Positions 1 through 33,493 of a stretch of DNA of 33,493 nucleotides are shown piece by piece. A model generated the notes under the pieces. The model was given only the letters and a program-made list of their open reading frames with translations. It was not told the DNA's origin and ran no database searches. Position 1 is the stretch's first letter. Each line of letters opens with the position of its first letter. The translations under genes and the position numbers were made by a program. This stretch comes from Moorena sp. SS36440bin_2 (lineage in GTDB: Bacteria > Cyanobacteriota > Cyanobacteriia > Cyanobacteriales > Coleofasciculaceae): assembly GCA_011524395.1 (NCBI GenBank), contig WTKN01000136.1, positions 1 through 33,493 on the forward strand, written 5' to 3'.

Positions 1-118
1 CCAAGACCGCGCTGCCTTCCCAAGACCGCGCTGCCTTCCCAAGACCGCGCTGCATTGCTGTTCCCTGTTCCCTAAAAACCCAGAACTTTGTACCTAACAG
101 CAATTGCAAAGCGCCTTA
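1..118. repeat. 19-bp tandem repeat and gene-free edge
   Basis: A unit reading ccaagaccgcgctgccttc is present at 1-19 and 20-38 and, shortened, at 39-53. It is followed by a short run of the ttccctgttccct type. No gene is seen between the window edge and the stop codon at 119. The array runs out of the window, so its true copy number is unknown. Confidence 0.85.
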
Positions 119-949
119 TTACATCTCAAGCAGCGCTATATCATTCTCTTTGTTGACCTGAATCAACTCAGCTACACCATCCCATAGAGCATAGCGTGCT
201 TTGAGAGCATTATCAGCAGAGTTGAAAGCTTGCTCCCACTTCACAGGATCATCACCACAAAGATTTTTTAAGAGTTTTTTACCCATCGGAACATGCTGAT
301 CCTCATCCAGAAAATTGTGCCTGTCTAGATACAGACGCAAAGAATCCCAAGTAAATCCATAGAGACTATCTAAAGTAGCAATTACCTGTCTGAACATAGC
401 AGGAATGATATCTTCTCGGCCTAGTAGAAAAGCTGCAGCTACTTCATGGGTTGACTTAGTCGTAGTTTCCAACGTGAATTTAACAAAGGTTTTGGTTAAT
501 TCAGGTATCGAAAGAGAGGCTATACTTTGCTCAGATGGAATACCTTTTCTAAGAGAAGATATAAACGTTTTAATTGGATTAATATCAGCCCCAATCTCTG
601 TCATCGCCACCATATAGAGATCATAGTGACTGATGTAATTTCCTGGTGAGACTTCATCAGTCTCTTCAGCTAAAACAATCTCATTGACCATCCTGGCAGA
701 ATTAATATCTGTCGGTGGCACCCAAGGTACATCCAAGCAAGTAACTCGGTGTTGAAGAGTCTTAATCAGAGACATGAAATCCCAAACAGCAAACACGTGA
801 GACTCCATAAATATCTGTAGAGATACCAAGTCATTTAACTGTTGGTAAAGCGGGTGATTGATCAGAGCCATACGGCTTGGTTTAAGTTGTTCTTCCAGCT
901 GAGCGTAATAGTCGAAACTCTTATAATTTTGCATTTCGATAATCTTCAT
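119..949 (-). CDS. DUF3050 family, heme-oxygenase-fold putative metal-dependent oxygenase
   Basis: I call a 276-aa protein from the ATG at 949, because AAGGAG lies six bases upstream. A longer reading to 1072 only translates intergenic tandem repeats. The sequence resembles the DUF3050 family, which has the all-helical heme-oxygenase-like fold shared with TenA, PqqC and diiron oxygenases such as SznF and UndA. Possible metal ligands by pattern are E49 and H51 in MESH, E95/E96, H108, and H211, D215 and H219 in HNFLDEDQH. This DxxxH helix is typical of diiron members. The gene has the same orientation as the aromatic locus, and its leader (AAGGAGAC) matches that of the O-methyltransferase at 5297. 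A repeat-rich gap of about 560 bp separates it from the hydroxylase gene, so cluster membership is plausible, not proven. Oxidation of an aryl amine would fit, but that is inference. Confidence 0.72.
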   Translation of the reverse strand: MKIIEMQNYKSFDYYAQLEEQLKPSRMALINHPLYQQLNDLVSLQIFMESHVFAVWDFMSLIKTLQHRVTCLDVPWVPPTDINSARMVNEIVLAEETDEVSPGNYISHYDLYMVAMTEIGADINPIKTFISSLRKGIPSEQSIASLSIPELTKTFVKFTLETTTKSTHEVAAAFLLGREDIIPAMFRQVIATLDSLYGFTWDSLRLYLDRHNFLDEDQHVPMGKKLLKNLCGDDPVKWEQAFNSADNALKARYALWDGVAELIQVNKENDIALLEM

Positions 950-1506
950 GATTGGTCTCCTTAATAACCTATAGAGTTGTTTAATTGTGTGAGGCACATT
1001 TTTTGAGGGAGCAGGGAGCAGGGAGCAGGGAACAGCGGATCTGGGAAGAGAGAAGAGATAATAGTGAGGCAATTCATCAAGACAGGAAAAAAATTATGTA
1101 TACCTCTCAGATAGGGCGGGAGCATGTCAAATTTGTAATTAGGTACATAGATCCCCCCTAACCCCCCAGGGCTGTTTCTTGCGTCGGACTCAAATGCGAT
1201 TGGTGGGGAGATAAGGAGATAAGGAGATAAGGAGATAGGGGGAATTTTTAGTCATCTCAAGGTATTGTTAACCTTAAAAAAACCTTCTCTCCATCACCCC
1301 ACCTGCCTTTCAACCGATTGAATTTACAATTTATTCATGAGCAATGTTACAGCCCTGCCCTAACCCCCCTTAAAAAAGGGGGGAATTAGATTGAAAAGTC
1401 CCCCTTATTAAGGGGAATTTAGGGGGATCTGAATCAGGGATTAAAAAAACTGACATGCACCCCTCCCTACTCCCTACTCCCTACTCCCTACTCCCTACTC
1501 CCTTTG
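950..1506. repeat. Repeat-rich gene-free spacer
   Basis: No gene is seen. The stretch holds tandem gggagca units at about 1009-1035, an 8-bp ggagataa array at about 1207-1240, and a palindromic block CCCCCCTTAAAAAAGGGGGG at 1364-1383 with a related C/G-rich hairpin just after it. A CTCCCTA-type array runs at about 1461-1503. None of the hairpins has a U tract in the direction of the minus-strand genes, so they are not good terminators. They look like the repeats found elsewhere between genes in this window. Confidence 0.8.
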
Positions 1507-2709
1507 CTAGATAATACCAACATAGTTTCTGGCAAAATCTCGGGCAAATGTAACCGATGTAGACAATTGCTTCAATTTCGATTCACTCAACTTATTGAAG
1601 AAACGGACATTGTCTACATCGTTGTCTTCAGACTTATGCAGCATATGCAACATCGAACAAGAAAATTCTTGAGCACGCCAAATATAGGGCAAACGAATTT
1701 CCGAGTAGCGTTTCAGGTAAGAAATATCCCGTTTTTCCTGGTAGTAACTTACCAATACTTCTCCGAGAACACCCGCATCCTGTACCGCCAGATTTAAACC
1801 TTTACCGCCACAAGGTGTAATAATGTGACCCGCATCACCAGCTATCAATAACCGTTGGTACTGTAACGGTTCCATAACATAACTGCGCATGGATAAAATC
1901 CGCTTGTCAAAGATTTCCCCTTCTTTCAAGGTCCATTCTTTTTTCGCCAGACGCTTTGCCAAAGTCGTCCAAATGCGTTGATCAGGCCAATTTTTAAGGT
2001 CATCATCAAGTGAAACTTGTAAATAATAACGCGAAATCTTGGCATTGCGCGGCATGTGAGCTCCAAAGCCATCATGATGCAAGCCATAGATGACATGTTT
2101 TGCAGAAGGTGGTGCGTAAGCTAAAACTGCCAGCCAGCCGTAGGGATGCTGTTTTGTGTAGAGGTCTACCGCTCCGTCTGGAATTGATTGGCGCGAGATT
2201 CCATGATAGCCATCACACCCTGCTACAAAATCAGCATGAATCGTGATGGTGGTGTCACCATCTTTATCGTAACACTCAACCATGACGCCGTCATCGGTTT
2301 GAGTAATTTTTTTCCCTTCATGGCGTAACAATAACTTACCACCTGCATCCAGATATCTTTGGATCAGATCGTCATTGAGATCGCTTTGGGGATAAATGTA
2401 ATGGACATCCCCATCAGCTAACTTTCCGTAATCAAAGACAACACTGTAATCAGGGTAACGAAATTCACAGGTATCATGGGTATAGCCATTTTGGAAAATT
2501 GTATCCGCTAGACCATGTTTTTTGAGTAGGTCAACTGTGGTGCTTTCCAGCACACCTGCCCGCGCCTTCGTATATATTTCTTCGCGGTTGTATCTATCCG
2601 CAATAATACAATCAATCCCATTTTGTAGAAGGATATTACCAACTACAATCCCAGCTGGACCTGAACCTAAAATACAAACTGATGTTTTCAATGCTGTACT
2701 ATTAGTCAT
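1507..2709 (-). CDS. PobA-type FAD-dependent aromatic hydroxylase
   Basis: This 400-aa protein is a class A flavoprotein monooxygenase closest in pattern to 4-hydroxybenzoate 3-hydroxylase. It has the dinucleotide fold GSGPAG at 15-20, the RAGVLE segment at 50-55, the DG motif CDGYHG at 165-170, the SRYYLQV strand near 226 that in PobA helps hold the substrate carboxylate, and the FAD-ribityl motif GDAGHIITP at 291-299 followed by GGKGLNLA. PobA has Thr after the Pro of this last motif; here it is Cys, so activity or substrate may differ. AGAGG lies upstream of the ATG. In this locus the natural guess is ring hydroxylation of a 3-amino-4-hydroxybenzoate-type acid, as CreL does in the cremeomycin pathway. 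The substrate is inference; the family is firm. Confidence 0.9.
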   Translation of the reverse strand: MTNSTALKTSVCILGSGPAGIVVGNILLQNGIDCIIADRYNREEIYTKARAGVLESTTVDLLKKHGLADTIFQNGYTHDTCEFRYPDYSVVFDYGKLADGDVHYIYPQSDLNDDLIQRYLDAGGKLLLRHEGKKITQTDDGVMVECYDKDGDTTITIHADFVAGCDGYHGISRQSIPDGAVDLYTKQHPYGWLAVLAYAPPSAKHVIYGLHHDGFGAHMPRNAKISRYYLQVSLDDDLKNWPDQRIWTTLAKRLAKKEWTLKEGEIFDKRILSMRSYVMEPLQYQRLLIAGDAGHIITPCGGKGLNLAVQDAGVLGEVLVSYYQEKRDISYLKRYSEIRLPYIWRAQEFSCSMLHMLHKSEDNDVDNVRFFNKLSESKLKQLSTSVTFARDFARNYVGII

Positions 2710-2922
2710 GGTTTAAGCTACCTCTTTAGTTAGAATTGAATAAAAGGAAAGTAAATTTTATTAACAAACACCCTCTGTAAGCAGTCAGCAGTCAGTAGTC
2801 AGCGTAAAATAAACTAGTTAATAGCACCATCTGTAGCGCATTAACTGATAGCTGTTCGCGAAGCGTGCGCGTAGCGCATTAGCTGTTCGCGTAGCGCTAA
2901 TCGCTGTTCGCTTAGACATCCT
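2710..2922. repeat. Gene-free spacer with GTTCGCGTAGCG-type repeats
   Basis: Between the hydroxylase and the AhpD-like gene there are agtcagc-type direct repeats at about 2778-2801. Four near-copies of the GCTGTTCGCG(T/A)AGCG repeat lie at about 2849-2913. The repeat is the same interspersed family seen inside tnpB and DUF4058 further right. No gene or clear promoter is seen. Confidence 0.75.
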
Positions 2923-3366
2923 CTAATAAGTACCTGGAATCATTTTTGTAGTAATAGCAATACGATTCCAAGCATTGATAGTCACAATAGCCATCAAAAG
3001 TTTAGCTATTTCGGTTTCTGAGAAATATCGACTTACCTCTTCATAAACTGAATTCGGTACCTGATTCTCTGAAATCATAGTCACTGCTTCAGTTAGCTCT
3101 AATACAGCCCGCTCTTCTGGACTAAAAAACGGCGTTTCTCGCCAAGCATTTAGGAGATAAATTCGTTGTTCTGTTTCTCCATTACTTCTGGCTTCTTTTG
3201 TATGCATATCGATACAAAATGCACATTTATTAAGTTGAGAAGCACGAACTTTTATCAACTTGATCAGTGTTTTATCTAAGCCACTTTTATTCACATAATT
3301 CTCCAAGGAATTCATGGCTAGATAAGCTGCTGGTTCAACTTTTTTGAGTTCCAATCTTGTTTCCAT
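2923..3366 (-). CDS. AhpD-like / carboxymuconolactone decarboxylase family protein
   Basis: This 147-aa all-helical protein has the redox motif CAFCIDMHTKEA at about 53-64, the CxxCxxxH signature of AhpD-like members of the carboxymuconolactone decarboxylase superfamily. Length and the spacing from LIKVRASQLNKCAFC to the C-terminal helix fit a single-domain member. Such proteins reduce peroxides or act as small thiol oxidoreductases. The ring-opening decarboxylase proper lacks CxxC, so a decarboxylase function is unlikely. It lies between the azoreductase-type gene and the hydroxylase, all on the minus strand, and may handle oxidised or quinoid intermediates of the locus, which is inference. 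No strong ribosome binding site is seen. Confidence 0.85.
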   Translation of the reverse strand: METRLELKKVEPAAYLAMNSLENYVNKSGLDKTLIKLIKVRASQLNKCAFCIDMHTKEARSNGETEQRIYLLNAWRETPFFSPEERAVLELTEAVTMISENQVPNSVYEEVSRYFSETEIAKLLMAIVTINAWNRIAITTKMIPGTY

Positions 3367-3533
3367 TTAAATACTCAACTAGTTGGTAAAATCACAAAAA
3401 TTGACGTTTTACTTGATTAAACTAATATTCATGTAAATTTCAGTCCGATCCACTTGTGAAAAAGCCGGTCTACCCTCCCCCCATCTCCCCATCTCCCCAT
3501 CAACCGACCTTTACAATTGAAATGCGTGAGAGC

Positions 3534-4160
3534 TTACCAAGTTTCTACTGCTTTCTCAAGCTCAGCACGGGCATTTTCCAAAGATTGCTGACGGGCTTCT
3601 TCCCCTAAATCTAGTTTCTCGGCATGAATAAACGTGATATCTGTAATGCCAAGCACTCCAAATATAGCCCGTAAAAAAGGTTCCTGATAATCGTAATCAG
3701 CACTAGGGGTTCCTGGAGAGAAACTACCGCCACGAGCTGTAAAAATTAGCATTTTTTTTTCCTTAGGAACTAAGCCCCGATATTGACCAGGTTCATCAAA
3801 GGTAAAGGTGCGATTGAATCGAACAATTTGATCGATATATGCTTTGAAGGTAGATGGAACATTGAAGTTGTACATGGGAATGCCGAAAACATAGCGATCG
3901 GCTGCTAGCAATTCATCCACCAAAGTATCTGATACTTTAATTTTCTCTACCAATTCAGGGGTGCGTTTTTCGGGAGGACAAAATGCTGCAGCAATCCACT
4001 TTTCATCAACATGGGGGACAGGATTATGACCTAAATCTCGATAGCTGACAGTGTCGTCTGGATAGAAAGACTTCCAAGTTTGAATAAACCGATTAGACAA
4101 TTCCCGAGAAATAGAGCGATCGCCACGGGGACTAGCATCAATGTGAAGAATATGGGTCAT
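3534..4160 (-). CDS. azoR: FMN-dependent NADH-azoreductase / quinone reductase (AcpD/AzoR family)
   Basis: This 208-aa flavodoxin-fold protein matches AzoR in length and motifs: the N-terminal FMN phosphate loop SPRGDRSISREL at 10-21, the MYNFNVPSTFKAYIDQI segment, and the FMN-contact loop ARGGSFSPG at about 143-151. AzoR enzymes use NADH to reduce quinones and azo bonds in the cytoplasm. The gene sits between the O-methyltransferase and the AhpD-like gene, so it could protect against, or reduce, a quinone, quinone-imine or azo/diazo intermediate made by the locus. That role is inferred from context. It could equally be a general quinone reductase. No clear Shine-Dalgarno sequence precedes the ATG. 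Confidence 0.9.
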   Translation of the reverse strand: MTHILHIDASPRGDRSISRELSNRFIQTWKSFYPDDTVSYRDLGHNPVPHVDEKWIAAAFCPPEKRTPELVEKIKVSDTLVDELLAADRYVFGIPMYNFNVPSTFKAYIDQIVRFNRTFTFDEPGQYRGLVPKEKKMLIFTARGGSFSPGTPSADYDYQEPFLRAIFGVLGITDITFIHAEKLDLGEEARQQSLENARAELEKAVETW

Positions 4161-4277
4161 AATTAAGTTAAAGGTTGTTTGCCTGTTTGGTTATTTGCCT
4201 TTGGCGTCCATTTTAGTAGGTTGTTTGTGATCACCTGCTAACCTGCTAACTTGATCGCCTGCTAACCTGTAATTGGA

Positions 4278-5297
4278 TTATTTGATGCCTACTGCCATTG
4301 AGTAAGCTCCTACAAGAGGTTTAGTGTAAGTGTCTTTGAATCCTACTTTTTCCATCCAAGCACAGCAGTCTGCTCCTGTGTAGTCGAAACCCCCAAAGGT
4401 CTCGATCAGCATATTGAGGCTCATGAGTAACCCAAACGTGTTCTGGCAGCGCTGATCGTCAATTAGTGCGTCGTAGACAATCAATGCCCCACCGGTCGGG
4501 AGTGCTTCGTAGGCTTTGGCAATTAACAGGTGCTTTTGTTCTAGATTCCAGTCATGGAGGATTTGTCCCATCACCAAAACATCAGCACTAGGCAGCATAT
4601 CCTGGAAAAAGTCACCACCATGGAAGTGTAATCGCTGGCTAAGTCCTCTGGAAGCAACATATTCCTCGTAAATTGGGCGAACCACTGGCAAGTCGAACCC
4701 ACCTCCATGTAAATGGTCGTGACTTAGGGCAACCGTTACTGGTAACTGCCCTTGAGCGGTACCGATATCGATAAAGGTCTGGAACTTCTCCCAGGGAAAT
4801 TTTTCAGCGATCGCCTTAGCGACTCCCATACTGACCCCAGACATCGCTTCCAGAAAGAGTTTTAGGCGGGCAGGGTCCTGGTAAAGGGTGCCGAAGAAGT
4901 CTTCTCCATTTTTGGCTTCATTCTGGGGTTGACCACTCCGTAACCCTTCTGTTAATGAACCCCAAAATCGATAGAGACGGGTGTTGTACATCTCTAGATA
5001 ACCACCGATATAGGAAGGCTTGGAGCGGTCAAGAAACAAATCACTTTCAGGAGTGTTAGTGTAAGCGTTATCATAATAATCTAACACTTTTAATGCAACT
5101 AGTGCATCCAAAAAATCTCGAGCACTACGGGGATGAAGTCCTAGTTTTTTAGTCAATTCAGCAGCAGTCATAGAACTCTGAGCCAATTCAGTAAATACTC
5201 CCATTTCCACTGCACTTAAGAATGTCTTAGATGCCGAGAAAGCAAACCCCAATTCCAGTAGTTTGTCCGGTACCAGCTGTTTAGTAACTGCTTCCAT
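4278..5297 (-). CDS. SAM-dependent O-methyltransferase (plant COMT / ASMT-like fold)
   Basis: This 339-aa protein has the two-part layout of small-molecule O-methyltransferases: a winged-helix dimerisation domain (about 1-100) and a Rossmann SAM domain. Motif I is IDIGTAQGQ at 176-184, a degenerate form of DxGGGxG. FDLP at 201-204 is the acidic SAM-ribose loop. The catalytic base is H248 in HDW, and E299 in LIETFGG matches the second catalytic position. AAGGAG lies eight bases before the ATG. Hydroxybenzoates and related phenols are common substrates of this family, so methylation of a hydroxyl added by the PobA-type enzyme is a reasonable guess, comparable to CreN in cremeomycin. The altered motif I is worth noting but should not abolish binding. 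Confidence 0.9.
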
Positions 5298-5358
5298 TGA
5301 CTAGTCTCCTTCTAGTTTTTTTGATTTATTACAAAATATTGAATGAATTATAAACAAT

Positions 5359-7056
5359 CTAAGACCTAACTGGAACTTTGGTTGACTGTGCATAAGCAAA
5401 ATCATGAAGCCCTTTACCCTCTAAGTTATGCTCAGCACAAATTAGGATATCTTGATATTGCTCGCGAAGCTTCCTTTTAAGGACTTTACCTGTTGACCCT
5501 ACAGGAAGATTACTGACGATTTCTAAGAAATACAAGGGTTCAAAGTTGTTATCCAATAGCTGTTGATTGATAGCATTAAGCAGAGCTGATGCTGTAATAT
5601 TTTCTGGGGCTTTAAGCTTGATAAAAGCCACTAAACCATCCAATTTTTTTTCCTTAGGGACACCAATTATTGTACAATCAGCAACAGCTGAGTTGCTCTT
5701 CAAAATTAATTCCTCAATGGGTAAGGTATTGACTAAGCCGCTAGCGCACTTAATCGCATCAACCGCACGATCCACGTGAAAAAATTTATTTTCCTGATCA
5801 TAATAAGCCAAATCCCCACTAATCCAGTACCCTTGTTTATAACTTTTGAGGGTGCGGTTAGAATCATTCCAATAGCCTGGTGTAATAGTTGGAGATTTAA
5901 TACCCAGGAAACCTACCTGATAGGGTGGCAGTAGATTTCCCTCCTCATCTAATACTACAGCTTTTACAAAACTGCGTGGCTTACCCATATATCGATTATA
6001 CAAGCTTGTCTGGCGACTAGAAACTTTATTAAACAAAGCCATGCCGAGTTCTGAGGCACCGAGACCATCAACAAAAACTGATTTATAATTCCCAGCATTT
6101 ACCAGAGTCTTGATATGAGCTTCATGGGCAGCATCTCCCGTATTAATCCACATTTTTACAGAACTCAATTGGTTTTTTTCTAAAGCCTGGGAAGCCATGT
6201 CGGCATAGGTTTGTGGAAAAGCTGCAACTATAGTAGGTTTAAGTTTTTTAGCTTGAGTAATAGCATTATTTCCAGATAAATCTGACAAAACCATAGTGTG
6301 TAAACCCAGTATAGTTACTGTCATAAAATAGCTAATTCCCGCCGAATGTGAACTAGGTAATGCAAACAAAAACTTATCGGATTGACTAGCTGGGAAATTT
6401 AGCAGTCGAATGCGTTTGCCAAAGAAAAACTGTTGATGGCCAAATATCACTGGCTTAGGCTTTCCAGTAGTACCAGAGGAATGACAGATCATAATTGGAT
6501 GAGAATCTGTAGGAGAATATGGATACCACTGGGGAAGCTCTATCTCTGAGCTTTGAACAGCTGTATGGTTGACATCTGTAGCAATAAACTTTAATGAGTC
6601 ATTAGTTTTGACGTAGCCACTAATACTATCGAGGTGCTTCTGATCAGAATATAAACCAATGGCACCAACACGACTGATAAAGTCAGCAGCAATATCAGCA
6701 TCCATACGACCGTTTACCAAAACTGGAATAGCACCGAGGTTGTTTAGTGCTAAGTAATGGATAAAGTAACCGATTCCATCGTCTAAATAGATAGCAACAG
6801 GATCATTCTCACGAATACCAGATTTCCTGTACCAAGAGGCATAGTTATCCACAACATCTTTTAAGGAAGATAAACTAAAACTGTTGATGGTCTCCCCTGT
6901 GAATGTTTTAAAAGGTTTTTCTAAAAATAAAAAATCATTGTTTCGATATGGGTTATTAGCAACAGAGTACTGAAGAAAGTTACCACATCCTAATGGCTTG
7001 GCAAGGAATAACTTAAGTCTTTGGTAGAATGGCAAAATAGTTGGGTTAATGTTCAT
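5359..7056 (-). CDS. AMP-forming acyl/aryl ligase (ANL superfamily)
   Basis: This 565-aa stand-alone adenylate-forming enzyme has core motif A3 HSSGTTGKPKP at 192-202, the GDLAYYD motif and a VDRAVDAIKCASG hinge region in the last third, and the C-terminal lysine motif PVGSTGKVLKRK. No carrier or reductase domain follows and no carrier protein is encoded next to it. It could make a CoA or amide of the benzoate product. Alternatively it could use ATP for another reaction, as the ligase-like CreM does in diazo formation, although no nitrite-forming CreD/CreE homologs are visible here. The hinge reads ASG where many ligases have xxG with a different context, so the substrate pocket cannot be read by eye. 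The locus lies 61 bp from the methyltransferase and shares its strand. Confidence 0.88.
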   Translation of the reverse strand: MNINPTILPFYQRLKLFLAKPLGCGNFLQYSVANNPYRNNDFLFLEKPFKTFTGETINSFSLSSLKDVVDNYASWYRKSGIRENDPVAIYLDDGIGYFIHYLALNNLGAIPVLVNGRMDADIAADFISRVGAIGLYSDQKHLDSISGYVKTNDSLKFIATDVNHTAVQSSEIELPQWYPYSPTDSHPIMICHSSGTTGKPKPVIFGHQQFFFGKRIRLLNFPASQSDKFLFALPSSHSAGISYFMTVTILGLHTMVLSDLSGNNAITQAKKLKPTIVAAFPQTYADMASQALEKNQLSSVKMWINTGDAAHEAHIKTLVNAGNYKSVFVDGLGASELGMALFNKVSSRQTSLYNRYMGKPRSFVKAVVLDEEGNLLPPYQVGFLGIKSPTITPGYWNDSNRTLKSYKQGYWISGDLAYYDQENKFFHVDRAVDAIKCASGLVNTLPIEELILKSNSAVADCTIIGVPKEKKLDGLVAFIKLKAPENITASALLNAINQQLLDNNFEPLYFLEIVSNLPVGSTGKVLKRKLREQYQDILICAEHNLEGKGLHDFAYAQSTKVPVRS

Positions 7057-7144
7057 GAGGTTAAATCCAAAATCGTGTCGAAATATAATTGATACTACCT
7101 AACAGATAATGTAATGGCGATAATCCCAATTTTTTTTTGACAAT

Positions 7145-7423
7145 TCAAATCAAATTTGCAAGTTCACTATCAGACAAAATAATCTCACCATAATCGGGAA
7201 TCCAAGCTAGCCAGGTATTTTCAGATTTACGACCTAAAATAAGAGCTTCTTCACAATGAATCGAGTTAGGGATATCAGGGGCTTTAACCCAAATTTTAGA
7301 GTCGGATTCTGCCTCAAGGTTACTGGAGTTAGTCTCAATGGATTTGTCTTTAAAACCTAAGGTCGATTCAGTCTGCCTATTTGGTTGTTGCTGATAGTCA
7401 TTTAAGCTAAGTAATTTACTCAT
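7145..7423 (-). CDS. Small hypothetical protein, 92 aa, inside aromatic locus
   Basis: I do not recognise this protein. It starts at an ATG with GAGGGG about eight bases upstream, so expression is plausible. The first half is polar and Ser/Asn/Gln-rich and looks disordered. The second half (about 45-92) has a compact hydrophobic pattern including ALILGR, WLAWIPDYG and IILSDSELANLI, which could form a small beta-rich domain. It has no carrier-protein serine motif (no DSL in a GGxS/DSx context), no signal peptide, no membrane helix and no cysteine pair. It lies between the ligase and the dehydroquinate-synthase-like gene, on the same strand. A leader-like N-terminus and an acidic tail might suggest a precursor or chaperone, but there is no maturase nearby. 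Confidence 0.6.
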   Translation of the reverse strand: MSKLLSLNDYQQQPNRQTESTLGFKDKSIETNSSNLEAESDSKIWVKAPDIPNSIHCEEALILGRKSENTWLAWIPDYGEIILSDSELANLI

Positions 7424-7475
7424 TCTTAAATCCCCTCTTACTTGCTAATACATGTTGACTGTTTCTAAGGAAGTG

Positions 7476-7550
7476 ATATCATGTCCGGTTGTGGGTGATA
7501 GTGTTATTTGTCGTTGTTTCTTTGGTAATCGATACTCCCGGACATGATAT
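7476..7550. other. 13-bp perfect inverted repeat around a 49-nt spacer
   Basis: ATATCATGTCCGG at 7476-7488 and its exact complement at 7538-7550 flank a 49-nt spacer. The right arm ends three bases before the stop codon of the dehydroquinate-synthase-like gene, so on the minus strand the structure lies directly behind that gene and upstream of the 92-aa gene. No U tract follows, so it is a poor intrinsic terminator. It may be an RNA hairpin that protects or processes the aldolase-synthase message, or a short mobile relic. Confidence 0.7.
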
Positions 7551-7553
7551 TAT

Positions 7554-8666
7554 TTACTTTTCCAGACAAGACTCTTTCACTGGAAGCCCAACATGGCGTC
7601 CACTGGGCGCAGTATGACCAAGCAGCTTATCCCCAGGCTTCAATTCTGTGACATTCAGGACTTTACCACCAGGTCCAAGAACTCTTACATGCCAATCGTC
7701 TTGGACAATCACATTTACCGGAATTCCCGATTGAGACACTGCATCGATACTGAGTAGGGGACGAACTTCTATCTTCATCCTTCCTACAACTATTTCTCGT
7801 GCCTTGCCATCACAATTTACCCCTAATACTTTGTGTCCTGAACTCAGCTCACTAAGATAATTAGTTTGACTAACACTAGACACTAAATAAGAATGTATAG
7901 CACCAGCATTGACTCGGAAAGGACGAGTTGGCATGTAGGGCAGTGGATGGGTCTCGCTGCTAACTAAAATCATTCCTTGGGAATAAGAACCAATGAGTAT
8001 ACCTTCATCTTTGGCAAAGTTAGAACAAGTATCTACACAAGCCCGTTCTCCCATGCCAATATGGGAAATTTTTGTTACTTCAAGTTCTTCCAGTGAAACT
8101 TCCAAATTGTTGGCCTTACGACACAGTTGCCCAAGCTCTCTGGCATCGATAATCCCGTTAGGGGTTAGCATGACCCCATGTGACCCTTTTTCTAAGACCC
8201 CCAGGACAATTTCTGCTTCCTCAATATCTTTGACAACGGTAATTATTTGTCCATCCGTGTTGTCTGCTGAGGCTAAAACGATCTCCAGAGGAATTTTTGT
8301 GGGGTCTTTAAAATAGATGACAGCCCATTTTTCTTGTCTAGCTATCTTACAAGCAGTTTGTAATGTTTCGTCGTCGATAACATGAATAAAAAAACCAATT
8401 TCTGCTTGAGATTTGTAGGTTTCTGGTTCAGTAGTTATTTCAGAATACCAGGAATGATCAAACAGTACTATGTCGGCCTTGTCGAGACATCCTTCTGCTT
8501 CTTCTGGGCTGTCTACAAAAGCAATGCGAGAGACAGAGTCATGACAATCCATGACTGGACTTGATGAATCAACCACCACTCCATTGATATCAGAATTTAG
8601 AGATCCACACAGCGCTTTATAGTCAACATCATTAAAGCTTCTTAGGTCTAACCAAGATAATTTCAT
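7554..8666 (-). CDS. Type II 3-dehydroquinate synthase-like protein (GriH type)
   Basis: This 370-aa protein matches the archaeal-type dehydroquinate synthase II family across its length. Motifs are FKDPTKIPLE near 119-128, VLEKGSHGVML at 157-167, GMGERACVDTCS at 204-215, GILIGSYSQGMILVSSE at 222-238 and RPFRVNAGAIHSY at 248-260. In archaea the family uses NAD to turn amino-dideoxy-heptulosonate into dehydroquinate. In Streptomyces the homolog GriH turns a C7 aldol product into 3-amino-4-hydroxybenzoate. Cyanobacteria normally use AroB for the shikimate pathway, so a copy here, coupled to an aldolase and next to tailoring genes, points to the GriH role. The ATG shares its A with the TAA of the aldolase gene, implying translational coupling. 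Family is certain; product assignment is inference. Confidence 0.93.
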   Translation of the reverse strand: MKLSWLDLRSFNDVDYKALCGSLNSDINGVVVDSSSPVMDCHDSVSRIAFVDSPEEAEGCLDKADIVLFDHSWYSEITTEPETYKSQAEIGFFIHVIDDETLQTACKIARQEKWAVIYFKDPTKIPLEIVLASADNTDGQIITVVKDIEEAEIVLGVLEKGSHGVMLTPNGIIDARELGQLCRKANNLEVSLEELEVTKISHIGMGERACVDTCSNFAKDEGILIGSYSQGMILVSSETHPLPYMPTRPFRVNAGAIHSYLVSSVSQTNYLSELSSGHKVLGVNCDGKAREIVVGRMKIEVRPLLSIDAVSQSGIPVNVIVQDDWHVRVLGPGGKVLNVTELKPGDKLLGHTAPSGRHVGLPVKESCLEK

Positions 8667-9454
8667 TACGCTACCTCCTTGATAGTAAATTGATAGGGAT
8701 TAGTGATAACTTTGGCAATTTCTTGAGAAATGAATGAGGGATTACTGTGTTGAAATATATTTCTACCAACAGCAACACCTTTACCGCCAGCCCTGATGGC
8801 ATCTTTGATCATCGATAAGATCGAGTTATCTGCATCGCTCTTTGCTCCTCCGGCAACGATAACGGGGATGTCAACGGCATTAACAACTTGTCTGAAGGAT
8901 TGAACATCGCCAGTGTAGTTGACCTTGACAATATCTGCTCCTAGCTCCCAGGCCAATCTGGTTGAGTGAGCGATCGCATCTGTATCGTACTCATTTTTAA
9001 TCTTCTCTCCTCGTGCATAAACCATTGCTAGCAATGGCATACCCCATTGATGACAGGCTGCTGAGATTTCGCTGAAATCTTTGAGCATACGGTATTCATC
9101 GTTTGCCCCAAGATTAACGTGAATTGAAACTCCATCTGCACCAAGCTTAATGGCTTGTTCAACACTACTGACTAGATGTTTGGAAGATGGATCGGGAGAT
9201 AGGCTGGTTGATCCAGAAAGATGCAAAATTAACGATATATCTTTCTGAATTAAACCTGGATGGATTGCCCGAGCTATCCCTTGATGAGCAACAATTGCAC
9301 TAATGGTTTTCTCCGGTAACGATCTGATAAATTGATGAACTTTTGCCAGACCACTAACCGGACCTAGTGTAAACCCATGGTCAATTGGGACTATAAAATA
9401 GTTGTCTAATCCTTTGAGAATTCTTGCCAAACGATAATTTTTACCAAGAGACAT
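8666..9454 (-). CDS. Class I aldolase of ADH-synthase / GriI type
   Basis: This 262-aa TIM-barrel aldolase belongs to the archaeal FBP-aldolase/ADH-synthase (DhnA) family. It has PIDHG at 23-27, the catalytic Tyr146 in VYARGE, the Schiff-base Lys177 in DIVKVNY (spaced 31 residues from the Tyr, as in MJ0400), the phosphate loop AGGAK at 201-205 and GRNIFQ at 230-235. GriI of Streptomyces condenses aspartate semialdehyde with dihydroxyacetone phosphate, the first step to 3-amino-4-hydroxybenzoate. AAAAGGAG precedes the ATG. This is the first gene of the minus-strand series, so the promoter should lie in the repeat-rich region to its right. A simple fructose-bisphosphate aldolase is the alternative, but the coupled dehydroquinate-synthase-like gene argues against it. 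Confidence 0.93.
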   Translation of the reverse strand: MSLGKNYRLARILKGLDNYFIVPIDHGFTLGPVSGLAKVHQFIRSLPEKTISAIVAHQGIARAIHPGLIQKDISLILHLSGSTSLSPDPSSKHLVSSVEQAIKLGADGVSIHVNLGANDEYRMLKDFSEISAACHQWGMPLLAMVYARGEKIKNEYDTDAIAHSTRLAWELGADIVKVNYTGDVQSFRQVVNAVDIPVIVAGGAKSDADNSILSMIKDAIRAGGKGVAVGRNIFQHSNPSFISQEIAKVITNPYQFTIKEVA

Positions 9455-10198
9455 AAGAGACTCCTTTTGACTCGATTACATAATGTGGTGTTTTCCAAAA
9501 TCTTAGATTCCTATCGAACTAAGTGTTGGGAAACTAACTTTTAGTGTTTCATGGCACTTAGCTCAATCTCGATATTTCTATCGTGCCTGACACTGACAAA
9601 CAGAAAGTCTCAGTTTTTGCCTCAGTTTTTGTCTTAGTAACTGAAACTCACGTGAGTTGTCTGGTTTTTTTTAGAATTATCTCAGTAATTTATCAGATTT
9701 GGCTCAGGTTGAACTCAACAGAATAACTCATGTAAGCAGATGCACAAAATTAATTACACATTTTGCAAAACTCAAAGCCTTACGATGTAAGGGGTACAGA
9801 GATTGGTAGTAGGAAATGAATTTTGTAATGGTGCTTAGCAAAGGGAACTTCGGATCTGGCAGTAGGGAATAGGCAGTAGGGAATAGGCAGTAGGGAATAG
9901 GCAGTAGGGATCTGTAGCTTTACAACCAGTTCTGCTAGCCTAGAGTTCAAACTGGTTTGTCTCAGTTTTTGTCTCAGTTTTTGTCTCAGTAGTTTCAGTT
10001 ATGCTGTGTTTCTGAGATTTTTCTCATGTTTCCCTCAGACTCCCTCTTCCCTAACTAATTCCATAACATTTCTAAATTGCCTGCCTTTTTGGTCACCCAT
10101 AAATTAAAGAGTTAGATATAGTGGTGGCTGGATTAGGGATGGTGCCATAGCGATCTACCTTATGGATTGGGGGTTAAGCAAAGCAAGATAGTGGACTT
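9455..10198. promoter_or_regulatory. Gene-free divergent control region with 12-bp direct repeats and a palindrome
   Basis: This region separates the leftward aromatic locus from the rightward NB-ARC/WD40 gene. CTCAGTTTTTG units spaced 12 bp occur at 9609-9646 and again at 9961-10000, each cluster ending in a weaker third unit (CTTAGTAACTG, CTCAGTAGTTT). The 14-bp palindrome AACTCACGTGAGTT lies at 9645-9658, directly after the first cluster. Between the clusters is a 14-bp tandem array (agggaataggcagt) at about 9863-9908. Clustered direct repeats plus a palindrome suggest regulator binding sites. No promoter core could be fixed by eye. Confidence 0.5.
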
Positions 10199-13100
10199 AT
10201 GATGAATTCCGTGCGAGCATCTGAATCAGGACTTAAATTAGTAGACCAAGCTAGACGTCAGAAAAGATGGAACAAAACAGCGGTAGCTTGGTATACCAGT
10301 GCATTTACATCTAAGGCAACCTTAAACCGGTTTTGGAGGAGACACTCAATTCGTACTGACACCTTCATGGCCATTTGTGGCGCTGTAGGTGTTGATTGGG
10401 AAAAGGTAGTTGAGCCGGATGAGATTGAGATAGATCAGATGGAGCTAGCAGCCCTATCGAGAACTGCTCTGGCTGGAATTGGACATCTTGATTGGGGTGG
10501 AGCTCCAGAACCGAGGAGTTTCTACGGTCGGATGCAGGAACTGAACACCCTACAGCAATGGATTCTACAGGACAACTGCTGCCTGGTGGCACTTCTAGGG
10601 ATGGGGGGAATTGGGAAAACTACCTTGGCTGTGAAGTTAGCCCATCTGCTACAGGATAAATTTGAGTTTGTGATTTGGCGCAGTCTACGCAATGCTCCGC
10701 CCCTAGAGGAAGTCCTGGCAGACATGATTCAATTTCTGTCTGTGCAGCAGGAAACGAATTTACCTTCCTCTGTGGATGGCAAAATTTTGCGATTGATTCA
10801 GTATTTACAGACGGCGCGTTGCCTGCTAGTTCTTGATAATACCGAATCGATCCTCGAAAGTGGTTCTCGCACCGGTGGCTATCGAGAGGGATATGCTGGA
10901 TACGGTGAGCTACTCAGAACTATTGGGGAAACTTCCCACAATAGCTGCCTAGTGATGACCTCCCGGGAGGCACCTCAAGACTTGACCATTCTGGAGGGGG
11001 AAGCCTTACCCGTTCGCTGCTTCCCACTCAAAGGTTTACCAGAAACCCATGGACAGGAAATATTTAAGGAAAAGGGCAATTTTATTGGGGATGACACCCA
11101 ATGGATGACCCTAATTGAGCGTTATGCCGGAAATCCTTTAGCCTTAAAGATGGTAGCCTGTGCAGTCAGAGACTTTTTTGATAGCAATATTGCTCAGTTT
11201 CTGGATTTTTTAAAGGAAGGCTCATTCATTTTTGGTGATATTCGGGATTTACTAGATTGGCACTTTCAGCGCCTTACCTCCACAGAAAAGGAACTGATGT
11301 ACTGGCTAGCTATCAATCGGGAACCTATTTCTCTTGAAGAACTGCAAGAAGACTTTGTCTGCTACCTATGCGCTACGGATATTTTAGAAGCTGTAGGGTC
11401 TCTACAACGGCGGTCATTGATTGAGAAAACTTCAACTAGGTTTACCCAACAACCTGTAGTCATGGAATACATGATTAATCGACTCATCGAGCAGATTCCT
11501 GAAGAGATTATTAGTCAAAATATCGCTATCTTCCGCACTCACGCCCTAGTCAAAGCCAGCGCCCCTGACTATGTTCGGGATGCTCAAGTCTGTCTGATTA
11601 TCGAACCGATTATTGAGAAATTACTCTCTAGTTTTGGTTCTACAAAACAGCTGGAAAATCATCTGCTGGAAATCCTCTCAATGCTGCGCGCCCCGACTCC
11701 TGGGGTTAAAAAATCTACTCTCCAGATGGGATATGTCAGTGGTAATACTATTAATTTACTTAGTCAATTACAGATTAATTTAAACGGCTATGACTTTTCG
11801 GGTCTGACAGTTTGGCAAGCCAACCTACAGGGACTGACATTACACAATGTCAATTTCGCTGGCTGTGATTTCGCTGGCTCAGTGTTTACTGAAACCCTAG
11901 GGAATATGTTATCGGCAGCATTTAGTCCAGATGGGAGGATTTTGGCAATCTGTGATACAAATTTTGAGATTCGCCTATGGGATGTGCAAACTGGTAAACT
12001 ACTGGTCATCTGTGAGGGTCACACTAATGGGGTACGCTCTGTTGCGTTTAGTGGGGATGGTAAAACCTTAGCCAGTAGTAGTGCTGACCATACCGTAAAG
12101 TTATGGCAAGTCAGTGATGGCAGCTGCTTGCAAACTTGTAGTGGACATACTGATGAAGTGTTCTCAGTTGCTTTTAATCCTCAAGGTAATACCCTGATTA
12201 GTGGTAGTAGCGACCACACTGTCAGACTCTGGGATGGTGACACGGGTCAATGCCTTAACAGGTTTAGTGGACATAGTGGTTGTGTGAGATCAGTGGCTTT
12301 TAGTACTGATGGCAACACCCTAGCCAGTGGCAGTGATGACCACACTGTCAGACTCTGGGATGCTAGGACTGGTAGTTGGGTTAGAACTTATACTGGACAT
12401 ACCAGTGGAGTACGCTCAGTTGCTTTTAGCACTAACGGCAACACCCTAGCCAGTGGCAGTAATGACCACACCGTCAGACTCTGGGATGCTAGGACTGGTA
12501 TCTGTGTTAGTACTCACACCGGACATAGTAGTGGAGTCTACTCAGTGGCTTTTAGCACTGACGGCAAAACTCTAGCTACTGGTAGTGGCGACCATACTGT
12601 CAGGTTATGGGATTACCACACTGGTATTTGCCTGAAAACCTTGCATGGACATACTAATCAGATCTTTTCTGTGGCGTTTAGCCCTCAAGGTAACACCCTA
12701 GTCTGTGTGAGTTTAGATCAAACTGTCAGACTTTGGGATTGGGGCACTGGTCAATGCTTGAAAACTTGGCAGGGAAGTACTGATTGGGTATTTCCAGTGG
12801 CTTTCAGTCCTGATGGTAAAACCTTGGCTAGTGGTAGTAACGACCATACAGTCAGACTATGGGATTATAATAGCGATCGCTGTATCAGTATTTTGCACGG
12901 ACATACTGCTCACGTGTGTTCAGTGGCCTTTAGTAGTGACGGTCAAACCGTAGCTAGTAGCAGTAGAGACGAAACCATCAGGCTGTGGGATATCAAGACG
13001 GGAGAATGCTTAAAGATTTTGCACGGACATACTGATTGGATCTATTCCGTCACTTTCAGCAGTGATGGGAAAACCCTAGCTAGTGGCAGTGCTGACCAAA

Positions 13101-13750
13101 CGGTGAGGCTTTGGGATCAGCGTACTGGTCACTGCGTCAGCACTTTGGAAGGACATACTAATCAGATCTGGTCAGTGGCTTTCAGTAGTGATGGTAAAAC
13201 CTTGGCGAGTAGCAATACAGACCAAATGGTGAGGCTGTGGGATGTCAGCACAGGGGAATGCTTGAAAACGTTACAGGGACATGGTAATCGGGTCAAATCA
13301 GTGGCTTTCAGTCCTAAGGATACTATCCTGGCCAGTTGTAGTACAGACGAAACAATACGCCTCTGGGATTTGAGTACGGGTGAATGCTCTAAACTATTAC
13401 GCGGACACAACAATTGGGTCTTTTCCGTGGCATTCAGTCCTGATGGCAAAACTATCGCTAGCGCCTCTAACGACCAAACTGTCAAGGTGTGGGATCTTTC
13501 GACAGGGGAATGCCGCCACACTTGCATCGGACATACCCATCTAATCTCTTCTGTTGCCTTTAGTCGGGATGGTCAAATTATTGCTAGTGGCTCTCAAGAC
13601 CAAACGGTGAGGCTTTGGGACACTAAGACCGGGAAGTGCCTGAAAATTCTCAGAGCTCCGAGACTCTACGAAGCCATGAATATTACTGGAGTAACAGGAT
13701 TAACTGAGGCACAGAAAGCAACTCTGAAACAGTTGGGTGCGATCGCGTAG
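10199..13750 (+). CDS. STAND NTPase: HTH-like N-terminus, NB-ARC, pentapeptide-like linker and 14 WD40 repeats
   Basis: The 1183-aa protein begins with a helix-turn-helix-like segment (about 10-75) common in cyanobacterial proteins of this class. An NB-ARC NTPase follows, with P-loop GMGGIGKT at 134-141, Walker B LLVLDN at 209-214, the MTSRE sensor near 253 and the AGNPLALK motif. A helical stretch and a short pentapeptide-like part (LQGLTLHNVNFAGCDF, about 541-556) lead into 14 WD40 repeats of 42 aa (567-1154), enough for two seven-bladed propellers. The C-terminal tail is about 30 residues. STAND proteins are ATP switches that sense a ligand with their repeats and oligomerise. Relatives include apoptotic ATPases and antiphage Avs proteins. 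No effector nuclease or protease domain is seen here, so the output is unknown. No good Shine-Dalgarno sequence precedes the tandem ATG ATG. Confidence 0.92.
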   Translation: MMNSVRASESGLKLVDQARRQKRWNKTAVAWYTSAFTSKATLNRFWRRHSIRTDTFMAICGAVGVDWEKVVEPDEIEIDQMELAALSRTALAGIGHLDWGGAPEPRSFYGRMQELNTLQQWILQDNCCLVALLGMGGIGKTTLAVKLAHLLQDKFEFVIWRSLRNAPPLEEVLADMIQFLSVQQETNLPSSVDGKILRLIQYLQTARCLLVLDNTESILESGSRTGGYREGYAGYGELLRTIGETSHNSCLVMTSREAPQDLTILEGEALPVRCFPLKGLPETHGQEIFKEKGNFIGDDTQWMTLIERYAGNPLALKMVACAVRDFFDSNIAQFLDFLKEGSFIFGDIRDLLDWHFQRLTSTEKELMYWLAINREPISLEELQEDFVCYLCATDILEAVGSLQRRSLIEKTSTRFTQQPVVMEYMINRLIEQIPEEIISQNIAIFRTHALVKASAPDYVRDAQVCLIIEPIIEKLLSSFGSTKQLENHLLEILSMLRAPTPGVKKSTLQMGYVSGNTINLLSQLQINLNGYDFSGLTVWQANLQGLTLHNVNFAGCDFAGSVFTETLGNMLSAAFSPDGRILAICDTNFEIRLWDVQTGKLLVICEGHTNGVRSVAFSGDGKTLASSSADHTVKLWQVSDGSCLQTCSGHTDEVFSVAFNPQGNTLISGSSDHTVRLWDGDTGQCLNRFSGHSGCVRSVAFSTDGNTLASGSDDHTVRLWDARTGSWVRTYTGHTSGVRSVAFSTNGNTLASGSNDHTVRLWDARTGICVSTHTGHSSGVYSVAFSTDGKTLATGSGDHTVRLWDYHTGICLKTLHGHTNQIFSVAFSPQGNTLVCVSLDQTVRLWDWGTGQCLKTWQGSTDWVFPVAFSPDGKTLASGSNDHTVRLWDYNSDRCISILHGHTAHVCSVAFSSDGQTVASSSRDETIRLWDIKTGECLKILHGHTDWIYSVTFSSDGKTLASGSADQTVRLWDQRTGHCVSTLEGHTNQIWSVAFSSDGKTLASSNTDQMVRLWDVSTGECLKTLQGHGNRVKSVAFSPKDTILASCSTDETIRLWDLSTGECSKLLRGHNNWVFSVAFSPDGKTIASASNDQTVKVWDLSTGECRHTCIGHTHLISSVAFSRDGQIIASGSQDQTVRLWDTKTGKCLKILRAPRLYEAMNITGVTGLTEAQKATLKQLGAIA
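11897..13660 (+). repeat. 126-bp coding repeat array (14 WD40 units)
   Basis: Fourteen units of 42 codons encode WD40 blades with the pattern SVAFSxDGxTLASGSxDxTVRLWDxxTGxCLxxxxGH. Neighbouring units are very alike at the DNA level. For example, units 4 and 5 share about 64 nt (around 12311 and 12434) with two differences, so recent duplication or gene conversion is likely. Units 1 and 7 are the most diverged. Confidence 0.9.
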
Positions 13751-13795
13751 CGTGACCTACGGTCAATCGCCTTTGGCGTGGCCTACGGCCAATCG
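13739..13795. repeat. Interspersed palindromic repeats at the WD40 gene stop
   Basis: GCGATCGCGTAGCGTGACC and GGCGTGGCCTACGGCCAATCG lie end to end, and the stop codon TAG of the WD40 gene falls inside the first. They belong to the same repeat family as the copies inside tnpB and DUF4058. Confidence 0.75.
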
Positions 13796-13854
13796 CATAA
13801 GTAGGCAGTATATAGCAAAAGGAAGTATGTTCACAACTCAAATCAAAATGCTCT

Positions 13855-14169
13855 ATGCCTAGCCCATTTCCAGGGATGAATCCCTACCTTGAACAACCGG
13901 AATATTGGTCAGATTTCCACAACCAATTGGTGACAGCTTTGGCTAGAGCATTAATTCCTAAACTGCTACCTAAATATCGGGTAGTCACGGATAAGTGGGT
14001 TTATAAGATTGCTGGCTCAACCAAGATTGCCATTGGTAGACCCGATGTTACGGTTCAACAAAGCCGAGATGCTTCAGCTGCAATGGCTACAGCAGTTGCG
14101 GTATCTGAACCGTCAGTTTAACCGATTAAGGTAGCTGTTCCTTTACGAGAAGAAGTCCGACAATCCTAC
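13855..14169 (+). pseudogene. DUF4058 gene, N-terminal piece
   Basis: The piece starts MPSPFPGMNPYLEQPEYW, the signature N-terminus of DUF4058, a cyanobacterial and planctomycete family of unknown function of about 250 aa. The reading frame has a TAA at 14119-14121, yet family-like sequence (PIKVAVPLREEVRQSY) continues in the same frame up to 14169, where a tnpB element begins. The stop codon therefore looks like a later mutation. Joined to 15761-15842 and 17618-18041, the pieces give one near full-length frame, which proves the split. Confidence 0.92.
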
Positions 14170-14224
14170 CAAAACATCCCGAAATGTGAGAGCCCTGTGT
14201 CTTTAGACCGGGGGTGAAACAGAG

Positions 14225-14244
14225 CGACGGGATTAATCCCGTCG
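14225..14244. other. Perfect 20-bp palindrome in IS copy 1 left end
   Basis: CGACGGGATTAATCCCGTCG reads the same on both strands. It lies between the left tip and the tnpB promoter (TATAAT at 14283-14288) and is a candidate subterminal hairpin recognised by a Y1 transposase. Confidence 0.7.
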
Positions 14245-14311
14245 TATCTCAAAACACTGGAATTTTTCGTATGTAAATATGTTATAATACCTACAATGAA
14301 GTAACAGTAGC

Positions 14312-15727
14312 ATGTATCGAACAATTCCACTAAAAGCGACATTTACAGACGAAGAAAATGCGTTTTGGTTGTTCCAATGCGAACAATCTAATAGCTTGTG
14401 GAATTGTGCCACTTATTACTCCAAACAAAAACAATACAGTTGGTTGCAGGAACAGCCAGAAGCATTTACTACTTATTGGCGTGGTGACGAGTTGCGGTAT
14501 GGTTGGAAAACTTATAAGTGTGCTATAAAATACGCTGAATTATGCAAAAAACTTAAAAACAACCCTCATTTCAAGGCTATGGCGGCTCAGTCAGCGCAAC
14601 AAACACTCAAGACTGTGGCCGAATCAATTGCTAGCTATAATCAATTAGTGGGCTTATATTATAAAGGCCAGGCAGACAGACCAAGACTCCTTAGATATCG
14701 CCAAAAAGGTGGTCTAGCTGCTGTTACTTTCCCTCGACAGGCTCTCACTTACAAAAAAGGTTTGTTTTATCCGTCAATCAGCAAAGAGACCAAGCCTGAA
14801 TTATTAACTGAAATTACTTTGACCCCTCCGGACTTTGTAGATCCAGATTGGGTAAAAGAGGTGACTGTTCGCCCGTACCTGGGGCAGTTGTGGATTGATT
14901 GGGTAATTGATGATGGTAAAGAGCCAGTCGAAACCAACCCTGACCTTGATTATTCCCAAGCTTGGAGTTTCGATCATGGCGGAGACAACTGGCTGACCGG
15001 GGTCTCGACCCATGGGAAAAGTCTGATTATTGACGGTCGCAAGCTCAAATCAATGAACCAGGGATATGCCCGATTGGTAGCCAAGTATAAGGCCGGTAAG
15101 CCCGAGTTCTACTGGGACGCGAACCTTGATCGTGTTCAACGGAAACGCAACAACCAGATGCGAGACGGCATTAACAAAGCAACTAGATTTATTATCAATC
15201 GTTGTCTAAGCGATTCGGCAAAGCCGACGCTACGCGAACGCATCGGAAATCTGATTATAGGCTGGAACGAACGGCAAAAGGATTCAGCAAATATGGGGCG
15301 ACGAGGTAATCAAAACTTCGTGACTATCCCCACAAAAAGACTAATTGAAAGACTAAAACAGCTTTGCCCAGAGTATGGAATCAAGTTAACAATTACCGAA
15401 GAAGCATATACCAGCAAGGCGTCTTTCTTAGATGAGGATTCATTACCAAGACACGGTGAAAAACCCAGTGGATGGAAGCCCTCAGGTAGAAGAGTAAGAC
15501 GTGGATTGTACAAAACTGCCAAAGGATATCTGGTTAACGCGGACTGCAACGGTGCCGCAAATATTGCCAGAAAAGTAGCCGCACAGTTAAGTCTTGACTT
15601 AACCAAGGTGGGTAGCGGGAGCTTGACACTCCCACATCGGTACGACGTTTTCAACTCTCTGAAAAAATTATACCGAACAAGAGGTGAAGTGGCACGGGAA
15701 AACCGCTGCCACGTAACATCATTGTAG
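14312..15727 (+). CDS. tnpB: TnpB-family RNA-guided nuclease homolog, variant active site, no zinc finger
   Basis: This 471-aa protein belongs to the IS1341/TnpB lineage. The RuvC-I Asp is in SFDHGGDNWL (about 223), and the RuvC-III Asp is in NADCNGAANI (about 408). At the usual RuvC-II place (normally a Glu in a VxxEDL string) it reads NLIIGWNERQKD, while a later TITEEAYTSKASFLD offers an alternative Glu, as described for TnpB/Fanzor groups with a rearranged site. No CxxC zinc-ribbon pairs are present before RuvC-III. Around residue 303-310 the string SDSAKPTLRE is encoded by an in-frame interspersed repeat (15210-15241). A TATAAT box lies 24 bp before the ATG. The stop codon falls just before the right-end hairpin. 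The frame is open throughout, but whether it still cuts DNA is uncertain. Confidence 0.85.
   Translation: MYRTIPLKATFTDEENAFWLFQCEQSNSLWNCATYYSKQKQYSWLQEQPEAFTTYWRGDELRYGWKTYKCAIKYAELCKKLKNNPHFKAMAAQSAQQTLKTVAESIASYNQLVGLYYKGQADRPRLLRYRQKGGLAAVTFPRQALTYKKGLFYPSISKETKPELLTEITLTPPDFVDPDWVKEVTVRPYLGQLWIDWVIDDGKEPVETNPDLDYSQAWSFDHGGDNWLTGVSTHGKSLIIDGRKLKSMNQGYARLVAKYKAGKPEFYWDANLDRVQRKRNNQMRDGINKATRFIINRCLSDSAKPTLRERIGNLIIGWNERQKDSANMGRRGNQNFVTIPTKRLIERLKQLCPEYGIKLTITEEAYTSKASFLDEDSLPRHGEKPSGWKPSGRRVRRGLYKTAKGYLVNADCNGAANIARKVAAQLSLDLTKVGSGSLTLPHRYDVFNSLKKLYRTRGEVARENRCHVTSL
15210..15241 (+). repeat. Palindromic repeat inserted in frame in tnpB
   Basis: The 32-bp segment begins GCGATTCGGCAAAGCCGACG and ends GCGAACGC, with an internal hairpin TCGGC/GCCGA. 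It closely resembles the 32-bp copy at 20146-20177, which has the same length and ends. Removing about 30 bp gives the family-like protein string NRCL-RIGNLIIGW. Confidence 0.75.
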
Positions 15728-15760
15728 AATCCCCCGTGCTTCAGCCAGGGGAGATGTCAA

Positions 15761-15842
15761 ATCGAGGTTAAAGATGTAGCAACTAAGGAAGTTGTGACAG
15801 CGATTGAAGTTATCTCCCCTGCCAATAAACGAGGAGAAGGGC
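15761..15842 (+). pseudogene. DUF4058 gene, middle piece
   Basis: These 82 bases between the two insertion elements encode IEVKDVATKEVVTAIEVISP and then ANKRGEG, the most conserved core of DUF4058. The frame runs directly from 14169 and on to 17618 (C plus GT gives one Arg codon). Confidence 0.92.
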
Positions 15843-15858
15843 TTGACACTCCCCATAG

Positions 15859-16310
15859 CTAGAAGCTAGGGGATTCTCGGTTCATAGACCCGTCTTGCTC
15901 AACCAGGCCGGAACCAGGAAGAGTAGAGGACAGATCTCCCCAAGCGTTTTGATAAGTTCCCGTGTGCCCCACGGTACTTAAGGCTCTAGTTAGGATATTT
16001 TTGGCGGCGTTGTGGTCGCGTTCGCGTAGCGTCGCCTTCGGCGAATCTAACCGACATCCACATTTGCAGACGTGGGTAAGCCCTTCGGGCAGGCTACGCC
16101 AACGAGTTGATAACGACTTCTTGACCACTTCGCCACAATTAGAACAGTTTTGGCTTGTATAAGCCGGATTTACTGCAACAGTTATCCGATCAAACTTTTG
16201 GCCAAAATATTCTAGCCACTCCCGAAATTTATACCAACCTGCATCATTAATAGATTTGGCAAGACAGTGGTTTTTGACCATGTTTTTTACTCTCAAATCG
16301 ACCTAGGCGA
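15859..16310 (-). pseudogene. tnpB: tnpB of copy 2, C-terminal piece
   Basis: The frame encodes LRVKNMVKNHCLAKSINDAG and continues through the zinc-finger and RuvC-III parts of TnpB, with CSNCG, CKCG and RDHNAAKNIL. Upstream in the same frame the expected LVAYEDL reads LVA-stop-VDL (TAG at about 16303), so this part is cut off. Two interspersed repeats lie inside it in frame: WRSLPEGL between the two cysteine pairs (16077-16106) and SPKATLRE just before the RuvC-III Asp (16014-16046). Both insertions hit conserved regions, so the product is probably dead even apart from the stop. Confidence 0.85.
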
Positions 16311-16356
16311 CCAGATCGTTAGACCGGATTACGCAACGTGCCGGAGATGAAACCTG

Positions 16357-16433
16357 AGAAGAGTGCAGCCTTACAACAAAATCTGTCACATGCAGATGCA
16401 TAGCCTACCAACTTGCTTTGGCTGCACTCTTCT
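16357..16433. other. 14-bp inverted repeat with 49-nt spacer inside broken tnpB
   Basis: AGAAGAGTGCAGCC at 16357-16370 and its exact complement at 16420-16433 surround 49 nt. The segment has no counterpart in related TnpB proteins, where RuvC-I and RuvC-II regions are joined by about 20-30 residues. It looks like a small hairpin-forming insertion that helped kill the gene. Confidence 0.7.
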
Positions 16434-16464
16434 TGCGGTAACTTCGTTCCCAGTCTCTTGGCAT

Positions 16465-16515
16465 GTTCTATGCGCTTCGCGCAGGCTATGCGCTACGCGC
16501 AGGCTTCGCCAACGC
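16465..16515. repeat. Double interspersed repeat ending the N-terminal tnpB frame
   Basis: Units of the GCGCTTCGCGCAGGCTATGC / GCGCTACGCGCAGGCTTCGC type lie in tandem. On the minus strand they add VGVGEACA and a stop codon to the tnpB frame after LKISRQR. Confidence 0.75.
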
Positions 16516-17314
16516 CAACACGCTGCCTACTTATTTTGAGATGTGTCCTACCTAGCCTATTAATTGCTTTTTTACGGTTAGCAGAGCCTTTCTTCTTTCG
16601 GGAAACCCGACGTTGATAAAACTTTAAACGTTTCTCCCCTCTTCTGTAAAATCTTGGGTTAGGTTCTGAGTACCCATCAGAGTCTGTATAGAATTCTTTT
16701 AATCCAACATCTAAACCAACAGTAAAGCCAGTAGCTTCTAGTTGAAAGGCCGTAGGCCAAGCTTTCGCCGTAGGCGACGCTGCGCGAACGCGAACGGAAT
16801 TATCTGCTTTGACGCAAAACTGGACATAATAACCATCGGCTCTTTGGAGGATACGAACCCGCTTGATCAGTTTCTGGTCGAAACGCCATAAGTCCCAAGT
16901 CCCCTTAAGCTTGACTTTACCGATTCCTTTCTTGTCGGTAAAATTTATAGATTTTTTATCTGGGGATAACTTCCACCCGGATTGCTTATATTCAACCGAC
17001 CTAGAATGTTTCTTAAAACGGGGATAGCCTTTTTTCCCATGTACTTTTTTCTTACAATTGTCGTAGAACCGCTTTATTGCCCGCTCTACATTTTCAACTG
17101 AAGCTTGACATGCATGACTGTTCAGGTCTTTGACAAAATTAAACTCTTCACGTATTTGGGTGTTGTAACGGTACAATTCTTTTTTGCCCACTCCATGGTT
17201 ATCCATCCAGTACCGAAGTACTTTATTCCGGACAAAGCGAGCCGTTATAATAGCTTCATTGATCGCTAATTTTTGAGGCTCTTTAAGGACAGCCTTGAAC
17301 TCCATTACCAACAC
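16493..17314 (-). pseudogene. tnpB: tnpB of copy 2, N-terminal piece
   Basis: This frame of 273 aa carries the N-terminal part of TnpB including RuvC-I (TVGLDVGLKEFYTDSDG) and the KKKGSANRKKA arginine/lysine-rich helix. It starts at a GTG at 17314 with a perfect AAGGAGGTGA Shine-Dalgarno sequence on the minus strand. It ends in repeat sequence at 16493, before the catalytic Glu. At 16748-16795 two interspersed repeat hairpins add about 15 in-frame codons (RVRAASPTAKAWPTA) just before RuvC-I. Together with 15859-16310 it formed one gene. Confidence 0.85.
16748..16795. repeat. Two interspersed palindromic repeats, in frame within tnpB
   Basis: Contains the hairpins GGCCGTAGGCC and TCGCCGTAGGCGA followed by GCGCGAACGCGAAC. 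It is the same family as the repeats at 15210, 17800 and 20146. The translated product replaces a short linker in related TnpB proteins. Confidence 0.72.
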
Positions 17315-17410
17315 CTGAAATCACCTCCTTGGTTCGTTTGCCTTACTTACTATTATAGCCGATAACGAGCGGGCAAAAGTTCCCGGACACTTAGGGAATA
17401 AATTCCTGTT

Positions 17411-17448
17411 CGGGCTAACCCCATGGATAGAATCGGTGGGGTTAGCCC
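17411..17448. other. Subterminal hairpin of IS copy 2
   Basis: GGGCTAACCCC and GGGGTTAGCCC pair over 11 bp, separated by about 14 nt. The hairpin sits upstream of tnpB, at a place comparable to the 20-bp palindrome of copy 1. Confidence 0.6.
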
Positions 17449-17449
17449 T

Positions 17450-17607
17450 CAGAGGTTGTCTGAGAAGTCTCATTTGCTACATCCAAGCCCCCTAAATCCC
17501 CCAATTTTGGGGGACTTTTAGAATAAAATTGACTCTTTCCCCCCCCCCAAACTTGGGGGGCTAGGGGGGCAAAATCCAGTATCAAAAAACTTTTAAGATA
17601 TCCTCTC
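17450..17607. mobile_element. MITE-like segment, about 158 bp
   Basis: Imperfect terminal inverted repeats, AGAGGTTGTCTGAGAAGT on the left and the complement of AGAGGATATCTTAAAAGT on the right (14 of 18 positions match), enclose C-rich/G-rich arms able to fold (ccccctaaatcccccaatttt... and ...acttggggggctaggggg). There is no coding capacity. It lies ten bases inside the left tip of IS copy 2. Confidence 0.6.
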
Positions 17608-17617
17608 AGGGTTTTTG

Positions 17618-18041
17618 GTCAGAAATACGAAGCCAAACGGCAGCAGATATTCGAGAGTATGACTCATCTGGTCGAAATTGACCTGTTGCGAGATGGAGAA
17701 CCCTTGCCTGTTTCTAACAGCAGTAATTCGAGTCATTATCGGATATTAGTCAGTCGTTCTAATACCCGTCCCACGGCTGACTTGTACCTGTTTAATTTAT
17801 GCGATTGGCCGTAGGCCACGCCAAAGGCGAACGCATTCCCTCTTTTCAGCTTCCCCTTCTTCCTGGGGATACGGAACCAATGGTAGAATTACAGACATTG
17901 ATGGATGAGCTTTATGACCAGTTAGGCTACGACTATTTTATTGACTATAGCACTAGTCCGCCACTCCCTTGGTCCGAAGATGATGTGGCATCTTGGACAG
18001 GAGATCGTCGAGAATTTATTTGTGACTTAGGACACAAATAA
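17618..18041 (+). pseudogene. DUF4058 gene, C-terminal piece
   Basis: Encodes RQKYEAKRQQIFESMTHLVE and YRILVSRSNTRPTADLYLFN, then a repeat of about 32 bp (17800-17831) that shifts the frame by two and adds TAG. After that the family sequence resumes as RIPSFQLPLLPGDTEPMVEL and goes on to the DYSTSPPLPWSEDD motif typical of the C-terminus. The last codons fall in an 18-bp hairpin, so the natural end may also be altered. This gene carries at least four separate lesions. Confidence 0.92.
17800..17834 (+). repeat. Palindromic repeat inserted in DUF4058, frame-shifting
   Basis: TGCGATTGGCCGTAGGCC continues to GGCGAACGC. The GCGATTGGCCGTAGGCCACG start is identical to that of the copy at 20146. Comparison with the DUF4058 pattern FNL..RIPSF shows it is an insertion. 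Confidence 0.82.
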
Positions 18042-18050
18042 ATTCTCGAC
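18007..18050. terminator. Perfect 18-bp hairpin over the DUF4058 stop codon
   Basis: GTCGAGAATTTATTTGTG at 18007-18024 pairs without mismatch with 18033-18050 around an 8-nt loop. The stop codon lies in the right arm. No U tract follows, so it may be a terminator of weak type, or a short palindromic insertion that rewrote the last residues. Confidence 0.5.
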
Positions 18051-18129
18051 TGTATCAAGCCATAGCTGATTAGCCTCAAAATATAGTAAGCGTTTTAGAG
18101 CCCATGTCGCCCCTAAACCTATCTAAGTC

Positions 18130-19911
18130 TTAAAAGCGCTTCGCCAACATAGCAATCTGTTTGGCATTGTTTGCGAGTTCAGTCCCATCACCCTTACGCC
18201 AGTATACTTCGTCTCCAACATATGACAGTTCCTTCTGCGGCAAAATATTAATAAGGATAACACCTAAGCCATCCCATGAAGGGAAACCCAGATGTGATAG
18301 CACTGAGTCCCTAAGTGATGGAGATAAATCAGAATTTTTTATTGCGTTTTTCCATTTTGAGAAGTATTCTTGTTCTGATATACCTAGGACTTTAGCTTCT
18401 CGATTTACACCAGCGACAAACCACTTTCCAATCTGTCTACACTCTATATTATCGAGCTCTTTAATTCGATCGGCATCGGCCTTTTTATCAGTCACCCCAA
18501 TAATTATCTTTCCAGTTTTGTCTGGACCATTGTTTGCGATCGCACAGATTGTTTGGATAACCTGAACAATAAGCTGGTTATCAACATTTCGCTGATGAGA
18601 AAGTGAAAGAACTCCTTGCTTTAGTTCATAGTTAGGTAGCTCACTCTCTGATCTAGTCAACATAGACTCAAGATCAGTTATTGAAGGATTATCATAAATT
18701 TGTGGTTTATTTTCTTTTTCAGTAAAAAAGCCTCCAATTAATACCTTAACTAGGTCTACATTCTTACGTCGCTCCTCAGGTTTGGTAGCTGTCCGGGTTG
18801 TACCTATTCTTTTAGCCAGGTTAAAAATTGCTTTCCTAATACCTGAATAATCAGTTATCTCTTTGCTTTCTTTAAAAATTAATTCGTGTAAAGCAATCAT
18901 AATAATAGCAAACATAGATGGAAAAGCATTACGTGATTTATTTCCAAAAACAATATCTCTTAGCTTTTCAGATTTTCCTTTATTGCAAATCCTAATAATT
19001 TCATTAACACAGTATTGAAATTCCTCGGTAAATCGTTTACTGCCATATAATTTAAGCTCATCCAGAATTCTTTCTGATTCATTGCTTGCTTGTTTATAAA
19101 TTTTATCAAGAGTATCTTTTGATCGCTCAATCATTCTTTTACCTACAATGCACGCAGCTATATCCGCGATACAGTGTTCATCCATGCTATCTCGCAAATC
19201 CGTTGACCTCAGAATACCTTGCTTCACCCAAAATACATTATCAGCCTGAACAGTATAGCCCTGTTTCATATTCTTCTTTTGTAAATCAATACTGATAGAT
19301 GGCATCTGTTGCAAAGTCAAAATATCAGTGTCAGTTTGGTCTCCTCGAAGGATAGACGCAATTTTTATGACCATATTAGAAAAATCATTTTGTACACCAG
19401 CCTGACGCCTTTCTTGCTCACTTAAACGACGGCCATATGTATTGATTCTGTCAAAAACATCATTGACTTCAGTTTCTGTGGCATTACGCATTACTGAGAA
19501 GGCCAGATTATAGTCTAATATCACGCTAACTTCTTTCTGAGAAAGAAATGACTTTCCTTTGGTGTTCGCTACGAATGATCCTTCATCTGCTCGACTCTTC
19601 GCCGTTGTAAAATACTGAATATCGAAATACTTTTTATCTTCAGTACAAAACCCATTTTCTATGAACGACATAATACTGTGCAGTCTTTGCAAACCATCAA
19701 TAATTTCATAAGTTTCACGAGAATCATCTAGCTCAGCAATTAAAATTGCTGGAATGGGATATTTTTTAAGGATTGACTCGATTAGTTTTTGCTTTTCTTC
19801 CAAAGTCCAAACCAACTTTCTCTGATACCGACGGTTTACAAATAGCTTGTTTTCGCTGTACCATGTGTAGACAGATTGGATTGATTTAGCTTGTGGAATC
19901 AATTCAGCCAT
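18130..19911 (-). CDS. DUF262 (GmrS-like) - AlbA_2/Schlafen fusion, putative defence protein
   Basis: I prefer the ATG at 19911 (593 aa), because GGAGAA lies 11 bases upstream. A longer start exists at 19935. In 601-aa numbering, the N-terminal DUF262 domain shows RRYQRKLVW at 35-43, IIDGLQRL at 78-85 (the DGQQR nucleotide-binding motif) and FDRINTYGRRLS at 161-172. A helical middle follows. The C-terminal part (about 429-590) has ELKQG, ICAIANNG, KIIIGVTD and VYWRKGDGT, the pattern of AlbA_2/Schlafen-type nucleic-acid binding domains. DUF262 occurs with an HNH nuclease (DUF1524) in the type IV enzyme GmrSD, but no HNH motif is present here. It stands alone beside insertion elements and a Uma2 gene. 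A defence role is inferred; the fusion itself is visible. Confidence 0.85.
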   Translation of the reverse strand: MAELIPQAKSIQSVYTWYSENKLFVNRRYQRKLVWTLEEKQKLIESILKKYPIPAILIAELDDSRETYEIIDGLQRLHSIMSFIENGFCTEDKKYFDIQYFTTAKSRADEGSFVANTKGKSFLSQKEVSVILDYNLAFSVMRNATETEVNDVFDRINTYGRRLSEQERRQAGVQNDFSNMVIKIASILRGDQTDTDILTLQQMPSISIDLQKKNMKQGYTVQADNVFWVKQGILRSTDLRDSMDEHCIADIAACIVGKRMIERSKDTLDKIYKQASNESERILDELKLYGSKRFTEEFQYCVNEIIRICNKGKSEKLRDIVFGNKSRNAFPSMFAIIMIALHELIFKESKEITDYSGIRKAIFNLAKRIGTTRTATKPEERRKNVDLVKVLIGGFFTEKENKPQIYDNPSITDLESMLTRSESELPNYELKQGVLSLSHQRNVDNQLIVQVIQTICAIANNGPDKTGKIIIGVTDKKADADRIKELDNIECRQIGKWFVAGVNREAKVLGISEQEYFSKWKNAIKNSDLSPSLRDSVLSHLGFPSWDGLGVILINILPQKELSYVGDEVYWRKGDGTELANNAKQIAMLAKRF

Positions 19912-19935
19912 TGTATTTATAGTTCTCCATAACAC

Positions 19936-20275
19936 TTGATATCCTATATTATCTAGAGTGCCCTCTTAAGCAGGGTAAATACCATCAAATGGGGATCTAC
20001 CGAAACTAGTAGGGTGTATCTCCTAAAAGCTATTTGACTCGGTGGTGCGTTACGGGAAAGACTGTTCCAACTGGCGAAGAGGCTGAAAATTAGGGATAGC
20101 GCGTCCCTAACACACCCTACTCAACTAAAAACCCATATCCATTAAGCGATTGGCCGTAGGCCACGCTACGCGAACACAAGTTAGTTGAACTACCCAGAAT
20201 CCCAATGTAATTCCCCGAAGTGACTTCTTTATCTTCTGCTCTCTCGTTATATCTCAATTGCCAGGATTAACAGTT
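19936..20275. repeat. Gene-free region with a MITE-like element and a palindromic repeat
   Basis: GTAGGGTGT at 20009-20017 and its complement ACACCCTAC at 20112-20120 bound a 112-bp segment containing GGTGGTGCGTTACGGG. This pattern of inverted GTAGGGTG ends is common in small non-coding elements of cyanobacteria. A 32-bp interspersed repeat (GCGATTGGCCGTAGGCCACG...) follows at 20146-20177. The rest is the leader of the Uma2 gene. Confidence 0.6.
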
Positions 20276-20878
20276 ATGTCAAGTCAACTAGAACCCCTAC
20301 TCAAGCTAATAGTCCCACCATCGTTAGACCTCAAAGTCAGTGACCAACAATTTGAACAATTAGCCACTGCTAACCGAGACCTGAGATTAGAAAGAACTGC
20401 TGAGGGAAAATTGATTGTGAATCCACCAACAGGATGGGAAACCGGTAAAAGAAATCTTAGTATTACCAGGCAATTGGGAAATTGGTATGAGGAAAACCCG
20501 GAAAAAGGAGAAGCATTTGACTCATCTACCGGATTTGAACTTCCCAATGGCTCCAATCGTTCCCCTGATAGCTCTTGGGTGTCACGTGACCGCTGGGATG
20601 CACTGACAGAGGAACAAAAACAAACCTTTCCTAAAATCTGTCCTGATTTCGTAATTGAGTTGCGATCAAAGTCTGACAGTCTCAAGGAACTACGGGCAAA
20701 AATGCAAGAGTATATTGACAATGGCTTGCCCTTGGGGTGGCTGATTGACCCTCAGAATCAACGAGTTGAAATTTATCGGTCAGGACAAAAAACTGAGGTT
20801 ATAGATAATCCGAAAGAGTTATCTGGAGAAGCAGTGCTTCCGGGTTTCAAACTTAAATTACAAGGTATTGTAAACTGA
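20276..20878 (+). CDS. Uma2 family putative restriction endonuclease (DUF820)
   Basis: I start at the ATG at 20276 (200 aa), which has AGGA nine bases upstream. An in-frame TTG lies at 20258. The protein matches the Uma2 family, very abundant in cyanobacteria, with a PD-(D/E)XK nuclease fold. The conserved core SPDSSWVSRDRW, then CPDFVIELRSKSD (Asp and Glu of the active site) and LGWLIDPQ are all present. The expected catalytic Lys after ELRSKSD is represented by the K in RSKSD. The family's biological role is unknown. Despite its name, no methylase is encoded nearby, so this is not a restriction-modification pair. Confidence 0.9.
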   Translation: MSSQLEPLLKLIVPPSLDLKVSDQQFEQLATANRDLRLERTAEGKLIVNPPTGWETGKRNLSITRQLGNWYEENPEKGEAFDSSTGFELPNGSNRSPDSSWVSRDRWDALTEEQKQTFPKICPDFVIELRSKSDSLKELRAKMQEYIDNGLPLGWLIDPQNQRVEIYRSGQKTEVIDNPKELSGEAVLPGFKLKLQGIVN

Positions 20879-21234
20879 TTCCCAGGGTAAACCCATCTTA
20901 CCTTTAACAGCAACTAGAAGATGCTGATAAATTCATTATTCTCCTGCTCCAAGTTAAGGACAATTCAGCTATCAGTTAATGCGCTACGCGCACGCTACGC
21001 CAACAGCTTTTGAATAAAAGAGGTAAGCATTGGTTGCGTCGAAGCCTGTGCCACACGCGAACGAGGTTTTTTTGAAGCTGTTCGCGTAGCGTGGCCAAAG
21101 GCCTTCGGCTGACGGCTGACGGCTGACAACTGACCGCTAACAACTGACGAATTCTTGATAAATTCTTGATTTTCGGGGATTAGCCTTTGTAGCAGGTTAA
21201 CTTAGTAAAGAAGCAGTTAGGAGAGTTTACGATT
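20879..21234. repeat. Gene-free region with interspersed repeats
   Basis: Copies of the ATGCGCTACGCGCACGCTAC and GTTCGCGTAGCGTGGCC types lie at about 20979-21003 and 21079-21103. They are followed by a ggctgac array (about 21107-21128) and an aactgaccgct/aactgacga pair. No gene is seen. Confidence 0.7.
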
Positions 21235-21330
21235 ATGGAATCCCATGATTTTTTGATGTTAGTTCTGTTACTAAGTCCTGGTATGTTGCTTTCAGCAGTG
21301 ATCATGCTCACCTTTGCCGCTGGTGGGTGA
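21235..21330 (+). CDS. Small membrane peptide, 31 aa, possibly truncated by IS
   Basis: The ORF has an ATG with AGGAG ten to fourteen bases upstream. It encodes MESHDFLMLVLLLSPGMLLS plus AVIMLTFAAGG, a single transmembrane helix in the style of very small photosynthetic or NDH subunits, though I cannot name it. Its stop codon TGA is the first part of TGACATACTCC, which by its pattern is the tip of the neighbouring tnpB element. The natural C-terminus may therefore have been lost. Confidence 0.45.
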   Translation: MESHDFLMLVLLLSPGMLLSAVIMLTFAAGG

Positions 21331-22680
21331 CATACTCCTACACTGACCTTTTCAGGTTCAGTGTAGGCTTCTTTCCAACTCCACCCATTGGTTCGGATAC
21401 TCGGAAAGCTTTACTGCTGACGGGATGCCCCACCGCCAAGTTTAATATATTAATTGCCGCGTTTATGTCCCTATCCGCTGTGTATCCACAATGAGGGCAA
21501 GAATGAATTCGGTCTTTTAATTTCTTTGGAACCTTTTTGCCACAATTAGAACAGTTTTGGCTAGTATTTCGGGGATCCACTGCTTTCGTTACCAGTCCAG
21601 CATTCTCGGCTTTGACTGACAGGATTGAGAGGAATTGACCCCACCCAGCATCTAAAACTGATTTTGCCATTTTGGTCTTGGCCAGACCTTTGATATTGAG
21701 CTTTTCATGAGCTACCATATCGTGATCATCTAGTAGACCTTTTGCGGTTTTAAAGTGAAAATCTTTCCTGGTATCAGCTACCTTTTTGTGAGCCTTTCCT
21801 AGTTTGAATACAGCCTTCTTTCTATTATTACTCCCTTTCTTAGATCGACTAACAGCTTTATGAATTTTCTTAAGTCGTTTGTGAGCTTTCCGATAATACT
21901 GAGGGATTTCCACTTCTGTACCATCAGATTTAACCAAAAACGACTTAAGACCCATGTCAATACCAATAGGTTTACTGACGCTATTGATCGGAATGATATC
22001 GGGAACAGTATCATCTTGAATCGATAGGGTAACATAATAGCCATCGGCCTTTCGGGTTATCGTAGCTGTTTTTATTTTAAAGCCATCAGGAATTGGTCTA
22101 TGGTAAATCATTTTGACTTGCCCAAATTTTGGCAAGGTCAATAGATTCCCGTTAATTGGGTTTTTAGAGAGGGAAGGAAAGGTAAAAGAACGGTACCTGT
22201 TATTACTCTTGAATCTGGGTCTGCCGCTTCTGTTCCCATTGCAATCCCCCTTCAAAAACCGCTTAAAAGCTAAGTCTACCCTTTTAACGCAGTCTTGCAG
22301 AACCTGAGAGTGTATTTCCTCGTACCACGGCCTGCTTTTCTTTAAATCAGGAAGAGTTTTCTTCTGTGAAAAATAGTCGGGATTTTCCCTAAGTTCTGGT
22401 AGATGGCAAACAAGAGGACAAGAATTCGCGGCACAACGGTTCTGTTCGTACCAATCAAACCTATCGGCTAACAAGTAATTATACTGGTGGCGCAACATGT
22501 CCAGCCACTTTTCTATTTTCGCGATCTGTGATTTAGTTAATCGCAGTCTGTATTGGTAAGCTAACCTCATTGTTGCCCTCTTGTTTCTCGACCTATTATT
22601 ATATTAACAAATCTTATGACATGTATCAATGCAAAATGAAATATAAAACAGTTATGATTAGGCTAAATGACGCAGGAAAA
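21328..22680 (-). mobile_element. tnpB-only IS200/IS605-type element, copy 3 (left boundary approximate)
   Basis: The minus-strand right end carries the hairpin CTACACTGAACC/GGTCAGTGTAG (21333-21364), in which the tnpB stop codon lies, followed by GAGTATGTCA at the tip. The left tip is not identifiable by eye. It should lie upstream of 22570, within about 22600-22700. No tnpA is present. Confidence 0.7.
21338..22570 (-). CDS. tnpB: TnpB RNA-guided nuclease homolog, intact
   Basis: This 410-aa protein has a complete TnpB layout. The N-terminal WED/REC-like part is followed by RuvC-I (GIDMGLKSFLVKSDG), the basic KKGSNNRKKA helix, RuvC-II Glu in MVAHEKLNIKGL, a zinc ribbon (CSNCG ... CPHCGY) and RuvC-III Asp in DRDINAAINIL. 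The stop codon lies within the right-end hairpin, as in elements where the guide (omega/reRNA) overlaps the end of the gene. TnpB cuts DNA at sites matching the guide next to a target-adjacent motif and helps keep the element in place. Of the three tnpB genes in the window, this is the only one with all usual catalytic residues and no repeat insertions. Confidence 0.93.
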   Translation of the reverse strand: MRLAYQYRLRLTKSQIAKIEKWLDMLRHQYNYLLADRFDWYEQNRCAANSCPLVCHLPELRENPDYFSQKKTLPDLKKSRPWYEEIHSQVLQDCVKRVDLAFKRFLKGDCNGNRSGRPRFKSNNRYRSFTFPSLSKNPINGNLLTLPKFGQVKMIYHRPIPDGFKIKTATITRKADGYYVTLSIQDDTVPDIIPINSVSKPIGIDMGLKSFLVKSDGTEVEIPQYYRKAHKRLKKIHKAVSRSKKGSNNRKKAVFKLGKAHKKVADTRKDFHFKTAKGLLDDHDMVAHEKLNIKGLAKTKMAKSVLDAGWGQFLSILSVKAENAGLVTKAVDPRNTSQNCSNCGKKVPKKLKDRIHSCPHCGYTADRDINAAINILNLAVGHPVSSKAFRVSEPMGGVGKKPTLNLKRSV

Positions 22681-23029
22681 ACGACAACTTAAACAGGAAG
22701 CACCTCCAGTAGCCTGACCTACGGTCAATCCTAGGGGGATGACTTCCTCCGAATTGCTCAGAAGCTTGATAGCTCGTTTTCCTATTCCATGCATATCCTG
22801 TGCAAAATTCATCCCACACTCATGGCGTAGCATTGAGTATGGGGCTTCTTTCGCCGGAAAGCTAAGCTCGACAAAGTCTGATCAACTACTCTTTAGCGGA
22901 AAAATTAGTCAAGCCGTGGGAGATACACTTAATTGCCTTAGCTTGGGGGAAATACCTTAGTATTTATATCAAGAGTATTTCTATCAAGCAAGAATCCCAC
23001 GGCACCATGAAGCTTTAGTATTGGATGTG
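22681..23029. other. Gene-free region with two hairpins, possible IS remnant
   Basis: CCCACACTCA at 22813-22822 pairs with TGAGTATGGG at 22834-22843 (one wobble pair), loop 11 nt. GCCGTGGGA at 22913-22921 and TCCCACGGC at 22995-23003 form a 9-bp inverted repeat with a 73-nt spacer. An interspersed repeat (agcctgacctacggtcaatc) sits at about 22711-22730. The hairpins resemble ends of tnpB elements, but no coding remnant is recognisable. Confidence 0.35.
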
Positions 23030-23740
23030 TTAAATTTCCCGGATCACGGTCTGACCATCCTTAACTTCTCCAACTAGAACCAGATCGGTAACCCCAACAA
23101 ATAAACCATTTTCCAGAACACCAGGAATATTATTGATAGTTTTCTCTAGCTCAGCTGGGTTATCAATGGCGTCAAATTTAACATCAACCACCATATTTCC
23201 CTGATCTGTAATCACTGGTCCAGCTTTTTTGACCCCCATGCGCAGTTCCGGTTTACCCCCTAGCTTTTCAATGGCATTCATAACTGGTGTGATTGCCATC
23301 GGGATAACTTCTACAGGTAATAGGAAGGTAGACCCCAAGTGGTCAACTATTTTAGTGCTATCCACCACTACGATAAATTGTTTGGCCAGGGAATCTACAA
23401 TTTTCTCACGGGTGTGGGCAGCGCCACCCCCCTTAATCAAATTTTTCTGGGGATCGACTTCGTCAGCACCATCAATCGCTACATCAATGTGATCCACCGC
23501 ATCAAGGGTAGTCAAAGGAATACCGTACTGTTTCGCCAAGACTTCTGCCTGGAAAGAGGTGGGGATGCCTACAATATCCTTAATCTCTCCATAGTTTAAG
23601 CGATCGCCTAAAAACTGAATTGCATAGGCAGTCGTTGAACCAGTGCCTAGCCCCACAATCATTCCCGACTGCACCCGCTTGGCAGCTGCTTTGCCAACTT
23701 CCTGTTTCATTAGCTTAATGGGGTCAATTTCTGCACTCAT
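23030..23740 (-). CDS. rpiA: Ribose-5-phosphate isomerase A
   Basis: This 236-aa enzyme interconverts ribose-5-phosphate and ribulose-5-phosphate in the Calvin cycle and the pentose phosphate pathway. It shows the phosphate loop [12 protein letters not shown] near 31-42, DGADEVDP near 90 (catalytic Asp), [13 protein letters not shown] near 103-115 (catalytic Glu and Lys) and [11 protein letters not shown]. Length is normal. It stands alone on the minus strand between a gene-free region and the RNA-binding protein gene. A short gtgattagtggttagtggtc repeat lies just upstream of the start. Confidence 0.96.
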
Positions 23741-24136
23741 AACAACGTTAGTGATTAGTGGTTAGTGGTCAGTGGTTAAAACTTAAGTTTTAGTTCACAA
23801 TTGATAATTGTAAATCGATTGGGTAACAGAGGATGCAAAATTACTTGACCTCCCTTTTAAATCACTATAAACCTATAGGGATTTGGCACTGATCATGACC
23901 CAAAAAAAATAAAAGACTCTCTGTCTGGCAGAATGAGTCAGATATATCGAACTATTAAAGCAGTACTATCAGCAGACTGGTCAAACCCAGGCGCTAAGTG
24001 ATTAAATCTTTTATTTAAAAATTCCCTCGAAAGCTTTAAGCTTTACAGAGCAATAAGCCCACGCCTCCCGGACGGGTAGGACGTAGGGCTAATCTTGCCA
24101 GAATTGCTAATCGAAATCAGTTAGATGTATCCCAAC
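23741..24136. other. Gene-free region with a structured hairpin
   Basis: AGCCC at 24056-24060 and GGGCT at 24086-24090 close a stem. Inside it CCTCCCG pairs with CGGGTAGG (one bulge). It lies about 47 nt downstream of the RRM gene stop on the minus strand and may be the 3' end structure of that message. The rest (gaattagaattg-type AT-rich sequence and the rpiA leader) shows nothing. Confidence 0.45.
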
Positions 24137-24616
24137 TTAAGAGTTAGTAGTTTGAGCCGATAACATTTCTTTCAGCTTTGCCAATTCATTAGCCCAACGG
24201 GGATCGGGTTGAATTCCAGCGGGGTCAGATGTAGTCTGTTGATGCTTACGCTTAGACTTATTCTTGTTGTTGTTACGGCGAGGGGGAGGATTGTTGCTGG
24301 TAGATGAGGTTGATGCTTGATTGGGTTTTTCTTTCTCCTTAGATGGTTCTTTCTCTTGATTCTTGGATCGTGGCAGAGCTTTTTCAATTTTCAAGGCAGT
24401 ATCCTTGAACATAAGACCATTGAACTTTTCAATGAATTGATCAGCCTCCTCATCCGTTGCCACCGTGACGAAGCCGAAGCCCCGACATTTACCAGTTTTA
24501 CGATCTTTAATCACTTTTGTGCTAAAGTTGTCACCGGCTTCAGCAAAAATAGCTTGCAGCTCATCACGGTTTACTTCTTCTTTAGGTAAGTTACCTATGT
24601 ACAGACGAATGGACAT
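24137..24616 (-). CDS. rbp: RRM-type RNA-binding protein (cyanobacterial Rbp)
   Basis: This 159-aa protein has one N-terminal RNA-recognition motif with RNP2 LYIGNLP at 5-11 and RNP1 KCRGFGFV at 43-50. A low-complexity Lys/Glu/Ser/Asn-rich tail follows and ends in a short amphipathic segment (DPRWANELAKLKEML). Cyanobacterial Rbp proteins bind mRNAs and are often cold-induced. Those with glycine-poor, longer tails such as this one are the less studied group. GGAGG lies nine bases before the ATG. Upstream there is a leader of several hundred bases with no gene, as is usual for cold-regulated rbp genes. Confidence 0.94.
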   Translation of the reverse strand: MSIRLYIGNLPKEEVNRDELQAIFAEAGDNFSTKVIKDRKTGKCRGFGFVTVATDEEADQFIEKFNGLMFKDTALKIEKALPRSKNQEKEPSKEKEKPNQASTSSTSNNPPPRRNNNKNKSKRKHQQTTSDPAGIQPDPRWANELAKLKEMLSAQTTNS

Positions 24617-24998
24617 TTAGAGATACCTCCGGGCTATAACAAAAAAAGGAAAAAATTGTTGACACCAGTCACTAGGGTGGATAAGGATAAATTTGAGGGA
24701 CGAACACTTACCACGTCTAGACAATCTTCTGACGTACCTTACCAACCTCAACTGAACAGACGGATGCAGTAAAATCAAAACTCCTATATACCACATGTTC
24801 GGAGCTACTACTACCGACACGTTGACCTCTGGTTTACCATTAGCTCCGATTCTAGTTAACAGTTTTTTACTTACTCTTATCTAATTATTACAGAATGTTT
24901 ACACCATATCATGGAGATAATCAAACATTCAGTCGGTTAGTGATTATAACATTGTATATTCCCAGATGAAAGTCTTAAGCTCTAAAAAATAGGTTGTG
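24617..24998. promoter_or_regulatory. Divergent intergenic region, probable rbp leader
   Basis: About 380 bp separate the leftward rbp gene from the rightward DUF2157 gene. On the minus strand an AT-rich, A-tract-containing leader (aaaaaaagg and similar near 24640) precedes rbp. No repeats of the interspersed type are present, unlike most gaps in the window. A promoter core cannot be fixed by eye. Confidence 0.4.
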
Positions 24999-26360
24999 AT
25001 GCCTTCGGATAAATTTCGTCACCAGTTACATCAAGAAGCACAACAATGGCAAACAGAAGGGTTGATTGATGCTAGCCTATATGCTCAATTAGCGGAACGC
25101 TATCAATTTAGTGACCTGGAAGTAGCGGCCCGTAATCGATTCGTCGTAATTTTGCTGGTACTAGGCAGTCTTCTCTTAGGCTTGGGCATGATCACCTTTG
25201 TGGCAGCCAACTGGCAAGCCTGGTCTCGGTGGTTGAAAATGACCTTGCTTCTGAGTGTCTTCTTCGGGATCAACATTGCTGGCTTCTATATATGGCGAGA
25301 CCCAACCCAAGGTAGGCAAAGCCGTTTGGGACAGGGTTTATTACTTTTAGGAGCCCTGACTTTAGGAGCCAATATAGCACTGATGTTCCAAATGTTCCAC
25401 CAAAGTGGAGCACTTTATCAGTTATACCTGATTTGGGGATTAGGAGTCTTAGCCATGGCTTATAGCCTACGCTTGACCCTATTAGGGATGCTGGCAATGG
25501 TCTTGATTGGGTTAGGGTATGTGCGAGGAATTTCCCAGCCAGAATTTTTGGCAATCACAGAGTTGTCTTGGCTAAGGCTAATCATACAACATATGCCAGT
25601 GTTTGCGGGTTTACTGTTTATTCCCCTGGCTTACTGGTGCCATTCACGATGGATGTTTCGCTTAAGTGCGATCGCAGTAGTTGTTGCCCTGGAATGGAAC
25701 TTGATCAACTTCGAGCTATGGCCTTATCCCGGTTGGATTGCTGCGATCGCATGCGCTCTACCACCAGCCTGGTTATGGTCATACGGGGTTTTTTTGGGAA
25801 GAATTCAGCCCAACCTCCAGGAATTTAATAGCACAGCCCGCACTCTTGGAATCACCTTCCTCAGCCTATCATGTTATTTTTTGTCTTTCCACGTGTTATG
25901 GGATACTTCCCCATCAGTCAAACCGCTAGTTGACGTCACCTCAATACTCCTGGAACCTGCCGTGATTGATAGTGTAATTTTAGGTAGCTTAACGATCTGG
26001 GCGTGGAGCAGACTGTTGCGTCGAGTGGAGTCAACAACTAAGGTTGTGGCTATTATGATTGTAATCAGCGCCCTAGTTCCCTATTGGCATCTCAGTATTG
26101 GTATTTTACCCATATTAGCTGTATTCATCTTCAATCTGCTTTTATTCTTAATCGACATCGGTTTAATCCGCGCCGGACTAGCAGAGGGGAAACGAGGTTT
26201 ATTTTGGGTTGGCATGGTGGTACTGACGCTGCAAATTTTGACCCGGATGCTGGAGTACGATACTGGTTTATTAGTCAAATCCATAGTCTTATTCCTGTGT
26301 GGGCTAGGTATTATTGGTGCTGGACTATGGTTTGAGCGCTATCTGAAGTCTGAATTATGA
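24999..26360 (+). CDS. DUF2157 domain membrane protein
   Basis: I take the ATG at 24999, one codon inside a possible GTG start, with AGG upstream. The 453-aa protein starts with a soluble helical segment of about 45 residues (typical QWQxxGLIDxxxYxxLxxRY of DUF2157). About ten to twelve membrane helices follow, including LVLGSLLLGLGMITFVAANW and LLLLGALTLGANIALMFQMF. The function of the family is unknown. It is nearly always followed by a GDYXXLXY protein, as here, 24 bp downstream on the same strand, so the two probably form one operon and complex. Confidence 0.92.
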   Translation: MPSDKFRHQLHQEAQQWQTEGLIDASLYAQLAERYQFSDLEVAARNRFVVILLVLGSLLLGLGMITFVAANWQAWSRWLKMTLLLSVFFGINIAGFYIWRDPTQGRQSRLGQGLLLLGALTLGANIALMFQMFHQSGALYQLYLIWGLGVLAMAYSLRLTLLGMLAMVLIGLGYVRGISQPEFLAITELSWLRLIIQHMPVFAGLLFIPLAYWCHSRWMFRLSAIAVVVALEWNLINFELWPYPGWIAAIACALPPAWLWSYGVFLGRIQPNLQEFNSTARTLGITFLSLSCYFLSFHVLWDTSPSVKPLVDVTSILLEPAVIDSVILGSLTIWAWSRLLRRVESTTKVVAIMIVISALVPYWHLSIGILPILAVFIFNLLLFLIDIGLIRAGLAEGKRGLFWVGMVVLTLQILTRMLEYDTGLLVKSIVLFLCGLGIIGAGLWFERYLKSEL

Positions 26361-26384
26361 ATTATGATTTATGAATTATGATTT

Positions 26385-27053
26385 ATGAGCACTAACTCTG
26401 AGTATTCCCGTCCTATACCAAGTTGGCGATTCTGGGTACCTCTTTTATTTCAAACCGCACTAATTATTACTGTTCCCACCCAGGCAATTTACACTACAGT
26501 GACTGGACAAACTGTCATCCTTCAGACAGCGCCAGTAGACCCTTACGAACTTTTGCGAGGCTATTCCCAAACTCTAAGATACGATATTTCTAATCAGGAC
26601 AACTTACGCAATCTTCATGGCTGGCAAAAACTGCCCAAGCAACAACCTAATGGCAACAAGGTAACCTTTATCAAGCCTGGTACCCGTTTTTACGTAATTT
26701 TAGAAGCACCAGACTCATCCAACTCAACTAAACTACCAATACCCTGGAAACCAGTAGGCTTAAGTGCAAAATCACCTTCCCGACTACCAGCTAATCAGAT
26801 TCCCCTCAAAGGTGTTGCTAACTATGGCTCGATTGAGTACGGATTGGAAACTTACTATATGCCAGAAGACCAAAGGGAACAAATTAATCAAGAATTAAAT
26901 AGTGCTAGGCAAGAGGACTCTAACCTACCGATATCACCACCACCAATTGTGATGGAAATTAAGGTGGATGCTCAAGGGAATGGTTTACCAATCGGAATCT
27001 GGGCGCTGGTAAGTAAAGATTCTCAACAGCAGATTCGCAAGTATCGGTTTTAA
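26385..27053 (+). CDS. GDYXXLXY domain protein
   Basis: This 222-aa protein has one N-terminal membrane helix (about 13-33, VPLLFQTALIITVPTQAI) and an extracytoplasmic part with the family motif in diverged form, DPYELLRGYSQTLRYD. The name motif G-D-Y-x-x-L-x-Y reads GYSQTLRY here. It is the usual partner of the DUF2157 protein just upstream. A tandem repeat of atgaattatgattt covers the gap and the start codon, so translational coupling or a short-repeat expansion at the ribosome site is possible. Confidence 0.9.
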   Translation: MSTNSEYSRPIPSWRFWVPLLFQTALIITVPTQAIYTTVTGQTVILQTAPVDPYELLRGYSQTLRYDISNQDNLRNLHGWQKLPKQQPNGNKVTFIKPGTRFYVILEAPDSSNSTKLPIPWKPVGLSAKSPSRLPANQIPLKGVANYGSIEYGLETYYMPEDQREQINQELNSARQEDSNLPISPPPIVMEIKVDAQGNGLPIGIWALVSKDSQQQIRKYRF

Positions 27054-27241
27054 TCGGGAATCGGGAATCGGGAATCGGGAATCGGGAACGGGGTAAATAG
27101 TGTAATTCACATTTAACGGTACCCTTCACCGAAAGCCAAAGGCGAAAACCTTTTTGAATGAAGAATGTAGGATTTGAAATTCTACATTCTTCATTCTGAA
27201 AGACAACCTTGGCCAAAAAGCCACGCGTGCGCGTTCAACCC
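27054..27241. repeat. Convergent intergenic region: atcggga array and 15-bp hairpin
   Basis: A 7-bp array (atcggga units) runs at about 27054-27090. GAATGAAGAATGTAG at 27156-27170 pairs exactly with 27182-27196 around 11 nt. It lies between the ends of two convergent genes and could act as a two-way transcription stop, though no U tract follows. Confidence 0.65.
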
Positions 27242-29059
27242 TTAATCAACCCGCCAGTTAAAGGGCAAAATAGAATAAATCCCCTTCGGGTCATTGAAGC
27301 TTGTTAAAATTGCCAAATCCTGTTTTAGCTTCAGCAACTCTGTAGTTAGTGGATCAGGTAATTGTCGGCTTGTGAGCGTAACATCATTAGTCAGGGTCTT
27401 CAGAATCCTTTCCTCGAAACTAGGAATTTTTGGATACTCTTCTACTTTCCAATCATCCTTTAACTTAGCTTGCTTAGCAGCATACTCAATAGCATCATTA
27501 ATACCCCCAATCTCATCAACTAAACCTATCTCCTTGGCATCTATACCTGACCAAACCCTTCCCTGAGCAATGTCTTTGACCTTGCCCTTAGGTAATTTAC
27601 GTGACTCTGCTACCTTGTCAATGAACTGGTCATAAATCTGATTAACCATGGTTTGGTAGATTGCCAACTCTTGATCTGTTTTGGGACGGACAGTACTTTG
27701 AATATCGGCTAAAGAAGCTGTTTGTACAATGTCCCAGGTTAGACCATTGTTGTTAGCTAATTCTTGAATATTAAAAAGTACACCAAAGACACCAATAGAA
27801 CCAGTGATAGTATTTGGCTCAGCAAAAATTCGGTCGCTATAGGTAGAAATCCAGTAGCCACCAGAAGCTGCTACATTGCCCATAGACACAATTACTGGCT
27901 TTTCCTCACGGATCAGCCGCACTTCCCGTTGAATAATTTCAGAGGCTGTAGCACTGCCACCAGGACTATTAACCCTTAGCACTACTGCTTTAATATCTTT
28001 ATCCAGCCGTAGCTGGCGCAGCTGTTTAGCAAAGCGTTCACCCCCCACTTGCTCAAGGTTTCCCTGACCGTCAACAATGCTACCCTCCGCATAAACTACG
28101 GCAATTTTCTGCTTAGACTTGCGATTTTTAGAGTAAGGACTTTTCGCTCTAGCGTAAGTAGCCAGCTTAATTTTCCGGAACGATTTATCCTTTTCCTTTT
28201 CTCCAGTAAGCTCTTTGAGAGTAGCAATCACCTCATCGAAGTATCCAACTTGATCCACCAAACCTTGACGTTTGGCCTCTGATGCGATCAACATCCCTTG
28301 AGTATTAGCGATCGCTTGCAAGGTTTTAGGAGTCATCTCACGACTTTTCCCCACTGCTGTCAAAAATTCATCCCAAATATCATCTAATAATTCTCGAGTC
28401 TGTTCCCGACTTTCAGGACTCAGCTGTTTGAGCAAGAAGGGTTCAACTGCGGACTTGTACTTGCCAACTCGAACCACCTGAACACCAATACCATACTTCT
28501 GGAGAGCTCCGGTCAGAAAAAGTTGGGCAGAGTTCAAGCCATTGATTTCTACAACTCCCATCGGGTTAAGAATTATCGTATCCGCAACCGAGCTAAGATA
28601 ATATTCCCGTTCTCCCAAATCCACATCATAGGCAATAATTTTTTTTCCAGCAGCTCGGAAACGCTCCAGAGCCTCCCTTACCTCCTTGAGATTTGCCAAG
28701 CCAGTGTTGCCAACAGTATTAGATGCAGCTCCATCCAGGTAGAGGGCAACAATGCGTTTATCCTTAGTTGCCTTATCCAGAGTATCGAGCACCTTGCGCA
28801 AAGGTATGATATTGCTTTGTTGACCCGATAAAACCTCTTCAATCACTTCACTAGTGCTTGAGGTAGGATTGGTATCGCTGATATTGACCGATAAATCAAA
28901 CACCAGCACTGATTTATCTTGAACCTGTGGCCCTGTATCTTTCGATGCTACTGCAATCAGCAGAAACAGGAATCCACTAGTAGCTAAACTAAAAAATAGA
29001 ATTAAACCGGCAAGACTTCCTACTAGGCTGGCAAAGGTTTGTTGGAGAAATTGACGCAT
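27242..29059 (-). CDS. sppA: Signal peptide peptidase SppA, 67-kDa type (protease IV)
   Basis: This 605-aa membrane serine protease of the tandem-domain SppA type has an N-terminal membrane anchor at about 12-37. The conserved Lys is K202 in VGKYKSAVEPF of the first domain, and the nucleophile is S399 in VAASGGYW of the second. The NSPGGSATAS segment at 364-373 forms the oxyanion region. In cyanobacteria SppA-type enzymes degrade leftover signal peptides and have been linked to light-dependent turnover of antenna proteins. Length and residue spacing match E. coli SppA (Lys209, Ser409). It is convergent with the GDYXXLXY gene and downstream of a region of simple repeats. Confidence 0.95.
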   Translation of the reverse strand: MRQFLQQTFASLVGSLAGLILFFSLATSGFLFLLIAVASKDTGPQVQDKSVLVFDLSVNISDTNPTSSTSEVIEEVLSGQQSNIIPLRKVLDTLDKATKDKRIVALYLDGAASNTVGNTGLANLKEVREALERFRAAGKKIIAYDVDLGEREYYLSSVADTIILNPMGVVEINGLNSAQLFLTGALQKYGIGVQVVRVGKYKSAVEPFLLKQLSPESREQTRELLDDIWDEFLTAVGKSREMTPKTLQAIANTQGMLIASEAKRQGLVDQVGYFDEVIATLKELTGEKEKDKSFRKIKLATYARAKSPYSKNRKSKQKIAVVYAEGSIVDGQGNLEQVGGERFAKQLRQLRLDKDIKAVVLRVNSPGGSATASEIIQREVRLIREEKPVIVSMGNVAASGGYWISTYSDRIFAEPNTITGSIGVFGVLFNIQELANNNGLTWDIVQTASLADIQSTVRPKTDQELAIYQTMVNQIYDQFIDKVAESRKLPKGKVKDIAQGRVWSGIDAKEIGLVDEIGGINDAIEYAAKQAKLKDDWKVEEYPKIPSFEERILKTLTNDVTLTSRQLPDPLTTELLKLKQDLAILTSFNDPKGIYSILPFNWRVD

Positions 29060-29350
29060 TTGGTAAAGGATTAAGGAGATTAAGGATTAAGGAGATTAAG
29101 GATTAAGGATAGCATTTCTCAATCAGCTGAGGTTATTTACTTCTTGGTTTTAGGGAGCAGGGAGTAGAAAGCACAGGGAGATTCGGAGCAGGAATAAAAT
29201 CAAAAAAGTTATGTACTTCATTAGACTGTTAAATATTAATAATGAAGTATTTAAGTATTAAAGATTAAGGGCGTTGAGCTATTAGCCACTCTCGATTCCC
29301 GATTCCCGATTCCCGATTCCCTACTCCCTATTCCCTATTCCCTATTACCA
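29060..29350. repeat. Gene-free region with three simple-repeat arrays
   Basis: gattaagga arrays at about 29068-29109, a gggagcaggga unit near 29153, and cgattcc/ctattcc 7-bp arrays at about 29290-29345. No gene or clear regulatory site is seen. Confidence 0.75.
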
Positions 29351-30379
29351 CTATCCTAACTTTTTTAAAGCGTTGGATTGCTTGAGATCACACAACGTAG
29401 CATTACCGGTGCAGAATAGAGCGGTAGTAATTTCTGCCATTAACAGTTGCACTAAGGCATCAACGGCATCTACTGACTCAGCTGCTGCTTGCAGGAATGG
29501 TAATGCTAGACCAGCAATATCGGCTCCTAATGCGATCGCTTTTGCCACATCCAAACCATTGCGCAATCCCCCAGATGCTATTAAGGGAATGTCGGGGGCA
29601 ATGGCTCGAATACTGGTAATGCACTCAGCGGTTGGTAAACCCCAGTCACCAAAGGTCTGTCCTAACCGGCGCTGATGAGCCGTTAATCCTCGCTCACTTT
29701 CTACCTTTGCCCAAGACGTGCCCCCCGCACCAGCAACATCAATAGCCGTAACACCAGCCTCCAGCAAATTTTGGGCCATAGCGGCTGAGATGCCATTACC
29801 CACTTCTTTAGCAATCACTGGTACCGTTAACTTACTGCATAAACCATTAATTTTATCAAGTAACCCCTTGAAATTAGTATCCCCGTTAGCTTGAATGCAC
29901 TCCTGCAAGGGATTGATGTGCAAAATCAGCGCATCTGCTGTTAACAGGTCAACCACCTTTTGGCATTCTTCTAGTCCATAACTGTAGTTCAGCTGAACCG
30001 CACCGATGTTGGCAAATAGGATAATATCTGGAGCTTGGGAGCGCACCGCAAAGGTATGACCAACCTCGGGTTTTTCCACAGCTACTCGCTGAGAACCAAC
30101 CCCCATGGCTAGTTTGTAATGTTGGGCAACCTCAGCCAGACGAAAATTAATCGTTTTTGCCTGTTCAGTACCACCAGTCATAGAAGAAATCAACAATGGT
30201 GCTCCCAAGGATTTCCCCAGAAATGTAGTAGATATGTCAATCTCACTGCGGTTTAGTTCTGGTAAACAACAGTGAGTGAAGCGGTACCTTTCCAGTCCAT
30301 TGGTATTGGCATGAAATTGGACATCTTCATCGAGACAAATCCTGATATGGTCAGCCTTTCGCTGTTGGGTTTGGGTCAT
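29351..30379 (-). CDS. fni: Type 2 isopentenyl-diphosphate delta-isomerase
   Basis: This 342-aa FMN- and NADPH-dependent enzyme interconverts isopentenyl and dimethylallyl diphosphate for isoprenoid synthesis and is the form usual in cyanobacteria. It begins [16 protein letters not shown], with FMN-binding [10 protein letters not shown] and MGVGSQR, and carries the C-terminal FMN-phosphate site [19 protein letters not shown]. Length is normal. The start lies 35 bp downstream of pyrR on the same strand, so the two may be read together. Confidence 0.96.
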
Positions 30380-30414
30380 AATGATTTGGAAAATAAGAGC
30401 AATCTGATCACGAT

Positions 30415-30960
30415 TCAGGGGCTAATTACTTTAATTAATTCCACTCCATCCCGACCATCATTATCGTTTAGATAAACCTTTACCTGTTCTTCGGCGGATG
30501 TGGGGAGTAGCTTGCCGGTAAAATCTGGACTAATCGGCAGTTCCCGATGTCCTCGGTCTACTAGCACTAATAATTTAATCGTTTGGGGTCTACCATACTC
30601 AAGCACCGCATTTAAAGCAGCACGAATGGTACGTCCTCTATAAATGACATCATCTACCAACACCACTATCTTACGATCAAGATCGAAGGGAATATCTGTT
30701 TTTGCCGGAGTACGGATACCAATTCGATCAAGATCATCCCGATAAAAGGTGATATCCAACGCTCCCACTGGCACACTAACCTGCTCTAGGGTTTCAATCT
30801 GACGTCCTAGCAACTCAGCTAAAGGAACACCTCTGGTATAGATACCCACCAGTGCTAGTTTGGACAAATCACTCACTTGTTCGATCACTTGAGATGCCAA
30901 ACGATTGACTGTACGGCGCAGTTCTTCAGCTGATAGGATTTCAATGGTTTGAGTAGGCAT
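30415..30960 (-). CDS. pyrR: PyrR bifunctional pyrimidine regulator / uracil phosphoribosyltransferase
   Basis: This 181-aa protein has the PRPP-binding loop [10 protein letters not shown] at 102-111 and the flexible [11 protein letters not shown] loop at 41-51, both typical of PyrR. PyrR binds mRNA and attenuates pyr operons in Gram-positives. In cyanobacteria it is usually not next to pyr genes, as here, and may act mainly as uracil phosphoribosyltransferase. No attenuator-like leader is evident upstream (102-bp gap). Confidence 0.95.
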
Positions 30961-31062
30961 CCTGATTTATTAAAAATTTCAGCAGGATACCCTGCCCACA
31001 CTCCTATACTTAGGGGGGGACAGGGCTGTCAAGGTTTTGAGATTATACCAGACGTTCAGCGA

Positions 31063-32373
31063 TTACCGTGGAGCAAGAGATGAAAAGGTTCTAGCATCAG
31101 CAATTCCATTGGGAAATAAGCCTTTGTCCCGTTGATATCGCTTCAGGGCTGCCTCTGTGGCTGGTCCAAATACGCCATCTTTTAATCCTTCATAGTAGCC
31201 TAGGGAAATCAAACGATTCTGAAGGCTATTCACTCTTGTGCCACGACTACCTCGTTTTAATGGAGTAATGATGGTAGTAGCAACGGCAATACCAGAAGAA
31301 TTGCCCCGTAGTGCTGATAAGGTACGAGAGTCAGCAATGCCATTTGCTGGCAGTTCCCGAGAGAGCTGATAATCTTTGACTGCAGTCTCAGTTAATTTGC
31401 CATAGTATCCTGTTACTGGCCCTTTGTAAAATCCCAACTGTGTAAGGCGATTTTGCAGTTTTGTGACCGATTCGCCATTGCTGCCTGGTCGCAACTCAGT
31501 CACGTTGGTAACAGTATCTTTATCATTAGGATTTTTGGCTAAGTCTGACAATGTGCGAGAGTCAGCAATACCAGTCACTGGTAGTCCCCTCAAGCGCTGA
31601 AATTTTACGACCCCTGCTTCAGTTAAACGACCATAGAATCCCGTTACTGGACCGTTGTAGACTTTCAACTCTCTCATGCGCTGTTGCAGTTTGGTCACAG
31701 CAGTTCCTCTGTTACCTCGCCGTAACTCAGTGGCGCTGTTGATCGAACCACCATTGATTACCAACAATGTGTTTGGTCCAGCCACACCATCCACAGGTAA
31801 TCCCTTGGCTTGCTGAAATTTAATTACCGCTGCTTGGGTGATGCGCCCGTAATAGCCAGTGATCGGACCCTTAAAAAATCCCAAGGTTGTCAACTTCTTT
31901 TGCAGATCGCTGACTACCGTTCCTCTACTACCACGTTTGAGCTGTGTGTTTGTTGGTAGACTAATATCAGTACCAGCAGTTTTATATAAGGCTGCTAGGG
32001 TTTTTGGTCCAGCCACACCATCTATTGGTAGTCCCTTCTTTTGCTGAAAGATAGCAACATAAGACTGGGTTAACATGTCATAGTTGCCAGTAATCCTACC
32101 TTTATAAAAGCCAGCCGCTGCCAACTCTCTCTGAAGAGAAGTCACCTGTGCTCCACGGCTGCCTTTTTGAAGCACTTTAGCACTGGCATTAGCAGCGGTA
32201 CTGAGGATGGTTAGGGCAATTGCGATCGCACTAATCTTGATCCAAGCTGAACTAGGAATAGTGGGAGTGTTTAGCCCATTCAACCATCTAATTAAACCAT
32301 TATCATCTTGCCACGGAAAATTATCCGCGTCTTCATAGGACTCGGCAAGATTAACGCAGACTAAGCTTTCCAT
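31063..32373 (-). CDS. Protein with five peptidoglycan-binding (PG_binding_1) repeats
   Basis: This 436-aa protein has a short N-terminal cytoplasmic part (MESLVCVNLAESYED... typical of a cyanobacterial family). A hydrophobic segment of about 20 residues (43-64, WIKISAIAIALTILSTAANASA) acts as anchor or signal. Five peptidoglycan-binding repeats of about 65-75 aa follow. Each shows the pattern RGSRGxxVxxLQxxLxxLGFYxGxxTGxYGxxTxxAVxxFQxxxGLPxxGIAxxxTLxxL. No amidase, lysozyme or other catalytic domain is present, so it is probably a wall-binding protein with partners. AGGAAAGCG precedes the ATG. Repeats 2-4 are most alike, suggesting internal duplication. Confidence 0.92.
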   Translation of the reverse strand: MESLVCVNLAESYEDADNFPWQDDNGLIRWLNGLNTPTIPSSAWIKISAIAIALTILSTAANASAKVLQKGSRGAQVTSLQRELAAAGFYKGRITGNYDMLTQSYVAIFQQKKGLPIDGVAGPKTLAALYKTAGTDISLPTNTQLKRGSRGTVVSDLQKKLTTLGFFKGPITGYYGRITQAAVIKFQQAKGLPVDGVAGPNTLLVINGGSINSATELRRGNRGTAVTKLQQRMRELKVYNGPVTGFYGRLTEAGVVKFQRLRGLPVTGIADSRTLSDLAKNPNDKDTVTNVTELRPGSNGESVTKLQNRLTQLGFYKGPVTGYYGKLTETAVKDYQLSRELPANGIADSRTLSALRGNSSGIAVATTIITPLKRGSRGTRVNSLQNRLISLGYYEGLKDGVFGPATEAALKRYQRDKGLFPNGIADARTFSSLAPR

Positions 32374-32623
32374 CGCTTTCCTACCAAATTTTTTTTTATG
32401 ATAGCCAGTTATCTAGCAATATTTGTATTGTGTTCATAACACTACCATCTTAATGGCGATCAGCAAGCCCACGTCATCCCCAGTTGCCTTCATAGGTCAT
32501 AACTGCTGATCCGATCATCCCTTTACCCCATCACCCCTTTACGTGATCACTGCTTCACCAGCTAACAGGTAATATCTTTGATTCCAACAATGAGCAATCT
32601 TTAAGGAGCAATCTTTTAGCAAT

Positions 32624-32759
32624 CTTTCCGGATGTAGTCAATTTCAGGCTGGATTTAAGAGTTATAACGGATGTGGTAAAGGTAAATCTCCCGGATAATA
32701 ACCTTCAAAAGGTAAATCTCCTGGATATTTCCCCCAGCAGTAAGCTGGGGGTTTTTATT
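32624..32759 (+). repeat. Conserved terminator-bearing block, copy 0 (without peptide gene)
   Basis: Starts CTTTCCGGATGTAGTCAATT, contains GGTAAATCTCCTGGATATT and ends in the hairpin CCCCCAGC/GCTGGGGG plus TTTTTATT. Copy 1 at 33135 has the same length from CTTTCC to the end of the hairpin (128 nt) with substitutions only. The upstream peptide part present in copies 1 and 2 is replaced by other sequence. Confidence 0.85.
32731..32759 (+). terminator. Intrinsic terminator, copy 0
   Basis: CCCCCAGC (32731-32738), five-base loop, GCTGGGGG (32744-32751) then TTTTTATT. This is a textbook plus-strand Rho-independent structure with no gene in front of it. Confidence 0.85.
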
Positions 32760-33049
32760 GTAATCGCGTCCCACAATGATGGGATCGCCTCAGAAGTATT
32801 GAACAGGGAATAGGTAATAGGGAATAGGGAATAGGGAATAGATAAGAAAGAGTTTTCGAGGCTTAATAGTATCGTTAACTACATTTTTGAGTCTGGTCTT
32901 GATGCAGTCGCTCACGCCTGACTCAAGACCGGAAGAGAAAAGCCAAGTATGACAAAGCTTTTAGGAATTTATCCCTCACCGTTATTTGTAAATACCCGTG
33001 CGCTTATTGCTATAGAGCAACCCAACTTTCTAGATTAATTTCAAAGGGG

Positions 33050-33148
33050 ATGACCATGCTTAATTTTTGTTGGCCTATCCTCAATTCATCTTATATTATC
33101 AGTCTCTTGGTTTTTTTCAGCCCAACCATGAAATCTTTCCGGAGCTAG
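33050..33148 (+). CDS. Small hydrophobic peptide, 32 codons (copy 1)
   Basis: CAAAGGGG lies just before tandem ATGs at 33050 and 33056. The second gives 30 aa and better Shine-Dalgarno spacing. The product is MTMLNFCWPILNSSYIISLL followed by VFFSPTMKSFRS: one membrane helix with a basic tail (K, R). Compared with copy 2 the coding part has two 3-bp indels and several substitutions but no frameshift. The part right after the stop is almost identical. This is the size and charge profile of type I toxins such as Ldr or Ibs, but no known family is recognised. Confidence 0.6.
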   Translation: MTMLNFCWPILNSSYIISLLVFFSPTMKSFRS

Positions 33149-33270
33149 TCAATTTCGGGCTGGATTTAATAAATATAACGGATGTGATCAAAGTAAATCT
33201 GTTCGATAATTACCCTCAAAAGGTAAATCTCCTGGATATTGCCCCCAGCTGACTGTTGGGGGTTTTTATT
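33135..33270 (+). repeat. Conserved terminator-bearing block, copy 1
   Basis: Same layout as copy 0: CTTTCCGGAGCTAGTCAATT at the start, TGGATATTGCCCCCAGC and the hairpin at the end. The block overlaps the last codons of the small peptide and would be its 3' untranslated region. Inside it a 30-bp sub-repeat (AAAGTAAATCTG..., then AAGGTAAATCTC...) is visible. Confidence 0.85.
33242..33270 (+). terminator. Intrinsic terminator, copy 1
   Basis: CCCCCAGC (33242-33249) pairs with GTTGGGGG (33255-33262, one G-U wobble) and is followed by TTTTTATT. The stem is kept despite changes relative to copy 0, which supports its function. Confidence 0.85.
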
Positions 33271-33363
33271 GTCTTCGGCGCTCTACAGTAATCGGATAGC
33301 GGATCATCACTGTGCCAAAATCCCCTCTGAGCAACCTGACGCTCTAGATTAATTCCAAAGGGG

Positions 33364-33456
33364 ATGACCATGGTTAAGTTTTGGCATATCCTCAAGTCAT
33401 ATATTATCAGTCTCTTGGTTTTTTTCAGCCCAACCATAAAATCTTTCCGGAGCTAG
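33364..33456 (+). CDS. Small hydrophobic peptide, 30 codons (copy 2)
   Basis: Same leader CCAAAGGGGATGACCATGG. The product is MTMVKFWHILKSYIISLLVF followed by FSPTIKSFRS, a membrane helix between basic ends (K5, K11, K26, R29). It differs from copy 1 by two codon-sized deletions and is about two-thirds identical, while the segment ISLLVFFSPT is identical. The spacing between copies is 308 bp. The block after it leaves the window at 33493. Confidence 0.6.
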   Translation: MTMVKFWHILKSYIISLLVFFSPTIKSFRS

Positions 33457-33493
33457 TCAATTTCGGGCTGGATTTAATAAATATAACGGATGT
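33443..33493 (+). repeat. Conserved block, copy 2 (cut by window end)
   Basis: The first 51 bases, from CTTTCCGGAGCTAGTCAATT on, are identical to copy 1 at 33135-33185. The terminator is expected just beyond the window. Confidence 0.85.

What the first reader, a model, noticed from the sequence alone, without database searches (positions are those of the whole stretch)
119..9454. Aminohydroxybenzoate-type biosynthetic locus in a cyanobacterium with an unusual tailoring set
A GriI-type aldolase and GriH-type dehydroquinate synthase II, translationally coupled (TAATG), head a minus-strand series of ligase, O-methyltransferase, azoreductase, AhpD-like, PobA-like hydroxylase and DUF3050 genes. 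In actinobacteria the pair makes 3-amino-4-hydroxybenzoate (grixazone, asukamycin, cremeomycin). The combination hydroxylase + O-methyltransferase + ligase mirrors CreL/CreN/CreM of the diazo compound cremeomycin, but nitrite-forming CreD/CreE are not in the window. An azoreductase and a putative diiron oxygenase are added, which may mean another nitrogen oxidation route (nitroso, nitro or quinone-imine). I know of no described cyanobacterial product of this kind.
Basis: partly seen in the sequence, partly recalled or inferred. Interest (0 to 1): 0.85.

Follow-up and report, generated by a model that had tools for sequence, protein, structure and literature searches.

The report
Cyanobacterial aminohydroxybenzoate–diazotization gene cluster
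A marine cyanobacterium (genus Moorena) carries genes that probably build a small aromatic amine and then use nitrite to turn it into a reactive diazo compound, a chemistry so far described mainly from soil actinobacteria.

Summary
In detail: the eight named genes are on the minus strand at 119-9454, GriI/GriH overlapping as TAATG, plus a missed 92-aa ORF. The host is Moorena. DHQS II is very rare in cyanobacteria (1 of 386 sampled genomes) but was found in 4 of 4 Moorena genomes sampled and in one Brasilonema. AroB is also present, so the pair is no shikimate substitute. New: the 'ligase' falls among nitrite-using ANL diazotases (CreM/AvaA6/Tri17 type). Nitrosuccinate lyase (CreD) was not found in 4 Moorena and 1 Brasilonema genomes; a nitrate-assimilation locus with NirA exists. 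Best reading: a cremeomycin-like route, 3,4-AHBA, hydroxylation/methylation and nitrite-dependent diazotization, nitrite coming from nitrate assimilation. AhpD-PobA-DUF3050 may be a separate unit. DUF3050 keeps the residues expected for a diiron site and lies near diazotases in one actinobacterial clade; a nitrogen-supplying role is possible but weakly supported. No product or activity was tested. New variant of a known kind.

The parts
8666..9454 (-). GriI-type aldolase (2-amino-3,7-dideoxy-hept-6-ulosonate synthase family), 262 aa
   Evidence: PF01791 1.4e-59; TIGR01949 318 bits over cut-off 299; MJ0400 structure match 8.9e-76
7554..8666 (-). GriH-type 3-dehydroquinate synthase II family protein, 370 aa, overlapping GriI by one base
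   Evidence: PF01959 3.7e-107; BagC_FevH 416 bits, below its cut-off 750; clade with actinobacterial proteins
7145..7423 (-). ORF92, small protein without known family, C-terminal core ENxWLAWIPDYGEI
   Evidence: no Pfam, NCBIfam or PDB match; 84-91% in three other Moorena copies, 36% in Brasilonema upstream of the diazotase; AF2 poor (pLDDT 55)
5359..7056 (-). ANL-superfamily diazotase-like protein (CreM/AvaA6/Tri17 type), 565 aa
   Evidence: NF058622 405 bits against 217 for the next family, cut-off 975 not met; Tri17 structure 1e-79, then a gap to 6e-28; tree and motif
4278..5297 (-). SAM-dependent O-methyltransferase, 339 aa
   Evidence: PF00891 3.4e-31, PF08100 1.5e-14
3534..4160 (-). FMN-dependent NADH azoreductase/quinone reductase family, 208 aa
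   Evidence: PF02525 3.2e-49; in all Moorena copies that cover the place
2923..3366 (-). AhpD-like/CMD family protein, 147 aa
   Evidence: PF02627 4.2e-21; TIGR00778 61 bits, cut-off 28
1507..2709 (-). PobA-subfamily flavin hydroxylase, 400 aa
   Evidence: PRK08243 409 bits over cut-off 351; PobA equivalog TIGR02360 330 bits, under cut-off 539
119..949 (-). DUF3050 heme-oxygenase-like protein with the residues expected for a diiron site, 276 aa
   Evidence: PF11251 1.1e-87; E96, H108, E179, H211, D215, H219 invariant in 9 of 9 DUF3050 rows aligned
10199..13750 (+). WD40-repeat protein, divergent; lies with GriI-to-AzoR also in the M. bouillonii assembly; link to the pathway unknown
   Evidence: Pfam WD40; synteny

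Best explanation
A cremeomycin-like biosynthetic locus. GriI and GriH make 3-amino-4-hydroxybenzoate (3,4-AHBA) from a C3 sugar phosphate and aspartate semialdehyde (inferred from family). A PobA-type hydroxylase and an O-methyltransferase decorate the ring (inferred). The ANL protein activates nitrite with ATP and converts the aromatic amine to a diazo group (inferred from family and tree). Nitrite comes from nitrate assimilation (narB-like gene, nirA and a narK-family transporter are in the genome) rather than from CreD/CreE (CreD was not found in the genomes; CreE was sought only in the stretches read). Azoreductase, AhpD and DUF3050 act in later redox steps or protection (guess).
For: Diazotase family: NF058622 405 bits, higher than the 357 bits of a Streptomyces homologue whose locus also holds a protein scoring 789 to nitrosuccinate lyase (cut-off 650). 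In the PDB the best hits are 9xb8, 8ztz and Tri17 (8tf7/9bq0, so named in a passage of PMC11705231), E 4e-97 to 1e-79; the next is anthranilate-CoA ligase at 6e-28. 27 diazotase-like proteins including Tri17 separate from two other AMP-binding proteins of the same loci at 100/100; the motif GDxxHxxHI, picked after looking, is in 23 of 27 and 0 of 2. GriH clades with actinobacterial proteins. AroB present. GriI, GriH, the diazotase and ORF92 are kept together, in another order, in Brasilonema. 72 of 134 ava-related clusters lack the CreD/CreE homologues (passage of PMC10777205).
Against: No activity or product shown. The NF058622 (975) and NF041224 (750) cut-offs are not met. The hydroxylase is only 21% identical to the flavin monooxygenase, and the methyltransferase 22% to the methyltransferase, of the CreD/E-type Streptomyces plasmid locus, so these steps seem to be recruited separately. 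In M. bouillonii the PobA gene is 4.3 Mb from the diazotase, though a run of N and repeats at the junctions leave misassembly open. GriI does not group clearly with actinobacterial GriI. 4 of the 27 diazotase-like proteins lack the motif.
Confidence: 0.65

Rival explanations
1. The ANL protein is an ordinary aryl ligase (CoA, AMP or carrier protein), and the product is an AHBA ester, amide or phenoxazinone without an N-N bond.
For: General ANL models also match (PRK06187 217 bits). In crx, deletion of the CreM homologue blocks two products that contain no diazo group (passages of PMC11429834).
Against: Sequence gap between diazotases and ligases in the PDB list and the tree; no carrier protein or PKS/NRPS gene in the nine-gene locus.
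Confidence: 0.15
2. GriI-to-AzoR and AhpD-PobA-DUF3050 are two unrelated units that only lie side by side; the product comes from the first unit alone. (This can hold together with diazotization.)
For: In M. bouillonii the two units are 4.3 Mb apart, with breakpoints between AzoR and AhpD and after the WD40 gene, while AhpD-PobA-DUF3050 stays beside aspartate kinase. PobA, AhpD, OMT and AzoR gave no hit in the 21 kb read around the Brasilonema GriH. Gaps of 167, 213 and 557 bp separate the last genes (coordinates, DUF3050 taken from 949).
Against: Adjacent in three of four Moorena genomes and both present in all four; the M. bouillonii junctions carry repeats, a TnpB-like gene (by eye) and a run of N.
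Confidence: 0.35
3. The pair is an archaeal-type dehydroquinate route for the shikimate pathway.
For: Both proteins also match the archaeal-type families.
Against: A full AroB (406 bits, cut-off 305) is in the same genome; 385 of 386 sampled cyanobacteria gave no DHQS II match; GriH sits with actinobacterial proteins.
Confidence: 0.03
4. DUF3050 supplies the nitrosating nitrogen (nitrite or an equivalent) to the diazotase in place of CreD/CreE.
For: Expected diiron ligands kept. MgoB is DUF3050 (passage of PMC3298696); HamA of the homologous ham cluster is proposed for the N-N step of fragin, with the distal nitrogen's source unsettled (passages). DUF3050 lies within 10 kb of 8 of 14 actinobacterial diazotase genes, and a CreD and CreE query found nothing in those 8 contexts. 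The Brasilonema locus carries another heme-oxygenase-like protein and a cupin.
Against: The eight loci are one clade, and the two scanned share a PhyH/HPPD-like block (L085, L158), so probably one event. At genome level CreD is not missing from those genomes: G406 has one over the cut-off, and the other seven have weaker matches of 264-414 bits, under the cut-off, which may or may not be CreD. In G410 a broken PF00206 gene lies about 9 kb from the diazotase; it gave no match to the CreD query. DUF3050 is away from the diazotase in M. bouillonii and Brasilonema. An mgoB mutant still makes mangotoxin.
Confidence: 0.12

Closest known systems
Cremeomycin (cre) cluster, Streptomyces cremeus
   Same: AHBA pair, ring hydroxylase, O-methyltransferase, ANL diazotase (CreM, CreN, CreH, CreI, CreD, CreE from passages of PMC11705231 and PMC11429834; CreL as hydroxylase is recalled)
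   Different: No CreD found; PobA-type hydroxylase; azoreductase, AhpD, DUF3050 and ORF92 added; cyanobacterial host
ava/cma clusters (avenalumic and p-coumaric acid)
   Same: 3,4-AHBA synthases and a diazotase of the same family; 72 of 134 related clusters lack CreD/E homologues (PMC10777205 passages)
   Different: No PKS gene and no epimerase/SDR-family gene among the nine here
Tri17 (triacsin), PDB 8tf7/9bq0
   Same: ATP- and nitrite-using ANL enzyme (PMC11705231 passages); shares motif and clade
   Different: Native substrate is a hydrazone
ham/mgo/pvf diazeniumdiolate operons
   Same: DUF3050 heme-oxygenase-like protein (MgoB; HamA as its counterpart)
   Different: NRPS and AurF-type N-oxygenase there; no diazotase described in the passages seen
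crx cluster, Streptomyces sp. CS057
   Same: CreH/CreI, CreM, CreN homologues
   Different: NRPS and CrxD/CrxE present; described products (acetamido-hydroxybenzoate, crexazone 2, texazone) have no diazo group (PMC11429834 passages)

Membership tests
3,4-AHBA synthase pair (GriI/GriH) | adjacent DhnA-type aldolase and DHQS II genes | tested here: met
3,4-AHBA synthase pair (GriI/GriH) | GriH groups with AHBA-type rather than other DHQS II proteins | tested here: met
   12-row clade with 8 actinobacterial rows, 100/100. The actinobacterial rows are unnamed functions; the Rhodococcus one scores 627 to BagC_FevH, also under the 750 cut-off. No archaeal or named GriH rows were available
3,4-AHBA synthase pair (GriI/GriH) | GriI groups with actinobacterial GriI | tested here: inconclusive
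   own clade, nearest non-cyanobacterial rows by path are Bacillota
3,4-AHBA synthase pair (GriI/GriH) | NF041224 BagC/FevH cut-off (750 bits) | tested here: not met
   416 bits
3,4-AHBA synthase pair (GriI/GriH) | makes 3,4-AHBA | not testable with these tools
   needs enzyme assay
ANL diazotase (CreM/AvaA6/Tri17) | groups with known or CreD/E-linked diazotases apart from other AMP-binding proteins | tested here: met
   one row (Tri17) is characterised in print, and only two outgroup rows were used
ANL diazotase (CreM/AvaA6/Tri17) | NF058622 AvaA6 equivalog cut-off (975 bits) | tested here: not met
   405 bits; a CreD/E-linked homologue also fails with 357. So not an AvaA6 orthologue
ANL diazotase (CreM/AvaA6/Tri17) | ATP- and nitrite-dependent diazotization | not testable with these tools
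   needs assay
cremeomycin-type cluster | nitrosuccinate lyase CreD in the genome | tested here: not met
   0 of 4 Moorena, 0 of 1 Brasilonema at 1e-55. Of 14 PF00206 matches in these five genomes four were scanned: fumC, argH, purB, purB
cremeomycin-type cluster | nitrosuccinate synthase CreE | tested here: inconclusive
   no tblastn match at 1e-3 in the window or in the Moorena and Brasilonema stretches read; no genome-wide CreE search was made
cremeomycin-type cluster | hydroxylase and O-methyltransferase homologous to those of a CreD/E-type locus | tested here: inconclusive
   detectable but low, 21% and 22% identity
PobA (4-hydroxybenzoate 3-monooxygenase) | TIGR02360 equivalog cut-off | tested here: not met
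   330 of 539 bits; wider subfamily PRK08243 met
DUF3050 / heme-oxygenase-like diiron proteins | six metal ligands | tested here: met
   invariant in 9 of 9 DUF3050 rows; assigned by spacing to the ligands named in a passage of PMC4520260. Metal binding itself not tested

The most novel reading that the evidence does not exclude
A DUF3050 diiron enzyme is a second, unrecognised source of the nitrosating nitrogen for ANL diazotases, replacing the CreD/CreE pathway in cyanobacteria and in a clade of actinobacterial clusters, and doing the same unknown job in diazeniumdiolate operons (ham/mgo/pvf).
Probability: 0.12. Interest if true: 0.85.

Novelty: new variant of a known kind. Interest (0 to 1): 0.6.

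Why it matters
If true, enzymatic aryl diazotization is not confined to actinobacteria and can run on nitrite from ordinary nitrate assimilation. A photosynthetic organism would make a diazo compound, a class that includes light-sensitive members such as cremeomycin, and nitrogen labelling of Moorena cultures becomes a direct test. No paper among those listed by the searches appears, from title and abstract start, to describe such a cyanobacterial cluster.

Tried and rejected
Tasikamides were recalled by me as cyanobacterial; the passages show a Streptomyces source. An archaeal shikimate role was rejected. Exclusivity of DUF3050 and CreD/E holds within about 10 kb (0 of 21 contexts with both: 14 actinobacterial and 7 of the 19 plasmid hits; no CreD or CreE in the cyanobacterial stretches either), but not at genome level (G406), and the eight actinobacterial DUF3050 loci are one clade. 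ORF92 structure prediction was too poor to use. Naive ORF calling in GC-rich loci was misleading and was replaced by a codon-position method. An 'island' reading of the M. bouillonii rearrangement was downgraded because of repeats and a run of N at a junction. The actinobacterial survey found only 5 of 396 genomes with a diazotase, one of them already known, only three candidates per genome being scored; the cyanobacterial diazotase survey has the same limit.
Full report
Observation. The window is the first 33,493 bases of a 50,211-base contig. Relatives at 98% identity of GriH are Moorena genomes. The minus strand carries, from 9454 down to 119: GriI-type aldolase, GriH-type DHQS II, a 92-aa ORF, an ANL ligase-like protein, O-methyltransferase, azoreductase, AhpD-like, PobA-subfamily hydroxylase and DUF3050. 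GriI and GriH overlap by one base, TAATG.

Distribution. DHQS II was found in 1 of 386 sampled cyanobacterial genomes, the window's own, and GriH in 4 of 20 genomes of the family, all four of them of the window's genus. A scan of genome contigs gave 55 related loci; four are cyanobacterial (three Moorena, one Brasilonema), and the window's own record may be left out there. The diazotase-like gene was found in 1 of 386 sampled cyanobacteria, only three candidates per genome being scored. All nine genes are collinear in three Moorena genomes (G000, G398, G399). Brasilonema keeps GriI (65%), GriH (63%), the diazotase (72%) and ORF92 (36-38%) in another order, with a halogenase-like flavoprotein (PF04820; CmlS model under its cut-off), a heme-oxygenase-like protein (PF14518 over, DUF3050 just under its cut-off) and a cupin; PobA, OMT, AzoR and AhpD gave no hit in the 21 kb read.

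The pair. TIGR01949 is met by GriI (318 against 299). GriH scores 416 to BagC/FevH (cut-off 750), 467 to the general DHQS II subfamily model (cut-off 375, met) and 185-252 to the other DHQS II models. In a 32-row tree GriH forms a 12-row clade with eight actinobacterial proteins at 100/100, apart from the Bacillota proteins; the cyanobacterial GriI forms its own clade and its place is unresolved. No archaeal and no named GriH/NspH/CreH sequences were in these trees. In the alignment with MJ0400, the Asp, Tyr and Lys that I recall as catalytic are kept. A PF01761 protein of AroB strength is in all five genomes searched; the window genome's copy, the only one of these best copies scanned, scores 406 bits to AroB (cut-off 305). 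So the pair is best read as a 3,4-AHBA synthase.

The ligase looks like a diazotase. Its best NCBIfam model is AvaA6, 3-aminoavenalumate diazotase (405 bits; next family 217), although the equivalog cut-off of 975 is not met. A Streptomyces plasmid homologue, whose locus also holds a protein scoring 789 to nitrosuccinate lyase (cut-off 650), scores less, 357. PDB hits fall in two groups: 9xb8, 8ztz and Tri17 (8tf7, 9bq0) at 4e-97 to 1e-79, then other ligases from 6e-28; that 8tf7/9bq0 are Tri17 comes from a passage of PMC11705231, and what 9xb8 and 8ztz are is not known to me. In a tree, 27 such proteins separate from two other AMP-binding proteins at 100/100, and the five cyanobacterial proteins are one clade. 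GDxxHxxHI, a motif chosen after looking, is in 23 of 27 and in 0 of 2. It is the only match to the model in the genome at 1e-20.

Nitrite. Nitrosuccinate lyase (NF052556) gave no match at 1e-55 in four Moorena and one Brasilonema genome, while 13 of 19 genomes searched had one, 2 of them over the cut-off. Of 14 PF00206 matches in the five cyanobacterial genomes, four were scanned and are fumC, argH, purB and purB (G000 itself showed two matches, where the others show three). CreE gave no match in the stretches read and was not searched genome-wide. NirA (921 bits, cut-off 594), a NarK-family transporter (406, cut-off 312) and a molybdopterin protein consistent with NarB (best models Fdh-alpha 548 and NasC 526, both under cut-off) lie on one contig. 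A passage of PMC10777205 says that 72 of 134 ava-related clusters lack the CreD/E homologues, and a passage of PMC11705231 tells of alanosine clusters without them where nitrate and nitrite reductases are suspected.

Tailoring. The hydroxylase passes the PobA subfamily model but fails the PobA equivalog. It is 31% identical to a PobA-like protein next to a diazotase-family gene on a Leisingera plasmid, and 21% to the flavin monooxygenase of the CreD/E-type Streptomyces locus. The OMT is 22% identical to the Streptomyces one. Similar steps therefore seem to have been recruited separately.

One unit or two. In M. bouillonii, AhpD-PobA-DUF3050 (93-97%) lies beside aspartate kinase as in the two other Moorena genomes read there, but the block from AzoR to the WD40 gene is 4.3 Mb away. 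The junctions carry short repeats and a TnpB-like gene (by eye), and one carries a run of N, so misassembly cannot be excluded.

DUF3050. The six expected metal ligands are invariant in 9 of 9 DUF3050 rows, assigned by spacing to positions named in a passage of PMC4520260. MgoB is a DUF3050 protein (PMC3298696 passages), and HamA of the homologous ham cluster is proposed for the N-N step of fragin (PMC11705231, PMC11659414, PMC5878181 passages). DUF3050 lies within 10 kb of 8 of 14 actinobacterial diazotase genes; CreD and CreE lie near 1 of 14 and near 2 of the 7 plasmid loci fetched (of 19 hits); no locus has both. Against a functional link: the eight form one clade, the two scanned share an HPPD-like/PhyH block, one of these genomes has a nitrosuccinate lyase over the cut-off elsewhere and the other seven have weaker matches of 264-414 bits, a broken PF00206 gene lies about 9 kb from the diazotase in G410 but does not match the CreD query, and DUF3050 is unlinked in M. 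bouillonii and Brasilonema. Since a lyase beside CreE and a diazotase in G454 itself scores only 533, a score under the cut-off does not exclude CreD.

Literature. Searches for AHBA, diazo, CreM, cremeomycin, grixazone and Moorea terms gave 4, 8, 15 and 0 papers; none appears from title and abstract start to describe such a cyanobacterial cluster (listings only). Most subscription papers are not held. The papers cited were seen as passages only.

Verdict. A real, rare and coherent locus whose most likely chemistry is nitrite-dependent diazotization of a 3,4-AHBA-derived ring. It works like cremeomycin biosynthesis, but is not a member of that cluster type as defined, since CreD was not found. 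Confidence 0.65; no biochemical proof.

Noticed in passing
L163 4732-10665 (Klebsiella michiganensis plasmid NZ_CP048110.1): DHQS II, ADH synthase, epimerase-like protein, MFS transporter and a diazotase-family protein in a row; a CreD and CreE query found nothing within 9 kb.
   Followed up: partly
L166 9001-15259 (Sinorhizobium medicae plasmid NZ_CP140892.1): Diazotase-family gene with DHQS II and a DeoC-family aldolase, near a SagB-type dehydrogenase and a phosphopantetheinyl transferase.
   Followed up: partly
L080-L085, L087, L158: Actinobacterial loci with a diazotase-family gene and DUF3050; in those looked at more closely also HPPD-like, PhyH and transketolase-like dehydrogenase genes, possibly an unexplored cluster.
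   Followed up: partly
window 7467-7488 and 7538-7559: 22-nt inverted repeat (86%) between GriH and ORF92; the gap there differs by about 100 bp between Moorena genomes.
   Followed up: no
L064 7909-16980, L155 10731-18252: Aspartate kinase, IsiA/Pcb-like and flavodoxin-like genes (named by eye) follow DUF3050 in Moorena; aspartate kinase leads to the aspartate semialdehyde that GriI would use (recalled), but is probably housekeeping.
   Followed up: no
L005 13600-15876: N,N-dimethylformamidase-like large protein with a laminin-G-like domain downstream of the Brasilonema cluster.
   Followed up: no
window 14312-22570: OrfB/TnpB-type genes at 14312 (weak, under cut-off), 16493 and 21338, and a GmrSD/Schlafen-type protein at 18130-19935.
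   Followed up: no
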